A program made the position numbers and the translations under genes. Of a stretch of DNA of 64,000 bases, positions 1 to 64,000 are shown one piece after another; position 1 is the stretch's first letter; the number at the start of each line of letters is the position of its first letter. The stretch comes from Friedmanniella luteola (GTDB taxonomy: Bacteria; Actinomycetota; Actinomycetes; Propionibacteriales; Propionibacteriaceae), in assembly GCF_900105065.1 (NCBI RefSeq), contig NZ_LT629749.1, positions 248,001-312,000 of the forward strand, written 5' to 3'. The notes under the pieces are model-generated. The model was not told the origin of the DNA and did not search any database. It saw only the letters and a list, made by a program, of their open reading frames with translations.

Positions 1-919
1 CGTCGAGGCCGCTGACGTGGGTCCGGTTGATGACCAGCCCGGCCAGCGGCATCTGCTCCTCGGTCAGCCGGTCCACGAAGTAGGCGGCCTCGCGGAGCGC
101 GTCGCGCTGCGGGGTGGCGACGACGACGAAGGTCGTGTGCCGTGAGGACAGCAGCCGGTAGGTCTCCTGCGCCCGGTTCCGGAACCCCCCGAACAGGGCC
201 TCGCAGGCCGCGACGAAGGTCTGCAGGTCCTTGATGAGCTGGCCTCCGACCACCTTGTTCATCACGGTGGAGACCAGCGTGAAGCCGACGCTCATCAGCC
301 GCAGCGGGCCCCGGGCCGGGGCCAGCAGCAGCCGGATGAAGCGGCCGTCGAGCAGCGAGCTCAGGTGCTCGGGGGCGTCGAGGAAGTCCAGGGCCGAGCG
401 GGCCGGCGGGGTGTCCACGACGATCAGGTCCCAGCGGCCGTCCACGCCGGACTGGGTGTGCAGCTGGCCCAGCTTCTCCATGGCCATGTACTCCTGGGTC
501 CCCGCGAAGGAGGAGGACAGGGCGACGTAGAAGGGGTTGGACAGGATCTCCTGCGCCCGTTGCGGGGTCGAGTGGTCGAGCACGACGTCGTCGAACGTCC
601 GCTTCATGTCGAGCATCATCGCGTCGAGGCTGCCGCCGGCGGCGGGGTCGAGACCGCGGACGGGGCGGGGGGTGTTGTCGAGCTCCCCGAGCCCCAGCGA
701 CTGCGCGAGTCGTCGGGCGGGGTCGATGGTGAGGACGACCACCCGCCGGCCGGCCTCGGCCGCCCGCAGCGCGATCGCGGCCGAGGTCGTCGTCTTGCCG
801 ACCCCGCCGGAGCCGCAGCAGATGATGATCTCGGTCCGCCGGTCGGCGATGACCGCGTCGACGTCGAGGAAGGGGGCGGGGGTCGCCGTCGCGGCCGCGG
901 TCCGGGTACGGGGGACCAT
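1..919 (-). CDS. ArsA/Get3-like ATPase, C-terminus beyond the window
   Basis: This is an ArsA-family P-loop ATPase; the gene runs off the left edge, so about 306 N-terminal residues are seen. A deviant Walker A motif (GSGGVGKTT) lies at residues 36-44 and a switch-like DTPPAR motif around residue 170. Family members form dimers that drive client transfer by ATP hydrolysis; in actinobacteria they usually occur as an adjacent pair, and the client is not established here. The ATG at 919 shares one base with the stop of the upstream ATPase (TGATG), so translation is probably coupled. No arsenite-efflux (ArsB) gene is visible, so a role in arsenic efflux is not supported. Confidence 0.88.
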
Positions 920-1914
920 CAGGCGGCCTCGAGCGCCAGCTGGTCGCGGAGCTGCGCGGCGATGGTCACCAGGGCGTCCTCGTCGATGCCGGCCGGGTCG
1001 AAGGTGACGGCGGCGAGCGGCAGGCCCAGCCCCGTCAGCCGTTCGTGCCGCTCCCGGTGCTGCAGCGTGCGCGCCGCCTCGACGCCGAACTCGGCGGCCA
1101 GCGTCGCGTTCTGCACCTCGGTCCAGCCCGGCACCGCCAGCTCCACCTCGCCCCGGGCCGCCCGCTCCAGGACGGCCGGCTCTAGCGGGGTCGGCGTCAC
1201 CATGTTCTCGATGACGCTGCCGATGGTGATCCGCGTCGGTGCCAGGGCCGTGACGGCCTCCTCGGTCTCGGTCACCGGCATGTCCTCCAGCAGGGTCACC
1301 AGGTGCACCACCGTCGTGGGGGCGCGCAGCACGGTCATGATCGAGTCGGCCTGGCTGCGGATCGGGCCCATCTTCGCGAGCCCGGAGACCGCCTCGTGCA
1401 CGTTGAGGAACTGGGCGATCCGGCCCGTGGGCGGGGCGTCGAGGACGACGGCGTCGTAGGCGCCGGGCCGGTGGGTCGGGCCCCGGCGGACCGCCTCGTA
1501 GACCTTGCCCGTGAGCAGCACGTCGCGCAGCCCGGGAGCGATCGAGGTGGCGAAGTCGATGGCCCCGAAGCGGTCGAGGGCCTTCCCGGCCAGGCCCAGG
1601 TGGTAGAAGGTGTCGAGGTACTCCAGCAGGGCGTCCTCGGCGTCGATCGAGAGCCCGTGCACGACGCCGCCCGCCGGGGTGCGCAGCAGCCGCCGCTCCT
1701 CGTCGCCGACCAGCGGCGGGACCCCGAAGAGCTCGGAGATGCCGTGCCGCCCCTCGACCTCGCACAGCAGCACCCGCCGGCCCTCGGTGGCGAGGGCGCA
1801 GGCCAGCGCCGCGGCGACCGTCGTCTTCCCGGTGCCGCCCTTGCCGCTCACGATGTGCAGTCCGTGCCGGGGCGGGGCGGCGGCCGGTGCCGCCGGGCGT
1901 GCAGCGCGGCTCAT
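919..1914 (-). CDS. ArsA/Get3-like ATPase, second of a pair
   Basis: 331-residue ArsA-family ATPase. The Walker A signature GKGGTGKTT lies at residues 24-32 and an APPTGR switch-like motif follows in the middle of the protein. It is shorter than a typical double-domain ArsA and similar in size to single-domain Get3 proteins. The ATG at 1914 overlaps the stop of the F420 reductase gene as ATGA, and its own stop overlaps the next ATPase start, so the three genes form one translationally coupled unit. The pair probably forms a heterodimer, which is inference from the gene arrangement. A longer reading frame continues upstream but runs through the reductase gene in another frame. Confidence 0.88.
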
Positions 1915-2552
1915 GGGAGGTCGGTGACCTGCAGGCCCGCATGGGCCTTGTAGCGGCGGTTGATCGCGATCAGGTTGGCGGTGAAGGCCTCCACCTGGCC
2001 CGCCAGCCGCAACCGGCCCGCGTAGATCCCGCGGGCGCCCGGGATGGCGGTGGCCAGCTCGCACACCGTCGCGACGGCGTCGCGGTCCTCGCCGAGGACG
2101 AGCACGTCGCCCTCCACCCGGGTGACCGACGGGTCGTCGAGGAGCACCGCGCTGACGTGGTGGAAGGCCGCGACGACGGTGGAGCCGGGCAGCAGCTGCT
2201 GCGCCTCCTGCGCGGCGGAGCCGGCCTCGACCGGGAGGGCGTAGGGCCCCTGCGCGTCGAAGCCCAGCGGGTTCACGCAGTCGACGACGACCTTGCCGGC
2301 CAACGGCCCGGCCAGCTCGGCGAGGAGGGCGGCGTGACCGTCGTAGGGGACGGTGACGACCACGAGCTCGGCCCCCGCCGCGTCGAGGTTGCTGCCGCCG
2401 GTGACGTCACCGAGGTCGGCGTAGTCGGCGGCGGCCTCCTGGGCCCGCTCGGGCGCGCGGCTGCCGAGGACGACGGCGTGCCCGGCCGCGGCGAAGCGCC
2501 GGGCCAGACCCCGTCCCTGGGGTCCGGTGCCGCCCAGGATGCCGATCCTCAC
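1911..2552 (-). CDS. NADPH-dependent F420 reductase (NPD family)
   Basis: 213-residue Rossmann protein of the F420:NADPH oxidoreductase family, which transfers hydride between NADPH and the deazaflavin coenzyme F420 in the cytosol. The N-terminus carries a [14 protein letters not shown] dinucleotide-binding motif at residues 7-20, followed by a GSR stretch that fits NADP(H) 2'-phosphate recognition. Length is normal for the family. It heads a coupled operon with two ArsA-like ATPases (ATGA overlap at 1911-1914), an unexpected pairing. No F420 biosynthesis gene lies in the window. The start is the first ATG of an open frame; 184 bp of non-coding sequence separates it from the divergent DUF4177 gene. 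Confidence 0.85.
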
Positions 2553-2723
2553 GCGGGCGTCCCGGCGCCGGCGGGTCGCCGGCGGTCAGGGCGGGGACGG
2601 CGACGGGGGGCGGCGATCATGCGCGTCATCGTAGTGCGGGCGACCCACCGGCCCGGGCCCGGCGCCCTCGGCGGCGCCGTCGCGGTGGTCGAGCGGCGGA
2701 GCGGTCCGCCCGGCGCCGGTCAC

Positions 2724-2729
2724 TAGAGT
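2724..2729 (+). promoter_or_regulatory. -10 element of a probable leaderless promoter (DUF4177-RidA chain)
   Basis: TAGAGT is followed by exactly 7 nt and then the ATG at 2737, with no ribosome binding site. This is the standard geometry of actinobacterial leaderless transcripts and supports the ATG chosen for the DUF4177 gene. No convincing -35 hexamer was found. Confidence 0.6.
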
Positions 2730-2736
2730 GAGCCGC

Positions 2737-2904
2737 ATGACGAAGTGGGAGTACGTGACCGTTCCGCTGCTGGTGCACGCGACCAAGCAGATCCTCGACA
2801 ACTGGGGCCAGGACGGCTGGGAGCTGGTCCAGGTGGTGCCCGGCCTGAACCCGGAGAACCTGGTGGCCTACCTCAAGCGTCCGATCGCCGGCTCCGGCGC
2901 GTGA
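2737..2904 (+). CDS. DUF4177-like small protein
   Basis: 55-residue protein starting MTKWEYVTVPLL. It has the WEY...NxWGxDGWELV pattern typical of short DUF4177 proteins, which have no defined biochemical role. It is preceded by a leaderless-type promoter, and its TGA overlaps the GTG start of ridA (GTGA at 2901-2904). In Mycobacterium a similarly small gene sits beside the RidA homologue near the ArsA pair, so the arrangement appears conserved (from memory, not checked). It is short enough to be missed by many gene callers. Confidence 0.8.
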   Translation: MTKWEYVTVPLLVHATKQILDNWGQDGWELVQVVPGLNPENLVAYLKRPIAGSGA

Positions 2905-3386
2905 GCACCCCCACCGCGCGGCTCGCCGAGCTGGGGCTGACCCTGCCCGGCGTCGCGGCGCCGCTGGCGGCCTACGTGCCGGCCGTCCGGGTGGGTGACC
3001 TCGTGCACACCTCCGGCCAGCTGCCCAGCGTCGAGGGCAAGCTGGTCGCCCTGGGCAAGGTGGGGGCCGACGTCAGCTCCGAGACGGCCGCCGAGTGCGC
3101 CGGGCTCGCCACCCTGAACGCGCTGGCCGCCGTCGCGGCCGAGGTGGGCGGGCTGGACGCCGTCGCCAGGGTGGTCAAGGTGGTCGTCTTCGTGGCCAGC
3201 GACCCCTCCTTCACCGGCCAGGCGCAGGTGGCCAACGGGGCCAGCCAGCTGCTCGGTGACGTGTTCGGCGGTGCCGGCAAGCACGCCCGGAGCGCCGTCG
3301 GCGTGGCCGTGCTGCCGCTGGACTCCCCGGTCGAGGTCGAGCTGGTGGTCGAGGTGGCCGCCACGCCGACGATCCGCCCGCTGTAG
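2901..3386 (+). CDS. RidA/YjgF/YER057c/UK114-family protein
   Basis: 161-residue member of the RidA superfamily. Canonical RidA hydrolyses reactive enamine/imine intermediates released by PLP enzymes such as threonine dehydratase. The family pattern is seen in GDLVHTSGQLPS near residue 40 and in the late section with VGVAVLPLDSPVEVEL. The longer length and divergent C-terminus fit the subgroup often found in actinobacteria, for which deaminase activity is not assured. The GTG at 2901 overlaps the DUF4177 stop, which fixes the start. Nine bases separate its stop from the next start. Confidence 0.85.
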   Translation: MSTPTARLAELGLTLPGVAAPLAAYVPAVRVGDLVHTSGQLPSVEGKLVALGKVGADVSSETAAECAGLATLNALAAVAAEVGGLDAVARVVKVVVFVASDPSFTGQAQVANGASQLLGDVFGGAGKHARSAVGVAVLPLDSPVEVELVVEVAATPTIRPL

Positions 3387-3395
3387 CCCCGCCCG

Positions 3396-4076
3396 GTGCC
3401 GACGCACGCGCTGGACGTCCTCCGCCGGCTCGACCGCTCGGTCCCGCCGGCGGTCGCGACCCGCGCGGAGGCCGGGGCCGGCGCGGCCCCGGTCATCGCC
3501 CGGGCCTCGGCCAGCGTCGTCCTGCTCCGCGAGGTGGCCACCGGCCCCGCCGTGGCGCTCGAGACGTACCTGCTGCACCGGCACGCGCGGATGCCGTTCG
3601 CGCCCTCGTTCGTGGTGTTCCCCGGTGGGGGCGTCGACGCGGTGGACGTCGGCGAGGACCCGCGGCTGGCCTGCGCGCTCCGCGAGACGGCGGAGGAGAC
3701 CGGCGTCTGGCTGCCCGCCGCCGCGCTGCGCCGGTGGGCGCACTGGGTGACGCCGGAGGTCGAGCCCCGGCGCTACGACACCGTCTTCTACGTCGCCGCC
3801 CTGCCGGCGGGCGCGGAGGCCAGCGACGTCTCGGGGGAGACCAGCCACGCGGAGTGGCGCACGCCGGCGTCGGCCCTGGCGGCCGCGGCCCGCGGCGAGC
3901 TCGCCCTGATGCCGCCGACCGCGTCCGTGCTGCTGGAGCTGGCGGAGCTGCCCGACCTCGCGGCCGTGGCCGCAGCGGCCCGCGACCGCGTCGTCGAACC
4001 GGTGCTGCCCGGGCTCCGCCGGGACGGGGACGGCTGGTCCTTCGTCTACCCGACGCCGACGGGCGGAGCCTCGTGA
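3396..4076 (+). CDS. NUDIX hydrolase
   Basis: 226-residue NUDIX-fold pyrophosphohydrolase. The NUDIX helix is recognisable as FPGGGVD followed, after an insertion, by RETAEETGV around residues 88-96, providing the metal-binding glutamates. The insertion between the glycine and the REXXEE core resembles the NUDT7/NUDT19-like subgroup rather than MutT. The substrate cannot be read from the sequence; an acyl-CoA or nucleoside diphosphate derivative would be usual. A GTG start is chosen 9 nt after the ridA stop. The stop overlaps the GTG of the MBL gene (GTGA, 4073-4076). Confidence 0.82.
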   Translation: MPTHALDVLRRLDRSVPPAVATRAEAGAGAAPVIARASASVVLLREVATGPAVALETYLLHRHARMPFAPSFVVFPGGGVDAVDVGEDPRLACALRETAEETGVWLPAAALRRWAHWVTPEVEPRRYDTVFYVAALPAGAEASDVSGETSHAEWRTPASALAAAARGELALMPPTASVLLELAELPDLAAVAAAARDRVVEPVLPGLRRDGDGWSFVYPTPTGGAS

Positions 4077-4876
4077 GCCCGCTGGCGGTGGTGGCCCCCT
4101 ACCTGCGCCGGGTGCTCGCGCCGAACCCCGGACCGATGACGCTCGAGGGCACGAACACCTGGCTGGTGGGCGACCCAGCGGCCGGACCCGTCGTCGTCGT
4201 GGACCCCGGACCCGACGACGCCCGGCACCGGGACCGGGTGCTCGCGGCCGCGGGCGGGCGGGTCGCCGTCGTCCTGCTGACCCACCGGCACGCCGACCAC
4301 AGCGCGGGGGCGCCGGCCCTGGCGGCCGTGGCCGGCTGCCCGGTCCGGGCGGTGGACCCGGCGCACCGGCGGGGCGACGGAGGTCTCGGCGCGCTCGACG
4401 ACGGCGACGTCGTGGCCGCCCCGGGCGCCCGGCTGCGGGTGGTCACGAGCCCCGGCCACACCGCGGACTCGTGCTCGCTGCTGCTGCAGGGGGACGACGG
4501 GGTGGCGCGGTTGCTGACCGGCGACACGGTGCTCGGCCGCGGGACGACGGTCATCGCCGACCCCGACGGCGACCTTGGTGCCTACCTCGAGACCCTGGAC
4601 CGGTTGGTCCGCCTCGTCGAGGACGCCGACGTCGTGGAGCTGCTGCCGGGGCACGGACCCCGGGTGCCGGACCCGGCGGAGCGGCTGGCCGTCTACCGCC
4701 GCCACCGGGAGGAACGGCTGGAGCAGGTCCGGGCAGCCCTGCGGGCTGGTGCCCGCGGCGTCCGCCAGGTCGTCGACGCGGTCTACGGCGACGTCGACCC
4801 GGCGGTCCGGCCGGCGGCGGAGCAGTCGGTCCGGGCGCAGCTGCGCCATCTGGGCGCGCCGGTCGCGGAGGCCTGA
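4073..4876 (+). CDS. Metallo-beta-lactamase-fold hydrolase (LACTB2/GloB-like)
   Basis: 267-residue MBL-fold hydrolase. The metal site is intact: THRHADH around residues 73-79, a later SPGHT motif, GDT near residue 150 and a LLPGHG motif. The opening TLEGTNTWLVG segment is typical of LACTB2-type hydrolases and their bacterial relatives, some of which are ribonucleases and others thioesterases or glyoxalase-II-like. The C-terminal third looks like the helical LACTB2 tail. The start overlaps the NUDIX stop (GTGA). In mycobacteria a homologue lies next to crp, as it nearly does here. The exact substrate is unknown. Confidence 0.85.
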   Translation: MSPLAVVAPYLRRVLAPNPGPMTLEGTNTWLVGDPAAGPVVVVDPGPDDARHRDRVLAAAGGRVAVVLLTHRHADHSAGAPALAAVAGCPVRAVDPAHRRGDGGLGALDDGDVVAAPGARLRVVTSPGHTADSCSLLLQGDDGVARLLTGDTVLGRGTTVIADPDGDLGAYLETLDRLVRLVEDADVVELLPGHGPRVPDPAERLAVYRRHREERLEQVRAALRAGARGVRQVVDAVYGDVDPAVRPAAEQSVRAQLRHLGAPVAEA

Positions 4877-4920
4877 CAGACTCCATCCAGGAACAGCGAG
4901 CGACACGGGGAGGCGCTGTG

Positions 4921-5790
4921 GTGAGCACGACGCTGCTGCTCTACTACGGGTTGCGACCCGTACCCGACCCGCACGCGGTCGCGCTGTGGCAGCGCGAGCT
5001 GGCGGCGCGGTGCCGGGTCTGGGGCTCCGTCGTGGTCGCCCCGCACGGGATGGCCGCCGACCTCGGCGGGCCACCCGACCGGCTGGAGACCTACGCCCGG
5101 GCCACCCGCGAGCACCCCGCCTTCGCCGACCTGGACCTGCGGCTGGTGCACGGGCAGGGTGAGCCCCGGCCGCGGCTCTCCGTCACGGTCCGCGACGAGC
5201 TGGTGGGCTTCGGTGCGCCGCACGAGCTCCGGGTCGAACGGGGCGGGCTGGTGGGTGCGGGGGAGCGGCTGGGGCCGCACGGGTTGCACGAGCTGGTCGC
5301 GACCCGCGGCGACGAGGTGGTCCTGCTGGACGGACGGCACCGGCACGAGGCGGAGGTGGGCCGGTTCGCCGGGGCGCGGCGGCCCGACGCCGACAGCGCC
5401 CGCGACGTGCTGGCCCGGCTGGACGCGGGCGCGTACGACGGCCTGCGCGACCGCCCGGTCGTCACCTACTGCACCAGCGGCATCCGGGCCGAGCTGCTCA
5501 GCGCGCTGATGCGCAACCGTGGCTTCCGCGAGGTGTACCGGCTGGACGGCGGGATCCTGGCCTACGGCCGGACCTTCGCCGACGACGGGCTCTGGGAGGG
5601 CGCGCTGTACGTGCTGCAGGAGCGGGTCCGGGTGACCTTCAGCGACCACCCCGCCGTGCTCGGCTCGTGCGAGACCTGTGGTGCGCCGACCTACGCGCAC
5701 CGGGACTGCGTCGCCCCGCTGTGCCGGGGCTGGGCCCTGCTGTGCAACGCCTGCGCGGACTTCGCCCTCTGCGCCGCCCACCGCAACTAG
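4921..5790 (+). CDS. TrhO-like rhodanese protein (tRNA U34 5-hydroxylation family)
   Basis: 289-residue protein with the TrhO/YceA layout: an N-terminal ferredoxin-like domain, a rhodanese domain, and a C-terminal cysteine-rich zinc-ribbon-like segment (CETC, then CxxxC, CxxC and further Cys). TrhO proteins carry out oxygen-dependent 5-hydroxylation of uridine 34 in tRNA. The rhodanese loop reads CTSGIRAE, so the catalytic Cys is present while the second Cys of the usual CTGGIRCE loop is Ala. GGGGAGG lies 7 nt before the GTG at 4921; a GTG one codon earlier is also possible. It stands apart from the preceding coupled chain by 44 nt. Confidence 0.82.
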   Translation: MSTTLLLYYGLRPVPDPHAVALWQRELAARCRVWGSVVVAPHGMAADLGGPPDRLETYARATREHPAFADLDLRLVHGQGEPRPRLSVTVRDELVGFGAPHELRVERGGLVGAGERLGPHGLHELVATRGDEVVLLDGRHRHEAEVGRFAGARRPDADSARDVLARLDAGAYDGLRDRPVVTYCTSGIRAELLSALMRNRGFREVYRLDGGILAYGRTFADDGLWEGALYVLQERVRVTFSDHPAVLGSCETCGAPTYAHRDCVAPLCRGWALLCNACADFALCAAHRN

Positions 5791-5860
5791 GCCGGGGACT
5801 CCCAGCGCTCTCACGTGGGGCGCACAGGTGACGCACAGGCTCGCGACGCAATCTCGGAGC

Positions 5861-7336
5861 ATGACGTCAGACGACAAGTCCGGACCGGGGACGCCCTTCG
5901 GCGAGCACCCCGCCACCGGCTGCACGGGACCCCAGTACGTGACCGGCCAGGACGGCGCGGTGCCGCTCAGCCCCCTGACCCCGGTGCGGCCGTACGGCCA
6001 GCCGGGCCCGGGACCGTCGTCGGGCTACGCCAGCCCGGGTCAGCCGCTGGGCTACGACGCCCCCGGCCACGACCACCCCACCCAGGTCTTCCACGACCGC
6101 CCGGCGCCGACCGCGCCGCTGCCTGGCTACGCCGCCGCCGACTTCCCGGCCCCGGCCGGGGTGGCCGCGCTGGCCCCGGCCCCCGCGGGCGGGACGGCGC
6201 TGGCCGGCCGGCCGCGGCGCCGCCTCGGCGCACTGGTGGTGGCGGCGTCGCTGGCGGCCGTGGTCGGTGCCGGTGCCGGCGTCGGCTCGTTCGCCTACCT
6301 GACCGACGGCGGGGCGGTGGGGACGGCCTCACCCATCTCGGTGACCACCGTGCCGGCCAGCCAGACGCCCGTCCTCGACGGCACCATCACCGCGGCGGCG
6401 GACAAGATCCAGCCGTCCGTGGTGACGATCACCGTGCAGGCCGGGCAGAGCGGCGACATCGGCAGCGGCGTGGTGCTCGACGACCAGGGCCACATCCTGA
6501 CCAACGAGCACGTCGTCTCCGCGGCCGCCGGCACGTCCGGGCAGACGGCACCCGGGCAGAGCGGCAGCGGCGCGGGCACCATCACCGTCACCTTCCACAA
6601 CGGTTCCACCGCGAAGGCGACGGTCGTCGGGACGTCGCCGACCAACGACCTCGCGGTCATCAAGGTCGACGGCGTCGACGACCTCACGCCGGCGGTCTTC
6701 GCCAAGTCGTCCTCCCTGCAGACGGGCCAGGCCGTCGTCGCGGCCGGCGCCCCCCTCGGCCTGTCGGAGTCGGTGACCAGCGGGATCGTCTCCAACACCG
6801 CCCGCCCCGTGCGCTCCGGCGACGACGACGACGCCGTCTACCTCGCGGTGCAGACCGACGCGGCCATCAACCCGGGCAACTCGGGCGGTCCGCTGGTCGA
6901 CCTCAACGGCTCCGTGGTGGGGATCAACTCCTCGATCGCGAGCACCGGCTCCAGCTCCGGCTCGAGCAGCCAGTCCGGCAACATCGGCATCGGGTTCGCC
7001 ATCCCCGCCGACGTCGCCACCCGGGTCGCCGGCGAGCTCATCCAGGACGGCACCTCGGTCAACGCGGCCCTGGGGGTGACGGTGGGGGGCACGGACTCCG
7101 CGGTCTCCACCGCCACCGGGGTCCCCCTGCAGTCGGTCACCGCCGACGGGGCCGCCGCCCAGGCGGGCCTGCAGCAGGGCGACGTCGTCACCCGGCTGGA
7201 CGACTTCGCCACCACGACCCCGGACGGCCTGATCGCCGCCACCCGCTTCTACGCCCCGGGCACCGAGGTCACGGTCACCTACACCCGCGGCAACGGCGAC
7301 CCGCAGACGGCCAAGGTGACCTTGGGCGAGCAGTAG
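5861..7336 (+). CDS. Membrane-anchored HtrA/DegP-like serine protease (S1C) with PDZ domain
   Basis: 491-residue S1C protease. A Pro/Gly-rich cytoplasmic tail (1-118) precedes one membrane helix (about 122-146). The protease domain then carries His217 (TNEHVV), Asp263 (TNDLAVIKV) and Ser341 (GNSGGPL), and a PDZ domain spans about 395-487. Such proteins degrade or sense misfolded envelope proteins, with the catalytic part outside the membrane. The ATG at 5861 is chosen over upstream in-frame codons because the longer frame runs back into the TrhO gene. It appears to be transcribed alone. Confidence 0.9.
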   Translation: MTSDDKSGPGTPFGEHPATGCTGPQYVTGQDGAVPLSPLTPVRPYGQPGPGPSSGYASPGQPLGYDAPGHDHPTQVFHDRPAPTAPLPGYAAADFPAPAGVAALAPAPAGGTALAGRPRRRLGALVVAASLAAVVGAGAGVGSFAYLTDGGAVGTASPISVTTVPASQTPVLDGTITAAADKIQPSVVTITVQAGQSGDIGSGVVLDDQGHILTNEHVVSAAAGTSGQTAPGQSGSGAGTITVTFHNGSTAKATVVGTSPTNDLAVIKVDGVDDLTPAVFAKSSSLQTGQAVVAAGAPLGLSESVTSGIVSNTARPVRSGDDDDAVYLAVQTDAAINPGNSGGPLVDLNGSVVGINSSIASTGSSSGSSSQSGNIGIGFAIPADVATRVAGELIQDGTSVNAALGVTVGGTDSAVSTATGVPLQSVTADGAAAQAGLQQGDVVTRLDDFATTTPDGLIAATRFYAPGTEVTVTYTRGNGDPQTAKVTLGEQ

Positions 7337-7411
7337 CGCTCCGGCGCCGCTCCGCGCACGACGCTCAGCAGCGGCCGGGGATGGTTGGGGCTCAGTCCTC
7401 GAGCCTGGTGG

Positions 7412-8089
7412 TCACCTCGCTCGGCGCTCGACGCGCTCCGTGTCGAGGATGGTGACGGAGCGGGGCTCGAGGCGGATCCAGCCGCGGGCGGCGAAGTCGG
7501 CCAGGGCCTTGTTCACCGTCTCGCGGGAGGCGCCGACCAGCTGGGCGAGCTCCTCCTGGGTGAGGTCGTGGTGCACGTGCACCCCGTCCTCGCGCTGGTC
7601 GCCGAAGCGCTTGGCCAGCTCCAGCAGCTGCTTGGCGACGCGGCCGGGGACGTCGGAGAACACCAGGTCGGCGACGACGTCGTTGGCCCGGCGGAGGCGG
7701 GCGGCCAGCTGGCCGAGGAGCCCCTGGGCCACCTCCGGGCGGCCCTTGAGCCAGCCCATCAGCTCGTCGTGCTCGAGGGTGCGGATCTCGCAGGCGGTGA
7801 CCGCGGTGGCCGTCGTCGAGCGCGGGCCCGGGTCGAAGAGCGACAGCTCGCCGAACATCTGCCCCGGGCCGAGGATCGCCAGCAGGTTCTCCCGGCCGGC
7901 GGAGCCGCTGCGGCCCAGCTTGATCTTGCCCGTGATCACCACGTAGAGCCGGTCCTCGGCGTCGCCTTCGTGGAACAGCACCTCGCCCTTGGTGAGGCGG
8001 ATGGTTCCCATGGCGGCAGAGAGCGCGGTCGCCGCCTCGTCCTCGAGACCGGCGAAGAGCGGTGCTCTCTTCAAGACTTCCGGATCCAC
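7412..8089 (-). CDS. crp: Crp/Fnr-family transcriptional regulator
   Basis: 225-residue cAMP receptor-type regulator. The N-terminal cyclic-nucleotide-binding domain includes the phosphate-binding-cassette stretch GELSLFDPGPRSTTATA, and the C-terminal winged helix-turn-helix reads LTQEELAQLVGASRETVNKAL. Actinobacterial Crp proteins act as global regulators, often with weak cAMP dependence. The GTG at 8089 is chosen because AGGAGG (8096-8101 on this strand) sits 6 nt upstream; an earlier ATG would put that site inside the gene. It is divergent from nth, as in Mycobacterium, and a perfect palindrome lies between the two (8161-8177). Confidence 0.88.
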   Translation of the reverse strand: MDPEVLKRAPLFAGLEDEAATALSAAMGTIRLTKGEVLFHEGDAEDRLYVVITGKIKLGRSGSAGRENLLAILGPGQMFGELSLFDPGPRSTTATAVTACEIRTLEHDELMGWLKGRPEVAQGLLGQLAARLRRANDVVADLVFSDVPGRVAKQLLELAKRFGDQREDGVHVHHDLTQEELAQLVGASRETVNKALADFAARGWIRLEPRSVTILDTERVERRAR

Positions 8090-8131
8090 GCACGACCTCC
8101 TGAGTGACGCTCGTCTCATCCAACGCCGATC

Positions 8132-8137
8132 AGGCTA
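8132..8137 (-). promoter_or_regulatory. -10 element for crp
   Basis: Read on the minus strand this is TAGCCT, about 43 nt upstream of the crp GTG, leaving room for the AGGAGG ribosome binding site. The hexamer 17 nt upstream (TCACGT) is a poor -35 match. Confidence 0.4.
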
Positions 8138-8160
8138 CCGTGGCCGGGACGAGAACGTGA

Positions 8161-8177
8161 GGCGCCTCCGAGGCGCC
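8161..8177. promoter_or_regulatory. Palindrome between crp and nth, candidate operator
   Basis: GGCGCCTC, one base, then GAGGCGCC: a perfect inverted repeat with 8-bp arms. It lies upstream of the putative crp -10 element, between the divergent promoters. It does not match the classical Crp site (TGTGA-N6-TCACA), so the binding protein, if any, is unknown. Confidence 0.4.
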
Positions 8178-8229
8178 CGCCTGGCCGGGGTCGAGCGCTC
8201 CCGCCCCTGGTCACAGGCCCGGGACAGCA

Positions 8230-8235
8230 TAGGGT
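8230..8235 (+). promoter_or_regulatory. -10 element of a probable leaderless nth promoter
   Basis: TAGGGT followed by 7 nt and ATG at 8243. This geometry favours the ATG over the in-frame GTG at 8234, which overlaps the promoter element. Confidence 0.55.
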
Positions 8236-8242
8236 GAGTGCC

Positions 8243-9007
8243 ATGACCCCGCGCCGGACCCCGGCCGGCCCCCCGGCCGGCGAGCCCGACGCGGCGGCCG
8301 AGCCCGCCCCAGTCGACCGCTCCCGGACCGCCCTGGTGCGCCGGGCCCGGCTGATCGGGCGCACGCTGGCCGAGACCTACCCCGACGCCGACATCGAGCT
8401 GGACTTCCGCACCCCGCTGGAGCTGCTCGTCGCGACCATCCTCGCCGCCCAGAGCACCGACAAGCGGGTCAACACCGTCACGCCGGTGCTGTTCGCGCGC
8501 TACCCGGACGCGGCCGCCTACGCCGCCGCCGACCGGGCCGAGCTGGAGGCGCTGATCACCCCGACAGGGTTCTTCCGGGCGAAGACGGACAGCCTGATGA
8601 AGCTGGGCGCGGCGCTGACCGAGCGCTTCGACGGCGAGGTGCCCGGCCGGCTGGCCGACCTCGTCACGCTGCCCGGCGTGGGCCGCAAGACGGCCAACGT
8701 CGTCCTGGGCTACGCCTTCGGGGTCCCGGGGATCACCGTCGACACCCACGTCGGCCGGCTGTCGCGCCGCTTCGGCTGGACCCGCCAGACCGACCCGGAG
8801 AAGGTCGAGCCGGAGATCGGCGCCCTCTTCCCGCGCAAGGACTGGGTCCCGCTCTGCCAGCACGTCATCTGGCACGGCCGCCGCTGCTGCCACGCCCGCA
8901 ACCCCGCCTGCGGCGCGTGCCCCGTCGCCCGCTGGTGCCCCGCCTACGGGGAGGGCGAGACCGACCCGGTGAAGGCGGCCAAGCTCATCCGGGAACCGCG
9001 CGGATGA
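8243..9007 (+). CDS. nth: Endonuclease III (DNA glycosylase/AP lyase)
   Basis: 254-residue base-excision repair enzyme that removes oxidised pyrimidines and cleaves the abasic site. The helix-hairpin-helix [13 protein letters not shown] contains the catalytic Lys149, and Asp167 lies in VDTHVGRL. The C-terminal [4Fe-4S] cluster is complete: Cys216, Cys223, Cys226 and Cys232 with the classical C-x6-C-x2-C-x5-C spacing. The N-terminus has about 25 extra, disordered-looking residues, common in actinobacteria. Its stop overlaps the ATG of the thioredoxin-like gene (ATGA), starting a chain of coupled genes that runs through 12779. Confidence 0.93.
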
Positions 9008-9639
9008 GACCAGCCCTGGCGGCCGCCCTGCTCGCGCTGGTGCTGGCCGCCGGCTGCACCAGCGAGCCCCCGGTCACGCGGTCCTCGTCTGCGCCGTCCA
9101 CCTCGGTCCCGGCCTCGGCCGGCCCGGCACCCGACTCCAGCAACCTCGCCCCGGAGAAGGCGGCGGCCGGCATCGCCGACTGCCCGGCGTCGGACCCCGG
9201 CGTGGCGGCGGTGGAGGGCGGCCTGCCCGACGCCGTGCTGCCCTGCCTGGGCGGTGGGCGCGAGGTCCGGCTGGCGGGCCTGCGCGGCCGGCCGATGATC
9301 ATCAACGTCTGGGCGCAGTGGTGCGGCCCCTGCCGGGAGGAGGCGCCCTTCCTGGCCGACGTGGCCACGACGAACCGGTCCGACGTGCTGGTGCTGGGCG
9401 TCGACCACGCCGACGACGCCCCCGCCCGGGCCCTCGAGTTCGCGCGCGCCGCCTCCTGGCGCTACCCGCAGATCCAGGACCAGGACCTGGTGCTCCGCCG
9501 CGACCTCCAGGTGGTCGCGCTGCCGCAGACCTTCTTCGTGCGGGCCGACGGCACCATCGCCTTCCGCAACCTCCAGCCGTTCACCTCGGCCGACCAGATC
9601 CGCGACCTCGCCCGGCAGCACCTCGGGGTGACGCCGTGA
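9004..9639 (+). CDS. TlpA-like thioredoxin-fold lipoprotein
   Basis: 211-residue secreted thiol-disulfide protein. The signal peptide ends in a lipobox (LAAGC), predicting a lipid-anchored protein at the outer face of the membrane. A Ser/Pro-rich linker follows, then a thioredoxin fold with the redox motif WCGPC around residues 105-109 and the cis-proline region ALPQTFF. The likely role is reduction of disulfides in exported proteins or cytochrome maturation. The ATG overlaps the nth stop, and its own stop overlaps the GTG of the next gene. In mycobacteria the same gene order occurs (nth, thioredoxin-like, CoA NUDIX). Confidence 0.88.
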
Positions 9640-10334
9640 GCACCTCCGCCGACGCCCGCCCCGGCTGGCTGCGGCCGCTCGCCGCGGCGCTGGCCAGCCC
9701 GGACCGGGTCGAGCGGGTCGTCGCCCTGCGGCCCGGGGTCGGCGGTCGCGCGGCCGCCGTGCTGTGCCTCGTGGCGGCGGGTGCCGACGGGCCGGAGGTG
9801 CTGTTCGTGGAGCGCGCCGCCACCCTCCGCACGCACGCCGGTCAGATCGCCTTCCCCGGCGGTGCCGCGGACCCCGGCGACGTCGACCTCGTCGACACCG
9901 CCCTGCGCGAGGCGGAGGAGGAGGTCGGCGTCCGCCGCGGCGACGTCGACGTCCTCGGGCTGCTGCCACCGGCCCACGTCGCCGTGAGCGGCTTCGACGT
10001 GACCGCGGTCGTCGGCTGGTGGCGGGACCGGACGCGGGTGGGCGCCGTCGACGCCCGCGAGGTCGCCTCGGTCCCGGTGGTCCCGGTGTCCGTGCTCACC
10101 GACCCCGCCCGCCGCGCCTCCGTGCGGCACCCCTCCGGTTACACGGGTCCCGCCTTCGAGGTCGAGGGCCACCTGATCTGGGGGCTGACCGCCCACCTCC
10201 TCGACGGCGTCCTCGACCTCGCCGGCTGGCAGCGCCCCTGGGACCGCAGCCGTCAGGTCGCCATCCCGGCGCGCTACCTCACGTCCCGTCCCGTCCCTGA
10301 CCGCCCCGAGCCCGGAGGCCCCGATGCCCACTGA
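9636..10334 (+). CDS. CoA pyrophosphatase-type NUDIX hydrolase
   Basis: 232-residue NUDIX hydrolase of the NudL/NUDT8-like group, which cleaves CoA and its derivatives into 4'-phosphopantetheine and 3',5'-ADP. The diagnostic segment upstream of the NUDIX box is present (LRTHAGQIAFPGG), followed by DPGD and REAEEEVGV. The GTG at 9636 overlaps the upstream stop (GTGA). The frame ends 11 bp inside the HD-domain gene. In mycobacteria the neighbouring gene is a membrane serine protease (MarP), but here an HD-domain gene takes that place. Confidence 0.85.
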   Translation: MSTSADARPGWLRPLAAALASPDRVERVVALRPGVGGRAAAVLCLVAAGADGPEVLFVERAATLRTHAGQIAFPGGAADPGDVDLVDTALREAEEEVGVRRGDVDVLGLLPPAHVAVSGFDVTAVVGWWRDRTRVGAVDAREVASVPVVPVSVLTDPARRASVRHPSGYTGPAFEVEGHLIWGLTAHLLDGVLDLAGWQRPWDRSRQVAIPARYLTSRPVPDRPEPGGPDAH

Positions 10335-11040
10335 CCTGACCGACCCGTACGCCGTGACCGACCTCGCCCCGGAGGCGGTCGAGGCGGAGCTGACGGAGCG
10401 CTGGGACGCCCTGCTGCCGGCCTCGCCCGAGCTGGGAGCGGCCCTCCGCCGCCGCTACGCCGAGCCCCACCGGCGCTACCACGACCAGGCCCACCTGCTG
10501 CAGGTGCTGCGGGTCGTCGACCGGCTGGCCGGCGACGAGGACGTCTACGTCGTCCGGCTCGCGGCCTGGTTCCACGACGCCGTCTACGACGTCCCCGAGC
10601 GCGAGCTGACCAACGAGGAGGCCTCGGCCCGGCTGTCGGTCCGCGAGCTGGGCCGGGCGGGCTTCGAGCAGGAGGACCTGACGCAGGTCGCCCGGCTGGT
10701 GCGGCTGACCGAGACCCACGCCCCCGGCGGCCGCGACCCCGAGGGGGAGCTGCTGTGCGACGCGGACCTCGCCATCCTGGCCGCCCCGCCGGAGCGCTAC
10801 GACGCCTACGTCGAGGCCGTCCGCGCCGAGCACGCGTCGGTGCCGGAGGAGGAGTTCCTGGCCGGCCGGCTGGCGGTGCTGGAGCCGCTGGCCGACAGCG
10901 AGATCTTCCGCAGCGGCAAGGCCCAGAGCCTCAAGGCGGCCGCCCGGGCGAACCTCGGCCGCGAGCTCTGGTCGCTCCGCGACAGGCTGGGCCTCGAGCA
11001 GCCGGAGGACGAGGACCCTGTGCGAGACTCCCGCAGGTGA
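10324..11040 (+). CDS. HD-superfamily metal-dependent phosphohydrolase-like protein
   Basis: 238-residue predicted metal-dependent HD-superfamily protein. Candidate ligands appear in order as the first His region (RYHDQAHLLQVL, about residues 51-62), the HD pair in AAWFHDAVYD (about 79-88), and a late Asp in CDADLAIL (about 145-152). The arrangement matches a widespread uncharacterised family of about 200-240 residues; the substrate is unknown. It overlaps the CoA NUDIX gene by 11 bp and its stop overlaps the GTG of the GH13 gene, so it belongs to the nth chain. Confidence 0.8.
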   Translation: MPTDLTDPYAVTDLAPEAVEAELTERWDALLPASPELGAALRRRYAEPHRRYHDQAHLLQVLRVVDRLAGDEDVYVVRLAAWFHDAVYDVPERELTNEEASARLSVRELGRAGFEQEDLTQVARLVRLTETHAPGGRDPEGELLCDADLAILAAPPERYDAYVEAVRAEHASVPEEEFLAGRLAVLEPLADSEIFRSGKAQSLKAAARANLGRELWSLRDRLGLEQPEDEDPVRDSRR

Positions 11041-12779
11041 GCAGCCCCCACGAGACGCGCGTCCTGCCCACCGGTCGGGTCCTCCGGCGAGAACCCGGCT
11101 GGTGGCGGTCGGCGGTGGTCTACCAGATCTACCCGCGCTCCTTCGCCGACAGCAACGGTGACGGCATCGGGGACATCCCGGGCATCACCGCGAAGGTCGA
11201 CCACCTGGCCGCCCTGGGGGTCGACGTCGTCTGGCTGTCCCCGGTCTACGCCTCGCCGCAGGACGACAACGGCTATGACATCAGCGACTACGAGGACATC
11301 GACCCCACGTTCGGCTCGCTGGCCGACCTCGACGCCCTGATCGACGCCCTGCACGCGCGAGGGATCAAGCTGGTCATGGACCTGGTGGTCAACCACACCT
11401 CCGACGAGCACGCGTGGTTCCAGGAGTCCCGGGACCCGGCGTCGCCGAAGCGGGACTGGTACTGGTGGCGCCCGGCGCGGGCGGGCGCCGAGCCCGGCAC
11501 CGCCGGCGCCGAGCCCACCAACTGGGCGTCCTTCTTCTCCGGCTCCGCCTGGCAGCACGACGAGCGGAGCGGGGAGTACTACCTGCACCTGTTCTCACCG
11601 AAGCAGCCCGACCTCAACTGGGAGAACCCGGAGGTCCGGCAGGCGGTCTACGCGATGATGAACCGCTGGGTGGACCGCGGCGTCGACGGCTTCCGGATGG
11701 ACGTCATCAACCTGATCTCGAAGCGGCCGGAGCTGCGGGACGGTCCGACCGTGCCCGGCCGCCCCTTCGCCTGGGCCTTCGACCAGTTCAGCAACGGGCC
11801 GCGGTTGGAGGAGTTCCTGCAGGAGATGAACGCCGCCGTCGGGCTCGACGAGCGCCACCTGCTCACCGTGGGCGAGATGCCCGGCTCCACCATCGACCTC
11901 GCCCGCCGGGTGACGGACCCGGCGAACGGCGAGCTCAACATGGTGTTCACCTTCGAGCACGTCGGCCTCGACGCCCAGCCCGGCGGCACCAAGTGGGACA
12001 TCGCGCCGCTCCGGCTGCCGGTGCTCAAGCAGAACCTCGCTGCCTGGCAGGACGGCCTGGCGGGGGTCGGCTGGAACTCGCTGTACTGGGACAACCACGA
12101 CCAGCCGCGCGCGGTGTCGCGGTTCGGCGACGACAGCCCGGAGCACCGGGTGAACTCGGCCAAGACGCTGGCCTCGGTGCAGCACCTGCACCAGGGCACG
12201 CCGTACGTCTATCAGGGCGAGGAGCTGGGCATGACGAACACCCAGTTCGCCGACATCAGCGCCTACCGCGACATCGAGACCCTCAACTACCACGCCGAGG
12301 CGATGAGCCAGGGCCTGGACCCGGAGACGGTGATGCACGCGCTCAGCGTCCGCAGCCGCGACAACGCCCGGACGCCGGTGCAGTGGGACGACACCTCGCA
12401 CGCGGGGTTCACCGAGGGCATCCCGTGGCTGCCGGTCAACCCGAACTACGTCTTCGTCAACGCCGCCGCGGCGGTGGCCGATCAGGACTCCACCTTCCAC
12501 CACGTCCGCCGGCTCATCGAGCTGCGGCACGAGCTCCCCGTGGTGGTCGAGGGCCGGTTCGCCCTGCTGCTGCCCGAGCACGAGCAGATCTGGGCCTTCA
12601 CCCGGACGCTGGGGCAGCAGGTGCTGCTGGTGGTGGCCAACTGCTCCTCGACGCCCGCCACGGTGCCGGCCGGCTCGCTGCCCGACGTCACCGGGGCCCG
12701 GCTGCTGCTGAGCACCCACCCGGGTGCGGCGTCGCCGGAGCTGGCGCCGTGGGAGTCCCGCCTCCACCTGATCGGCTGA
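11037..12779 (+). CDS. GH13 alpha-glucosidase / oligo-1,6-glucosidase-like
   Basis: 580-residue glycoside hydrolase of family 13. The four conserved regions are present: DLVVNHTSDEH (region I), GFRMDVINL with nucleophile Asp222, the acid/base Glu280 in TVGEMPG, and Asp355 in WDNHDQPR. The N-terminal AVVYQIYPRSFADSNGDG and an intact (beta/alpha)8 barrel plus C-terminal beta domain match cytosolic alpha-glucosidases that release glucose from maltose, isomaltose or sucrose-type substrates. There is no signal peptide. The GTG at 11037 overlaps the HD gene stop. Trehalose synthase is less likely, given the length and the lack of its signature extensions. Confidence 0.9.
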   Translation: MSSPHETRVLPTGRVLRREPGWWRSAVVYQIYPRSFADSNGDGIGDIPGITAKVDHLAALGVDVVWLSPVYASPQDDNGYDISDYEDIDPTFGSLADLDALIDALHARGIKLVMDLVVNHTSDEHAWFQESRDPASPKRDWYWWRPARAGAEPGTAGAEPTNWASFFSGSAWQHDERSGEYYLHLFSPKQPDLNWENPEVRQAVYAMMNRWVDRGVDGFRMDVINLISKRPELRDGPTVPGRPFAWAFDQFSNGPRLEEFLQEMNAAVGLDERHLLTVGEMPGSTIDLARRVTDPANGELNMVFTFEHVGLDAQPGGTKWDIAPLRLPVLKQNLAAWQDGLAGVGWNSLYWDNHDQPRAVSRFGDDSPEHRVNSAKTLASVQHLHQGTPYVYQGEELGMTNTQFADISAYRDIETLNYHAEAMSQGLDPETVMHALSVRSRDNARTPVQWDDTSHAGFTEGIPWLPVNPNYVFVNAAAAVADQDSTFHHVRRLIELRHELPVVVEGRFALLLPEHEQIWAFTRTLGQQVLLVVANCSSTPATVPAGSLPDVTGARLLLSTHPGAASPELAPWESRLHLIG

Positions 12780-12791
12780 GGGGAGCCGACC

Positions 12792-14930
12792 GTGCCGCGA
12801 CCCGACGTGCGGGACCGGCTCCGTGCCGCGGTCGACGCGGTGGTGCCGGCCGACGACCTGCCCGCCGCCTCGGCCGTCGGCGTGGCCGACTTCCTGCTGT
12901 CGGAGGCCGTCCGGTCCTACGGCTGGTCCGCACGGGTGGCGGCCGTGCTGGACCGGCTCGACGCGGCCGCGGAGGACCGCGGGGACGGCGGCTTCGCCGC
13001 CCTCGACGCGGCGACGCAGCAGCAGGTCCTCGACGACCTGGTCGACGAGCCCGAGGTGCGCTGGTTCACCACCACCGTCGCCGCGGCCTACTACGCCGAC
13101 GCGGCGTCGGGGGGCAACACCGGACCGGCGGCCTGGGGGGCGCTGGGCTGGACGCCCGACCCTCCGGGCGGCTGGCCGGACGTGGCCGTGCCGCCGCCGG
13201 ACCGCCGTGCCGTGATCGGCCACGCCGAGCTCCGGACCCGCTACGACGCGGTGGTCATCGGCTCCGGGGCCGGCGGCGGGGTGGCCGCGGCGGAGCTGAC
13301 GGCCGCCGGCCGGACGGTCCTGGTCGTCGAGCGCGGCAGCTTCCCCGACACCGCCGAGCTGGCCGAGGACCACCTGCGCAACGCGCGCACCGACGTCGGC
13401 CTCGACCACCGGACGCTGGCGCCCTCGGACGGCAACCCGCGGACCCTGCAGCTGGGGCTCCGGACCGAGACGGTCTCACCCTGGGACCCCCGGTGGGGCA
13501 GCAACGCCAACACCGTCGGCGGGGGCACCCGCGTCTACGGGGCGCAGGCCTGGCGGTTCGTGCCCGAGGACTTCACGATGGCCAGCACCTACGGGGTGCC
13601 CGAGGGCAGTGCGCTGGCCGACTGGCCGGTGGGCCACGCCGAGCTGGAGCCGTTCTACAGCCGGGCCGAGTGGGAGATCGGGGTCTGCGGCAGCACGGCG
13701 GGGGACTCGGCGCTCGCGCCCCGCTCGCGCGACTTCCCGATGCCGCCGATGCCGTTCACGGCGCCGGCCCGACGGCTCGCCGACGCCGGCGCGCGGCTGG
13801 GGTTGCAGACCCTGGCCGTGCCGCTGGCCATCAACTCCGAGCCCTATGGCGGCCGGCCCGCCTGCGCCCGCTGCCGGCAGTGCGTGGGCTTCGCCTGCCC
13901 GGTGGAGGCGAAGAACGGCTCGCACAACACGACGCTGGTCCGGGCCGCGGCCACCGGCCGGCTGCACCTGCTGCTCGGCACCCGGGCCGAGCGCCTGACC
14001 TTCGACCGGTCCGGGCGGGTGACCGGTGTCGTCCTCGCGGCCGCCGTCGACGGCCGCCGCTGGCGCACCGAGGTGGCGGCGGACGACGTGGTGGTCGCGG
14101 CGGGGGCGGTGGAGTCCGCGCGCTTCCTGCTGACCAGCACCAGCGACCGCGAGCCGCACGGCGCGGGCAACGACGCCGACCAGGTCGGCCGGCACCTGCA
14201 GGGCCACCTCTACGCGGGGGCGACCGGCCTGTTCGACGACCCGGTCAACGACTACGTGGGCCCCGGCCCCAGCATCGCGACCAACGACTTCCGCCACCAC
14301 AACGCCGACGACGCCGGCCCGCTGGTGGGCGGCGGGATGATCGCCAACGAGTTCGTGCCCACCCCGACGAGCACGTTCCTCTACCTGAGCCAGGCCGGAC
14401 TGCTGCCCCGGTCCGGGCTGGCGGCGAAGCGGGGGATGCGGCACCTGATGCCGCGGATGCAGCGCGTCGTCGGGCCCGTGCAGGAGGTCACCTCCGCGGA
14501 GTCGCGGGTGCGGCTCGACCCGCACGTCACCGACAGCCTCGGTCTGCCCGTCGCCCGGCTGAGCGGGCGGCTGCACCCCGAGGACCACCGGACCGCCGCG
14601 TTCCTGGGCGAACGGGCGGCGGAGTGGCTGCGTGCGGCCGGGGCCACCACCGTCGTCGTGAACGGCCGCCGGCCCGACGAGTTGGGGCCCAGCAGCGGTC
14701 AGCACCAGGCGGGCAGCTGCCGGATGGGCACCGACCCGGCCCGCTCGGTGACCGACCCGTACGGACGGGTGTGGGGCCACGACAACCTGCGGGTGGTCGA
14801 CGGCTCGCTGCACGTCACCAACGGCGGGGTGAACCCGGTGCTGACGATCTTCGCCAACGCCTACCGGGTGATGGACGCCTGGCTGGGGCCCGAGGCGCGC
14901 CGGCCGGCCCGTGAGAGGCTGGGCCGGTGA
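12792..14930 (+). CDS. GMC-family oxidoreductase with N-terminal gluconate-dehydrogenase-subunit-3-like domain
   Basis: 712-residue flavoprotein. The first 140 residues are helical and resemble a gluconate 2-dehydrogenase subunit 3-like domain. The FAD-binding motif GSGAGGGVAAAEL follows at about 157-169, then a four-cysteine segment CARCRQCVGFACPV near 357-370, and a GMC C-terminal domain (SCRMGTDPA..., then HVTNGGVNPVLTIFANAYR). Relatives oxidise sugars, alcohols or sterols. The Cys segment recurs in some GMC enzymes and could hold a metal cluster or structural disulfides. GGGGAG lies upstream of the GTG, 12 nt after the GH13 stop, so both may act on carbohydrates (inference). Confidence 0.85.
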   Translation: MPRPDVRDRLRAAVDAVVPADDLPAASAVGVADFLLSEAVRSYGWSARVAAVLDRLDAAAEDRGDGGFAALDAATQQQVLDDLVDEPEVRWFTTTVAAAYYADAASGGNTGPAAWGALGWTPDPPGGWPDVAVPPPDRRAVIGHAELRTRYDAVVIGSGAGGGVAAAELTAAGRTVLVVERGSFPDTAELAEDHLRNARTDVGLDHRTLAPSDGNPRTLQLGLRTETVSPWDPRWGSNANTVGGGTRVYGAQAWRFVPEDFTMASTYGVPEGSALADWPVGHAELEPFYSRAEWEIGVCGSTAGDSALAPRSRDFPMPPMPFTAPARRLADAGARLGLQTLAVPLAINSEPYGGRPACARCRQCVGFACPVEAKNGSHNTTLVRAAATGRLHLLLGTRAERLTFDRSGRVTGVVLAAAVDGRRWRTEVAADDVVVAAGAVESARFLLTSTSDREPHGAGNDADQVGRHLQGHLYAGATGLFDDPVNDYVGPGPSIATNDFRHHNADDAGPLVGGGMIANEFVPTPTSTFLYLSQAGLLPRSGLAAKRGMRHLMPRMQRVVGPVQEVTSAESRVRLDPHVTDSLGLPVARLSGRLHPEDHRTAAFLGERAAEWLRAAGATTVVVNGRRPDELGPSSGQHQAGSCRMGTDPARSVTDPYGRVWGHDNLRVVDGSLHVTNGGVNPVLTIFANAYRVMDAWLGPEARRPARERLGR

Positions 14931-15148
14931 CCGCAGAGAACACCGACCCCGTGCCCGCAGGCGACGACGCCGTGCCCGAGACCGCCGACCCCGCGCCGCT
15001 GGAGCGCTCCGAGCAGCTCATCGAGGAGGCCCGGGGCGCCTCGCACACGGCCCTGGTCGAGACCGAGGACGACCCGGGACCGGAGACCGAGACCGGCCAG
15101 GAGTTCCCCGTGCCGGGCGACGACCAGGACTCGGCCGAGCGGTTCTGA
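14927..15148 (+). CDS. Small acidic hypothetical protein
   Basis: 73-residue, very acidic, low-complexity protein with no membrane segment, cysteine or recognisable domain. I do not recognise a family. It is retained because its GTG overlaps the GMC oxidoreductase stop in the same GTGA manner as real genes nearby, and its codons keep the strong third-position GC bias. A hairpin terminator follows at 15165-15193. It could be a stabilising partner of the oxidoreductase or an unrelated disordered protein. Confidence 0.55.
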   Translation: MTAENTDPVPAGDDAVPETADPAPLERSEQLIEEARGASHTALVETEDDPGPETETGQEFPVPGDDQDSAERF

Positions 15149-15164
15149 CCCCGCCCGGTGCTGA

Positions 15165-15193
15165 CCCGCTGCCGGCCGCCGGCCGGCGGCGGG
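15165..15193. terminator. Hairpin terminator between convergent genes
   Basis: CCCGCTGCCGGCC, loop gcc, then GGCCGGCGGCGGG: 13 pairs including one G-T wobble. There is no T-tract. It sits between the plus-strand GMC/acidic-protein unit and the minus-strand holin-like gene, so it may serve both. Confidence 0.55.
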
Positions 15194-15202
15194 AGCGGGC
15201 GG

Positions 15203-15646
15203 TCAGCTGATCGCGCGGCTGCTGACGACGGTGCCCTCGATCTGCGGGGCGGTCGCAGCGGCGTTCCCGCGCTGCACGGCGGCCTTGATGTCGGCGACCG
15301 TCGCGTTCGCGGTGGCGATGGTCCGCTCCGGGGCCTTGACCCGCTTGACCAGCACGAAGCCGACCAGGCCGAGGACGGCGGCGACGAGCAGCAGGGCCAC
15401 GCCGACGATGAGGAAGGCCAGCCAGGTGTCCACCACCTGCGCCAGTGCGAAGGCCGCCGCGAAGTAGAGCACCGAGAGCGCGGAGATGACGAAGTAGCCG
15501 GCGGCGCCGAACAGTCCCGCGCCGATGCCGGCGTTCTTGGCCGCGGGGACCAGCTCGGACTTGGCCAGCTGGATCTCGTCGCGGACCAACAGCTTCACGT
15601 CGTCGCTGATGCCCTTGATCAGGTCGCTCACACCCTGGTCTGCCAT
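15203..15646 (-). CDS. Phage-holin-family-like membrane protein
   Basis: 147-residue protein with a soluble amphipathic N-terminus (about 1-40), two closely spaced membrane helices (about 45-70 and 78-103) and a positively charged to polar tail. This layout matches the actinobacterial 'phage holin family' (DUF1469-like) that occurs outside prophages; a holin function is not implied. The ATG at 15646 is preceded by a GAGGAGC ribosome binding site. Homologues lie in the same chromosomal region of Mycobacterium, near acs and nth. Confidence 0.75.
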   Translation of the reverse strand: MADQGVSDLIKGISDDVKLLVRDEIQLAKSELVPAAKNAGIGAGLFGAAGYFVISALSVLYFAAAFALAQVVDTWLAFLIVGVALLLVAAVLGLVGFVLVKRVKAPERTIATANATVADIKAAVQRGNAAATAPQIEGTVVSSRAIS

Positions 15647-15822
15647 GAGTGCTCCTCTCGTCAGGGGTGAGCCTAGTGGTCGGCCACCCGGGCGCCGCGC
15701 GCGGTGTCCGGCGGCGTGGCGCCGGGCCACCGGTGGTCTTCGGTAGCGTGGTCCACGGTGCGCCGGGAAGTCTGGTCGGCAACGACCCCAGCGACCCCAC
15801 CATCCCCCGAGGAGCACCCGCC

Positions 15823-17145
15823 GTGTCCCACCCCGACGCCCGCCCCCGCCCCCTGTTCGGCCGCGGCTCGTGGACCGAGGTGTCGCGGGTCACGGCACTG
15901 CTCCGTCGCGAGACCGTCGGCGGCGCCCTCCTGCTCGCCGCCACCGTGCTGGCCCTGGCCTGGGCGAACTCGCCGTGGTCGGCCGGCTACGCCGCACTCC
16001 GCGACCTCCGTGCCGGTCCGGCGGCGCTCCACCTCGACCTGACCCTGGGGACCTGGGCGGCGGACGGGCTGCTCGCGATCTTCTTCTTCGTGGCCGGGCT
16101 CGAGCTCAAGCGCGAGTTCGTGGCCGGCGACCTGCGCGACCCGCGCCGGGCGGCACTCCCGGTCGTGGCCGCCGTGGGCGGGATGGCTGTGCCGGCGCTG
16201 GTCTTCGTGCTGGTCAACCTGCGCACCGGCGGGGGTGCGCTGCAGGGCTGGGCCATCCCCACCGCGACCGACATCGCGTTCGCGCTGGCCGTCCTCGCCG
16301 TCATCAGCACCCACCTGCCGGTGGCCCTGCGCACGTTCCTGCTCACCCTCGCCGTGGTCGACGACCTGCTGGCCATCACGATCATCGCGGTCTTCTACAC
16401 CCGCGACCTCGCCCCGCTGCTGCTGCTCGCGGCGCTGGTCCCGCTGGGGCTGTTCGGCTGGGCGGTGCAGCGGCGGGTCCGCTCCTGGTGGCTGCTGCTG
16501 CCGCTGGCCGCGGCCACCTGGGCGCTCGTGCACGCCTCCGGCGTGCACGCCACGGTGGCCGGGGTGCTGCTCGGCTTCACCGTGCCGGTGGTGCGGAGCC
16601 GGGCGGCCGGCGGGCCGGACGCCGGTCCGGGGCTGGCGGAGCACTTCGAGCACCGCGTGCGTCCCGTCTCGGCCGGCCTCGCCGTGCCGGTGTTCGCGTT
16701 CTTCGCCGCGGGCGTGACGGTCGGCGGGCTGGACGGCCTCGTCGCCGCGCTCGACGACCGCGTCGCGGTGGGCATCGTCGCCGGCCTGGTGGTCGGCAAG
16801 ACCGTCGGCGTGCTCGGCTCCACGTGGCTGATGGCCCGCTTCACCCGGGCGCGGCTGGACACCGACCTGCGCTGGGTCGACGTCCTCGGGCTGTCGGTGC
16901 TGGCCGGGGTCGGGTTCACCGTCTCCCTGCTGATCGGCGACCTGGCCTACGGCGCGGGCAGCGCCCGCGACGACCACGTCAAGGTCGGTGTGCTCTGCGG
17001 GTCCCTGCTCGCCGCGCTGCTGGCCGCGGTGGTCCTGCGGCTGCGGAACCGGACCTACCGGCGCCTGCACGAGGCGGAGGCGCGCGACGCCGACGCCGAC
17101 GGCACGCCGGACGTCTACCAGGAGCCCCGGACCACCGAGGGGTGA
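15823..17145 (+). CDS. nhaA: Na+/H+ antiporter NhaA
   Basis: 440-residue inner-membrane antiporter that exchanges cytosolic Na+ (or Li+) for H+. The transport-site residues are visible: [12 protein letters not shown] carries the Asp equivalent to E. coli Asp133, and VVDDLLAI carries the adjacent aspartates equivalent to Asp163/Asp164. There are about a dozen hydrophobic segments, with an acidic hydrophilic tail after residue 415. The GTG at 15823 is chosen because GAGGAGC precedes it at a proper distance; the longer open frame upstream overlaps the holin promoter region. A hairpin follows at 17146-17171. Confidence 0.92.
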
Positions 17146-17171
17146 GGGGCCCGGCGCAGCGGCCGGGCCCC
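17146..17171. terminator. Hairpin between convergent nhaA and acsA
   Basis: GGGGCCCGGC, 6-nt loop, GCCGGGCCCC: a perfect 10-bp stem directly after the nhaA stop and 20 bp before the acsA stop on the other strand. It could act in both directions. No T-tract. Confidence 0.55.
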
Positions 17172-17190
17172 GTGACGGTGAGCCGGTCGG

Positions 17191-19152
<1,962 letters not shown>

Positions 19153-19204
19153 GCTGGTCCTCCTCGACGGCTTCTGCGGTGCCGGGCGGTGCCCGGCCGT
19201 GCTC

Positions 19205-19210
19205 AGGTTA
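19205..19210 (-). promoter_or_regulatory. -10 element and leader hairpin for acsA
   Basis: On the minus strand this reads TAACCT, about 53 nt before the acsA GTG. The predicted leader contains a GCCGGGC/GCCCGGC hairpin (19181-19197) ahead of the GAGGAGG ribosome binding site. acsA may therefore have its own promoter in addition to read-through from the symporter genes. Confidence 0.4.
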
Positions 19211-19270
19211 GCGAGGCGGCCCCCGGCCGCCGTCGACACCGGGTGGGCGACGGCGGTCCGGGGCGCCGGC

Positions 19271-20908
19271 TCAGTGGCTGACGGCCTTCTCGGCCCCGGC
19301 CCCGGTGAGCGAGCGCACCGAGAGCTCGTCGTAGCGCCGTTCGGCCTCCGGGTCCTTGCTGAGCAGCGTGCCGACGATGCCGCACAGGAAGCCGAACGGG
19401 ATCGACACCAGGCCGGGGTTGCGCAGCGGGAACCAGGCGAAGTCCAGGCCGGGGATCAGCGAGGTCTCGGTGCCCGAGGTGACGGGGGAGAAGACCACGA
19501 GCAGGACGGCGGCCAGCAGCCCGCCGTAGATGCTGCAGGTGGCGCCGAGGGTGTTGAAGCGCCGCCAGAACAGGTTGAACAGCAGTGCCGGCAGGTTGGC
19601 CGAGGCGGCGACGGCGAAGGCCAGCGCCACCAGGAACGCGATGTTGAGCCGCTGCGCCGGGATGGCCAGCGCGATGGCCACGGCGCCGATGGCGAACGCG
19701 GCGATCCGGACGACGACCAGCTCGCTGCGCTCGCTCGCGCGGCCCTTCTTGAGGACGCTCGCGTAGAGGTCGTGCGCCACCGAGGACGCGGACGTCAGGG
19801 TTAGCCCGGCGACGACGGCCAGGATGGTGGCGAAGGCGACCGCGGAGATGAGCGCGAGCAGCACCGACCCGCCCAGCGTGCCCTCGCCACCGCCGACGGC
19901 CTGGGCCAGCAGCGGTGAGGCGGCGTTGCCCGAGGTGGTGGCGATCTGGCTGCCCTTCCCCGTGTCGACGAGGGCGGCGGCGCCGAAGCCGAGCACCAGG
20001 GTCATCAGGTAGAAGGCGCCGATCAGGCCGATGGCCCACAGCACCGACTTGCGGGCCGCGTGGGCCGTCGGCGTCGTGTAGAAGCGGATGAGGATGTGCG
20101 GCAGGCCGGCGGTGCCCAGCACGAGGGCCAGGCCGAGGGACAGGAAGTCGAACTTGCCGGTCAGGTCCTTGCCGTAGAGCTGCCCGGGCTGCAGGAAGGC
20201 GGCGCCCTTGCCGGACTTCTCGGCGGCCGCCCCGAGCAGCTCGGAGAGGTTGAAGTGGAACTGGGCGAGCACGAGGAGCGTGATCAGCAGCGTCCCGACC
20301 ATCAGCAGCACGGCCTTGACGATCTGCACCCACGTGGTGCCCTTCATTCCGCCGAAGGTGACGTAGATGATCATCAGCACGCCGACGCCCACGATGACGA
20401 GGTTCTTCAGCGCCGGGTCGTTCACCCCGAGCAGCAGCCCGACCAGGCTGCCGGCGCCCACCATCTGCGCCAGCAGGTAGAAGATCGACACCACGATCGT
20501 GGAGGCCGCGGCGGCGCTGCGGACCGGCGTCTGGCGCATCCGGTACGCGAGCTGGTCGGCCATCGTGTAGCGGCCCGAGTTGCGCAGCAGCTCGGCCACC
20601 AGCAGCAGGGCGACCAGCCACGCCACCAGGAAGCCGATGGAGTACAGGAAGCCGTCGTAGCCGTAGAGCGCGATGGACCCGGAGATGCCGAGGAAGGACG
20701 CGGCCGACATGTAGTCGCCGCCGATCGCGAGGCCGTTCTGGAAGCCGGAGAAGTTGCGGCCACCGGCGTAGTAGTCGGCGGTGGTCTTGTTCTGCCGCGA
20801 GGCCCAGAACGTGATCCCGAGGGTGATGGCCACCACGACGAGGAACAGGCCGATGGTGAGCCCCCGGTTGTCGGAGGCGGCGAGCGGGACCAGCAGCGGC
20901 GCGCTCAC
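19271..20908 (-). CDS. Cation/acetate symporter (SSS family, ActP/MctC-like)
   Basis: 545-residue sodium:solute symporter-family permease with about 13 hydrophobic segments. The family signature region reads DYYAGGRNFSGFQNGLAIGGDYMSAASF in positions 46-73, and TAGLPHILIRFYT lies mid-protein, both typical of ActP/MctC monocarboxylate transporters that import acetate, propionate or pyruvate with a cation. The GTG at 20908 overlaps the stop of the DUF485 gene (GTGA, 20905-20908). The gene order DUF485-actP-acs is the standard acetate-scavenging layout. Confidence 0.9.
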   Translation of the reverse strand: MSAPLLVPLAASDNRGLTIGLFLVVVAITLGITFWASRQNKTTADYYAGGRNFSGFQNGLAIGGDYMSAASFLGISGSIALYGYDGFLYSIGFLVAWLVALLLVAELLRNSGRYTMADQLAYRMRQTPVRSAAAASTIVVSIFYLLAQMVGAGSLVGLLLGVNDPALKNLVIVGVGVLMIIYVTFGGMKGTTWVQIVKAVLLMVGTLLITLLVLAQFHFNLSELLGAAAEKSGKGAAFLQPGQLYGKDLTGKFDFLSLGLALVLGTAGLPHILIRFYTTPTAHAARKSVLWAIGLIGAFYLMTLVLGFGAAALVDTGKGSQIATTSGNAASPLLAQAVGGGEGTLGGSVLLALISAVAFATILAVVAGLTLTSASSVAHDLYASVLKKGRASERSELVVVRIAAFAIGAVAIALAIPAQRLNIAFLVALAFAVAASANLPALLFNLFWRRFNTLGATCSIYGGLLAAVLLVVFSPVTSGTETSLIPGLDFAWFPLRNPGLVSIPFGFLCGIVGTLLSKDPEAERRYDELSVRSLTGAGAEKAVSH

Positions 20909-21276
20909 CGGCCCTCCTCCTGCTCGAAACGCTCACGGAGCCGGGTGGCCAGCGGGTCGAGCGACCGGGTGGCGTGCCGGGAGTAGAGGTAGGCGATGAC
21001 GAAGGTCGACACGAACTGCAGCAGCCCGAACACCACGGCGACGTTGATGTTGCCGGCGACCGGGGTGTCCATGAACCCGCGGGCCCAGTTGTTGGCCACG
21101 ACGTAGGTGACGTACCAGGCCATGAAGGCGATGGTGGCGGGGAAGGCGAACCGGGTGTAGCGGCGCTTCAGCTCGACGAAGTCGGGCTCGGCGGCGATCG
21201 CGGCGTAGGCGTCCTCGTGGGCGCTGCGCGGACTGCGTCCGGCGGCCTCGGGCAGGGGGGTCGTGCTCTCCGTCAT
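20905..21276 (-). CDS. DUF485 membrane protein, acetate symporter partner
   Basis: 123-residue protein with a hydrophilic N-terminus and two membrane helices (about 47-67 and 80-102), matching DUF485 (YjcH-like). These proteins are almost always encoded directly before an ActP-type symporter and are thought to assist it, though the mechanism is unknown. The FAFPATIAFMAWYVTYVV segment is typical. The ATG at 21276 is preceded by GTGGAGG. The downstream symporter start overlaps its stop, so the two are coupled. Confidence 0.88.
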   Translation of the reverse strand: MTESTTPLPEAAGRSPRSAHEDAYAAIAAEPDFVELKRRYTRFAFPATIAFMAWYVTYVVANNWARGFMDTPVAGNINVAVVFGLLQFVSTFVIAYLYSRHATRSLDPLATRLRERFEQEEGR

Positions 21277-21304
21277 CAGAGCCTCCACGGGTAGTCGTGG
21301 ACGC

Positions 21305-21310
21305 ACCCTA
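21305..21310 (-). promoter_or_regulatory. -10 element for the DUF485-actP operon
   Basis: Minus-strand TAGGGT about 28 nt before the DUF485 ATG, leaving a short leader that contains the GTGGAGG ribosome binding site and a small CCACG/CGTGG inverted repeat. Confidence 0.45.
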
Positions 21311-21374
21311 GCCCCGACCACGGACAGCCGGCAGGCGGCGCGGCGAACCGTTCCGGGCGGCCGGCCGGGCGGGT

Positions 21375-22127
21375 TCAGAGGCGGATCTCGAGCGCGTCCT
21401 CGTCCTCGACCAGGACCAGCCCGGAGTGGTCGACCTCGGCCCGCCAGCAGGACGCCTGGAACGGCAGCAGCAGGGGCTCGGGTGAGCGCGCGGAGCTGTC
21501 GTAGAGCTCGCCCACGTCGGCCAGCAGGCGGGCGCGCCGCTCGTCGGTGAGCGCGGCGGCGTAGGGCTGCCGCGCAGCCATCGCCACCAGGCCGCTGCGG
21601 GTGATCGGCACCCAGTTGCGGAAGTTGCGGCGCTCGAGCCCGCTGAAGTAGGGGCTGCCGGCCAGGGCCTCGACCGCCTCGGTGCCGAAGTCGCCGCCCA
21701 TGGCCCGGGGGTCCGCGTCGCGCATCAGCGCCGTCAGCCGCCGGACCCACGGCACCGTGTCGTCCCGGGTGTTGTAGGCCACGGCGAGGTGGCCGCCGGG
21801 GCGCAGCACGCGGGCGATCTCGGTCAGCGCGAGGCCCGGCGCGAACCGGTGCAGCGTCTGGGACGCGGTCACGACGTCGAAGTGGCAGGACAGGTAGGGC
21901 AGCGACTCCACCTGGCCGGCCACGTGCAGCCGGGTGCCCAGGCGGTCCGCGAGGTGGGCGACCGCCTCCACCGCCCGGTCGAGGCCGAACACCTCGTGGC
22001 CGGCGTCGTGCAGCATGGCGGCGAGGCCGCCGCGACCGCTGCCGAGGTCGAGGACGCGGGCCCGCTGCTCGCCCACCATCCACCGGGTCGCGGCCACCGG
22101 ATAGGGAGTCCGGCGGGCGTCGTCCAT
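21375..22127 (-). CDS. Class I SAM-dependent methyltransferase
   Basis: 250-residue methyltransferase. Motif I is clear at VLDLGSGRGGLAAML (about residues 26-40), with motif II FGLDRAVEAV, a post-I SLPYLSCHFDVVTASQTLH stretch, and RVLRPGGHLAVAYN typical of methyltransferase type 11 domains. The substrate is unknown. The ATG at 22127 is supported by a leaderless-type -10 (TAGAGT, 22135-22140) 7 nt upstream on this strand. Its start codon overlaps, through CATG, a possible ATG of the divergent gene. Confidence 0.82.
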   Translation of the reverse strand: MDDARRTPYPVAATRWMVGEQRARVLDLGSGRGGLAAMLHDAGHEVFGLDRAVEAVAHLADRLGTRLHVAGQVESLPYLSCHFDVVTASQTLHRFAPGLALTEIARVLRPGGHLAVAYNTRDDTVPWVRRLTALMRDADPRAMGGDFGTEAVEALAGSPYFSGLERRNFRNWVPITRSGLVAMAARQPYAAALTDERRARLLADVGELYDSSARSPEPLLLPFQASCWRAEVDHSGLVLVEDEDALEIRL

Positions 22128-22134
22128 GCGGGAG

Positions 22135-22140
22135 ACTCTA
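22135..22140 (-). promoter_or_regulatory. -10 element of a leaderless methyltransferase promoter
   Basis: Minus-strand TAGAGT, 7 nt, ATG (22127). This element lies inside the first codons of any version of the divergent gene that starts at 22126, which is one reason to prefer the later GTG for that gene. Confidence 0.5.
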
Positions 22141-22143
22141 GTC

Positions 22144-22839
22144 GTGCCCGACCCGCTCGCCGACCTCGCGCAGCTCGAGGGCGTGCCCTCCGCGGTGGCC
22201 TCGGCGCTGGACGCCGTCGACGCGGTGCTGCGCGACCGCGGCCTCCGCCGGCTGAGCCCCGAGCAGGTCGCGGCGTCGCTGCTGCTGGGCGCCCGGGCCA
22301 GCGCCGGGCTGACCGGGCAGGCGGACCGCTGGTTGCCCGGGGCGGTCCGGCTCTCGACCGAGCTGACGACCCTGGCGGGGACGCTGCGGGTCGCGCCGGC
22401 GCAGGCCCTGGCCCGTGCGCACGTGCTCGTCGCGCAGGGGCAGGTGCCCGACGAGGACCTGGGCCGGGTCCGCGCCGACGGGGCGACCACCGAGCGGCTG
22501 GCCGGGTTGACGACGCTGCTCACGCGACCGGGCGCCGGGTCGGCGGTGGTGCTGGCTGCCGTGGTGCACGCCGAGCTGGCCGACCTCGCGCCCTTCGGCA
22601 CGGCCGACGCCGTCGTGGCCCGCGCCGCCGAGCACCTGGTGCTGGTCTCGGCGGGCGTCGACCCGCGCGCGGCCATCCCGGTCGAGGCCGGGCACGCGGA
22701 CGCCGGTCCGGCCTACGGTGAGGCCCTGGCCGGCTACGCCACCGGGTCGGTGGCGGGGGTGCGGGCCTGGTTGCTGCACTGCGCCACCGCGCTCGGCCGC
22801 GGGGCGGAGCTCTCGGCGCTGCGGTCCCGCACCGGCTGA
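22144..22839 (+). CDS. Conserved actinobacterial protein next to the Ssd/Tad locus (Fic-like motif)
   Basis: 231-residue protein, alanine- and leucine-rich. It resembles the protein encoded beside Ssd in Mycobacterium and Streptomyces and often labelled 'oxidoreductase' without evidence. A central stretch HAELADLAPFGTADAVVARA (about 142-161) is reminiscent of the Fic-fold core, but the canonical HPFxxGNGR motif is absent, so AMPylation cannot be claimed. The start is uncertain: GTG 22144 is preferred, while ATG 22126 would overlap the divergent methyltransferase start codon. A strong hairpin follows at 22882-22912. Confidence 0.7.
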   Translation: MPDPLADLAQLEGVPSAVASALDAVDAVLRDRGLRRLSPEQVAASLLLGARASAGLTGQADRWLPGAVRLSTELTTLAGTLRVAPAQALARAHVLVAQGQVPDEDLGRVRADGATTERLAGLTTLLTRPGAGSAVVLAAVVHAELADLAPFGTADAVVARAAEHLVLVSAGVDPRAAIPVEAGHADAGPAYGEALAGYATGSVAGVRAWLLHCATALGRGAELSALRSRTG

Positions 22840-22881
22840 GGCCTGGTCCGGCCCGGTGGTGCGGCGCAGCGGAGTGTGTGT

Positions 22882-22912
22882 GGCACGGCGCCCGCAGGGC
22901 GGGCGCCGTGCC
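22882..22912 (+). terminator. Strong hairpin terminator
   Basis: Perfect 14-bp stem (GGCACGGCGCCCGC / GCGGGCGCCGTGCC) with a 3-nt loop, 43 nt after the preceding stop codon. No T-tract follows, as is usual at this GC content. Confidence 0.65.
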
Positions 22913-23344
22913 GAGCCCGGTCCGGAGCGACCATGCGTGCAGGTTCTCCGCGTTGGCCCAGGAAGACCTGGATCTCAACTGCCCCTCAGGGATGGGTGAT
23001 CGCCGCGTGGGTACTGCCGTCTCGAGCTCTCGACCGGTCGGGGGGTGGCGTCCCTGCGACCGATCTGGTGACCCACCAGGTCGCTCGCCTCGGGCTCCTC
23101 GCCACCGGCTTCGCGGTCCTTACCTGCGTCCTTTGTACACGGGAAGTTCGGGCAAGTGAAGGGTTTCCCGGACCGCGCCCTCTTTGACCGGACATGACGC
23201 GGAGGAGGTGCGACCGGGGCCGGTCGGGGCGGTCCGCGCCCCTGTCCCGTCCCGTTCGTCCACAGGGCTGGACCTCGTCCGAAGGGCGTCCACAGGTCCC
23301 GCCGACGACGTCGGGTCCGGGCGCCGGGTCCCCAGACTGACGCC
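22913..23344. other. 432-bp intergenic region before the Ssd/Tad locus
   Basis: No coding frame here looks real: codon bias is weak, and the T/A content is visibly higher around 23120-23170 than in neighbouring genes. It contains a hairpin-forming sequence at 23056-23084 (GCGAC...CTGGTG acc CACCAG...GTCGC, with a 4-nt bulge) and two copies of GTCCACAGG near 23259 and 23289. CAGACT lies 6 nt before the ssd ATG at 23345 and may be a leaderless -10. In mycobacteria the 6C small RNA maps next to ssd; I see no C6 loops here. Confidence 0.5.
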
Positions 23345-24418
23345 ATGGACCTGACCGGACCTCCCCAGCCCGTCGTCGTGACCGGGGACCCCGAGCTGCT
23401 GAGCCGGGTGCACGCGGTGACGGCCACCCTGGCCGTGCAGCCCGTGCTGGTGGACCAGCCGGCCGAGGTCCGCGGGGCGTGGGCGTCGGCGCCGCTGGTG
23501 GTCGTCGGGCCGGACGCGGCGGCCGACGTCGTCGGGCTCCGGCTGCCGCCCCGGCGGGGCCTGCTGATCGTCGGTCGGGACCAGGACCCGGCAGCCGCCC
23601 TCCGCCACTCCGCGGTGCTCGGCGCCGCGGTGCTCACGCTGCCCAGCGGCGCCGAGGCGCTCGCCGCCGCCGTCGGCGGGCGCGGTGGCCGACCGCCCGG
23701 CTCGGGCCGGCTGCTGGTGCTGACCGGGGCGGGTGGCGGCGTGGGCACCTCGACGACGGCGGCCGCCCTCGCGCTCACCGCGGCCCGGGACGGCACCCCG
23801 ACGGCGCTGGTGGACCTGGACGAGGCCGGCGGGGGTGTCGACCTGCTGCTCGGGGCCGAGCAGCAGGAGGGCTGGCGGTGGCCCCGGCTGGCGGGGGCCC
23901 GGGGTTTTCTCGGCGACCTGCGCGGCCAGCTGCCGGTCGTCGAGGGCGTCGACGTGCTGTCGGTCGCCCGGTTGCCGTCGGCGCCGCCGCCGCTGACGGC
24001 GGAGGCGGTGGGGGCGGTGCTGCTCTCGCTGCTGCGGAGCCATGCGCTGGTGGTGGTCGACCTGCCGCGGCAGCCGGCGGTCGGGGCCGCGGAGGCCCTG
24101 CGCCAGGCGGACGAGGTGCTACTGGTGGTGCGCGCGGACGTCCGGGGCGTGGCGGCCGGCCGCGAGGCCGCCCGCGCCCTCGCCCCGGCCTGCGCCGTGC
24201 TGCGCGTGCTGACCCGGACGGGGCGTCGGGGCGGGCTGGGCGCCGACGCCGCCGCCGAGGCGCTGGGACTGGGGTCGGCCGGGGTGGTGCCGCACGACCC
24301 GGCCGCGGCCGTCGCGGCCGAGCGCGGTGAGCCGCCGGGCCGCTCGGCGCGCAGCCCGTTGGCCCGGGGCAGCCGGGCCGTGCTGGACCGGTGCGTCCCA
24401 CCGGTGGCGGCGGCGTGA
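23345..24418 (+). CDS. Ssd/CpaE-like MinD-family protein of the Tad locus
   Basis: 357-residue protein with a receiver-like N-terminal half and a C-terminal MinD/ParA-type ATPase fold. The P-loop region reads GAGGGVGTSTTAAAL (about 130-144): the glycines are kept, but both lysines of a deviant Walker A (KGGxGKT) are missing, so ATP hydrolysis is doubtful. Homologues (Ssd in Mycobacterium, CpaE-like in Tad loci) influence septum placement or pilus assembly. The stop overlaps the GTG of the TadA gene, beginning the coupled pilus operon. Confidence 0.82.
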   Translation: MDLTGPPQPVVVTGDPELLSRVHAVTATLAVQPVLVDQPAEVRGAWASAPLVVVGPDAAADVVGLRLPPRRGLLIVGRDQDPAAALRHSAVLGAAVLTLPSGAEALAAAVGGRGGRPPGSGRLLVLTGAGGGVGTSTTAAALALTAARDGTPTALVDLDEAGGGVDLLLGAEQQEGWRWPRLAGARGFLGDLRGQLPVVEGVDVLSVARLPSAPPPLTAEAVGAVLLSLLRSHALVVVDLPRQPAVGAAEALRQADEVLLVVRADVRGVAAGREAARALAPACAVLRVLTRTGRRGGLGADAAAEALGLGSAGVVPHDPAAAVAAERGEPPGRSARSPLARGSRAVLDRCVPPVAAA

Positions 24419-25566
24419 GCGCGCCGGTCGAGCTGGACCCGCTGCGCACCCGGCTGGTCGCCCTCGGCCGGCCGCACACCGCGCACGACGTGGCCGAGGC
24501 GATGCGGGCCGAGGGCCGGCTCGTCACCGACGCCGTCCTGGTCGAGACGGTGGAGGCGCTGCGACGGCACAGCGTCGGGGCCGGACCGCTGGAGCCCCTG
24601 CTCCGGCTGCCCGGCGTGACCGACGTCCTCGTCAACGGTCCGGACCAGGTGCTCCTGGACCGGGGTGCCGGGCTGGAGCCCGCCGCCGTGCGGTTCGGGT
24701 CCGACGCCGAGGTGCGGGCCCTGGCCCAGCGGCTGGCCGCGTCGGTCGGTCGGCGCCTCGACGACGCCTCGCCCTTCGTCGACGCCCGGCTGCCCGACGG
24801 CACGCGGCTGCACGCCGTGCTGGCGACGGTGGCGCAGCCGGGCACCTGCCTGTCCCTGCGGGTGCCCGCGCGGCGCGGCCTCGGGCTCGACGACTTCGTG
24901 GCCTCCGGGGCGATGGGCCCCCGGGCCGCGGCCCTGCTCCGACGCGTGGTCGAGGCCCGGCTGGCCTTCCTGGTCAGCGGCGGCACCGGGTCGGGCAAGA
25001 CGACGCTGCTCAGCGCCCTGCTGGCCCTGGTGCCGGCCGACCAGCGCGTCGTGGTGGCCGAGGACTCCCGCGAGCTCGACCCGGCGCACCCGCACGTCGT
25101 CCGGTTGGAGGGCCGGCCGGCCAACGCCGAGGGGGTGGGCGCCCTGACCCTGACCGAGCTGGTCCGCCAGGCCCTGCGGATGCGGCCGGACCGGATCGTG
25201 GTCGGGGAGGTCCGCGGCGGGGAGATCTGCGACCTGCTGCGGGCCCTGAACACCGGGCACGAGGGAGGCTGCGGCACGGTGCACGCCAACTCGGCGGAGG
25301 ACGTGCCTGCCCGGCTGGAGGCGCTGGGGGCGCTCGGCGGCCTGGGCCGGGCGGCGCTGCACGCCCAGGTCGCCTCGGCCCTCGACGTGGTCCTGCACAT
25401 CCGGCGTGACCCGGCCGGGGTCCGTCGGATGGCCGAGGTGCACGTGGTGGTCCGCGACGAGGTGTCCGGGCTCACCCGGACCTCCCCGGCCGTCACCTTC
25501 GGACCCGGCGGGCGGGCGCGGCTGGGGCCGGGCAGCGCGCGGCTGGAGAGGCTGCTGGACCGATGA
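24415..25566 (+). CDS. tadA: TadA/CpaF-family secretion ATPase
   Basis: 383-residue cytosolic ATPase that powers assembly of Flp-type pili. The N-terminal domain precedes Walker A GGTGSGKTTLL (about residues 186-196), an Asp box, and Walker B in MRPDRIVVGEVRGGE (about 254-268), followed by HANS in the His box. The GTG at 24415 is chosen over an earlier in-frame GTG because it overlaps the ssd stop (GTGA). Its stop likewise overlaps the ATG of tadB. The length is that of the compact actinobacterial form. Confidence 0.92.
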   Translation: MSAPVELDPLRTRLVALGRPHTAHDVAEAMRAEGRLVTDAVLVETVEALRRHSVGAGPLEPLLRLPGVTDVLVNGPDQVLLDRGAGLEPAAVRFGSDAEVRALAQRLAASVGRRLDDASPFVDARLPDGTRLHAVLATVAQPGTCLSLRVPARRGLGLDDFVASGAMGPRAAALLRRVVEARLAFLVSGGTGSGKTTLLSALLALVPADQRVVVAEDSRELDPAHPHVVRLEGRPANAEGVGALTLTELVRQALRMRPDRIVVGEVRGGEICDLLRALNTGHEGGCGTVHANSAEDVPARLEALGALGGLGRAALHAQVASALDVVLHIRRDPAGVRRMAEVHVVVRDEVSGLTRTSPAVTFGPGGRARLGPGSARLERLLDR

Positions 25567-26387
25567 CGCTGCTCGCGGTGCTGCTGGCGGTGGCCGCCGC
25601 CCTCCTCGGGGTGACCCGTCCGGCGGCCGGTTGGGCCCGCGCGGACGTGGTCGACCAGGCCGACCCGGCACCGCGAACGGGCGGGAGCCCCCGGTCGGCG
25701 CGCGTGGTCGTGCTGGCCCTGGGCGGGGCGGCCGGGTCGCTGGTGCTCGGGGCGGTGCTGGCCGGGCTCCGTGGCGTGGTCCTCGCCAGCGCGGTCGGGC
25801 TGGTCGCCGTCACCGCCGGCCGGCTCGGTGTCCTGCGGGCCCGGCGCCGGGCGGCCGACCGGACGGCGCGGGAGGTGGTGGAGGGCTGCACGGTGCTGGC
25901 CGCCAACCTGCGCGTCGGCCAGGTCCCCGGCCTCGCCCTGGCGACGGCGGCCGCGGCGTGCCCGGTGCTGCGGCCGGCGCACGAGACCCAGCTGCTCGGC
26001 GGCGACGTGACCGCGGTGTGGTCACGCCAGGCCGCTCGACCGGGGGCCGGCGGCCTGCGCGAGCTGGCGCGCGCGTGGCGGGTCGCGACCCGGAGCGGGG
26101 CGTCGCTCGGCAGCACCCTCGAGCAGGTGGCGCTGGGGCAGTCGGCCGACCAGGCCCTGCGGGCCGTGGTGGGCGGGGAGCTGGCGGCTCCCCGGGCGAC
26201 CGGCAAGCTCATGGCCGCGCTCCCCGCGCTCGGGCTGGGGATGGGCTACCTGCTGGGCGGGGACCCGATCGGCTGGCTGGTGGCGGGCCCGGCGGGCTGG
26301 GTCTGCGCCGTGCTCGGCGTGGCCCTCGCCTGCGCCGGGGTGCTCTGGATCGAGGCGCTGGCCCGGGCCGCGTCGGAGCAGGGCTGA
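25563..26387 (+). CDS. tadB: TadB-like pilus assembly membrane protein
   Basis: 274-residue inner-membrane protein with an N-terminal hydrophobic pair, a cytosolic T2SSF (GspF-like) domain with GCTVLAANLRVGQVPGLAL near residues 104-122, and two C-terminal helices. With TadC it forms the platform that couples TadA to pilin extrusion. The ATG at 25563 overlaps the tadA stop (ATGA). Sequence conservation outside the T2SSF core is low, as usual for this protein. Confidence 0.85.
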   Translation: MTLLAVLLAVAAALLGVTRPAAGWARADVVDQADPAPRTGGSPRSARVVVLALGGAAGSLVLGAVLAGLRGVVLASAVGLVAVTAGRLGVLRARRRAADRTAREVVEGCTVLAANLRVGQVPGLALATAAAACPVLRPAHETQLLGGDVTAVWSRQAARPGAGGLRELARAWRVATRSGASLGSTLEQVALGQSADQALRAVVGGELAAPRATGKLMAALPALGLGMGYLLGGDPIGWLVAGPAGWVCAVLGVALACAGVLWIEALARAASEQG

Positions 26388-26390
26388 GGT

Positions 26391-27176
26391 GTGGACGGCG
26401 TCGTCCCCGCCCTGGTGCCCGCGGTGCTCGCCGGAGTGGCGTGCCTCCTGGCGGCCCGCTCGCCCCGGGCGGGCCTGCACCGGATCGCCACGCCGCCGTC
26501 CCGGGTGCCGGCGCAGGGCGGCGGAGCCGTCGTCCGGGTCGCCCGGGGCCGGCCGGACGCTCCGTCCCCGGCTCGTCGGGTCGGCCTCGGTGCGGGAGCC
26601 GGGGCGGGCGCCTGCCTGGTCTGCTCCCGGCTGCTCGACGTCGGCTGGTGGCCGTTCCTCGGCTGGCCGGTGGTCCTCGCGGCCGCGGCCCTCCTGCTCG
26701 GCGGCCTCGAGCCGCGGTCGGCCCAGGCCCGGGCGCGACGGCTGGTCGCCGACGTGCCGCAGGCCCTGGAGCTCATGGCTGACGGGCTGGCGGCCGGGCT
26801 CCCCCTGCGGGGCGCCTGCGCCACCGTGGTGGACGCCTTCGACGGGCCGGTGGCCGAGGAGCTGGGAGCGGTGCTGCGGGCCGTCGAGCTGGGGGTCGGC
26901 GACGCCGCGGCCTGGAGCGGGCTCGTCGGGCACCCGCAGCTCGGCGCTGCCGCGGCGGACCTGGCCCGCGCCGCCGAGTCCGGGACCGAGCTGGTGGCCG
27001 CCCTGCGCCACCACGCCGCCACCGCCCGCGAGCAGCGCCGGGCGGCCCTCCAGCAGCGCGCCCGCAGCGTCGGGGTCCGCAGCGTGCTCCCGCTGATGAC
27101 CTGCTTCATCCCTGCCTTCCTGCTGCTCGGGGTGGTGCCGACGGTGGTCTCGGCCGTGGTGCAGGCGTTCGGGTGA
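26391..27176 (+). CDS. tadC: TadC-like pilus assembly membrane protein
   Basis: 261-residue membrane protein, the second T2SSF partner. Two hydrophobic segments lie near the N-terminus and after residue 60, followed by the soluble T2SSF domain (ADVPQALELMADGLAAGLPL near 116-135) and a C-terminal pair ending SVLPLMTCFIPAFLLLGVVP. A GTG start lies 3 nt after the tadB stop. A 150-bp gap without a clear gene separates it from the pilin gene. Confidence 0.85.
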   Translation: MDGVVPALVPAVLAGVACLLAARSPRAGLHRIATPPSRVPAQGGGAVVRVARGRPDAPSPARRVGLGAGAGAGACLVCSRLLDVGWWPFLGWPVVLAAAALLLGGLEPRSAQARARRLVADVPQALELMADGLAAGLPLRGACATVVDAFDGPVAEELGAVLRAVELGVGDAAAWSGLVGHPQLGAAAADLARAAESGTELVAALRHHAATAREQRRAALQQRARSVGVRSVLPLMTCFIPAFLLLGVVPTVVSAVVQAFG

Positions 27177-27326
27177 GCGGGGTGACCGTCCACAAGGGGC
27201 CGGGCCGGCCGGAGCCCGTGCACAGCGGGGTCGCCAGACCGCACGCTGGACGCCGCCGTCCGGAGACTCTCGCCGCAGCCAACGGGGCTGCCGCACCGCC
27301 AGGTGCGAGTCTTCCAGGAGGTCACG

Positions 27327-27590
27327 ATGACGACGACGAACGAGACCGGCCGCGGGGTGCCGCGGGCGGAGGGGGCGGTGGGGAGCGTGCTGCCGGCCCC
27401 CACGACGGGTGGCTGGCCCGCCGTCCGCCGCGACCAGCGCGGGATGGTCAGCGCCGAGTGGGCGGTGGGCATCATCGCCGCCATCGGCATCGCCGGGGTC
27501 CTGCTCGCGGTGGTGACCAGCGGCCCGGTGGAGAAGGCCATCCTGGAGTTCATCCTGACGGTGATCCGGGCCTTCGCGCGCGGGCTCTGA
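27327..27590 (+). CDS. Flp-type pilin (DUF4244-like)
   Basis: 87-residue pre-pilin. After a long leader (about 47 residues) comes the type IV-like cleavage site RG|MVSAE with Glu at +5, then a hydrophobic helix (WAVGIIAAIGIAGVLLAVV) and a short tail, as in actinobacterial Flp/DUF4244 pilins. It would be processed by a TadV-type prepilin peptidase, which is not in this window. The ATG at 27327 is preceded by AGGAGG 6 nt upstream; an earlier GTG at 27303 would put that site within the gene. Confidence 0.85.
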   Translation: MTTTNETGRGVPRAEGAVGSVLPAPTTGGWPAVRRDQRGMVSAEWAVGIIAAIGIAGVLLAVVTSGPVEKAILEFILTVIRAFARGL

Positions 27591-27601
27591 CGGTCGACGC
27601 C

Positions 27602-27976
27602 GTGGTCTCCAGCGGCGAGGTCACGCGTTCGCGCAGCGGGCGCGGGATGGTGACGGCCGAGCTGGCCGTCGCCATCCTGGCGGCACTCAGCCTCTTCCTG
27701 CTGCTGAGCTGGGGGATCGTGCTCGTGGTCCAGCAGCTGCGCTGCGAGGACACGGCGGCGGCGGTGGCCCGTCAGGAGGCCCGCGGCGACCGGGTCGCGG
27801 CGGCGGTCGCCCGGGCGCAGGCTCCGGACGGGGCCGCGGTGCGGGTGAGCCGGCGGTCGGGGCAGGTGGTGGTGCGGGTGGAGGTCACCGTGCAGCCCTT
27901 CGCCGGTGGGCGGCTGGCCGTTCCGCTGGCGGCGGAGGCGGCCGTGGTGCCCGAGCCCGGTGGGCTGGGGCGGTGA
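27602..27976 (+). CDS. TadE-like minor pilin
   Basis: 124-residue pseudopilin-like protein. A short leader ends at RG|MVTAE, the same cleavage-site pattern as the major pilin, followed by one hydrophobic helix (LAVAILAALSLFLLLSWGIVLVV) and an exported domain of about 80 residues. It corresponds to the TadE-type gene that follows the pilin in other actinobacterial Tad loci. The GTG at 27602 is 11 nt after the pilin stop. Its stop overlaps the GTG of the next gene (27973-27976). Confidence 0.8.
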   Translation: MVSSGEVTRSRSGRGMVTAELAVAILAALSLFLLLSWGIVLVVQQLRCEDTAAAVARQEARGDRVAAAVARAQAPDGAAVRVSRRSGQVVVRVEVTVQPFAGGRLAVPLAAEAAVVPEPGGLGR

Positions 27977-28350
27977 GTGTCCCGGTGCCCGGGGCCGCCG
28001 GCCAGCGGGGCAGCGCCTCGATCCTGGTCGCCGGCGTGCTGGGGGTCGTCGTCGTGCTCGTCGGCGTCGCCCTGCTGGTCGCCGGCTACGCGATGGCCCA
28101 GCACCGCGTGCGGGCGGCCGCCGACCTGGCCGCGGTCAGCGGAGCCGCGGCCTTCGCCGGAGGTCGCGACGCCTGCGCGCAGGCCCGGCGGACCGCCGGG
28201 GCCAACGGCGCTTCGCTGCTGACCTGCAGCACCGTGGGGGACCCGGTCGAGTACGTGGTGAGCGTGCGGGTCGCACTGGGCGTGGGCACCCGTGTGCCGG
28301 GACTGCCGACGCGCGTCGTCAGCGAGGCGCACGCGGGGTCGGCGCCGTGA
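27973..28350 (+). CDS. TadE/TadG-like secreted membrane protein
   Basis: 125-residue protein with a short N-terminal tail, a membrane helix (about 14-38) and an external domain containing AAADLAAVSGAAAFAGG, the hallmark of the Rv3654c-type 'TadE-like' family found at the end of actinobacterial pilus operons. Two Cys (near residues 67 and 84) could form a disulfide outside the cell. The GTG overlaps the TadE stop, so it is the last gene of the coupled pilus operon. The next gene is convergent after 11 bp. Confidence 0.78.
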   Translation: MSVPVPGAAGQRGSASILVAGVLGVVVVLVGVALLVAGYAMAQHRVRAAADLAAVSGAAAFAGGRDACAQARRTAGANGASLLTCSTVGDPVEYVVSVRVALGVGTRVPGLPTRVVSEAHAGSAP

Positions 28351-28361
28351 GGGGGCGTCGG

Positions 28362-28616
28362 CTAGGGGTGCTGCTCCGCCGCGTCGGCGGGGCCCGTGGG
28401 GTCGGCCGGTTCGGCGGCGTCCGCGGGGAGCTCGGCGTCCGTCGGCTCCGGGTCGGGGGCCGGGCGGCGGACGGTGATCTTGGCGACCCCGGCCTCGAGG
28501 TCGATGCCGAACGGCGAGCCGCCGCCGGGCGTGGGCTTGGAGACGAGCATCTTCTGGCGGTCCTTCTCTTCTCGGAGGTGTCGGAGCCCCGGCGGGAAGA
28601 TCTCGCCGAAGCTCAT
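28362..28616 (-). CDS. Small conserved actinobacterial protein, acidic C-terminus
   Basis: 84-residue soluble protein. The N-terminal half (FPPGLRHLREEKDRQKM..., then GIDLEAGVAKITVRRP) resembles a short actinobacterial family of unknown function, possibly DUF6191. The C-terminal half is Pro/Glu/Asp/Ala low-complexity. The ATG at 28616 overlaps the stop of the upstream membrane protein gene (ATGA), so the two are coupled. No functional residue can be pointed to. Confidence 0.65.
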   Translation of the reverse strand: MSFGEIFPPGLRHLREEKDRQKMLVSKPTPGGGSPFGIDLEAGVAKITVRRPAPDPEPTDAELPADAAEPADPTGPADAAEQHP

Positions 28617-28972
28617 CGGGATGACGGGTCGAGGGTGGCCTCGTCGGCCCCGGCCGGCTGTGCCTGCCGCTCACCGGAGGACCCCGCGGCCGCGGTACCG
28701 GTGGAGGTGGCGCCGGGGGTGGTGACGGCCGAGGAGCGCAGGGCCTTGATGCGGCGGCGCCGGGCCTGGCCCCGGCGCAGGCCGAGCAGCACGAGGGCCA
28801 CGGCGAGGCCCAGCACCGCCATGGCGGCGGCGCCGGCCAGGAACACGCCGGTGCTCGTCACAGGGACGGTGGCCCCGAGGACGGCGAGGTCGTACGACGC
28901 CGGTCCGCCCAGCAGCACGGCGGCCGCGAGCACCAGCACCAGCACCACGAGCACGACACCGAGGGCGACCAT
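28613..28972 (-). CDS. Two-helix membrane protein of unknown function
   Basis: 119-residue protein with two membrane helices (about 3-24 and 41-66), a basic stretch RRGQARRRRIKALR just after the second helix, and a Ser/Thr/Gly-rich cytosolic tail. I do not recognise a family. It is coupled to the small acidic-tailed gene downstream. It ends the minus-strand group that begins with the helicase, from which it is separated by 37 bp. Confidence 0.6.
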   Translation of the reverse strand: MVALGVVLVVLVLVLAAAVLLGGPASYDLAVLGATVPVTSTGVFLAGAAAMAVLGLAVALVLLGLRRGQARRRRIKALRSSAVTTPGATSTGTAAAGSSGERQAQPAGADEATLDPSSR

Positions 28973-29009
28973 CCAGCCAGTATGGCCGGGCGCGGCGGCG
29001 GGCGCCGGG

Positions 29010-31358
29010 CTACGCGCCGGGCCGCAGCAGCCGGAGCAGGTCGGCGGCGAGCGGCTTGTCCAGCCCCCGCTGCGCGTCGGTGCAGTCGGCGGCGACCACG
29101 CAGGCCGGGCAGCCGGCGTCGCAGCGGCACGCCTCGACGCGCGCCAGGGCCGCCGCCAGCCAGGCCGGCCCCGCGTCGAAGGCCTGCTCGGTGAAGCCGG
29201 CCCCGGCGGGCTGCTGGTCGTAGAAGCTGACGGTGAGCAGGCCGGTCGCGACGTCGGCGGCGCTCGAGTAGCCGCGGACGTCCCAGCGGTCGCAGGGCGC
29301 GTGCATCGGCAGCAGGGCCAGGGCGAGGTGCTCCAGCCCGTGGGCGCCCGCTCCCAGCCGCGCGAGCGGGACGGACTCCGCCACCGCGTCCAGCGGCAGG
29401 CTCAGCCAGGTCCCGCTGGTCACCAGCCGGCGCTCCGGCAGGTCCAGCGGGGTCGAGTCCCAGACGGTGCCGAGCACCTCGTCCCGCCGCAGGTACCCGG
29501 TGACCTGGCTGGTGACCGCGATCTGGCCGCGGTGCAGGTGCCCGCGTCCGAGGGTGCGCCGGTCGTGCTCGGCGAGGACCTCGACGGCGGTGCTGGTCTG
29601 CGGCTGGGTCAGGTAGCCGGGCCGGGCCGCCCGGACCAGGGCCTCGAGACCCTCGTGGTCCAGCTCCTCGGTCAGGAAGGTCTCGCCCCCGTGCAGGTAG
29701 ACGGCGCCCGGGTGCACGGCCAGGTCGGCCGCGACCGGGTCGACGTGCCCGAGCACCCGGCCGGTGTCCACCTCGATGATCTCCACCTGGTCCGCCCGCG
29801 AGCCGCGCAGGTCGATGGTGTCGCAGGCCCGTTCGGGCCGCGTCCAGTACCAGCCGTCCCGGCGCCGGCGCAGCGCCCCGCCCGCGGCCAACCGCTCGGC
29901 GAGGGCCTCGGTGTGCGGCCCGAACCAGGCCGCGTCCTCGGCCGTGAGCGGCAGCTCCTGGGCGGCGGCCGCCAGCTGCGGCCCCAGCAGGTAGGGGTTG
30001 CCGGGGTGCAGCACCGTCGGCTCGACGGGCTCGTCGAGCAGCGCGGACGGGTGCTCGGTGAGGTAGGCGTCGAGAGGGTGGGCGCGGGTCACCAGCGTGA
30101 CCCGGGCGGGCCGGCCCCGCCGTCCGGCGCGACCGGCCTGCTGCCAGAACGCCGAGCGGGTGCCCGGGAACCCCGCCATCACCACGGCGTCCATCCCGGC
30201 GATGTCCACCCCCAGCTCCAGGGCGTTGGTGGCGGCGACACCCGCCAGCCGGCCGTCCTGCAGCGCCTGCTCCAGCTTGCGCCGGTCCGCGGCGAGGTAG
30301 CCCCCGCGGTAGGCCGCGACCCGGGGGGCGGGGGAGGGCTCGCCGTCGACGGCCGGCCGAGCCCACGCGTCGAGCTGCTGCTGGGCCCGCCGGGCCACCA
30401 CCTCGGCGCCGCGTCGGGACGGGACGAAGGCGATGGTCTGGGCGCCGGCCTGCACCGAGCGGGCCAGCAGGGCGGCCGTGTCGTCCTCGGTCGAGGAGAG
30501 CGGCTCCCGGAGCACCACCTCGACCGGTCCGCGGGACGAGCAGTCCTCGTCGACCGTGGTGACGGCCGCGCGCGGCACCCCGAGGAGCTCCGCCGCGGTC
30601 CGCCCGGGGTCGCCGGCGGTGGCCGAGGCGACGACGAACACCGGGTCGGCCCCGTACGCGGCGGCCAGCCGCCGGAGCCGGCGGAGGACCAGCCCCACCT
30701 GCGAGCCGAAGACCCCGCGGTAGCGGTGCGCCTCGTCGACGACGACGAAGCGGAGGGAGGAGAGGAACCCGGCCCAGCGGGCGTGGCCGGGGAGCAGCGA
30801 GAAGTGCAGCAGGTCGGGGTTGGTCAGCAGGTAGACCGCCTGCTCGCGCGCCCACGCCCGCGCGTCGGGCCCCGTGTCGCCGTCGACGGTGGCGATCGGC
30901 CAGCCGCTGAGGCCGAGCTCGGTGCAGGCGCGCAGCTGGTCGTGGGCGAGCGCCTTGGTGGGCGCGAGGTACAGAGCGGTGTGCGGACGACCGCTGACCC
31001 GCCACGCGGCGGTGCCCGTCGGCTCGGGCCGCAGCGGCCCGGCGGGGGGACGACCGGTCAGCGTCGCGGCGAGCACGGGCATCAGGTAGCCCAGCGTCTT
31101 GCCCGAGGCGGTGCCGGTCGACAGGGCGACGTGGCGGCCCTGCCAGGCGGCCTCGGCCGCCCGGACCTGGTGCTGCCAGGGCTGGTCGACGCCGGTCCGG
31201 CCGAAGGCGTCCCGGAGCTCCGCGGGGAGCCAGGCAGGCCACGGCGCGTGCGTCCCGGTCCGGGCCGGCAGCGCCCGGACGTGCCGGACGCCGTCCTCCT
31301 CCTCGTCCGTCTGGGCCGGCGCGGCGAGATCGCGCGCCGCCCCCGTCCCCGTGCTCAT
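29010..31358 (-). CDS. DEAD/DEAH-box helicase with DUF1998 zinc domain (MrfA/YprA-like)
   Basis: 782-residue superfamily 2 helicase. Motif I is TGTASGKT (about residues 80-87), motif II DEAH (VVVDEAHRYRG) and motif VI QQAGRAGRRG. The C-terminal DUF1998 region ends with a four-Cys cluster (CRCDAGCPACVVAADC). This matches Bacillus MrfA, a 3'-5' helicase needed for excision of mitomycin C damage, and the mycobacterial Rv3649 family. The ATG at 31358 is preferred to an earlier in-frame start with poor context. A DNA-repair role is inferred from homology only. Confidence 0.88.
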   Translation of the reverse strand: MSTGTGAARDLAAPAQTDEEEDGVRHVRALPARTGTHAPWPAWLPAELRDAFGRTGVDQPWQHQVRAAEAAWQGRHVALSTGTASGKTLGYLMPVLAATLTGRPPAGPLRPEPTGTAAWRVSGRPHTALYLAPTKALAHDQLRACTELGLSGWPIATVDGDTGPDARAWAREQAVYLLTNPDLLHFSLLPGHARWAGFLSSLRFVVVDEAHRYRGVFGSQVGLVLRRLRRLAAAYGADPVFVVASATAGDPGRTAAELLGVPRAAVTTVDEDCSSRGPVEVVLREPLSSTEDDTAALLARSVQAGAQTIAFVPSRRGAEVVARRAQQQLDAWARPAVDGEPSPAPRVAAYRGGYLAADRRKLEQALQDGRLAGVAATNALELGVDIAGMDAVVMAGFPGTRSAFWQQAGRAGRRGRPARVTLVTRAHPLDAYLTEHPSALLDEPVEPTVLHPGNPYLLGPQLAAAAQELPLTAEDAAWFGPHTEALAERLAAGGALRRRRDGWYWTRPERACDTIDLRGSRADQVEIIEVDTGRVLGHVDPVAADLAVHPGAVYLHGGETFLTEELDHEGLEALVRAARPGYLTQPQTSTAVEVLAEHDRRTLGRGHLHRGQIAVTSQVTGYLRRDEVLGTVWDSTPLDLPERRLVTSGTWLSLPLDAVAESVPLARLGAGAHGLEHLALALLPMHAPCDRWDVRGYSSAADVATGLLTVSFYDQQPAGAGFTEQAFDAGPAWLAAALARVEACRCDAGCPACVVAADCTDAQRGLDKPLAADLLRLLRPGA

Positions 31359-31440
31359 CCGGCCAGCCTGGCACGTCCGGGTGCTGGGACGCGCCCGCAC
31401 CGCCACGCGGGACCTGGAGCGGACCAGTAGGGCATGTGGT

Positions 31441-31446
31441 TAGACT
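31441..31446 (+). promoter_or_regulatory. Putative -10 element for hppA
   Basis: TAGACT, 57 nt before the hppA ATG, in the gap between the divergent helicase and hppA genes. The predicted leader carries AGGAGG (31491-31496) with a 7-nt spacing to the ATG at 31504. No good -35. Confidence 0.4.
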
Positions 31447-31503
31447 GCGCCCGGCTGATCCGAGGCCTTTGTTTCGCGTTCACATGGTCGAGGAGGACTT
31501 TGT

Positions 31504-33894
31504 ATGCCCGTACTTCCAGTTCCTTTGGAAGTCACCGCCATCCCGGTTTCGGGAGGCAATCTGACCCTCGTCGCCATCGTCGGCGTGATTGCCGCGCTGG
31601 CTCTGGTGATGGCCGTGATCTTCCGCCGCGAGGTCCTCGCCGCGGACGACGGCACCGACCGCATGCGTGAGATCGCGCTCGGGGTGCAGGAGGGGGCCAG
31701 TGCGTTCCTGGGCCGTCAGTTCCGCACCTTGTCGGTCTTCGCCATCGCGGCCTTCTTCCTGCTCCTCGCGCTCCCCGCCCGGGGCAGCGACGAGTTCGCC
31801 GAGTGGACCCTGAGGATCTTCCGTTCCATCGCCTTCCTGGCGGGCGCGGTGTTCTCGGCCCTCATCGGCTACCTGGGCATGTCGCTCGCCGTCCGCGCGA
31901 ACGTCCGGGTGGCCTCCGCCGCCCGCAGCGCGGGCCGCGACGTGGCCATGAAGATCGCCTTCCGGACCGGCGCCCACGTCGGCATGCTGACGGTCGGCCT
32001 GGGCCTGCTCGGCGCCTCGCTCGTCGTCTTCTCGTTCCGCAGCGACGCCCCGGTCATCCTCGAGGGCTTCGGCTTCGGCGCCGCCATGCTGGCCATGTTC
32101 ATGCGGGTCGGCGGCGGCATCTTCACCAAGGCCGCCGACGTCGGCGCCGACCTGGTCGGCAAGGTCGAGCAGGGCATCCCCGAGGACGACCCCCGCAACG
32201 CCGCGACCATCGCGGACAACGTGGGCGACAACGTCGGTGACTGCGCCGGCATGGCCGCCGACCTCTTCGAGTCCTACGCCGTCACCCTGGTCGCCTCGCT
32301 GATCCTCGGCAAGGCCGCCTTCGGCGAGGCCGGGCTGGTCTTCCCGCTGATCGTCCCGGCGATCGGCGTGGTCACCGCGCTCATCGGCATCTACCTCACC
32401 AAGCCGCGCACGGGGGAGAACGGCCTCAAGACCATCAACCGGTCGTTCTACCTCTCCGCCGGCATCTCGGCGGTGCTCTGCGCGATCGCCTCGTTCGCCT
32501 ACCTGCCGTCCTCCTTCGCGGGCCTCGGCGTGCCGGGTGCGCAGGAGTTCACGGGCCCGGTCGACGACCCGCGCGTGGTCGCCATCGGCGCCGTCGTCAT
32601 CGGCATCGTGCTGGCCGTCGTCATCCTGGCGCTGACCGGGTACTACACCGGCACCGAGGACCGCCCGGTCAAGGACATCGGCCGGACGTCCCTCACGGGT
32701 GCGGCCACCGTCGTGCTGGCGGGCATCTCGGTCGGCCTCGAGTCGGCCGTCTACACCGCCCTCGTCATCGCCGCGGCCGTCTACGGCGCGTTCCTGCTCG
32801 GCGGCTCGGGCGTCGTGGCGCTGTTCGCCATCGCCCTGGCCGGCTGCGGCCTGCTGACCACCGTCGGCGTCATCGTCGCCATGGACACCTTCGGGCCCGT
32901 CTCCGACAACGCCCAGGGCATCGCCGAGATGTCGGGCGACGTCGACGGCGAGGGCGCGCAGATCCTCACCGAGCTCGACGCCGTCGGCAACACCACCAAG
33001 GCGATCACCAAGGGGATCGCGATCTCCACGGCCGTGCTGGCCGCGACCGCGCTGTTCGGCTCCTACACCGACGCCATCCGCGACGTGCTGGCGGACCGGT
33101 ACGCCGACTTCGCCGCCGAGGCGGTCGTCTTCGCCCCGCAGACCCTCGTCGGCCTGATCCTCGGCGCGGCGGTGGTCTTCCTGTTCTCGGGCCTGGCCAT
33201 CACCGCGGTCGGCCGCGCCGCCGGCGCCGTCGTCTACGAGGTGCGCCGTCAGTTCCGGGAGATCCCCGGCATCATGGAGGGCACGGGCAAGCCGGAGTAC
33301 GGCAAGGTCGTCGACATCGTCACCAAGGACTCGCTGCGCGAGCTCGCGACGCCCGGCCTGCTGGCGATCTTCGCCCCGATCGCCGTCGGCTTCGGTCTCG
33401 GCGCCCCGGCCCTGGCCGGGTACCTGGGCGGGGCCATCGCCTCCGGCACCCTGATGGCGGTCTTCCTCGCCAACTCCGGCGGCGCCTGGGACAACGCCAA
33501 GAAGCTCGTCGAGGACGGCAACCACGGCGGCAAGGGCTCACCGGCCCACGAGGCCACCGTCATCGGTGACACCGTCGGCGACCCGTTCAAGGACACCGCC
33601 GGCCCGGCCATCAACCCGCTGATCAAGGTGATGAACCTGGTCGCGGTGCTGATCGCGCCGGCCGTGGTGGCCATGTCGCCCTTCAGCGAGACCCCGAGCG
33701 CCTGGCGGTTCGCCATCGCGCTGGCCGCGCTGGCCATCATCGTCGCCGCGGTCGTGGTCAGCAGCCGTCGCGGCATGGCGATGGCCGAGTCCCCGGACGC
33801 CCCGGCCGGTCCCAGCGGGCCTGCCGGGACCCTCGGCCAGCACGGGGCCGGGGACGACCTCACGGTCCAGCCCCGCACCGAGCACACCGCCTGA
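31504..33894 (+). CDS. hppA: Membrane H+-translocating pyrophosphatase, K+-insensitive type
   Basis: 796-residue integral membrane pyrophosphatase that uses PPi hydrolysis to pump protons. The active-site signature DVGADLVGKVE is present (about residues 217-227), as is DNVGDNVGDCAGMAADLFE. The selectivity motif reads GNTTKAITKG: Lys and Thr at the positions that separate K+-independent (Lys/Thr) from K+-dependent (Ala/Gly) enzymes. It has about 16 membrane helices and a disordered tail after residue 760. AGGAGG precedes the ATG, and a perfect 18-bp terminator follows at 33931. Confidence 0.94.
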   Translation: MPVLPVPLEVTAIPVSGGNLTLVAIVGVIAALALVMAVIFRREVLAADDGTDRMREIALGVQEGASAFLGRQFRTLSVFAIAAFFLLLALPARGSDEFAEWTLRIFRSIAFLAGAVFSALIGYLGMSLAVRANVRVASAARSAGRDVAMKIAFRTGAHVGMLTVGLGLLGASLVVFSFRSDAPVILEGFGFGAAMLAMFMRVGGGIFTKAADVGADLVGKVEQGIPEDDPRNAATIADNVGDNVGDCAGMAADLFESYAVTLVASLILGKAAFGEAGLVFPLIVPAIGVVTALIGIYLTKPRTGENGLKTINRSFYLSAGISAVLCAIASFAYLPSSFAGLGVPGAQEFTGPVDDPRVVAIGAVVIGIVLAVVILALTGYYTGTEDRPVKDIGRTSLTGAATVVLAGISVGLESAVYTALVIAAAVYGAFLLGGSGVVALFAIALAGCGLLTTVGVIVAMDTFGPVSDNAQGIAEMSGDVDGEGAQILTELDAVGNTTKAITKGIAISTAVLAATALFGSYTDAIRDVLADRYADFAAEAVVFAPQTLVGLILGAAVVFLFSGLAITAVGRAAGAVVYEVRRQFREIPGIMEGTGKPEYGKVVDIVTKDSLRELATPGLLAIFAPIAVGFGLGAPALAGYLGGAIASGTLMAVFLANSGGAWDNAKKLVEDGNHGGKGSPAHEATVIGDTVGDPFKDTAGPAINPLIKVMNLVAVLIAPAVVAMSPFSETPSAWRFAIALAALAIIVAAVVVSSRRGMAMAESPDAPAGPSGPAGTLGQHGAGDDLTVQPRTEHTA

Positions 33895-33930
33895 CGAGTC
33901 GGCGGCCTCCGCCGTCCACAGGTCCACCCT

Positions 33931-33970
33931 CCACCGGCCCCGAACCGCGTCTGCGGTTCGGGGCCGGTGG
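33931..33970 (+). terminator. Strong hairpin terminator after hppA
   Basis: Perfect 18-bp stem with a 4-nt loop (33931-33948 pairs with 33953-33970), 36 nt after the hppA stop. It ends 13 nt before the next ATG, so it overlaps the promoter of the CPBP gene. Confidence 0.75.
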
Positions 33971-33983
33971 CACACTGGCTCCG

Positions 33984-35261
33984 ATGAGCGACCAGCACGG
34001 TGACGCCGGCCCCGCCCAGCCCGACCCCTCCGCCGCCCCCGGCCCCCAGCGCGCGCCGCTCCCGTACGCGGGCCCGCCGGACCCCGGCGGCCAGCACCCC
34101 CCGCAGGCCCACCAGGCCCAGCCGCCGTACCCGGCTCAGCCCTTCCCCGGTCAGCCGTACCCGGGTCAGCAGCCGTACCCGGTCCACCTCCACGGCGCTC
34201 AACCCCCCGGCTACCCGCCGCCGGGCCACCCGCCTCCCGGCTACGGCCCGGCCGTTCCCTGGGGGCCGCCGCCCCGCCCGCCCGCGCTCCCGCTGGAGGC
34301 CGTCCGGTACTCCCAGCTGCTCCGCGGGCCCCGGCACCGCTGGTGGAAGCCGCTGCTGACCGCCCTGCTGGCCGGCGCGATCGCCCTCGGGCTGAGCGTC
34401 GTCACCGTCATCCCGCCGCTCGTCGTCGGCCTGGTCACGGGCGTGCCCGACCTGGCCGGGTACGTCCTGCGGAGCCTGACCGAGCTCGACGCCCTGGGAC
34501 CGGTGGGCTTCGTCGGGATCAACCTGTCGCTGGTCATCCTCATCCCCACCGTCATGTTCTCCATCTGGGCCGTGCACGGCGTCCGACCCCGGTTCAGCAG
34601 CTCGGTGACCGGTGGGATCCGCTGGGGCTGGATGCGGCGCTGCCTGCTCGTCGTCGTCCCGATCTGGGTGCTCTACGTGGGCATCACCCTGCTCGTCGAC
34701 CAGCCGAGCGGACCCCGGCCGGGGCACTGGGTCCTCCTGCTGGTGGTCGTCGTGGTCATGACGCCGTTCCAGGCCGCCGGCGAGGAGTACTTCTTCCGCG
34801 GCTGGATCATGCAGGTGGTCGGCTCGTGGTTCCGCCGCCCCGTCGTCGGGCTCGTGGTGACCACCACCCTCTCCACCGTGGCCTTCTGCGCGGCCCACGG
34901 CAGCCCGGACCCCTGGATCCTCGGCAGCATCGGGTGCCTGGCCGTCGCGGGCTGCCTGGCCACCTGGCGCACCGGCGGGCTCGAGGCGGCCATCGCGATG
35001 CACGCCGTCAACAACGTCCTGGCCTTCTCCAGCGTCATCGTCTTCGGCGGCTGGGACAACGTCTTCATCGGCGCGGACAGCAAGGGCACCTTCCTGCAGT
35101 TCGTGCTGCTGGTGGTGGTGCACGGGCTCGCGCTGGCGCTGATCTGGCGCCAGGCCGGCAAGCTCGGCCTGCCGTACCTGACCCGCCCCGCCGCGCCGGC
35201 GCCGCCCGCCCTCCCCGTCGCGGCCTGGCCGCCGGTCCCGGTCGGCCCCCTGCCCCGCTGA
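33984..35261 (+). CDS. CPBP-family intramembrane metalloprotease-like protein
   Basis: 425-residue protein with a long Pro/Gln/Tyr-rich N-terminal region (1-95) followed by about eight membrane helices. The CPBP (Abi/Rce1-like) motifs are intact: GEEYFFRGW (motif 1), a second-motif His in AAHGSPDPW, and HAVNN (motif 3), which coordinate the metal in Rce1. Bacterial members are implicated in processing membrane proteins or in self-immunity; the substrate here is unknown. CACACT-N7-ATG may be a leaderless promoter. The only neighbour on this side is the convergent MpaB-like gene. Confidence 0.85.
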   Translation: MSDQHGDAGPAQPDPSAAPGPQRAPLPYAGPPDPGGQHPPQAHQAQPPYPAQPFPGQPYPGQQPYPVHLHGAQPPGYPPPGHPPPGYGPAVPWGPPPRPPALPLEAVRYSQLLRGPRHRWWKPLLTALLAGAIALGLSVVTVIPPLVVGLVTGVPDLAGYVLRSLTELDALGPVGFVGINLSLVILIPTVMFSIWAVHGVRPRFSSSVTGGIRWGWMRRCLLVVVPIWVLYVGITLLVDQPSGPRPGHWVLLLVVVVVMTPFQAAGEEYFFRGWIMQVVGSWFRRPVVGLVVTTTLSTVAFCAAHGSPDPWILGSIGCLAVAGCLATWRTGGLEAAIAMHAVNNVLAFSSVIVFGGWDNVFIGADSKGTFLQFVLLVVVHGLALALIWRQAGKLGLPYLTRPAAPAPPALPVAAWPPVPVGPLPR

Positions 35262-35369
35262 GCCGGTCCCGGACCCGGCGGCAGCACGCCCGAGCTGGCG
35301 GCGTCCGCGGTCGTGACGCGCTCGACGGGCGTCGGTGCCCTGGTGGTGCTGGGGGTCGGCGTCGCCCGG

Positions 35370-36281
35370 TCAGCCGGCGGCGGCCGGCTGGGGCCGCTGC
35401 GGCAGGCCGGTGGTGTCGCTGAGCGCCCAGCGCAGCGTGACCACCGCCGAGCGGGCCAGCGGTCGGACGAGCAGCCGGTCGGTCGCCGGCAGGGTCGGCA
35501 GCCGCAGCGTGCTGCGCACCCAGGGCGGCAGCGTGGCGACGGCACCGGCCGCCAGCACGCCGAACCCCAGCCGGGCCGGCCCGGTGAGCGGCGGGTCCCG
35601 GAGCAGCAGGGTGGCGACGTCCCGGGCGGCGGGAGTGCTCCGCAGCTCGGGGCGGTAGGACGCCAGCAGCGCGAGGATCTCCTCCCACGTCTGCGGAGGG
35701 TCGACGACCCCCAGGCGCCCGGCCACCTCGCCGGACTGGGCGACGTACGCGTCGACCTCGGCGTCGGTCAGCCGCCGGTGGCCGAAGGCCTGGAAGGTGG
35801 CGACGAAGCTGTCCACCTGGGCGGCGTGCACCCAGCCCAGCAGGTGCGGGTCGCTGGCCGCGTAGGGCCGGCCGGCGGGCGTCGTCCCGGTCACCCGCTT
35901 GTGGATGGCCTGCACGATGCGGATGATCCGCTCGGCGTCCTCGACGGTGCCGTAGGTGGTGGTGGCCAGGTAGCGGCTGGTGTTCTGCAGCCGGCCCCAG
36001 GGGTCGCCGCGGAAGCCCGAGTGCTCGCTGACGCCCTGCATGGCCACCGGGTGCAGCGACTGCAGCAGCAGGGCGCGGATGCCGCCGATGAACATCGACG
36101 TGTCGGCGTGCACCTGCCAGATCACGTCGCTCTCGCTGAACCAGCGCTCGCCCTCGGTGAACCAGATCCGCTCGTGGCTCTCGTCGAACTCGGCGCCGCC
36201 GACCCGGTCCCGCAGCATCCGGGCCAGGCCGGCCCGCTGGCGCCCGATCAGCGGTCGGGGGTCCAGCGGCAGGGGAGACAT
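35370..36281 (-). CDS. Oxygenase MpaB/DUF2236-family protein
   Basis: 303-residue protein of the DUF2236 family, which includes latex-clearing protein and the fungal oxygenase MpaB'. Family positions visible are the early GGIRALLLQSLHP, HSGFRGDPWGRL and the segment YAASDPHLLGWVHAAQVDSF, whose Asp/His residues relate to the haem or metal site of characterised members. The substrate is unknown; aliphatic C=C cleavage is known only for a few relatives. The ATG at 36281 is supported by TACGAT 7 nt upstream, a leaderless arrangement that overlaps the divergent prpE-like promoter. Confidence 0.82.
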   Translation of the reverse strand: MSPLPLDPRPLIGRQRAGLARMLRDRVGGAEFDESHERIWFTEGERWFSESDVIWQVHADTSMFIGGIRALLLQSLHPVAMQGVSEHSGFRGDPWGRLQNTSRYLATTTYGTVEDAERIIRIVQAIHKRVTGTTPAGRPYAASDPHLLGWVHAAQVDSFVATFQAFGHRRLTDAEVDAYVAQSGEVAGRLGVVDPPQTWEEILALLASYRPELRSTPAARDVATLLLRDPPLTGPARLGFGVLAAGAVATLPPWVRSTLRLPTLPATDRLLVRPLARSAVVTLRWALSDTTGLPQRPQPAAAG

Positions 36282-36288
36282 CACGCGG

Positions 36289-36298
36289 ATCGTACGCT
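36289..36298. promoter_or_regulatory. Overlapping divergent -10 elements
   Basis: On the minus strand, 36294-36289 reads TACGAT, 7 nt before the MpaB-like ATG. On the plus strand, 36293-36298 reads TACGCT, the likely -10 for the synthetase gene at 36359. The two hexamers share the bases at 36293-36294, so polymerase cannot use both at once. Confidence 0.5.
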
Positions 36299-36358
36299 GG
36301 GCCCACAAGCGCCCGGCGCGGTCCGCCGGCCGGCGCGACCCCGACGAGGAGGCCGCCG

Positions 36359-38254
36359 ATGAGCGCGTACGCCACGGAGCACCGCCGCAGCCTGGACGAC
36401 CCCGAGGCCTTCTGGGCGGAGCAGGCGCGGGCCGTCGACTGGTTCACCCGGCCGCGCACGGTGCTCGACCGCGAGGCACCGCCGGCCGGTCGCTGGTTCC
36501 CCGACGGGGTGCTGAACACCTGCTACAACGCACTGGACCGGCACGTGGTCCGGGGCCGCGCCGACGAGCCGGCGCTGATCTTCCACTCCGCCTACTCCGG
36601 GACCCGGCGCACCTACACCTACGCCGACCTGCTGCAGGAGGTCGCGCAGCTCGGCGGCGGGCTCCGCGAGCTCGGGGTCGGACCGGGCGACCGCGTCGTC
36701 ATCTCGATGCCGATGGTGCCCGAGGCCGTCGTCGCCATGCTGGCCTGCGCCCGCCTCGGTGCCGTCCACTCGGTGGTGTTCGGCGGGTTCGCCGCCGCCG
36801 AGCTGGCCGCCCGGATCGACGACGCCCGACCCAAGGTCGTGCTCATCTCCTCCTGCGGCCTGGAGCCCGGTCGGGTGGTGGAGTACAAACCGCTGCTGGA
36901 CGCCGCGCTGCAGCGGAGCCGCCACCAGCCCGACTACGTCGTCGTCCACCAGCGCCCCGAGGCGCCGGCCGAGCTCCACGGCGAGCGCGAGCTGGACCTC
37001 GCGGTGCTGATGCGCCCGGGCCAGTTCCAGCCGGCGGGCTGCGCCGAGCTCGCGGCCACCGACCCGCTCTACATCCTCTACACCTCCGGGACCACCGGGA
37101 AGCCGAAGGGCATCGTCCGCGACCACGGCGGGCACGCCGTCGCCCTGGCCTACTCGATGCGGGCCGTCTACGACATCGGCCCGGGCGACGTGATGTTCAC
37201 CGCCAGCGACGTGGGCTGGGTGGTCGGCCACTCCTACATCGTCTACGCGCCGCTGCTGGTCGGCGCGACGACGGTGCTCTACGAGGGCAAGCCGGTGGGC
37301 ACCCCCGACGCCGGGTCGTTCTGGCGCGTGGTCAGCGAGCACCGTGCCAAGGTGCTGTTCACGGCACCGACCGCGGTCCGGGCCATCCGCCGGGTCGACC
37401 CCGACGGGGCGCTGGCCCGCCGCCACGACCTGTCGAGCCTGCAGGCCCTGTTCCTGGCCGGCGAGCGGCTGGACCCCGACACCTTCCACTGGGCGGGCGA
37501 GCTGCTGGGCGTGCCCGTGGTCGACCACTGGTGGCAGACCGAGACCGGCTGGCCGATCGCGGCGAACCCCCGGGGGCTGGCACCGCTGCCCCTCAAGGCC
37601 GGCTCGCCGTCGGTGCCGGTGCCCGGCTACGACGTCCAGGCGCTGGGGCCCGACGGCGCCGTCCTGCCGGCGGACCAGGACGGGGCGCTGTGCCTGCGGC
37701 TGCCGCTGCCGCCCGGCACGCTGCCCACCATCTGGGGCGACGACGACCGGTTCCGTCGCAGCTACCTCGAGACGTTCCCCGGCTGGTACCTCAGCGGGGA
37801 CGGCGGCCACCTCGACGCCGACGGCTACGTGTTCGTGATGGGGCGCACCGACGACGTGATCAACGTGGCGGGCCACCGGCTCTCCACCGGCTCGATGGAG
37901 GCCGTGCTGGCCTCCCACCCCGCGGTGGCCGAGTGCGCCGTGATCGGGGTCGCCGACGACCTCAAGGGCCAGGTGCCCCGCGCCCTCGTCGTGCTGACCG
38001 ACGGCGTCGACACCCCGCCCGCCCAGCTGGCCGAGGAGCTGGTCGCCCTCGTCCGGGCCGAGATCGGCCCGGTCGCCTCGCTCCGCCGGGTCGACGTGGT
38101 CGCGGCCCTGCCCAAGACCCGCTCGGGCAAGCTGCTGCGCCGGACGATGCGCGAGATCGCCGACGGCGGACCCGGCACCGTCCCCTCCACGGTCGAGGAC
38201 GCGGGCGTGGTCGAGCAGCTCCGGCCGGTGCTGCGGGGCGACCACCCAGCCTGA
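36359..38254 (+). CDS. prpE: Propionyl-CoA synthetase-like AMP-forming acyl-CoA ligase
   Basis: 631-residue member of the acetyl/propionyl-CoA synthetase group. Motifs include YTSGTTGKPKG (A3), VDHWWQTETGWP (A5), SGDGGHLDADGYVFVMGRTDDVIN (A8 region, residues 480-503) and PKTRSGKLLRR with the regulatory Lys. It differs from AcsA in the same window (TSGTTG, shorter N-terminus, TETGWP rather than TETGMH), the pattern seen in PrpE. Propionate is thus the likely substrate, though acetate or related acids are possible. A GAGGAGG site precedes the ATG. No methylcitrate-cycle genes lie next to it. Confidence 0.82.
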   Translation: MSAYATEHRRSLDDPEAFWAEQARAVDWFTRPRTVLDREAPPAGRWFPDGVLNTCYNALDRHVVRGRADEPALIFHSAYSGTRRTYTYADLLQEVAQLGGGLRELGVGPGDRVVISMPMVPEAVVAMLACARLGAVHSVVFGGFAAAELAARIDDARPKVVLISSCGLEPGRVVEYKPLLDAALQRSRHQPDYVVVHQRPEAPAELHGERELDLAVLMRPGQFQPAGCAELAATDPLYILYTSGTTGKPKGIVRDHGGHAVALAYSMRAVYDIGPGDVMFTASDVGWVVGHSYIVYAPLLVGATTVLYEGKPVGTPDAGSFWRVVSEHRAKVLFTAPTAVRAIRRVDPDGALARRHDLSSLQALFLAGERLDPDTFHWAGELLGVPVVDHWWQTETGWPIAANPRGLAPLPLKAGSPSVPVPGYDVQALGPDGAVLPADQDGALCLRLPLPPGTLPTIWGDDDRFRRSYLETFPGWYLSGDGGHLDADGYVFVMGRTDDVINVAGHRLSTGSMEAVLASHPAVAECAVIGVADDLKGQVPRALVVLTDGVDTPPAQLAEELVALVRAEIGPVASLRRVDVVAALPKTRSGKLLRRTMREIADGGPGTVPSTVEDAGVVEQLRPVLRGDHPA

Positions 38255-38287
38255 GCCGGTCGCCGCGCGGCAGACAGGCCGCTGAGG

Positions 38288-38306
38288 TCAGGTTAGGCTC
38301 CCCTTA
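38288..38306 (+). promoter_or_regulatory. Iron box (IdeR/DtxR type) on the importer promoter
   Basis: TCAGGTTAGGCTCCCCTTA matches the 19-bp consensus TTAGGTTAGGCTAACCTAA at 15 positions. Inside it, TAGGCT (38294-38299) is a -10 element 6 nt before the ATG at 38306, so the box covers the promoter and its last base is the first base of the start codon. Iron-loaded IdeR would block transcription. The sequence match is direct; binding is inferred. Confidence 0.78.
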
Positions 38307-39358
38307 TGACGACGGTGGAGGCGCGGCCCGACCTGCGCCGGCGCCCGACCCGCCGGCCGCCGCGCGCCCGGCGGCTGCTCGGTCTGGTGCTCACCGCCGC
38401 CGTGCTGGCGCTGCTCGCCTACCTCAGCCTGGCCGTCGGCACCCGGACGACCGGCGCGGGAGCGGTGTGGGACGCCCTGACCCGCTACGACCCCGACAGC
38501 ACCGACCACCTGGTCATCCGCGAGCTGCGGCTGCCCCGGACGGTCCTCGGCCTGCTGGCCGGGGCCGCGCTGGGACTGGCCGGGGCGGTCATGCAGGGCG
38601 TCACCCGCAACCCCCTCGCCGACCCCGGGCTGCTCGGCGTCAACGCCGGGGCGTCGCTGTTCGTGGTGCTGTCCATCACGCTGCTCGGGGTCACCAGCCC
38701 GCGCGGCTACGTCTGGTTCGCCTTCGCCGGCGCCGCGGCGGCCGCTGTCGTCGTCTACGGCGTGGCGGCCCTCGGCCGGGACGGAGCCAGCCCGCTCAAG
38801 CTCGCGCTGGCCGGGGCCGCGGTCGGCGCGGCCTTCGGCGCCGTCACCACCGCCTTCCTGCTGGTCGACCAGGCGACCTTCGACCAGTTCCGGTTCTGGC
38901 AGGTGGGGGCGCTGGCCGGCCGGGGGACCGACGTGATCGCTCAGGTCGCCCCGTTCCTGCTGGTCGGCTGCGTCGCCGCGCTGTTCCTGGGCCGGGTCCT
39001 CAACACCTTGTCCCTCGGCGACGACGTCGCCCGCGGCCTCGGCGCGCACGTGGCCCGCTCGCGGGCCGTCTCCGCGGCCGTCGTCGTGCTGCTCTGCGGT
39101 TCGGCCACCGCGGCCTGCGGGCCGATCGGCTTCGTCGGGCTGACGGTCCCGCACGTCGCCCGGATGATCGTCGGGCCCGACTACCGCTGGGCGCTCCCGT
39201 ACTCGATGCTGCTGGCCCCCTGCCTGCTGCTGAGCGCCGACGTCGTCGGCCGCGTCATCGCCCGGCCGGGCGAGGTGCAGGTCGGCATCGTCACCGCCCT
39301 GATCGGCGCCCCCGTGTTCATCGCCCTGGTCCGCCGCCGGCACGTGAGCGAGCTGTGA
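38306..39358 (+). CDS. Iron-siderophore ABC transporter permease (FecCD family)
   Basis: 350-residue membrane permease with about ten helices. The FecCD hallmarks are LRLPRTVLGLLAGAALGLAG (about 73-92), QGVTRNPLADPGLLGVNAG and the ATPase-contact region GPIGFVGLTVPHVAR near residue 270. It forms half of a heterodimeric importer for ferric siderophores with the next gene. The start is leaderless under an iron box; the alternative GTG two codons downstream lacks a ribosome binding site. The stop overlaps the GTG of the partner permease. Confidence 0.92.
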   Translation: MTTVEARPDLRRRPTRRPPRARRLLGLVLTAAVLALLAYLSLAVGTRTTGAGAVWDALTRYDPDSTDHLVIRELRLPRTVLGLLAGAALGLAGAVMQGVTRNPLADPGLLGVNAGASLFVVLSITLLGVTSPRGYVWFAFAGAAAAAVVVYGVAALGRDGASPLKLALAGAAVGAAFGAVTTAFLLVDQATFDQFRFWQVGALAGRGTDVIAQVAPFLLVGCVAALFLGRVLNTLSLGDDVARGLGAHVARSRAVSAAVVVLLCGSATAACGPIGFVGLTVPHVARMIVGPDYRWALPYSMLLAPCLLLSADVVGRVIARPGEVQVGIVTALIGAPVFIALVRRRHVSEL

Positions 39359-40413
39359 CCGCGGTCCGCGGGGCACCGACGGCGCTGCCGGCCGACCCCG
39401 TGCGGGCCGTCCGGCGCACCCTGCGGCGGCGCACCGTCCTCACCTGCGCCGGGCTGCTGGTCCTGCTGGTGGCCGCGTTCCTGGCCTCGCTCGTGGTGGG
39501 GGACTTCCCGCTGGGCCTCGGCGACGTCGTCGCGTCGCTGACCGGCCGCGGCAGCCGGGCCGCCGACTTCATCATCTACGACCTGCGACTGCCCCGGGTG
39601 CTCAGCGGCCTGCTGGTCGGCTTCGCCCTGGGGATGGCCGGGGCGGTGTTCCAGACCATGCTCCGCAACCCGCTGGCCAGCCCCGACATCATCGGCATCA
39701 CGGCCGGCGCCAGCGCGGCCGCGGTGACGGCCCTGCTGCTCTTCGGGCTGTCCGGTGTGGTCGTGGCCGCGTCGGCCTTCGGCGGCGCGCTGCTGACCAC
39801 CCTCCTCATCTACCTGCTCGCCTGGCGGCAGGGCGTCGCCGGCACCCGGCTGGTCCTGGTGGGCATCGGCGTGGGCGCGGTCCTGCTCTCGGTGGTCGAC
39901 TTCCTGATGACCCGGGCCCAGGTGGACGACGCCCAGGTCGCCCTCGTCTGGCTGACCGGCAGCCTCAACGGGGCCGACGCCGCGGCCCTGCGCCCGCTGG
40001 CCGTGCTCGTCGTGGTCGTCGTCCCGCTCAGCCTGTGGGCCGGCCGCACCCTCGGCGGGCTGCAGCTGGGCGACGACACCGCGCGGGCCCTCGGCGTCGG
40101 CGTCGAGCGGTCCCGGCTGCTGCTGATGCTCTTCGCCGTCGCGCTCGCCGCGGTCGCGACCTCCGTCGCCGGCCCGGTCGGCTTCGTCGCCTTCGTCTCC
40201 GGGCCCATCTCGCGCCGGCTGACCGGCGGCGCCGGGGCCGGACTGGTCCCCGCCGGCCTCGTCGGCGCGGCCGTGGTCACGCTGGCCGACTTCGCCGGTC
40301 AGCACCTGCTGCCCCTGCAGCTCCCCGTCGGCGTCCTCACCGCCGCCGTCGGCGCCCCGTACCTCATCTACCTGCTGCTGCGCACCAACGCGGCCTCGGC
40401 CCGCAAAGGATGA
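39355..40413 (+). CDS. Iron-siderophore ABC transporter permease (FecCD family), second subunit
   Basis: 352-residue FecCD-family permease. It has LRLPRVLSGLLVGFALGMAG (about 77-96), QTMLRNPLASPDIIGITAG and GPVGFVAFVSGPISRRL at the ATPase interface, typical of the FepG/FhuB-second-half subunit. The GTG at 39355 overlaps the stop of the first permease (GTGA), and its own stop overlaps the ATG of the ATPase gene, so all three importer genes are coupled. A long open frame continues upstream of the GTG but only shadows other genes. Confidence 0.92.
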   Translation: MTAVRGAPTALPADPVRAVRRTLRRRTVLTCAGLLVLLVAAFLASLVVGDFPLGLGDVVASLTGRGSRAADFIIYDLRLPRVLSGLLVGFALGMAGAVFQTMLRNPLASPDIIGITAGASAAAVTALLLFGLSGVVVAASAFGGALLTTLLIYLLAWRQGVAGTRLVLVGIGVGAVLLSVVDFLMTRAQVDDAQVALVWLTGSLNGADAAALRPLAVLVVVVVPLSLWAGRTLGGLQLGDDTARALGVGVERSRLLLMLFAVALAAVATSVAGPVGFVAFVSGPISRRLTGGAGAGLVPAGLVGAAVVTLADFAGQHLLPLQLPVGVLTAAVGAPYLIYLLLRTNAASARKG

Positions 40414-41237
40414 CGACCATGACCCTGCTCGACGCCCCCAGCACCACCCACCAGCTCGAGACCCGGGGCCTCAGCCTCGGCTACGGCGACCGGCTCGTCG
40501 TCGAGGACCTGAGCCTGCCGGTCCCCGCCGGCCAGGTCAGCGTGGTGATCGGGGCCAACGGCTGCGGCAAGTCGACGCTGCTGCGCGGGATGGCCCGGCT
40601 GCTGCCCCCCGCCGCCGGCGTGGTGCTCCTGGACGGCCGCGACCTGCACCGGATGCCCAGCCGCTCCGTCGCGCAGGTGCTGGGCCTGCTGCCGCAGGCC
40701 CCGACCGCGCCCGAGGGCATCACCGTCGCCGACCTGGTGGGGCGCGGCCGGCACCCGCACCAGACCTGGTTCCGCTCCTGGTCCGCCGCCGACGAGGCGG
40801 CCGTGACCGAGGCGCTGGTGCTGACCGACACCCTCGAGCTGGCGGAGCGGCCCGTCGACGAGCTCAGCGGCGGCCAGCGGCAGCGCGTCTGGATCGCCAT
40901 GGCCCTGGCCCAGCAGACCGACCTCCTGCTGCTCGACGAGCCCACCACCTACCTGGACCTCGCCCACCAGGTGGAGGTGCTCGACCTGCTCACCGACCTC
41001 AACCGCCGGCGCGGGACGACGGTGGTCATCGTGATGCACGACCTCAACCTGGCCTGCCGCTACGCCGACCACCTCGTGGCCCTGAAGGACGGCCACGTCG
41101 TCGCCGCCGGCCCCTCGCACGCCGTCATCACCCCCGAGACCATCGCCGAGGTGTACGGCCTCACCGCCCGGGTGATCGACGACCCGGTCTCGCACACCCC
41201 GACCGTCATCCCCGTCGGGCGCCACCACTGCGGCTGA
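40410..41237 (+). CDS. Iron-siderophore ABC transporter ATP-binding protein (FepC/FhuC-like)
   Basis: 275-residue ABC ATPase. Walker A is GANGCGKST (about 46-54), the signature LSGGQRQRVWIAMALAQ, Walker B LLLLDEPTTYLDLAHQ and the switch His in VMHDLNLA. DEPTTYLD and the overall length are typical of iron-siderophore importers. It is coupled by ATGA to the second permease gene. The substrate-binding lipoprotein that must deliver the ferric siderophore is not encoded nearby, nor are siderophore biosynthesis genes, so it is probably supplied from elsewhere. Confidence 0.93.
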   Translation: MTTMTLLDAPSTTHQLETRGLSLGYGDRLVVEDLSLPVPAGQVSVVIGANGCGKSTLLRGMARLLPPAAGVVLLDGRDLHRMPSRSVAQVLGLLPQAPTAPEGITVADLVGRGRHPHQTWFRSWSAADEAAVTEALVLTDTLELAERPVDELSGGQRQRVWIAMALAQQTDLLLLDEPTTYLDLAHQVEVLDLLTDLNRRRGTTVVIVMHDLNLACRYADHLVALKDGHVVAAGPSHAVITPETIAEVYGLTARVIDDPVSHTPTVIPVGRHHCG

Positions 41238-41306
41238 CGCCGGTTTCCTGCGCCCGTCGAGCGGCGCCCGGCCGGCTCCCGCGACGAGCAGTGGGAGCAT
41301 GGCGGG

Positions 41307-42794
41307 ATGCCCAGCCTGAGCCCTGACCACGTGGACGCCCTGCGGGAGGCGTTCGTCCGCCACCGCTACGAGGTGGACGCCGTCGTCGAGCGGATGGGCA
41401 CGGCGGCGCACGCGGCCCTGGGCCGCAACTCCACCGTCGCCGGGGCCCGGGCGCTGGGCGACGCCACCGACCCGCTGGCCGTGCTCAGCCGGCTGTGGTT
41501 GCTGCAGCGCACCGTCCCGCGCGCGGCGCTGGAGGCCGCGCTGCCGGGGCTGGTCGGACCCCTGGCCGCGGCGGGCGTCCTCGAGCGCGACGGTGAGGAG
41601 GTCCGGGCGGCGGTCGACGTCCGGCCCTACGCCAGCGACGACGGCGCGAGCGGCTGGGTGGTCTCCGACCTCTCGCCCAACCTCGACACCGACGTGCGGC
41701 CCATCCGTCCCGACTTCGTGCTCGGGGTGTCCTCGGCGTCGAGCACCCTCGCCCAGCTGACCCTCCGCCGCCCCGTCGGCCGCGCCCTCGACCTCGGCAC
41801 CGGCTGCGGGGTGCAGAGCCTGCACCTCGCCCGGCACGCCGAGGCGGTCACCGCCACCGACCTCAACCCGCGTGCGCTCGAGCTGGCCGCGCTGACCGCG
41901 GCGCTCAACGCCGTCGACGTCGACCTCCGGCTCGGCAGCCTGTACGAGCCCGTCGCGGGGGAGCGGTTCGACCTCATCACCACCAACCCGCCCTACGTGA
42001 TGTCGCCGCCGCGCAGCGACGCGGACCGGCTGGCCTACCGCGAGGGCAGCTGGACCTCCGACGGGCTGGTGGAGCAGGTGGTCCGCGACGGCGTCGGCCA
42101 CCTCGCCGAGGACGGCACGCTGCAGGTGCTGGCCAACTGGGCGCACGTCCGCGGCCAGGACTGGACCGAGCGCCTCGGCGGCTGGTTCGCCGGCTCCGGC
42201 TGCGACGCCCACGTCGTGCAGCGGGAGGTGCTCGACGTCCACGAGTACGCCGAGCTGTGGCTGGCCGACGCCGGGCTGGCCGGGTCGCCGGAGTACCTGC
42301 CGCGCTACGCGGAGTGGCTCGACTACTTCGAGGCACTCGGCATCGAGGCCGTGGGGATGGGCTGGCTGCTGCTGCACCGGGCCGGCCACGACGTCCCGCG
42401 GGTCCGGCTGGAGGAGTGGCCCTACGCCGTCGAGCAGCCGCTCGCGCCGGCCCTGGAGCGTGAGCTCGTCGCGGTCTCGCTCGACCGGTCGCTGAGCGAC
42501 GAGGCGCTGCTGGCCCGGCGGTGGGTGCTGGCGGCCGACGTCGTGGAGGAGACCATCGGCGTGCCGGGCGAGGCCGACCCGCAGCACCTGGTGCTCCGGC
42601 AGCAGCGCGGGTTCCGCCGGGCGACCGAGCCCGGCACCGCGCTGGCCGGGGTGCTCGGCGCCTGTGACGGCGACCTCCCGCTGGGTACCGTCGTCACGAC
42701 CGTGGCCGGGCTGCTGGGCGTCGACGCCGCCGACCTGACCGCCGAGGTGGTGCCGGCGGTGCGCCGTCTCGTGGTCGACGGGTTCCTCGGCTGA
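41307..42794 (+). CDS. SAM-dependent methyltransferase with N-terminal DUF7059-like domain
   Basis: 495-residue protein. An N-terminal helical domain (1-110) of the type found in actinobacterial 'methyltransferase small' proteins precedes a class I methyltransferase core with motif I ALDLGTGCGVQSL (about 159-171) and the catalytic NPPY motif (TTNPPYVMSPP, about 227-237). The C-terminal third is helical and specific to this family. NPPY points to methylation of an exocyclic or side-chain nitrogen (Gln, adenine or guanine), as in PrmC and RlmG relatives; the target is unknown. It stands alone between the importer and topA. Confidence 0.82.
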   Translation: MPSLSPDHVDALREAFVRHRYEVDAVVERMGTAAHAALGRNSTVAGARALGDATDPLAVLSRLWLLQRTVPRAALEAALPGLVGPLAAAGVLERDGEEVRAAVDVRPYASDDGASGWVVSDLSPNLDTDVRPIRPDFVLGVSSASSTLAQLTLRRPVGRALDLGTGCGVQSLHLARHAEAVTATDLNPRALELAALTAALNAVDVDLRLGSLYEPVAGERFDLITTNPPYVMSPPRSDADRLAYREGSWTSDGLVEQVVRDGVGHLAEDGTLQVLANWAHVRGQDWTERLGGWFAGSGCDAHVVQREVLDVHEYAELWLADAGLAGSPEYLPRYAEWLDYFEALGIEAVGMGWLLLHRAGHDVPRVRLEEWPYAVEQPLAPALERELVAVSLDRSLSDEALLARRWVLAADVVEETIGVPGEADPQHLVLRQQRGFRRATEPGTALAGVLGACDGDLPLGTVVTTVAGLLGVDAADLTAEVVPAVRRLVVDGFLG

Positions 42795-42863
42795 GCCTGG
42801 GGAGGCAGGTCGGCGGCGTGGCCGGCCCCTGGCAGGCTGCGGGGCACGGCTGGACTTCGGTCG

Positions 42864-42869
42864 TAGAGT
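42864..42869 (+). promoter_or_regulatory. -10 element for topA
   Basis: TAGAGT, about 107 nt before the chosen topA start. The GTG at 42868 that would extend the frame overlaps this element, so translation more likely begins at 42976 after a leader of about 100 nt. Confidence 0.45.
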
Positions 42870-42975
42870 GAGCGCGCCGTCGCCGGTCCAGCACCGGCCG
42901 GCGGCAGTGGTGCGAGGGATGTCCGGCGAGCACGGCCCGACGGGGGCCGACCGGAGCCGGGAGAAGAGGGACAGC

Positions 42976-45759
42976 GTGGCAGGCAGAGCAGGTGGCAAGC
43001 GGCTCGTGATCGTGGAGTCGCCCACCAAGGTGAAGACGATCGCGGGGTACCTCGGCGACGGTTACGTCGTCGAGTCCAGCCGCGGGCACGTCCGCGACCT
43101 GCCGACGGGTGCTGCCGAGGTGCCGGCGAAGTACAAGGGCGAGAAGTGGGCCCGCACCGGCATCGACGTCGAGCACGGCTTCGAGCCGATCTACGTCGTG
43201 AGCCCCGACAAGCGCGCCACGATGCGCACCCTCAAGGACGCGCTCGCCGGTTCCGACGAGCTGCTCCTGGCCACCGACGACGACCGGGAGGGCGAGGCGA
43301 TCGCCTGGCACCTCCTGCAGGAGCTCAAGCCGAAGGTCCCGGTGCGCCGGATGGTGTTCCGCGAGATCACCGCGAAGGCGATCGCCGACGCCGTGGCCAA
43401 CCCGCGCGACCTCGACACCGACCTGGTCGACGCCCAGGAGACCCGGCGCATCCTCGACCGGCTGTACGGCTACGAGGTCTCCCCGGTGCTGTGGAAGAAG
43501 GTCATGCCCCGGCTGTCGGCCGGCCGCGTGCAGTCCGTCGCCACCCGCCTGGTCGTGGAGCGCGAGCGCGAGCGGATCGCCTTCCGCGCCGCCTCCTACT
43601 GGGACCTCGACGCCGTGCTGGACGCGGGCTCGCCCGCCGACCCGCCGCTCTTCCCGGCCCGGCTGACCCACGTCGGCGAGCGCCGGGTCGCCCAGGGCCG
43701 CGACTTCGACAGCCACGGCGTGCTGGTCGCCAAGGGCAGCGAGCCGCTCGCGCACCTGGACGAGACCACCGCCCAGCAGCTGGCCACCGGGCTGCGCAGC
43801 GCGACCTACGCCGTGCAGAGCGTGGAGTCCCGGCCCTACACCCGCAAGCCCTACGCCCCCTTCCGGACGACGACGATGCAGCAGGAGGCCGGCCGCAAGC
43901 TCGGCTTCACGGCGCAGCGCGCCATGTCGGTGGCCCAGGACCTCTACGAGGCCGGCTTCATCACCTACATGCGGACCGACTCCTCGGTGCTGTCCGAGAC
44001 CGCGATCACCGCGGCCCGCAACCAGGTCACCCAGCTGTTCGGCGCGAACTACCTGCCGGCCAAGCCGCGCACCTACGCCAGCAAGCAGAAGAACGCGCAG
44101 GAGGCGCACGAGGCGATCCGGCCCGCCGGTGACACCTTCCTCACCCCGGCGCAGACCAACCTGAAGGGCGACCAGTTCCGGCTCTACGAGCTGATCTGGA
44201 TGCGCACCATCGCCTCCCAGATGAAGGACGCCGAGGGCCAGTCGATCACCGTCCGGATCGACGCGACCCGTCCCGGCGAGGAGACCTGCCGCTTCACCGC
44301 CTCGGGCCGCACGATCACCTTCCACGGGTTCCTCAAGGCCTACGTCGAGTCCTCCGACGACGACTCGGCCTCCGACGACGCGCAGACCCGCCTGCCGCAG
44401 CTGACGCAGGGCCAGAGCCTGCGCCCGGACAGCGTCACGGCGTCCGGCCACGAGACCCGGGCGCCGGCCCGCTACACCGAGCCGTCCCTGGTGGCCAAGC
44501 TGGAGGAGCTGGAGATCGGCCGGCCGTCGACCTACGCGTCGATCATCCGCACGATCACCTCCCGTGACTACGTGTTCAAGAAGGGCTCGGCCCTGGTGCC
44601 GACCTGGCTCGCCTTCGCCGTCACCCGGCTGCTGGAGGAGCACTTCCCGAACCTCGTCGACTACGCCTTCACCGCCGAGATGGAGCAGACGCTCGACCAG
44701 ATCGCCGGCGGCAACGCCCAGCGGCTGGCCGTGCTCAAGGACTTCTACTTCGGCTCGCCGGCCGGGGCGGGCGGTGAGGACGGCGACGCCGCGGCGCACG
44801 AGGGCCTGCAGCAGCTGGTCTCCGAGCTCGGTGACATCGACGCCCGGCAGCTGTCGACCTTCCCCGTCGGCGACCTCGAGGACAGCGACGCCATCGTGGT
44901 CCGGGTGGGTCGCTACGGCACCTACGTCGAGGACGCCGAGGGCCGTCGCGCCAACGTCGACGACGAGCTGCCGCCGGACGAGCTGACCGTCGAGCTGGCC
45001 CGCGAGCTGCTCTCGAAGCCGATGGGCGAGGAGCGCGAGCTGGGCACGGACCCGGAGACGGGCAACCCCGTCGTCGCCCGCAACGGCCGCTTCGGCCCCT
45101 ACGTCACCGAGCTGCTGCCCGAGGACGCGCCGAAGAACGCCAAGGCGCGGACCGGCTCCCTCTTCGCCTCGATGAGCGTCGAGACGGTCACCCTGGAGCA
45201 GGCCCTGGAGCTGATGAGCCTGCCGCGCGTGGTGGGCGTCGACGCCGAGGGCGTCGAGATCACCGCGCAGAACGGCCGCTACGGTCCGTACCTGAAGAAG
45301 GGCACCGACTCGCGCTCGCTGACGAGTGAGGACCAGATCTTCGGGATCACCCTCGACGAGGCGCTGGCCATCTACGCCCAGCCCAAGCAGCGCGGGCGGG
45401 CCGCGGCGAAGCCGCCGCTGAAGGAGCTGGGTCCGGACCCGGTCTCGGGCGCCCCCATGGTGATCAAGGACGGCCGGTTCGGCGCCTACGTGACCGACGG
45501 CGAGGTCAACGCCACCCTGCGGCGGGACGACGAGATCGCCACGATCACCGCCGAGCGCGCCGCGGAGCTGCTCGCGGAGAAGCGGGCGAAGGGTCCGGCC
45601 CCGAAGAAGCGGACGGCGGCGAAGAAGGCCCCGGCCAAGCGCGCGCCCGCCAAGAAGACGGCGGCGTCCGGGGCGCCGGCGAAGAAGGCCGCGGCCAAGA
45701 AGGCGCCGGCCAAGAAGGCCCCGGCGAAGAAGGCCGCGGCGGCCGACGCCAGCCGCTGA
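42976..45759 (+). CDS. topA: DNA topoisomerase I with basic C-terminal tail
   Basis: 927-residue type IA topoisomerase that relaxes negative supercoils. It opens with the TOPRIM domain (VIVESPTKVKTI; acidic triad in ATDDDREGEAIAWH), and the catalytic Tyr331 lies in FITYMRTDS. Actinobacterial C-terminal repeat modules then replace the zinc fingers (GNPVVARNGRFGPYVTE-type repeats), ending in a Lys/Ala/Pro tail of repeated KKAPAKK units from about residue 875. Such tails increase processivity in Mycobacterium and Streptomyces enzymes. The GTG at 42976 follows AGAGGGA and starts close to the TOPRIM domain. Confidence 0.95.
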   Translation: MAGRAGGKRLVIVESPTKVKTIAGYLGDGYVVESSRGHVRDLPTGAAEVPAKYKGEKWARTGIDVEHGFEPIYVVSPDKRATMRTLKDALAGSDELLLATDDDREGEAIAWHLLQELKPKVPVRRMVFREITAKAIADAVANPRDLDTDLVDAQETRRILDRLYGYEVSPVLWKKVMPRLSAGRVQSVATRLVVERERERIAFRAASYWDLDAVLDAGSPADPPLFPARLTHVGERRVAQGRDFDSHGVLVAKGSEPLAHLDETTAQQLATGLRSATYAVQSVESRPYTRKPYAPFRTTTMQQEAGRKLGFTAQRAMSVAQDLYEAGFITYMRTDSSVLSETAITAARNQVTQLFGANYLPAKPRTYASKQKNAQEAHEAIRPAGDTFLTPAQTNLKGDQFRLYELIWMRTIASQMKDAEGQSITVRIDATRPGEETCRFTASGRTITFHGFLKAYVESSDDDSASDDAQTRLPQLTQGQSLRPDSVTASGHETRAPARYTEPSLVAKLEELEIGRPSTYASIIRTITSRDYVFKKGSALVPTWLAFAVTRLLEEHFPNLVDYAFTAEMEQTLDQIAGGNAQRLAVLKDFYFGSPAGAGGEDGDAAAHEGLQQLVSELGDIDARQLSTFPVGDLEDSDAIVVRVGRYGTYVEDAEGRRANVDDELPPDELTVELARELLSKPMGEERELGTDPETGNPVVARNGRFGPYVTELLPEDAPKNAKARTGSLFASMSVETVTLEQALELMSLPRVVGVDAEGVEITAQNGRYGPYLKKGTDSRSLTSEDQIFGITLDEALAIYAQPKQRGRAAAKPPLKELGPDPVSGAPMVIKDGRFGAYVTDGEVNATLRRDDEIATITAERAAELLAEKRAKGPAPKKRTAAKKAPAKRAPAKKTAASGAPAKKAAAKKAPAKKAPAKKAAAADASR

Positions 45760-45819
45760 GTGGGGCGCCGCGCTCCGCCGCCCGCTGTGACAGGCTGACC
45801 CCGTGCTCAGGACGGACGC

Positions 45820-47409
45820 GTGAGCCCCCGCCGGCGCGGCGGCGGGAAGGCCGACAAGGCAGGTGACGCCCGCCAGGCCGCTCGCGGCGGCAAGACTGCT
45901 CGTGGCGGCAAGACCGACGGGACCGGGGCGCGGCGATCCCGTGGGCGTCGGCCGGTGGCCGCCGTGCTGCCCGCCGCGGTCTCCGACGCCGGCGCACCGC
46001 AGCCCACCGGGCGGCCCCGCCCGCCCGGCCAGCGGCTGTACGACATGCCCTACAGCGCCGTCGCCCCCCGCCTGGTCAACCCCGACCTCGGACTGCACAA
46101 CCTGGTGGCCCGGGCCGGTCACAACGCCGCCTACTCGATCGACGTCACGCTGCTCGACGCCCCCGACCACCGGCTGATCCGCTCGGGGGTGCTGCTGGCC
46201 CACCGGGTCCTCGACGGCCGCGGCGAGTGGTTCCTCACCGCGCCCGACTGGCAGCCGCTGCTGCCGAAGGACCGGATCGAGCTGATGGGGCACAGCGACC
46301 TGCCGGAGGAGCTGGCCGACCTGACCCGGCCGCTGCGCCGCCGGGCACCGCTGGGTCCCGTCGCCGCCCTGACCTGCGACCGCCGCGAGTTCGCCCTGCG
46401 CGACGAGGAGGGCGAGACGCTGGCCCTGCTGCGCGACGACAAGGTGACCGTCCGGCGGGGCGGGCTGACCACCGCGCGCTACCGCGAGGTGATGATCACC
46501 CCGGTCGGGGCGGGGCTGACCGAGGACCAGACGGCGTGGGTGGACCGCGCGCTGACCGGCGTCGGGTCGGCCGCGGTGGCCCGCTTCCCCCGGCTGGTCA
46601 GCCGCCTCGGCGCGCCGGCCACCGGCCCCACCGACGTGCCGGAGGCGGGCCCGGTCCTGCCGGAGATGGCGTTCAAGCGGTTCCTCGGGCAGCTGGTGGG
46701 GCGTCGGCTGCGCGAGCTGGTCGAGGCCGACCTGGCGGTCCGGGGCGGGGAGCTGGCGGCCACGGTCCGCGTCCGGGCCTCCGTCCGGACCCTCGCCGCG
46801 GAGCTCGACGCGCTGGCGGTCGGGGTCGACGCCGCCTGGCTCCGCGAGCTCGTCGACGAGCTGGAGTGGCTGGGCGGACCCGACCCCGAGCCGGCGGAGA
46901 AGCTGGCGGCCCGGCTGCGGGGCGAGCGCTACCTGGCCCTCCTCGACGCCCTGGTCGGGGCCGCCCGGGCCCCGCGTCTCGGTGACCGCAGCAGCGTCGC
47001 CGCCGAGGACGAGCTCGAAGGCCTGCTGGGTGCCGCCCTCGCCGCGTTCGCGGCAGCCGTGGAGACCGTCGACGTCGACAGCCCGGCGCAGGCGTGGGCC
47101 GACGTCGCCCGGCAGCTGCAACGGGCCGAGGCGCTCGCCGCGCTGGCTGGACCGGTGCTGCCCGCCCGCGCCGCGGAGGTCGGCCGGCGGCTGCGCAAGC
47201 CCCGGCGCCGGCTCGACGCCGTCGGCGCCGCCCCCCTCGACGAGGCGGTGGCCCTGGCCGCCGTGGCCGGCCTCGACCCGGCCGCCGCCTTCGCGGCGGG
47301 GCGGAGCTGGGAGCGTCAGGCCGGGGAGTCCCGACGGGGGCGGCGGGCCTTCCTCACCGCCGCGGCGCGCGCGACCCGGAAGCTGTCCGCCGCCGGGGAC
47401 GCCGGGTGA
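45820..47409 (+). CDS. Putative CYTH/CHAD-like protein between topA and tmk
   Basis: 529-residue protein I cannot assign firmly. A basic, repetitive start (two ARGGKT units near residues 21-32) is followed by a beta-rich central region resembling a CYTH triphosphate tunnel (about 75-220) and an alpha-helical C-terminal part with RVRASVRTLAAELDAL and AWLRELVDELEWLG, similar to CHAD-domain helices. The conserved Arg/Lys of a working tunnel cannot be confirmed. The GTG at 45820 follows topA by 60 bp, and its stop overlaps the tmk GTG (47406-47409), so it is co-expressed with tmk. Confidence 0.6.
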   Translation: MSPRRRGGGKADKAGDARQAARGGKTARGGKTDGTGARRSRGRRPVAAVLPAAVSDAGAPQPTGRPRPPGQRLYDMPYSAVAPRLVNPDLGLHNLVARAGHNAAYSIDVTLLDAPDHRLIRSGVLLAHRVLDGRGEWFLTAPDWQPLLPKDRIELMGHSDLPEELADLTRPLRRRAPLGPVAALTCDRREFALRDEEGETLALLRDDKVTVRRGGLTTARYREVMITPVGAGLTEDQTAWVDRALTGVGSAAVARFPRLVSRLGAPATGPTDVPEAGPVLPEMAFKRFLGQLVGRRLRELVEADLAVRGGELAATVRVRASVRTLAAELDALAVGVDAAWLRELVDELEWLGGPDPEPAEKLAARLRGERYLALLDALVGAARAPRLGDRSSVAAEDELEGLLGAALAAFAAAVETVDVDSPAQAWADVARQLQRAEALAALAGPVLPARAAEVGRRLRKPRRRLDAVGAAPLDEAVALAAVAGLDPAAAFAAGRSWERQAGESRRGRRAFLTAAARATRKLSAAGDAG

Positions 47410-48074
47410 GCCGGCGGGGCGTCTTCGTCGTGTTCGAGGGCGGTGACGGGGTGGGGAAGTCCACCCAGGTCGAGCGGCTGTGCACGACGCTGGAGACGGC
47501 CGGCCGTGCGGTGGTCCGGACCTTCGAGCCGGGCGACTCGGTGCTCGGGGCGAGGATCCGCCAGCTCGTGCTGGACCCGGAGACGGGCGACCTCGCCCCC
47601 CGGGCCGAGGCGCTGCTGTACGCCGCCGACAAGGCGCAGCACCTGCACGCCGTCGTCCGCCCGGCCCTGCGGCGCGGGGCCGTGGTGGTCTGCGACCGCT
47701 ACGTCGACTCGATGCTGGCCTACCAGGGCGCGGGCCGGGTGCTGGCCGAGGCCGAGGTCGAGCAGGTGGCGCGCTGGGCCACCGAGGACCTGCGTCCGGA
47801 CCTGACCGTGCTGCTCGATGTCGACCCGCGGCACGCCGTCCACACGAAGGTGGCCAAGGACCGGTTGGAGGCGGCCGGGGAGACCTTCCACGAGCGGGCC
47901 CGCGCCTCGTTCCTGGCGCTGGCCGCGCGCGAGCCGGCGACCTACCTGGTGCTCGACGCCCGGCGGACGATCGACGACCTCGCCGCCGCGATCGCCGCCC
48001 GGGTGAGCACCCTGCTGACCGACGACGGGACGGCACCAGGACTGTCGGAGGTCTCGGGCAGACTGACGCCATGA
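47406..48074 (+). CDS. tmk: Thymidylate kinase
   Basis: 222-residue dTMP kinase, essential for dTTP synthesis. The P-loop is FEGGDGVGKST (about residues 8-18), the DRY-type motif is CDRYVDSMLAYQG (about 96-108), and the LID region carries RLEAAGETFHERAR. The GTG at 47406 overlaps the upstream stop. The length matches the long actinobacterial form, with a short extra C-terminal tail. The holB gene starts 28 bp after its stop. Confidence 0.92.
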   Translation: MSRRGVFVVFEGGDGVGKSTQVERLCTTLETAGRAVVRTFEPGDSVLGARIRQLVLDPETGDLAPRAEALLYAADKAQHLHAVVRPALRRGAVVVCDRYVDSMLAYQGAGRVLAEAEVEQVARWATEDLRPDLTVLLDVDPRHAVHTKVAKDRLEAAGETFHERARASFLALAAREPATYLVLDARRTIDDLAAAIAARVSTLLTDDGTAPGLSEVSGRLTP

Positions 48075-48102
48075 GCCGGCTGAGCGTCCCGCGGCGTCCC
48101 CG

Positions 48103-49272
48103 GTGAGCGCACCGACCGCGGCCGCCGCCCCCCTGCGCGGGGTCTGGGCCGACCTCGTCGGCCAGGAGGGGGCCGCGGAGACGCTCCGCCGCGCCGTCGC
48201 CGGCGACCCGCACGCGATGAGCCACGCCTGGCTCTTCACCGGACCACCCGGCTCCGGCCGGTCCAACGCGGCCCGGGCCTTCGCGGCGGCGCTGCAGTGC
48301 CCGCGCGGCGGCTGCGGTGAGTGCACCCAGTGCCGGACGGCGCTCAGCGGGGCCCACCCCGACGTCACCCTGGTGCGCACCGAGATGCTGTCGATCGGGG
48401 TCGACGAGGTCCGGGACCTGGTCCGCCGGGCGGCGATGAGCCCGACGCTGGGCCGGCACCAGGTGATCGTGGTGGAGGACGCCGACCGGGTGACCGAGCG
48501 CGGCGCGGACGCCCTGCTCAAGAGCATCGAGGAGCCGGCGCCCCTCACCGTCTGGGTGCTCTGCGCCCCGACCGCCGACGACGTCGTGGTGACCATCCGC
48601 TCGCGCTGCCGCAGCCTCAAGCTCCAGACCCCGTCGACCGACGCGGTGGCCCGGCTGCTGGAGACCCGCGACGGCGTCGAGCCCGAGCTGGCGGCCTTCG
48701 TGGCCCGTGTCGCGCAGGGTCACGTCGGCCGGGCCCGCGCCCTCGCCCGGCACGAGTCCGCCCGCGAGCGCCGTCGCCAGATCCTGCAGATCCCGAGCCA
48801 GCTCGGGGACCTCGGGGCCTGCCTCCGGGCGGCGGCGACCTTGGTGGAGGCCTGCGCCGCGGAGGCGACCGCGGCCACCGCCGAGCTCGACGCGAAGGAG
48901 CGGTCGGCCCTGGAGGAGGCTCTCGGGTTCGGGACGCGGGGAGCGCGCCCCCGCCAGGCCGCCTCGGCGCTGAAGGACCTCGACGACCAGCAGAAGGCGC
49001 GGGCCAAGCGCTACCAGCGCGACGCCCTCGACCGCGCGCTCACCGAGCTCACCGGCTGCTACCGCGACGTGCTGAGCGTGCAGACCCGGTCCGGCGCGCC
49101 GCTCGTCAACAGCGACCTCGAGCCGGCCGTCAACGTGCTGGCCCGGCGCTCGACGCCGGAGTCGACCCTCCGGCGGATCGACGCCCTGCTGGCCTGCCGG
49201 ACGGCGCTCGAGGGCAACGTCGCGCCGCTGCTCGCGGTCGAGTCCACGTTGGTCGCGCTGGTGCAGGGTTGA
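48103..49272 (+). CDS. holB: DNA polymerase III subunit delta'
   Basis: 389-residue clamp-loader subunit. The AAA+ fold starts with GPPGSGRSNAA (about 48-58), where the Walker A Lys is replaced by Arg, as expected for delta', which does not hydrolyse ATP. The zinc-binding module CPRGGCGECTQC follows, then VEDADRVTERGADALLKSIEEP (Walker B and sensor region, positions 125-146) and the C-terminal collar domain. The GTG start lies 28 bp after tmk. The tmk-holB order is conserved in actinobacteria. A promoter-like element and a hairpin pair follow its stop. Confidence 0.92.
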   Translation: MSAPTAAAAPLRGVWADLVGQEGAAETLRRAVAGDPHAMSHAWLFTGPPGSGRSNAARAFAAALQCPRGGCGECTQCRTALSGAHPDVTLVRTEMLSIGVDEVRDLVRRAAMSPTLGRHQVIVVEDADRVTERGADALLKSIEEPAPLTVWVLCAPTADDVVVTIRSRCRSLKLQTPSTDAVARLLETRDGVEPELAAFVARVAQGHVGRARALARHESARERRRQILQIPSQLGDLGACLRAAATLVEACAAEATAATAELDAKERSALEEALGFGTRGARPRQAASALKDLDDQQKARAKRYQRDALDRALTELTGCYRDVLSVQTRSGAPLVNSDLEPAVNVLARRSTPESTLRRIDALLACRTALEGNVAPLLAVESTLVALVQG

Positions 49273-49288
49273 GTGCGCGCTCCCCGAG

Positions 49289-49317
49289 TCGAGTTTTCCC
49301 CCGATCTGGAGTAGCGT
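49289..49317 (+). promoter_or_regulatory. Promoter-like element ahead of the small RNA candidate
   Basis: TCGAGT (49289-49294), 17-nt spacer, TAGCGT (49312-49317). A start site around 49324 would place the 5' end at the base of the long hairpin beginning at 49326. The -35 match is only partial. Confidence 0.4.
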
Positions 49318-49325
49318 GGCGCTCG

Positions 49326-49416
49326 GTTGCCGGAGGGGACGAACCCCCGAGCGTCCTCTCCGACAACTGAATCCGTTGAACCGTCAAGAGCCCCGCGCCC
49401 CAGGCGCGGGGCTCTT
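49326..49416 (+). ncRNA. Candidate small structured RNA
   Basis: Two consecutive hairpins with no coding potential. The first pairs 49326-49341 with 49352-49367: 15 pairs with one C-A mismatch and one G-T wobble. Its 10-nt C-rich loop reads AACCCCCGAG. After an 18-nt linker comes a perfect 14-bp terminator stem (49386-49416). With the upstream promoter-like element this predicts a transcript of about 95 nt. The C-rich loop recalls actinobacterial 6C RNAs, but there are only five C's and the genomic position differs from the known one, so the identity is open. It could instead be an elaborate holB terminator. Confidence 0.5.
49386..49416 (+). terminator. Hairpin terminator after holB / small RNA candidate
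   Basis: AAGAGCCCCGCGCC, 3-nt loop, GGCGCGGGGCTCTT: a perfect 14-bp stem, 113 nt after the holB stop. It would terminate the tmk-holB transcript and the candidate small RNA alike. Confidence 0.7.
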
Positions 49417-49620
49417 GTCGTCGGGCCCGGAGCCGGACGGGGTCGGGCCCAGCGCCCCGACCGGCCTGAGCGCACCCGCAGGCGTGGTGATCACCCGGGC
49501 CGGCGGGCGGGGCCGGCGGCGCGGACACCGGGGACGCCGCCGCTCCCGGCTGCTCCCCGCGGCTGGATCGCGCGGTCGGAGCGCCGGACGGTCACCGATC
49601 CCGCCGGATCGAGGCTGGCG

Positions 49621-49703
49621 GCGACGGATTCCGTCGCTGAGCAGCAAGCGCTTTCCGCCCGTTACGAGGCTATGGATCCTGAGTTGCGTCTGAGAGATCC
49701 ATA
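49621..49703. repeat. Inverted repeats in the rpf upstream region
   Basis: Two elements lie in this non-coding stretch. GCGACGG-att-CCGTCGC (49621-49637) is a perfect 7-bp hairpin. TATGGATC (49671-49678) and GATCCATA (49696-49703) are perfect 8-bp arms 17 nt apart. The second pair, unusually AT-rich for this genome, could be an operator. The remaining sequence from 49417 to 49620 shows nothing I can name. Confidence 0.5.
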
Positions 49704-49723
49704 CCCGTACGGTGTACCCGGTT

Positions 49724-49763
49724 CGTGACCTCTCCGTGACCTGACGGTGTTGGAAGCGTGACC
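49724..49763 (+). promoter_or_regulatory. Three helically phased CGTGACC repeats
   Basis: CGTGACC occurs at 49724-49730, 49735-49741 and 49757-49763. The starts are 11 and 22 bp apart, so all three face the same side of the helix. They lie about 50-85 bp upstream of the riboswitch, where the rpf promoter is expected. Direct repeats of this kind are typical of OmpR-type response regulators such as MtrA, which controls rpf genes in other actinobacteria; the assignment is inference. Confidence 0.5.
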
Positions 49764-49808
49764 AACTGCACGGCCGGTCAGCGCTCGGGGCGCAGTCCGG
49801 AACGCGGT

Positions 49809-49992
49809 CCGTCGCGCCGAGCTTCGCTGGGCGGGCCCCTCGCCGGGACAGTCCCGGGCGCAGCGGAGGTGGAGGAACCACTCGGGAACCCGTCCGCGGG
49901 GACCCTGGGGTGAAGCGCTCGAGCCGTCCAGTTCGGCGAGCGCCGGGCACCTGACTCGCCCGAACCCGTCAGCTAACTTCACAGGCGTCGGT
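49809..49992 (+). promoter_or_regulatory. Cyclic di-AMP riboswitch (ydaO-yuaA motif)
   Basis: The conserved blocks of the ydaO motif are present in order: GCGCCGAGCTTCG at the 5' end, GGAGGAACC, CTGGGGTGAAGCG, and the 3' block CGCCCGAACCCGTCAGCTAA followed by CACAGGCGTCGG. In Streptomyces and other actinobacteria this riboswitch precedes Rpf-type cell-wall hydrolase genes and turns expression off when c-di-AMP is high. Here the 3' end is a few bases from the rpf ribosome binding site. Boundaries are approximate to within about 10 nt. Confidence 0.88.
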
Positions 49993-50003
49993 CAGGAAAG
50001 GTC

Positions 50004-50648
50004 TTGACGACGTTGTTGACGTCCACACTCATGAAGCGCCTCGTCGGCGCGCTGGCCTCGCTGGCCCTCGCCTTCGGCCTCGTCTCCCTCGCCACCCCGC
50101 CCGCCTCGGCCGCCAGCACGGTCTGGGACAAGGTCGCCCGCTGCGAGAGCGGCGGCAACTGGAAGATCAACACCGGGAACGGCTACTACGGCGGCCTGCA
50201 GTTCTCGAGCCGGACCTGGAAGGGCTTCGGCGGCGGCAAGTACGCCTCGCGGGCCAACTCGGCGAGCAAGGCTGAGCAGATCGCCATCGCCCGCCGGGTG
50301 CTGGCCAGCCAGGGCCCCGGCGCCTGGCCCACCTGCGGCCGCAAGGCCGGGCTCAGCAAGAGCAACGGCAAGGCCAGCAAGAGCGCCACGCCCTCGAGCA
50401 ACCCCGGTGCGAAGTCGACCGCCAAGAAGTCGAGCACGAAGAAGGCGTCGAGCACCAAGAAGGCGTCGAGCACGAAGAAGTCGTCCAGCAAGGCCAAGAC
50501 CGTCAAGGTCAAGAGCGGCGACACCCTGGCCAAGATCGCCAAGCGGCACGCCGTCAAGGGTGGCTGGAAGGGCCTCTGGAAGCTCAACAAGAAGGCTCTG
50601 AAGAACCCCAACCGGATCAAGGTCGGCCAGGTCCTCCGCCTGCGCTGA
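50004..50648 (+). CDS. Secreted resuscitation-promoting factor-like protein with LysM domain
   Basis: 214-residue secreted muralytic enzyme. The signal peptide ends at PASAAS (about residue 37). The Rpf transglycosylase-like domain (about 38-112) carries catalytic Glu48 in CESGGNW and two Cys likely to form its disulfide. A Ser/Lys/Thr linker with tandem repeats leads to a LysM domain (KVKSGDTLAKIAKRHA, about 168-213). It is under a ydaO riboswitch, so c-di-AMP probably limits cell-wall remodelling. A TTG start at 50004 is chosen because AGGAAAGG (49994-50001) precedes it; ATG 50031 has no site. Confidence 0.88.
   Translation: MTTLLTSTLMKRLVGALASLALAFGLVSLATPPASAASTVWDKVARCESGGNWKINTGNGYYGGLQFSSRTWKGFGGGKYASRANSASKAEQIAIARRVLASQGPGAWPTCGRKAGLSKSNGKASKSATPSSNPGAKSTAKKSSTKKASSTKKASSTKKSSSKAKTVKVKSGDTLAKIAKRHAVKGGWKGLWKLNKKALKNPNRIKVGQVLRLR
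50430..50483 (+). repeat. 18-bp tandem repeat inside the rpf linker
   Basis: Three consecutive copies of an 18-bp unit (tcgagcacgaagaaggcg and near-identical versions) encode SSTKKA-type repeats in the linker between the Rpf and LysM domains. Copy number may vary between strains. Confidence 0.75.
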
Positions 50649-50692
50649 CCACCTGGCACGGGTGGGACCTGCCCCCCAGAACGCCCACCCGA

Positions 50693-50726
50693 GGAAGCCC
50701 GGCAGACCCGCATCTGCCGGGCTTCC
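50693..50726 (+). terminator. Hairpin terminator after the rpf gene
   Basis: GGAAGCCCGGCAG pairs with CTGCCGGGCTTCC: a perfect 13-bp stem with an 8-nt loop, 44 nt after the stop codon. Confidence 0.7.
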
Positions 50727-50804
50727 GCCCGTCCCGGACCACCGGGTGCCGCGAGCCGGGGCCGGCCGCGTCCCGCGGCGGTGGTCCTGCGGGTCGGAGG
50801 GTCC

Positions 50805-50810
50805 TAGGGT
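50805..50810 (+). promoter_or_regulatory. -10 element of a leaderless PSP1 promoter
   Basis: TAGGGT, 6 nt, then the ATG at 50817, without a ribosome binding site. Confidence 0.5.
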
Positions 50811-50816
50811 GAGCCC

Positions 50817-51755
50817 ATGGCTCGGGTGATGGCGGTCTCGTTCGAGCGCTACGGGCGTCTGCACTACCTGGACCCCGGTGAGCGGGACTACCGCGTCGGG
50901 GACCACGTCCTCGTGCCCACCGAGGCCGGGCCCGAGGTGGCGGAGTGCGTGTGGGCGCCCGAGTGGGTCGACGACGACGGCTTCTCCGGTCTGCCCGTCT
51001 GCGCCGGACCCGCCGAGGAGGTCCACCTCGAGCGCGACGCGGACCACCGCCGCAAGCGCGCGCAGGCCAAGCTGGTGGCCAAGAAGCTGATCCGCGGGCA
51101 CGACCTGCCGATGAAGGTCGTCGGGGTCGACGTCGTCGACTCCGGGGAGCACGACCTGCTGACGGTCCTCTACTTCACCGCGCCGCACCGGGTCGACTTC
51201 CGGGCCCTCGTGGGGGAGCTGGCCCGGGCGCTGCGCAGCCGCATCGACCTGCGCCAGGTCGGCAGTCGCGACGCGGCCCGGTTGACGGGTGGCCTGGGCA
51301 GCTGCGGCCGCGACCTGTGCTGCGCCACGTTCCTCAAGGACTTCGAGCCCGTCAGCCTGCGGATGGCCAAGGCGCAGGACCTGCCGCCGAACCCGCTCAA
51401 GATCTCCGGCGCCTGCGGTCGGCTGATGTGCTGCCTCAAGTACGAGCACCCGCTGTACGCGGAGTTCGCCGCCACCGCGCCCGCCGTCGGCTCGGCCGTC
51501 ACCACCGACGAGGGGGAGGGGGTCGTCATCGGGCACTCGGTACCGGCGGACGCGGTGCTGGTCCGGATGAAGGACAGCGGCCAGGTGTCCAGCTGCTCCC
51601 GCGCCGGGGTCTGCGGCTCGCGGGCGGTCTTCGCCACCCGGACCGTCGCCGAGGAGCCCGAGCCCAGCGCACCGGAGGCAGACGTCCCGGCCGAGACCGG
51701 TCCGGCCGGCAAGCCCCGGACCCGTCGGCGCCGCCGGTCCGGTCCGCCGGCCTGA
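50817..51755 (+). CDS. PSP1-domain protein (RicT/YaaT-like)
   Basis: 312-residue protein with the PSP1 C-terminal domain. Hallmarks are VGVDVVDSGEHDLLTVLYFT, GGLGSCGRDLCC and GACGRLMCCLKYEHP, whose Cys residues help bind an Fe-S cluster in the Bacillus RicT (YaaT) complex. That complex assists RNase Y; in actinobacteria the partners are unclear. The C-terminal 50 residues are Pro/Glu-rich then strongly basic (TRRRRRS), which may contact nucleic acid. Its position near holB is conserved in many genomes. No downstream coupling is seen. Confidence 0.85.
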   Translation: MARVMAVSFERYGRLHYLDPGERDYRVGDHVLVPTEAGPEVAECVWAPEWVDDDGFSGLPVCAGPAEEVHLERDADHRRKRAQAKLVAKKLIRGHDLPMKVVGVDVVDSGEHDLLTVLYFTAPHRVDFRALVGELARALRSRIDLRQVGSRDAARLTGGLGSCGRDLCCATFLKDFEPVSLRMAKAQDLPPNPLKISGACGRLMCCLKYEHPLYAEFAATAPAVGSAVTTDEGEGVVIGHSVPADAVLVRMKDSGQVSSCSRAGVCGSRAVFATRTVAEEPEPSAPEADVPAETGPAGKPRTRRRRRSGPPA

Positions 51756-51792
51756 GCCCCCGCTCGGTCCGGGACTGGTTGCCGGGCGCCCG

Positions 51793-51798
51793 TACCCT
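51793..51798 (+). promoter_or_regulatory. -10 element of a leaderless hydrolase promoter
   Basis: TACCCT, 6 nt, then ATG at 51805. Confidence 0.45.
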
Positions 51799-51804
51799 CG
51801 CTGC

Positions 51805-53388
51805 ATGCCCGCCGCCCGTCGACGCCGCTCCCTGGTGCCCGGGCTCGCCGTTCTGCTGCTGCTGCTCGTCGGCTGCTCGATCCCGGGCGGGGAGCGGGCC
51901 CCCACCTCGTCGCCGGCGCCCGCCACGGTGACGCCGACAGCCCCGTCGCTGCCGGCGGACGGCCGCCCGCTGACCCCGGTGCCCGCCGTGGCGCCGGCCG
52001 GGTTCGCGGACCCGCCGCCCGGCAGCGGGCTGGAGCGGTACCGGGCCCAGACGCTGACCTGGCGGCTCTGCGGCCGCGGCCTGCAGTGCGCCACGGTGCT
52101 GGCCCCGCTCGACCACGCCGACCCCGACGGACAGGCCCTCACGCTCGCGCTGGCCAGGCGGCCGGCCACCTCCGAGCCCCGGCGCGGCACGCTGTTCATC
52201 AACCCGGGTGGCCCGGGCGGCTCGGGCCGGAACTACGTCGGCTACTTCGACGCCGACGGCCTGGAGTCCTACGACATCGTCGGCTGGGACCCGCGCGGGG
52301 TGGGGGCGTCGACCCCGGTGCGCTGCTTCGGCGCCGGTGACCTCGACCGCTACCTGGCCGTGGACGTGTCGCCCGACGACCCCGCTGAGGAGCGGCAGCT
52401 GCTGGCCGAGAACTACGCGTTCGGCCAGGCCTGCCTGCAGCACTCCGGGCCGCTGCTGGAGCACATCAGCACCGAGGCCACGGTCCGCGACCTCGAGCTG
52501 CTGCGACAGCTCGTCGGCGACCCGCAGCTGCACTACTTCGGCGCCTCCTACGGCACCCAGATCGGCGCGCTCTACGCCCAGCTGTACCCCACGACGGTGG
52601 GCCGGATGGTGCTCGACGGGGCGGTCGACCTGGGCGACGAGGAGGTCAGCCAGCTCGAGGGCTTCGAGCGGGCCCTGGAGCACTTCGCCCGCTGGGCGGG
52701 GTCCCCGGCCGCAGGTCAACCGCTGGGCTCCAGCCAGGCGGCGGTGCTGGGCCGCGTCCGCCGGCTGCTCGCGGGACTGGACCAGAGCCCGATGACGACG
52801 TCCGGTGGCCGGGTGCTCACCCAGCAGCAGGGTGTCCAGGCCGTCGTCAACCCGCTCTACGGGCGCGAGCGGTGGCCGGAGCTGCTCCGGGCGCTGGCCG
52901 CGGCCGACGGTGGTGACGGCCGGGCGCTGCTGGCCCTGGCCGACCGCGGCAACGACCGGAACCCCGACGGCACCTACGGCCAGATCAACGACGCCTTCCC
53001 GGCGGTCCGCTGCCTGGACAGCCGGGAGACCAGCGTCGCCCGCGCCGAGCGGGAGGCGGCGCTCCAGGCGGAGCAGGCGCCCGTCCTCGGCCCGTTCTCC
53101 GGCCCTGACCTGATCTGCCCCCTGTGGCCCGTCGCCCCGGCGCCGGCGGCCCCGCGGATCACCGGGGCCGGCGCGGCCCCCGTCGTGGTGCTGGGGACGA
53201 CGGGGGACCCGGCCACGCCGTACGAGAACGCCGTCGGGATGGCTGATCAGCTGGAGTCCGGCGTCCTCGTCACGCTCGAGGGCGAGGGCCACACGGCCTA
53301 CGACCAGAGCGCCTGCGTCCGCGGGCTGGTGCTGCCCTACCTCGTCGGCGGGCCACCGCCCGCCGACGGTTCCCGCTGCGCGGCCTGA
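51805..53388 (+). CDS. Secreted alpha/beta hydrolase lipoprotein (tripeptidyl aminopeptidase-like)
   Basis: 527-residue exported hydrolase. The signal peptide ends in a lipobox (LLLLVGC, Cys near residue 24), followed by a Pro/Thr-rich linker. The alpha/beta fold shows the oxyanion region NPGGPGGSG (about 133-141), nucleophile Ser in FGASYGT (about 251), acidic residue in TTGDPATP (about 470) and His in GEGHTAY (about 495). The C-terminal TAP-like domain with paired Cys matches SlpD/SlpE and CaeA-type proteases of actinobacteria that cleave peptides or esters outside the cell. Its stop is 3 bp from the convergent membrane protein gene. Confidence 0.87.
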   Translation: MPAARRRRSLVPGLAVLLLLLVGCSIPGGERAPTSSPAPATVTPTAPSLPADGRPLTPVPAVAPAGFADPPPGSGLERYRAQTLTWRLCGRGLQCATVLAPLDHADPDGQALTLALARRPATSEPRRGTLFINPGGPGGSGRNYVGYFDADGLESYDIVGWDPRGVGASTPVRCFGAGDLDRYLAVDVSPDDPAEERQLLAENYAFGQACLQHSGPLLEHISTEATVRDLELLRQLVGDPQLHYFGASYGTQIGALYAQLYPTTVGRMVLDGAVDLGDEEVSQLEGFERALEHFARWAGSPAAGQPLGSSQAAVLGRVRRLLAGLDQSPMTTSGGRVLTQQQGVQAVVNPLYGRERWPELLRALAAADGGDGRALLALADRGNDRNPDGTYGQINDAFPAVRCLDSRETSVARAEREAALQAEQAPVLGPFSGPDLICPLWPVAPAPAAPRITGAGAAPVVVLGTTGDPATPYENAVGMADQLESGVLVTLEGEGHTAYDQSACVRGLVLPYLVGGPPPADGSRCAA

Positions 53389-53391
53389 GGG

Positions 53392-53778
53392 TCAGGTGGG
53401 CTGGTCCCCGGTCGTCGCGGCGCCGGTGCCCGGGTCGGTGGTGCCGGGGTCGGTGGTGCCGGGGACGGTGCCCTGGTCACCGGAGCCGGGGGCGGTGCCC
53501 ATCGGCCCCCCGCCGGGGAAGCCGTAGCCCCGCATCCCCCGGCCCTGGTTCTGGCCGGTGCCGGTGGTCGCGGGGTCGGAGGTGAAGGCGTAGGTCGCCC
53601 CGCTGCCGGCGACCAGCCCGACGGTGACGAGCATGGCGCCGGCCAGCCAGCGTCGCGCCTTCGTGCCACCGCCGGGAGGCGTCGCGCGGTCCTCGGTGGC
53701 GGCGGCCGCGCCCGCGGGCCGCACGGGCTGGGTGGTCGGCTGGGTCGGGACGGGGTGGGGGCTCTGCTGCTCGGTCAT
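53392..53778 (-). CDS. Single-pass membrane protein with Gly/Thr/Pro-rich exterior
   Basis: 128-residue protein: Pro/Gln-rich cytosolic tail, one membrane helix (about 47-68), then a low-complexity external part rich in Gly, Thr and Asp with TTDPGTTDPGTG repeats. I recognise no family. The ATG at 53778 is chosen because longer frames run into the tRNA gene region. It is convergent with the hydrolase gene with almost no gap. The repeats at 53430-53470 encode near-identical GTTDP units. Confidence 0.6.
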   Translation of the reverse strand: MTEQQSPHPVPTQPTTQPVRPAGAAAATEDRATPPGGGTKARRWLAGAMLVTVGLVAGSGATYAFTSDPATTGTGQNQGRGMRGYGFPGGGPMGTAPGSGDQGTVPGTTDPGTTDPGTGAATTGDQPT

Positions 53779-53916
53779 GGTCTCGCCTCTCGCCTGACGG
53801 CGCTCGTGGTCGGTGTGCGACCCACTCTCGGGACCGACCCTGTGCGCAGACTGGCCGTCGCCTGGGGATCCGCTGACCGTCCGCTGTGGCTCCCTGTGGA
53901 GCGCCGGTCTCGTCGC

Positions 53917-53946
53917 TTCGACGTGACGGCGCCCGGTCGATATAGT
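53917..53946 (+). promoter_or_regulatory. Promoter of tRNA-Thr
   Basis: TTCGAC (53917-53922), 18-nt spacer, TATAGT (53941-53946). The -10 is close to consensus and AT-rich for this genome, as expected for a stable-RNA promoter. It lies about 38 nt before the tRNA 5' end. Confidence 0.6.
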
Positions 53947-53984
53947 GGGCGACCGTGCGTGAGCGGCCCGCCGCCCGCGCACAG

Positions 53985-54060
53985 GCCGCCTTAGCTCAGA
54001 TGGCAGAGCAACGCACTCGTAATGCGTAGGTCGAGAGTTCGATTCTCTCAGGCGGCCCCA
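53985..54060 (+). tRNA. tRNA-Thr (anticodon CGT), CCA encoded
   Basis: A full cloverleaf can be drawn: acceptor GCCGCCT/AGGCGGC, D stem GCTC/GAGC, anticodon stem ACGCA/TGCGT with loop CTCGTAA (anticodon CGT at 54018-54020, reading ACG), a 5-nt variable region, and T stem GAGAG/CTCTC with loop TTCGATT. The encoded CCA is 54058-54060. The 3' half is repeated 2611 bp downstream and the intervening DNA looks foreign, so this gene appears to have been an integration site. Confidence 0.95.
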
Positions 54061-54061
54061 C
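54015..54061 (+). repeat. Putative attL: 3' half of tRNA-Thr (direct repeat copy 1)
   Basis: 47 bp shared with 56626-56672, offset 2611, with mismatches only at 54021, 54022, 54027 and 54048. An uninterrupted 20-bp identity runs from 54028 to 54047 and a 13-bp identity from 54049 to 54061. At the same offset an 11-bp identity (TCGCACCCCTC, 54086-54096) recurs further out. Integrative elements that use tRNA genes duplicate the 3' end in exactly this way. Confidence 0.75.
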
Positions 54062-54169
54062 TCGAAGCACCTGACCAGCCGGTCATCGCACCCCTCACAC
54101 CTCTGGAACGCGCTGACGGGCTCATCCGGTCGATCCGTCCCCGCCACCATCATCGGCGCCCGGGCCGAG

Positions 54170-54799
54170 GTCGACGACGGTCGCGCTGGGAACGCTGGTG
54201 ACGATCGCAGCGGTCCCGTCTTCGCCGGCCTGCTCGCTCTCGCCGCTCTCCGCGAGATCCCCACCCGAACCTGGATCACCGCCACGAGCCTCGGCGTCGT
54301 CGGCCTGAGCCTCCTGACAGCACGTGGGGCGACGCATCCTGCTGGTGGAGTCGGCCTGTTGCTCGCCCTGACCGCCGGTGCGGCCTACGCCGTCTGCACA
54401 GTCGCAAGCAAGCACATGATCGTGCGCGGCGAGGCGAGTGCCACAGTCATGGGATCGGCGTCCGGTCTCGGCGGCATCCTGCTCGTGCCCATCCTCCTCA
54501 CTCAACCTCTTGCCTGGCTCAGCCAGCCCTCCGGCGTCGCGCTAGCCGCCCATCTGGGGGTCATGGCGACCGGGCTGGCCTACGCCCTGTTCGGACGAGG
54601 TCTGGCGATGCTGCCCGCGGGACCAGTGACGACGCTGATGCTCGCCGAGCCTGTCGCCGCACCACGCCTCGGAGTCACCCTGCTCCGGGAGCCGATCACA
54701 CCCACCGGGTTGACGGGTGCCGCACTCGTGCTCGCCGGCCCCATCCTTCAAGGAGCCGTCGCCACGAGACGAACGAGCAAGGAGCGATCCCGCACCTAG
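54170..54799 (+). pseudogene. EamA/DMT-family transporter, 5'-truncated and frameshifted
   Basis: The remnant encodes the second half of a drug/metabolite transporter. In one frame, TVALGTLVTIAA (54178-54212) matches a membrane segment of the family; a +1 change then puts the continuation PVFAGLLALAALREIPTRTW in the next frame (from about 54215), and this frame stays open through five more membrane segments to 54799. No start codon or first half exists between the tRNA and this point. Truncation at the element border plus a frameshift indicates a non-functional gene. A short protein from an internal TTG (54359) is possible but unlikely to work. Confidence 0.75.
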
Positions 54800-55013
54800 C
54801 GCCAGGCCAGGCCCCATGCGGACCACGGGAGGGTCGCTCCTGGTCGCAGCGCGGTGCAGATCGCGCTCCGCCACGTCGTCGGCTCTGGCAGGGGGTGTCT
54901 TCCCGAGCCGAGAACGGGCGTCACCGCAACCGCGACCGGCAACCTTGACGTGCCCGGAACTGGCGAGGACAGTGTCGAAGAGAGACGTGCGCTTGCAGTA
55001 GGGGTGAGCCGAC

Positions 55014-55529
55014 ATGACGACGACTGGTCCGCCGCCGCTGACCGTTGTGCCGCCCGGCCAGGGGAGTTCGGGAACGTTGGGCTCGATCGGCGTCGACTTC
55101 AAGTTGTGGGGACGTGACACCGGCGGGGCCGTTTCCATAGTCGAGCACCCGTTCCCGGTTGGAGCCCTCGTCCGACCGCACTTGCACACCCGTGAGGATG
55201 AGTACTCCATCGTCACGGAGGGGGAGATCGGCTTCCGATCCGGGGACCGTGAGGCCGTGCTCGGTGCCGGTGGCTACATCACCAAGCCGCGTGACGAGCT
55301 CCACGCGATGTGGAACGCGGGTGCCGTCCCGGCGCGGATGATCGAGGTCATCAGCCCGGCGGGCTTCGAGAACTTCTTCCATGAGCTCTCCGAGCTCCTG
55401 TTGAGCGTGAGCCAGCCCGAGGTCAGCGAGATCGCCGAGCTCGCCGGCCAGTACGGGCTGCAGTTCGGGCAGCCGGACTGGCTCCCGGACGCCATCGCGC
55501 GGTACAACTTGACGCCACTCCCTGAGTAG
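55014..55529 (+). CDS. Cupin-domain protein
   Basis: 171-residue single-domain cupin. Motif 1 reads PHLHTREDEYSIVTEGEIGF (HxH-x4-E-x6-G; metal ligands His, His and Glu), and motif 2 is represented by the stretch PRDELHAMWNAG. The length and the helical C-terminal tail resemble actinobacterial cupins annotated as quercetin dioxygenase-like, but no substrate can be inferred. The ATG at 55014 follows GTAGGGG/GTGAG about 10 nt upstream. It lies inside the putative tRNA-Thr element, and its codons (TTG, CGA, GTT) are less biased than those of the flanking genes. Confidence 0.8.
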   Translation: MTTTGPPPLTVVPPGQGSSGTLGSIGVDFKLWGRDTGGAVSIVEHPFPVGALVRPHLHTREDEYSIVTEGEIGFRSGDREAVLGAGGYITKPRDELHAMWNAGAVPARMIEVISPAGFENFFHELSELLLSVSQPEVSEIAELAGQYGLQFGQPDWLPDAIARYNLTPLPE

Positions 55530-55677
55530 TGACTCCTGATCGCAGTGCCACCTTGAACGCGAGTTCCCCCGGGAGGTCTGACGGCCAGATCCGATGTGCG
55601 CAGCGTGTCGTCGCTCGATGAGCGCGGTCTCGAGAAAGCACCAGGACACGCAGGTCCGTCGCGGAGAGGAGCCTCCG

Positions 55678-56490
55678 ATGCTGGACCTGCTCCCGGCAGC
55701 CGTTCCGGGCTCGGAATCGATGGTCGTGCGCTCGGCGCTCGCGCACGATGACTACCTCATCACGGTGGCGCTGCCCCTCCGTTACGAGGATGAACCCGAT
55801 CGGCTCTGGCCCGTGGTCTACGTCCTCGACGGCAACCTCCACTTCGGTCTCGTCGTCGACATGGTCCGGTTCATGAACATCCGGGTGGAGTTCTGCAACG
55901 AGCTCCCCGACGCGCTCGTCGTCGGTATCGGTTACCCGCCGAGCGGCACCCTGTCGGAGATGCACCACCGCGTCATGCACCTCCGGATGCGCGACTTCGT
56001 GCTCGAGCGGGAGGAGGGTGGCGAGGACTTCATGCAGGAACATTTCCCGATCGCCCGGCGCATCCCGTCCGGCAACGGGCTCCCCTTCATGCAGTTCATC
56101 CGGCAAGAAGTCCTGCCCCTGGTCGAGACGCGATACCGGGCCGATCCTGCCGACCGCACCTTGCTGGGCCACTCGATGGGTGCGAACTTCGCGCTCTGCA
56201 CCCTGTTCCGAGAGCCGGGGCTCTTCCAGCGGTGCGTGGCGGCCAGCTTCGACGCCATCCTGCAGGAGGAGCAGGCCTTCGCCGAGCGTCACTCCAGCCT
56301 GCCTGTGCGCCTGCACCTGGTCTGGGAAGGGCGCAACGACGAGGAGCTCGCGCAGGCACGGCCACTCGTCGACCGGCTCGCAGGTCGCGGCTACCAAGGC
56401 CTCGTCATGACGCAGGAGGTGGTCTCCACCACGCACTGTGCCATGGTCCCCTACGCCTTCCAGTCCGGCCTGACCCACGTCTTCTCCTGA
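55678..56490 (+). CDS. Esterase (PF00756-like alpha/beta hydrolase)
   Basis: 270-residue putative esterase of the antigen-85/IroE-like fold. The segment WPVVYVLDGNLHFG (about 44-57) is the family start of the core. The nucleophile Ser166 is in GHSMG (164-168), an acidic residue may lie in VWEGRNDEE, and the His is in STTHCAMVPYAF near the end. There is no signal peptide, so a cytosolic role is expected; IroE relatives hydrolyse siderophore esters. The ATG at 55678 follows GGAGAGGAG. It is the last intact gene of the putative tRNA-Thr element. Confidence 0.82.
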   Translation: MLDLLPAAVPGSESMVVRSALAHDDYLITVALPLRYEDEPDRLWPVVYVLDGNLHFGLVVDMVRFMNIRVEFCNELPDALVVGIGYPPSGTLSEMHHRVMHLRMRDFVLEREEGGEDFMQEHFPIARRIPSGNGLPFMQFIRQEVLPLVETRYRADPADRTLLGHSMGANFALCTLFREPGLFQRCVAASFDAILQEEQAFAERHSSLPVRLHLVWEGRNDEELAQARPLVDRLAGRGYQGLVMTQEVVSTTHCAMVPYAFQSGLTHVFS

Positions 56491-56625
56491 AGGAGGACCA
56501 CGGCTCGGTTCGGGGGCGTCGAGCAGCCAAGCACGCAGCCGAGCCGGTGCACAACCTGGGCCCTGGCCAACTCGAGCAGGACGCTGGCGAGCGGGGGCGG
56601 TGGCGGTACGGACGCCGCGCTCGCA

Positions 56626-56672
56626 ACTCGTGCTGCGGAGGTCGAGAGTTCGATTCTCGCAGGCGGCCCCAC
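56626..56672 (+). repeat. Putative attR: imperfect copy of the tRNA-Thr 3' half (direct repeat copy 2)
   Basis: Matches 43 of 47 bases of 54015-54061. The change corresponding to 54048 (T to G) breaks a T-stem pair, and no acceptor 5' strand or D arm precedes it, so this is not a tRNA gene. It marks the distal end of the 2.6-kb segment. The divergence between copies suggests the insertion is old. Confidence 0.75.
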
Positions 56673-56797
56673 CCGACCGCCGGGTCAGAGCACCCGTCGC
56701 ACCCCTCCGGTTCCAGGACCGGTGCCCCCCTGCTCGGAGCCGGCTACCAGGGCCGCCGGCACGCTGGCTCCGACCACGGCTGGACGGCTCGACCCGG

Positions 56798-57638
56798 TCA
56801 GGACGTCGACCGCTGGAAGAATCCTGCTTGATGCAGGCGCTCCAGCCGGCGCACCGTGAACGGGTGCGATCTCGGCAGCTGGGCGAGGCCGACCCAGAAG
56901 CCCCGCACCTCCGTGGCCTGCCGGAGCAGGTGAGCGACGTCCACGACGTCCTCGGTGTGGCGTCCCGAAGCCAGGAGCACCAGACCCGCCGCGCCGCTGG
57001 GCGACAGGTGGGCGCCGTGCCGGTCGCAGGAGTACTCGCGCAGCCGGGACAACGTCGGGTCCGAGCACCGGGATGAGCCCGGAGTAGGCGATCGCGACCT
57101 GGTACCACAGCGCCACGTGGTGCAAGCGGATGTGACCCAGCTCGTGCCCGAGGATGAAGTGCAGGCCCTCCCGGTTGCCGTCGTGGAGGTTGACGAACAG
57201 CTCGTTCGACAACACGACGTCGTCATGACCGGTGGCTTGGGCGGCAAACGCGTTCAGCGCGCCGTTGCCGTTCATGAGGAAGAGGTCCGGTCGCCGATCC
57301 AGGCCCAGCACGCGTGCGAACTCGTCGGCCGTCGCGTAGAGCTCCGGGAACTGGTGGGGTGACAGCTCGACGGCGGTCCCGCGCACCGAGGCGCGTTGGG
57401 TCTCCCCGATCACGATCAGCAAGGGGATGAGCAGCAGCAGACCGACGAAGGCGGTCCGGACGGCTGTCGCGACGCTCGTGTCCCGGTAGCGATCCGGGAG
57501 GAACGGCAAGAACAGGGCGAGGTTGACAATCATCGCGACGATGGCGATGTTCAGGACGACCATCACGACGAAGAGCGGCACCTCCGCCGGGTGCCGGAGC
57601 GACTGCTCCGGTCGTGGCTGCCGTGCTCGGGGCGACAT
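56798..57638 (-). pseudogene. M48-family metallopeptidase, frameshifted
   Basis: The first frame (from ATG 57638) has three N-terminal membrane segments and the zinc motif HELGH (165-169), then loses similarity after about residue 193. The family continuation, with SRLREYSCDRHGA carrying the third zinc ligand Glu, is in the next frame and runs to a stop at 56798. The switch point lies in 57052-57062, at a run of three C on the coding strand, consistent with one extra base. The joined protein would be about 280 residues, normal for this family. A sequencing error cannot be excluded. Confidence 0.75.
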
Positions 57639-57923
57639 CGATGGCTCCCGTCGTGCGGTTCGTCGGATGATCCAGGCCTTCCCAGCACCGGCTCCGACGG
57701 GCGCTCGAGCGCGGGGCCGATCATCAAGATCCGGTCAGGGACCGCGGTCCGTGGCGCTCGACACATCGTCACCGAGCCATGACGATTCTCCGACGAGGGG
57801 GTGCTGGCCGGCATCATGCAGATCGCGTGACGCCGCCAGGACGTCGCCCGGGTGGGCACCGGGTCCGCACCGCGTCGCACGCGGACCTGGCTGCTGCGGC
57901 ACGGATCGGCCACAGTGGTCAGC

Positions 57924-58700
57924 ATGAGCGGTCGCACGCCACCTCCCGACCTGTCCGCACGCCAGGCTCACGCCGAGGCCACCTACGAGCGCCTCTTCGG
58001 ACCGCGCGACAGCGGGGCGCCCGACAGCGACCCGGAGCTGATGGAGATCCTGCGCCGCTTCATCTTCGGGGACGTCTTCGACACCGGGGTGCTCGACGAC
58101 CGCTCGCGCGAGCTGATCACGGTCACGGTGCTCGCCTGCCTGCGGGCCCTGCCGCAGCTGCGGACCCACACGGCCGCGGCACTCAGGGTCGGCGTCCAGC
58201 CGGTGGAGATCCGCGAGGCCCTCTACCAGCTGGCGCCCTTCATCGGGTTCCCGGGCACGCTCGACGCGGTCGCCACCATGAACGCGGTGTTCCGCGATCA
58301 CGGCATCGAGCTGCCACTGCCCGACCAGGGCACCGTGTCCGACGCCGACCGCTACGCGAAAGGCCTCGCGGAGCAGGCTCCGTTGTACGGCGACGAGATC
58401 AAGGCCGACCTGGCCGACCTCCCGCAACCGTTCGACGAGGCGCTGCCGCGGTTCCTGACCGAGTTCTGCTTCGGCGACTTCTACACCCGCGGTGGACTCA
58501 CGCTGGCCCAGCGGGAGCTGCTGGTGCTGTGCGGCCTGGCCGCTCTCGGCGACACGTCGGCCCAGCTCGGACCCCACGGTCGCGCGTGCCTCCAGGTCGG
58601 CAACTCCAAGGCAGCCGTGGTCGCCGCGCTGGTCCACTGCTTCCCCTACATCGGGTTCCCGCGCGCCGTGGCCGCCATCCGCGCGGTGAAGGACCTCTAG
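57924..58700 (+). CDS. Carboxymuconolactone decarboxylase-family protein (two CMD domains)
   Basis: 258-residue protein with two tandem CMD/AhpD-like domains (about 25-110 and 150-240). Each has the helical pattern RELITVTVLACLRALPQLRTH or RELLVLCGLAALG... and an IGFPG/IGFPRA turn. The CxxC redox pair of AhpD is absent, so a peroxidase role is not supported; double-CMD proteins often act as decarboxylases or have unknown function. The ATG at 57924 is chosen over a start 24 codons earlier whose extra residues look non-coding. Confidence 0.8.
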   Translation: MSGRTPPPDLSARQAHAEATYERLFGPRDSGAPDSDPELMEILRRFIFGDVFDTGVLDDRSRELITVTVLACLRALPQLRTHTAAALRVGVQPVEIREALYQLAPFIGFPGTLDAVATMNAVFRDHGIELPLPDQGTVSDADRYAKGLAEQAPLYGDEIKADLADLPQPFDEALPRFLTEFCFGDFYTRGGLTLAQRELLVLCGLAALGDTSAQLGPHGRACLQVGNSKAAVVAALVHCFPYIGFPRAVAAIRAVKDL

Positions 58701-58843
58701 CGACGTCGGTGGGGAGCCCGTCGCGGGCGGCTCTGCCACGCTCCGGACCTGAGCGGGACGCGGGACCAGCCGGCCTGGCACCACCGTCACGACGACCCGG
58801 ACTCCGCGCTGTCCTGGCGGTTGCAGCGGGCGCTGCCGGCTGC

Positions 58844-59887
58844 TCAGTGCGACGTCGGCGGCACGTCCACGGTGGTCCCCTCAGCGGCGCTGCGGCGGGC
58901 CGCGTCCAGCACGGTCGCCGTCGCCACGGCGTCCCACGGGTCCACGGGGACGGCTGCCGTGCCGCGGACGGCAGCGGCGAACTGCTCGTAGAACTGGTCC
59001 CACCGGCCGCGCTCGCTGGGCACGGCCTCGCTGCCGGTGCTGCGGTGCAGGGTTCCCCAGGCCGTCTGCGGCTCGCGACCCCAGGCGGCACCCTCGCCTG
59101 CCGGGGTGCGGCCGGCCACCAGGGCGGCTTCCTGTCCGTCCATCGACGTGACGACGAAGGTGGCGTCACGCCCGCTCAGCCGGAAACGCGGCCTCGGCGC
59201 GCTCTGCCGCCAGGCCCCCGAGACCTGGGAGCGGACCCCGCTGGTGTGCTGCAGCAGCACCAGCACGTCGTCCTCCGACTCCGGACCCACCGCGTGCGTC
59301 TCGGCGTAGACCCGGCGCACCGGCCCGAAGAGGTGCAGGGCCTGGTCCACCAGGTGACTGCCGAAGTCGCGCAGCAGGCCGCCGCCGGCCGCCGGCGGCT
59401 CGGGCTCCGGCGCCCACCGTTCGAAGGCCGACTCGAAGCGGCGGACCTCGCCGAGGCGGCCGGCCTCCAGCAGCCGCCGGATGGTCAGCAGGTCGGAGTC
59501 CCAACGCCGGTTCTGGTAGGGGGTGACCAGCACGCCTTCGCGCTCGGCCAGCTCCACCGTCTGCCGGGCGGCCTGCGCGTCCAGCGCGAACGGCTTGTCG
59601 CAGACGACCGGGAGCCCGCGGCGGAGCAACCCTTCCGTCACGGCGGTGTGGGTCGCGGCGGGCGTGCAGACCGTGACGGCGGACACCCCGGCCGCGACCA
59701 GGTCGTCGACCGTGTCGAACACCGCCACCTCGGGATGGTCGTGCGCCAGCTCAGCGCGCCGGTCCGGTGAGCGGGTCACGACCCCGGCCAACGCGCAGCC
59801 TGGCGCGCTGGCGATCAGCGGAGCGTGGAAGTACCGCCCCCCGAAGCCGTAGCCGACGAGTCCGATCCTCACCACGGCGTCGCTCAC
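58844..59887 (-). CDS. Gfo/Idh/MocA-family oxidoreductase
   Basis: 347-residue NAD(P)-dependent dehydrogenase-like protein. The Rossmann motif is GLVGYGFGGRYFHAPL (about 9-24); the VCDKPFALD segment (about 92-100) supplies the family EKP-like Lys, and YQNRRWDSD (about 122-130) is typical of the YvaA/scyllo-inositol dehydrogenase-like subgroup. The C-terminal beta-sheet domain is complete. The substrate is probably a sugar or inositol derivative. The GTG at 59887 overlaps the stop of the nucleotidyltransferase gene (GTGA), so the two are coupled. Confidence 0.87.
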   Translation of the reverse strand: MSDAVVRIGLVGYGFGGRYFHAPLIASAPGCALAGVVTRSPDRRAELAHDHPEVAVFDTVDDLVAAGVSAVTVCTPAATHTAVTEGLLRRGLPVVCDKPFALDAQAARQTVELAEREGVLVTPYQNRRWDSDLLTIRRLLEAGRLGEVRRFESAFERWAPEPEPPAAGGGLLRDFGSHLVDQALHLFGPVRRVYAETHAVGPESEDDVLVLLQHTSGVRSQVSGAWRQSAPRPRFRLSGRDATFVVTSMDGQEAALVAGRTPAGEGAAWGREPQTAWGTLHRSTGSEAVPSERGRWDQFYEQFAAAVRGTAAVPVDPWDAVATATVLDAARRSAAEGTTVDVPPTSH

Positions 59888-60705
59888 GGCGGCATCGTAG
59901 GGCCACGCCCGCTCCGGGGCACGAGCGCGGGCCGTGGGGGCGCTCCGTGGGGGGCGGCGCTGAGGACCAGCTCCTCGAGCGCCGCCTCGAGCCCGGCCGG
60001 GACCGGGAGGGCCTGGTGGGCGGCTTCGGCCAGCAGCAGGGCGGTCAGCACGCGGAAGGTGTGGTGGAGGGCGGCGGGGTCGGTCGTGGGCGTCAGCGTC
60101 GCGGCCAGCTCGGCCCGGACGGCGGCGGGCAGTGCGTCGACGCCGCGGCCCTCGTGGGTCGGCAGGTCGTACCGCCGGCAGTACAGCGCGACGAGCTGGT
60201 TGCGCAGGCCCTCCAGCATCCAGACCGCTTGCCAGCTCCGGCCGCGGGCCAGGGCCGAGCGGGCGTGCAGCGCGTGCAGCCACCCGCTGCGGAGCGGCTC
60301 CATCGCGTCGGGACGCGACCGCGGGTCGGTGGTGGTGTCGTCGGCCCGGCCGAAGAGCAGCCGGACCGGCGCCCCGCCGGTGACCAGCCGGCCGTGCGGC
60401 CAGAACGACAGGTCGACCTGCAGCGTCGAGGCCAGCAGGAACACCCGGTACAGAGCACCCGAGGCGTGCACGTCGAGCTGGTCGACGACCGCTTCGTGCT
60501 GCCGCAGCTGCCGTGCCCACTGGTCGGCGACCTCGCCCGGGTCGGCCCCCGGGGTGAGCCTCAGGGCGAGGTCGATGTCGGACCAGCGGTCCTCCTCCCC
60601 ACGAGCCGCCGAGCCGAGCAACGCGGCCGCGTCGACCTGCGGATCCTGGCGGGCCGCTGCGACCAGACGGGTGCGCAGCACCTCCCGGTCACCGACGCTG
60701 AACAT
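59884..60705 (-). CDS. Nucleotidyltransferase-domain protein
   Basis: 273-residue protein. The N-terminal polymerase-beta-like nucleotidyltransferase fold has LLGSAARGEEDRWSDIDLAL (GS...D-x-D, about residues 25-44), with a third Asp in LQVDLSFW near residue 95. A helical C-terminal half resembles the substrate-binding part of minimal nucleotidyltransferases. Relatives include aminoglycoside-type adenylyltransferases and AMPylating toxins, but no HEPN partner is adjacent. The ATG at 60705 is chosen because the frame upstream lacks coding character. It is coupled to the oxidoreductase gene. Confidence 0.75.
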   Translation of the reverse strand: MFSVGDREVLRTRLVAAARQDPQVDAAALLGSAARGEEDRWSDIDLALRLTPGADPGEVADQWARQLRQHEAVVDQLDVHASGALYRVFLLASTLQVDLSFWPHGRLVTGGAPVRLLFGRADDTTTDPRSRPDAMEPLRSGWLHALHARSALARGRSWQAVWMLEGLRNQLVALYCRRYDLPTHEGRGVDALPAAVRAELAATLTPTTDPAALHHTFRVLTALLLAEAAHQALPVPAGLEAALEELVLSAAPHGAPPRPALVPRSGRGPTMPP

Positions 60706-60974
60706 GGCGCCCAGCCTGGCACCGTCACCCGTCCCCGGAGCGAGGGAGGTGGAGGTGTCGCGCCCTGCTCTCCGGACCCAGCGCTCCGCACCGCCCCTCG
60801 GGCCGGGTCGGTGAGGTCGGGGCGGGGCTGCCGGTGCGCAGCTGCCGGCCGGATCGACACCCTGGCGCCAGGCGACGGCCACGGGGGGCCGCCACCCTCA
60901 CCGCGGGCGACGACGGAGGCGGCGCGGCCCGTGCACGTCACCGGTCGGGCGCCGGACTCCCACCCCGGGGTCGG

Positions 60975-61538
60975 TCAGAGGTTCGAGCAGTACCGCACCG
61001 CCGACGACGTCTTGACGTACTTCGCCCTGACCCACCTCGAGGTGCTGGTCAGGTACCACTTCTGCCCGGAGTCGGTGTAGCACTGGACCCGGAACCTCTG
61101 CCCCTTCGCGTAGGTGCCGGCGCTGGTGTCGGCGGTGGTCGGACCGAGCCGCTTCTTCAGCGCGGCGGTCGTCCGGGCCGAGAAGGTGCCGTCGCTCGGG
61201 TCGCAGGGCTCCGGGGCCGGCCCGACGTTGCGCACGTAGCGGGCGGACACCCAGTTGGCGTCGCCCTCGGCGACCACGAGGTACCAGCGCGGGTTCCCGC
61301 CGACCACGGGGCCGGGCACCTTGCAGTCCAGGGTCACCGCGGACCCGTTGGGGAAGGTGTAGTTGGCGGGAGCGTGGGTGCTCGGGCGGACGTGCCCGAT
61401 CAGCCCTCCCTTCGCCACCACGACGCCCTTCGCGGACGGCTCGACCGGCGCTGCGGAGGCCGGGGCCAGGGGGAGGGCGAGCGTGGCCGCGACGGCGGCG
61501 GTCACGGTCAGGGCGGTCTTGACGGTGCTGCGGTACAT
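60975..61538 (-). CDS. Secreted protein with SH3-like repeats
   Basis: 187-residue exported protein. A Sec signal peptide (about 1-29, ending APASAAP) is followed by two bacterial-SH3-like segments of similar pattern: NPRWYLVVAEGDANWVSARYV (about 83-103) and QKWYLTSTSRWVRAKYV (about 157-173). The Cys residues are suited to disulfides. Such domains often bind cell-wall peptides; no catalytic domain is present. The ATG at 61538 lies behind AGAGGACC. It is flanked by 269 bp and 232 bp of sequence in which I see no gene. Confidence 0.75.
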   Translation of the reverse strand: MYRSTVKTALTVTAAVAATLALPLAPASAAPVEPSAKGVVVAKGGLIGHVRPSTHAPANYTFPNGSAVTLDCKVPGPVVGGNPRWYLVVAEGDANWVSARYVRNVGPAPEPCDPSDGTFSARTTAALKKRLGPTTADTSAGTYAKGQRFRVQCYTDSGQKWYLTSTSRWVRAKYVKTSSAVRYCSNL

Positions 61539-61770
61539 GCCAGGTCCTCTCGACACGGCGCTGCCCGGGGCGAGCAGTGCACTGCTGACAGGAGCGCCCG
61601 CCCGGGCACCCTGATACCGCCCGTGGCTGCGTGGCTGCGTGACGCCCGCACCGCGGTCTTCCGTCCCGATCTGCCCGGCGATCGCACCGCCCGCTCGGCA
61701 GGGTCGACCCGCACAGCCGCGTACAGGGCGCGTGACAGGGGACGGACAGGCGGCCTTGGGACGGTGAGGC

Positions 61771-61983
61771 ATGCGCCCGGTGGAGAACACGGACCCGGAT
61801 CGACGACCGGCGACGCCGGACGCCAGTGGGGAGGCGATCAGCGGGCAGCGTCCCCCCGCGCGTGAGGCGTTGGACCAGCTGGCTGAGCGTCGCCACCGGC
61901 GGAGGGCCCTCGCGGCGGCGGGTGCGGCGAGGGCCGGTGGCGCACCCAGCCTGGCGGTGGTCCTGCTGGGGCCGAGCTGGTGA
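61771..61983 (+). CDS. Small basic hypothetical protein
   Basis: 70-residue protein, Arg/Ala-rich, with REALDQLAERRHRRRALAAA in the middle and a short hydrophobic end. No domain is recognised. GGTGAGG lies just upstream of the ATG, and its stop overlaps the GTG of the next gene in the usual GTGA manner, which is the main argument that it is real. Codon bias is weaker than in neighbouring genes. Confidence 0.45.
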   Translation: MRPVENTDPDRRPATPDASGEAISGQRPPAREALDQLAERRHRRRALAAAGAARAGGAPSLAVVLLGPSW

Positions 61984-62525
61984 GCTGCTCGGGCCGGGCC
62001 GACGACGGCCTCGGGGCGCCCGGCCGCGCGCCGGGGCGTCGGGACGGACACGTGGCCCCGACGGGCCGGGGCGCGGTGCCGCTCACGCGCTACTCGGCAC
62101 GACGGACCGCGCTCGGCGCGGCCGCTCGGATCGACGCCTTCGCCGAGCACGCCGGGCAGTTCGAGGAGGGACTGGCCCTGCTCGACGAGCTCGACCGGCG
62201 CTGGGGGCCCGGCGGAGAGCTCTCGGCGCTGCTCGCAGCGCCGGTCGGGACGGCGTCGAGGACCTCCTGGGACACCCTGCTCCTCCTCACCCTGTCCGGG
62301 GCCGGCCTCGAGCTCGACCTCGCCCACCAGGCCGTGCGACGCCTCCAGCCGGTGACGCCGCCGACGCCGGACGTCCAGCACCTGGTCGCCGCCCGGCTCG
62401 TCGAGCAGGAGCTCGGCGACGCGGGCTGCGTCTGCGCACGCGTGGCCGTCGGCGCTGCCGTGGCGGGCACCTCGCCGGCGGGCGACGCCGGACCCGGCGG
62501 AGATGCCTGGAGGCCTACCCGCTGA
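61980..62525 (+). CDS. Hypothetical protein
   Basis: 181-residue soluble protein with a helical central region (FAEHAGQFEEGLALLDELDRRW, positions 51-72) and no recognised domain, signal peptide or membrane segment. Third-position GC bias is strong across the whole frame, supporting coding. The GTG overlaps the stop of the 70-residue gene upstream. The neighbours downstream (DUF2382 protein and GAF protein) suggest a stress-related cluster, but no function can be assigned. Confidence 0.6.
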   Translation: MSCSGRADDGLGAPGRAPGRRDGHVAPTGRGAVPLTRYSARRTALGAAARIDAFAEHAGQFEEGLALLDELDRRWGPGGELSALLAAPVGTASRTSWDTLLLLTLSGAGLELDLAHQAVRRLQPVTPPTPDVQHLVAARLVEQELGDAGCVCARVAVGAAVAGTSPAGDAGPGGDAWRPTR

Positions 62526-62637
62526 GTCAGGTACCGAACGGGTACCCCACCCCGAGATCCCCTCCGGGACCGCCGGCGGCCCTGCCGCCGCGGTCCTGCG
62601 CACCGCCCGAACGCACCGCCTCGTCCCCAGGAGCCCC

Positions 62638-63042
62638 ATGACCACCGCTGAACCCGCCTCGGCTGCCGACCTCGACCGGACGGGGGAGTCGCCGTCGGTG
62701 CTCCGTTCCGAGGAGCAGCTGCGGGTCGGCGTGCGCACCCAGGCGGTGGGCCGACTGCGGATCCGCAAGCGCGTGGTCACCGAGGAGGTGACGCGGACGG
62801 TCACCGTCCGCCGCGAGGAGCTCGTGGTCGAGGAGGAGCCGGTCGAGCCGGGCGTGGGCGCCGACCACCAGGTGGGTGACCGCGACCTGGAGATCGTGCT
62901 GCACGAGGAGCAGGTCGAGGTGCACACCGTGGTCGTCCCCGTCGAGCGTGTGGTCGTCCGCGTCCGCCGGGTCGAGGGCAGCGCGGCGGTCGCCGAGGTG
63001 GTTCGCCGCGAGCGGGTCGACCTGGAGCAGGACCCACGGTGA
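62638..63042 (+). CDS. DUF2382-domain protein (YsnF/AvaK-like)
   Basis: 134-residue protein with one DUF2382 domain: LRSEEQLRVGVRTQAVGRLRIRKRVVTEEV... repeated Val/Glu/Arg beta-hairpins covering residues 22-125. In actinobacteria and Deinococcus-group bacteria such domains accompany stress-response proteins; the molecular role is unknown. This copy lacks the PRC-barrel domain that often precedes it. CAGGAG lies upstream of the ATG at 62638. The stop overlaps the GTG of the GAF gene (63039-63042), so the two proteins are made together. Confidence 0.82.
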   Translation: MTTAEPASAADLDRTGESPSVLRSEEQLRVGVRTQAVGRLRIRKRVVTEEVTRTVTVRREELVVEEEPVEPGVGADHQVGDRDLEIVLHEEQVEVHTVVVPVERVVVRVRRVEGSAAVAEVVRRERVDLEQDPR

Positions 63043-63851
63043 TCGACCAGGCCCCCGCCGTCCCCCGGCTGGACGGCGCCGCCGTGACGAGCCTGGCCGA
63101 CGGGTCCTCCTCGACCCGCGAGGCGTGGCTGGAGGCGTCGGTCGAGCTCGGCGCGCAGCTGCTGCACGTCGAGGACGCCGTGGTCCCGGTCGTCCGGGCC
63201 GTCGTCGAGCACGTCTCGCGGTTGGTCCGGGCCCGCACCGTCACCTTCGTCGGCCCGAGCAAGATCGACGAGGGCCACTTCGAGGTCCGGCTGGCCGTCG
63301 GGGCCGGCGCCGACGACCTGATGGGCAAGACCTACACGAAGACGGGCACCCTCGAGGGACGCACGATGCAGGAGAACCGCGGCTTCGTCGGCTCGGCGGG
63401 GACGAGCCACTGCCACCACCAGGACACCCGCGACGAGCAGCCGGCCGGTCCGCTCCTCGCCGTCCCCCTGGACGGACCCGGCGGCATGCGCGGCGCGATC
63501 GTCGCCAGCCGCTGGGCCGGCCAGGCCGCCTTCAGCGAGTTCGACCTGGCCATGGCCCAGGACTTCGCGCGGCAGTCGAGCATCGCCCTCCGGCTGGCCC
63601 AGGGTCAGGCGAGCTCGGAGCAGCTCCGGTTCCACGAGCAGCGCGAGGCCGAGCTGCACCAGCTGCACGACGACCTCATCCAGCAGCTCTTCGGCCTCGG
63701 GGTCACGCTCGAGTCGCTCCGCAAGCAGGCCGGGACGCCGGCCGGCCAGCCGGCACCCGGACCCCGCTGGGACCAGGCCACCGGCCAGATCGACGGCCTC
63801 ATCGCCCAGCTCCGCGCGACGCTCACCGCTGCCCCCGACGCCGACGGCTGA
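63039..63851 (+). CDS. GAF-domain protein with a histidine-kinase-like dimerisation tail, no ATPase domain
   Basis: 270-residue protein. A GAF domain spans about 35-190 (LLAVPLDGPGGMRGAIVASRW is its later strand region). The C-terminus has a coiled helix ending ELHQLHDDLIQQLFGLGVTLESL (about 206-228), which closely resembles the HisKA_3 H-box of DevS/DosT kinases (LHD...IQ.LF..G). The catalytic ATPase domain is absent and the frame ends soon after. The GTG overlaps the DUF2382 stop. It may be a sensor that dimerises with a complete kinase or a phosphotransfer protein; His in LHDD is the candidate site. Confidence 0.75.
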   Translation: MIDQAPAVPRLDGAAVTSLADGSSSTREAWLEASVELGAQLLHVEDAVVPVVRAVVEHVSRLVRARTVTFVGPSKIDEGHFEVRLAVGAGADDLMGKTYTKTGTLEGRTMQENRGFVGSAGTSHCHHQDTRDEQPAGPLLAVPLDGPGGMRGAIVASRWAGQAAFSEFDLAMAQDFARQSSIALRLAQGQASSEQLRFHEQREAELHQLHDDLIQQLFGLGVTLESLRKQAGTPAGQPAPGPRWDQATGQIDGLIAQLRATLTAAPDADG

Positions 63852-63878
63852 CGCCCCGACGCCCGAGCCCGGCGCCGG

Positions 63879-64000
63879 TCAGCCCATCGTGCGCTGACCG
63901 TCGATCGTCTCGCGCAGGATGTCGGCGTGGCCGGCGTGCTGGGCCGTCTCGGCGATGACGTGCACCAGCACCCGCCGGTTGCTCCAGGACTCCTGCGCGA
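63879..64000 (-). CDS. DinB/DUF664-family protein, C-terminus only
   Basis: The last 39 codons of a gene that enters from the right edge. The fragment SWSNRRVLVHVIAETAQHAG followed by HADILRETIDGQRTMG and a stop is characteristic of the C-terminal end of actinobacterial DUF664/DinB proteins (four-helix metal-binding fold; some are thiol-dependent transferases). The two His (HVIAETAQH) fit the metal-ligand helix. It is convergent with the GAF gene, 27 bp apart. Confidence 0.8.
   Translation of the reverse strand, partial: AQESWSNRRVLVHVIAETAQHAGHADILRETIDGQRTMG

Follow-up and report, generated by a model that had tools for sequence, protein, structure and literature searches.

Cis-mobilizable elements (CIMEs) are elements that have lost their genes for integration and transfer and have kept attL and attR, and a three-step model of accretion has been proposed; both are set out in PMC5704250. 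Genomic islands in tRNA genes have been collected by Islander, for which PMC4383910 gives anticodon-centered att sites in 2083 of 3919 islands. In the actinobacteria, a survey of integrative and conjugative elements reports that AICEs with pSE211-type integrases target a tRNA-Thr gene (PMC3218068).

Here we describe an interval at a tRNA-Thr(CGT) gene of Friedmanniella luteola, lying in a window of 64,000 nucleotides (contig NZ_LT629749.1) that was analyzed as a whole. The interval resembles a CIME in that it carries cargo only and no integrase, is flanked by att copies at the 3' end of a tRNA gene, and lies at a site where related genomes have such copies in a row. Att sites are found at both of its ends, the distal one with 4 changes in 47 bp, and genes for integration or transfer are absent between them: an integrase was not found by hidden Markov model (HMM) search, and the frames are those of an EamA transporter, a cupin, and an esterase. 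Unlike a CIME, it has no partner element, one of its att copies has diverged, and its descent from an ICE or IME is putative. It also resembles the tRNA islands of Islander in having an intact tRNA gene with a 3' fragment downstream on the same strand and an anticodon-centered att site. However, no integrase was detected between the tRNA and the fragment, and Islander tests its candidates for an integrase gene (PMC4383910), so that this interval would presumably have been filtered out. With the pSE211-type AICEs, it shares tRNA-Thr as the target in Actinomycetota (PMC3218068) but differs in that no int, rep, or tra gene was seen, the frames present being the three named above. Among the papers listed by a literature search on Microlunatus, genomic islands, and tRNA-Thr, there was nothing that we recognized as this site, which is no proof of its absence from print.

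A second copy of the tRNA-Thr(CGT) 3' half

An earlier note on this DNA, made from the sequence alone, had claimed that a 47-bp repeat of the tRNA 3' end and its flank recurs 2611 bp downstream with four mismatches and that a further 11 bp match at the same offset beyond it. Direct comparison bears out both statements. Positions 54015-54061 and 56626-56672 differ at 54021, 54022, 54027, and 54048; stretched to 51 bp (54015-54065 against 56626-56676, spacing 2611), the repeat acquires a fifth difference at 54062 and is identical at 46 of 51 positions. It comprises the last 46 bases of the tRNA and the flank that follows (Table 1), and the additional 11 bp, TCGCACCCCTC, stand at 54086 and 56697. 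The runner-up 51-mer on either strand of the window reaches 26/51, and a search of the genome (4,717,514 bases in one contig) found the repeat at two places only.

The anticodon loop (CTCGTAA) starts one base inside the left edge of the distal copy, whose right edge coincides with the 3' end of the tRNA. The changes at 54021 and 54022 are on the 3' side of the anticodon loop, and by standard tRNA numbering we place that at 54027 in the 3' strand of the anticodon stem. Of the distal changes, which the earlier note saw as breaking the T stem, one of the four does so: that at 54048, which disrupts a T-stem pair. ARAGORN called no tRNA at the distal copy.

Table 1. Features at and to the right of tRNA-Thr(CGT), in window coordinates
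Feature	Position	Strand	Basis
Intact tRNA-Thr(CGT) gene, with the proximal att copy as its 3' half	53985..54060	+	ARAGORN
Repeat copy in the tRNA gene and its flank (proximal att site)	54015..54065	+	Repeat comparison
Flank right of the tRNA, like the flank right of the distal copy	54061..54105	+	3/5000 shuffles, 6/4957 random window pieces
EamA transporter, 5'-truncated, open to the tRNA junction	54062..54799	+	PF00892, 7.3e-17, one EamA domain
Cupin-domain protein, 171 aa, open	55014..55529	+	PF07883, 5e-11
PF00756 esterase (alpha/beta hydrolase), 270 aa, ATG at 55678	55678..56490	+	Pfam
Second repeat copy (distal att site; 3' fragment displaced from tRNA-Thr)	56626..56676	+	Repeat comparison
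Low-G+C segment, possible second eroded element	56677..58750		Pfam, G+C, flank alignment
M48 peptidase, apparently frameshifted	56798-57638	-	Pfam
CMD-family gene	within 57852-58700	+	Pfam
Rest of the region differing from the closest relative, host-like G+C (75.7%); contains Gfo/Idh oxidoreductase, nucleotidyltransferase, secreted SH3-like protein (by eye), DUF2382 protein, and GAF-domain protein (weak match)	58751..63857		Synteny, G+C

Genes and composition of the interval

Pfam agrees with the EamA, cupin, and esterase identities given in the earlier note, which had regarded the EamA gene as decayed. Its frame is open from 54062 to the stop at 54797-54799, and its N-terminal part is missing; we therefore call it truncated at the tRNA junction, not broken by stops. 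The cupin and esterase, which the earlier note suggested may be useful cargo that was retained, have open frames, that of the esterase extending over 55594-56490, and esterase searches were run from 55594 or 55675.

At the thresholds used, the esterase (E 1e-20) and the EamA protein (E 1e-40) were each found in their own genome only among 293 genomes; the 1e-40 cut-off is strict, and weaker relatives of EamA may thus exist. Within the genus, the best-scoring other match to the esterase was 33% identical at E 9.4e-20, just short of 1e-20 (G008), and a 33-residue match at 61% was seen in G016. A scan of genome contigs confirmed no esterase relative, and the 174 plasmid records that matched were all below 60% identity, the eight listed being at 25-32%. 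With no esterase relative in the contig scan and, at these cut-offs, none of either protein in the 293 genomes, there is no parent element with which the interval can be compared. Of the 391 genomes of the order, 34 (counting its own) had matches to the cupin at E 1e-15, with the best, at 73% identity, in other families. In the 19 loci examined outside its own genome, cupin homologs stood without the esterase or EamA (tblastn, E 1e-5), within only ~1.5 kb per side (nine of these loci were printed at 2.2-3.5 kb).

The interval is low in G+C, with 68.2% between the copies where pieces of the same length outside average 75.0% (standard deviation, 2.2%); equally low values were found at one other place within 79 kb (pieces starting at 69301-69501). 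By segment, G+C is 75.3% upstream, 70.6% in 56677-58750, and 75.7% beyond 58750. The codon use of the three genes had been described as less GC-biased, and their GC3 values (EamA, 0.79; cupin, 0.87; esterase, 0.87) are indeed below the median of 0.958 for 58 mechanically picked open reading frames (ORFs) outside. For the cupin and esterase the bias is only mild, because both fall within the range of the other picked ORFs, between their 10% (0.833) and 25% (0.909) points.

Copies at the same site in relatives

Fifty-seven genomes were searched, and the corresponding stretches were examined for 23, including that of the window; in 17 of these the CGT tRNA was complete and lay on the expected strand. 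Three of the others have the anticodon TGT (G006, G007, and G012) and three had no tRNA called (G005, G008, and G016), and these were left out of the set. In six other genomes, the tRNA-Thr(CGT) 3' half of the genome itself recurs in a total of 11 second copies (three each in G002 and G038, two in G019, and one each in G004, G024, and G044), all of which start 0 to 2 bases from the anticodon loop and stop at the tRNA end. Further matches in G050, G053, and G056 suggest that there are more.

For a second set, the best 80 of 158 named loci were taken, all of them around an upstream gene that is conserved. The tRNA-Thr(CGT) was present in 66 of these, and 13 of the 66 held a total of 15 second copies, which start 0 to 5 bases before the loop and end 0 to 2 bases before the tRNA end. 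The figure of 13/66 is a lower bound because the downstream sequence covered ran from 96 bases to at most ~10 kb (median, 8.0 kb). Five loci match genomes of the first set (L111, L112, L114, L115, and L140); none of them is among the 13 that bear copies, and no copy was thus counted twice.

With that of the window, the two sets give 27 copies, all downstream of the tRNA and on its strand. As a control for orientation in both sets, upstream copies were sought in ~0.88 million bases and inverted copies were also sought, and neither was found. Copies in a row were present in G002, G019, and G038 and also in L163 and L169. In G038, an array of four tRNA-Thr 3' halves, the gene itself included, extends across 26.7 kb (L036 and L037).

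Together with the integrases beside this tRNA in relatives, the edges and orientation of the repeat form the footprint of a shared hotspot with anticodon-centered att sites for integrases. The agreement of the edges of the second copy with those of the 26 other copies supports the view that these are the remains of a site-specific integrative element.

Integrases at tRNA-Thr(CGT)

An integrase gene or fragment adjoins tRNA-Thr(CGT), with its C terminus toward the tRNA, in 8 of the 17 genomes: G002, G019, G015, and G024, as well as G044 (a fragment), G004 (a 125-amino-acid frame), G001 (at a contig end), and G018 (a remnant; E 1.8e-5). In these relatives the integrase lies just inside the tRNA end, and G038 has one beside its second copy. 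The hotspot integrases are not all of one type: the first G019 integrase resembles its counterparts in G024 (76%) and G044 (66%), and the G002 integrase resembles the second in G019 (69%). Of the 66 named loci, 20 have an integrase-like frame whose start is less than 1 kb from the tRNA, and three of these (L111, L112, and L115) are already among the 8 genomes. The tRNA-adjacent integrase of G024 (L039) appears to be in two pieces, with frames between them that look transposase-like by eye. In G018 the C-terminal remnant (L033:3851-4345) is directly beside tRNA-Thr and is followed by what appears by eye to be a sugar ABC-transporter operon.

An HMM based on the sequences of 8 integrases of the hotspot, run with hmmsearch --max and E values up to 1, had no match in the window, leaving the first 10 kb after the tRNA (54-64 kb) without an integrase trace, and a short BLASTP search for an integrase remnant over the same 54-64 kb gave nothing credible (best E, 0.12). 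On these two results a hidden remnant in 54-64 kb was rejected. The same HMM matched in 5 of 13 genomes searched (G024, G004, G044, G001, and G018); G024, G004, and G044 are no control for it because their sequences are in the model, and those of G001 and G018 are not. The genome has 13 PF00589 matches, and the nearest among the 9 listed is ~70 kb away. The search thus bears out the earlier statement that no integrase is left in the interval. Its further claim, that an integrative element entered at tRNA-Thr(CGT) and has since lost its integrase, is supported by the 26 edge-matching copies and by the integrases beside the tRNA in many relatives.

In the named loci with a second copy, the interval between the tRNA and the first copy contained an integrase-like frame in 6 of 13 (L127, L129, L130, L147, L169, and L173) and none in 7 (L122, L128, L141, L163, L174, L177, and L188), a count made with a small local HMM that is likely to miss some, and with L128 ending ~0.2 kb past its copy. 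Since seven of the 13 show none, an integrase-less att interval is not rare at tRNA-Thr(CGT). In L141, L177, and L188, an integrase-like frame lies 0.07 to 0.7 kb beyond the distal copy.

A 28-base att core occurs in four IMG/VR contigs, in two of them 16 bases from the end of the stretch, and the integrase HMM matched one of the contigs only (L194), ~11 kb from the core. A small frame that looks repressor-like by eye reads across the core in three (L192:1-336, L193:1-342, and L194:12307-12636). Some phages have attP inside a repressor gene, and these frames recall them.

Synteny and the sequence beyond the distal copy

The closest genome, G018, is syntenic with the window from 34203 to 54073 at 80 to 88% and then again from 63858. 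Between the two blocks (54074-63857), 9.8 kb in the genome of the window stands against 33.5 kb of other DNA in G018, with no similarity by blastn or tblastn except the tRNA fragment. Because synteny resumes only at 63858, the 2.6-kb repeat-flanked part is only the tRNA-proximal part of a longer differing stretch. The earlier note had proposed looking for an empty site in relatives, and none was found joined to the right flank of the window; G018 has one tRNA copy with other DNA to its right. In G017, 8.2 kb is present at the tRNA where G003 joins the shared flank directly (80 to 83% identity), and no repeat was detected in G017. The two genomes are an empty/filled pair for the site and not for the element in the window.

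The earlier note had also taken the element to end at the distal copy, which need not be the outer end, given where synteny with G018 returns, the low G+C of 56677-58750, the apparent frameshift in the M48 peptidase, and the likeness of the right flanks. The peptidase appears to be split into two frames, the N-terminal part over the Pfam cut-off and the C-terminal part just below it, and is therefore probably a pseudogene. The CMD and GAF genes were considered as ancestral right-flank markers and set aside, having no orthologue beside the tRNA in the genus; the CMD gene is 79% identical at another place in G019. The nucleotidyltransferase (59884-60810) has an MntA-antitoxin match below the curated cut-off and a 44% relative in the G017 insert at the same tRNA (L044:2326-2769).

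It is possible, at somewhat less than an even chance, that the distal copy is the tRNA-side end of a second, older element with remains out to ~58750 or 63857, whose outermost att copy has eroded. The flanks to the right of the two copies align over 36 gapped columns (Table 1), and those to the left do not align (421/1000). In G019 an att copy precedes the integrase end of the next element, so the likeness of the right flanks is a hint that a second, eroded element starts at the distal copy, although the similarity is short and only moderately significant. Such serial accretion is also favored by the low G+C that runs on to ~58750, the apparently frameshifted M48 gene, the return of G018 synteny only at 63858, the serial copies in the five relatives named above, and the integrase-like frames just past a distal copy in L141, L177, and L188. 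Against it, no third att copy rose above shuffles out to 10.2 kb in the stretches tested and none was found in the genome, and the HMM detected no integrase to the right of the distal copy in the first 10 kb after the tRNA. The likeness of the right flanks counts against a simple attL/attR pair, which need not show it.

Proposed origin

We conclude that 54015-56676 is very probably what decay has left of one or more integrative elements inserted into the tRNA-Thr(CGT) gene at its 3' half, a CIME-like islet; this explanation and the accretion of a second element are not mutually exclusive. The conclusion draws on the repeat with its edges and orientation, the composition of the interval, the lack of a detected integrase, and the use of the same site by relatives. 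The filled site of G017 beside the empty one of G003 and the core in the IMG/VR contigs also speak for it. Points against it are the absence of an integrase trace inside, the failure to find an empty site joined to the right flank of the window, the likeness of the two right flanks, the second place with equally low G+C, the ordinary range of cupin and esterase GC3, and the single, distant integrase match in the IMG/VR contigs. From these we infer an order of events. A tyrosine integrase would have recombined the tRNA gene, at its anticodon-loop end, with an attP in which the tRNA 3' half was present as a copy, so that the element would have restored the tRNA and the displaced 3' half would have stayed at the far end. 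A deletion may then have taken the integrase and the 5' part of the EamA gene, and what remained would be a CIME-like islet in which the truncated EamA is followed by the cupin and the esterase. The former presence of the integrase is likewise something that we infer, since the interval holds no trace of it.

An alternative is that the interval never had an integrase and was an att-flanked passenger that integrated, and was able to leave, through the integrase of a co-resident element. The 7 of 13 named loci without a detected integrase between the tRNA and the first copy speak for such a passenger, but integrases can escape an HMM made from 8 local sequences, the truncation of EamA at the tRNA junction fits a deletion, and integrase fragments occur at the same place in G004, G018, and G044, and we regard this alternative as unlikely. 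We are similarly doubtful of a broader reading in which short passenger segments (0.6 to 9.4 kb in the named loci), flanked by att sites and lacking an integrase, form a recurrent class at the tRNA-Thr(CGT) gene of Actinomycetota, the interval in the window among them, and are moved by the integrases of elements landing in the outer att copy; the basis for it is that 3 of the 7 integrase-negative named intervals have an integrase-like frame 0.07 to 0.7 kb past the distal copy. A segmental duplication of the tRNA 3' region or a chance resemblance, with no integration at all, is highly improbable and was rejected on edges and orientation. In its favor, the similarity runs past the tRNA into the flank; against it, the anticodon loop marks the left edge both here and in the 26 other copies, no copy is upstream or inverted, and the next best match in the window is 26/51.

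Implications

The interval at 54015-56676 is best filed as a decayed, CIME-like genomic islet, a kind already known. Island finders that require an integrase gene would miss such intervals. The tRNA-Thr(CGT) hotspot recurs across several actinobacterial groups, and one decayed islet is added to it here; the base rate, a second tRNA 3' half in at least 13 of 66 named loci, is the more useful figure.
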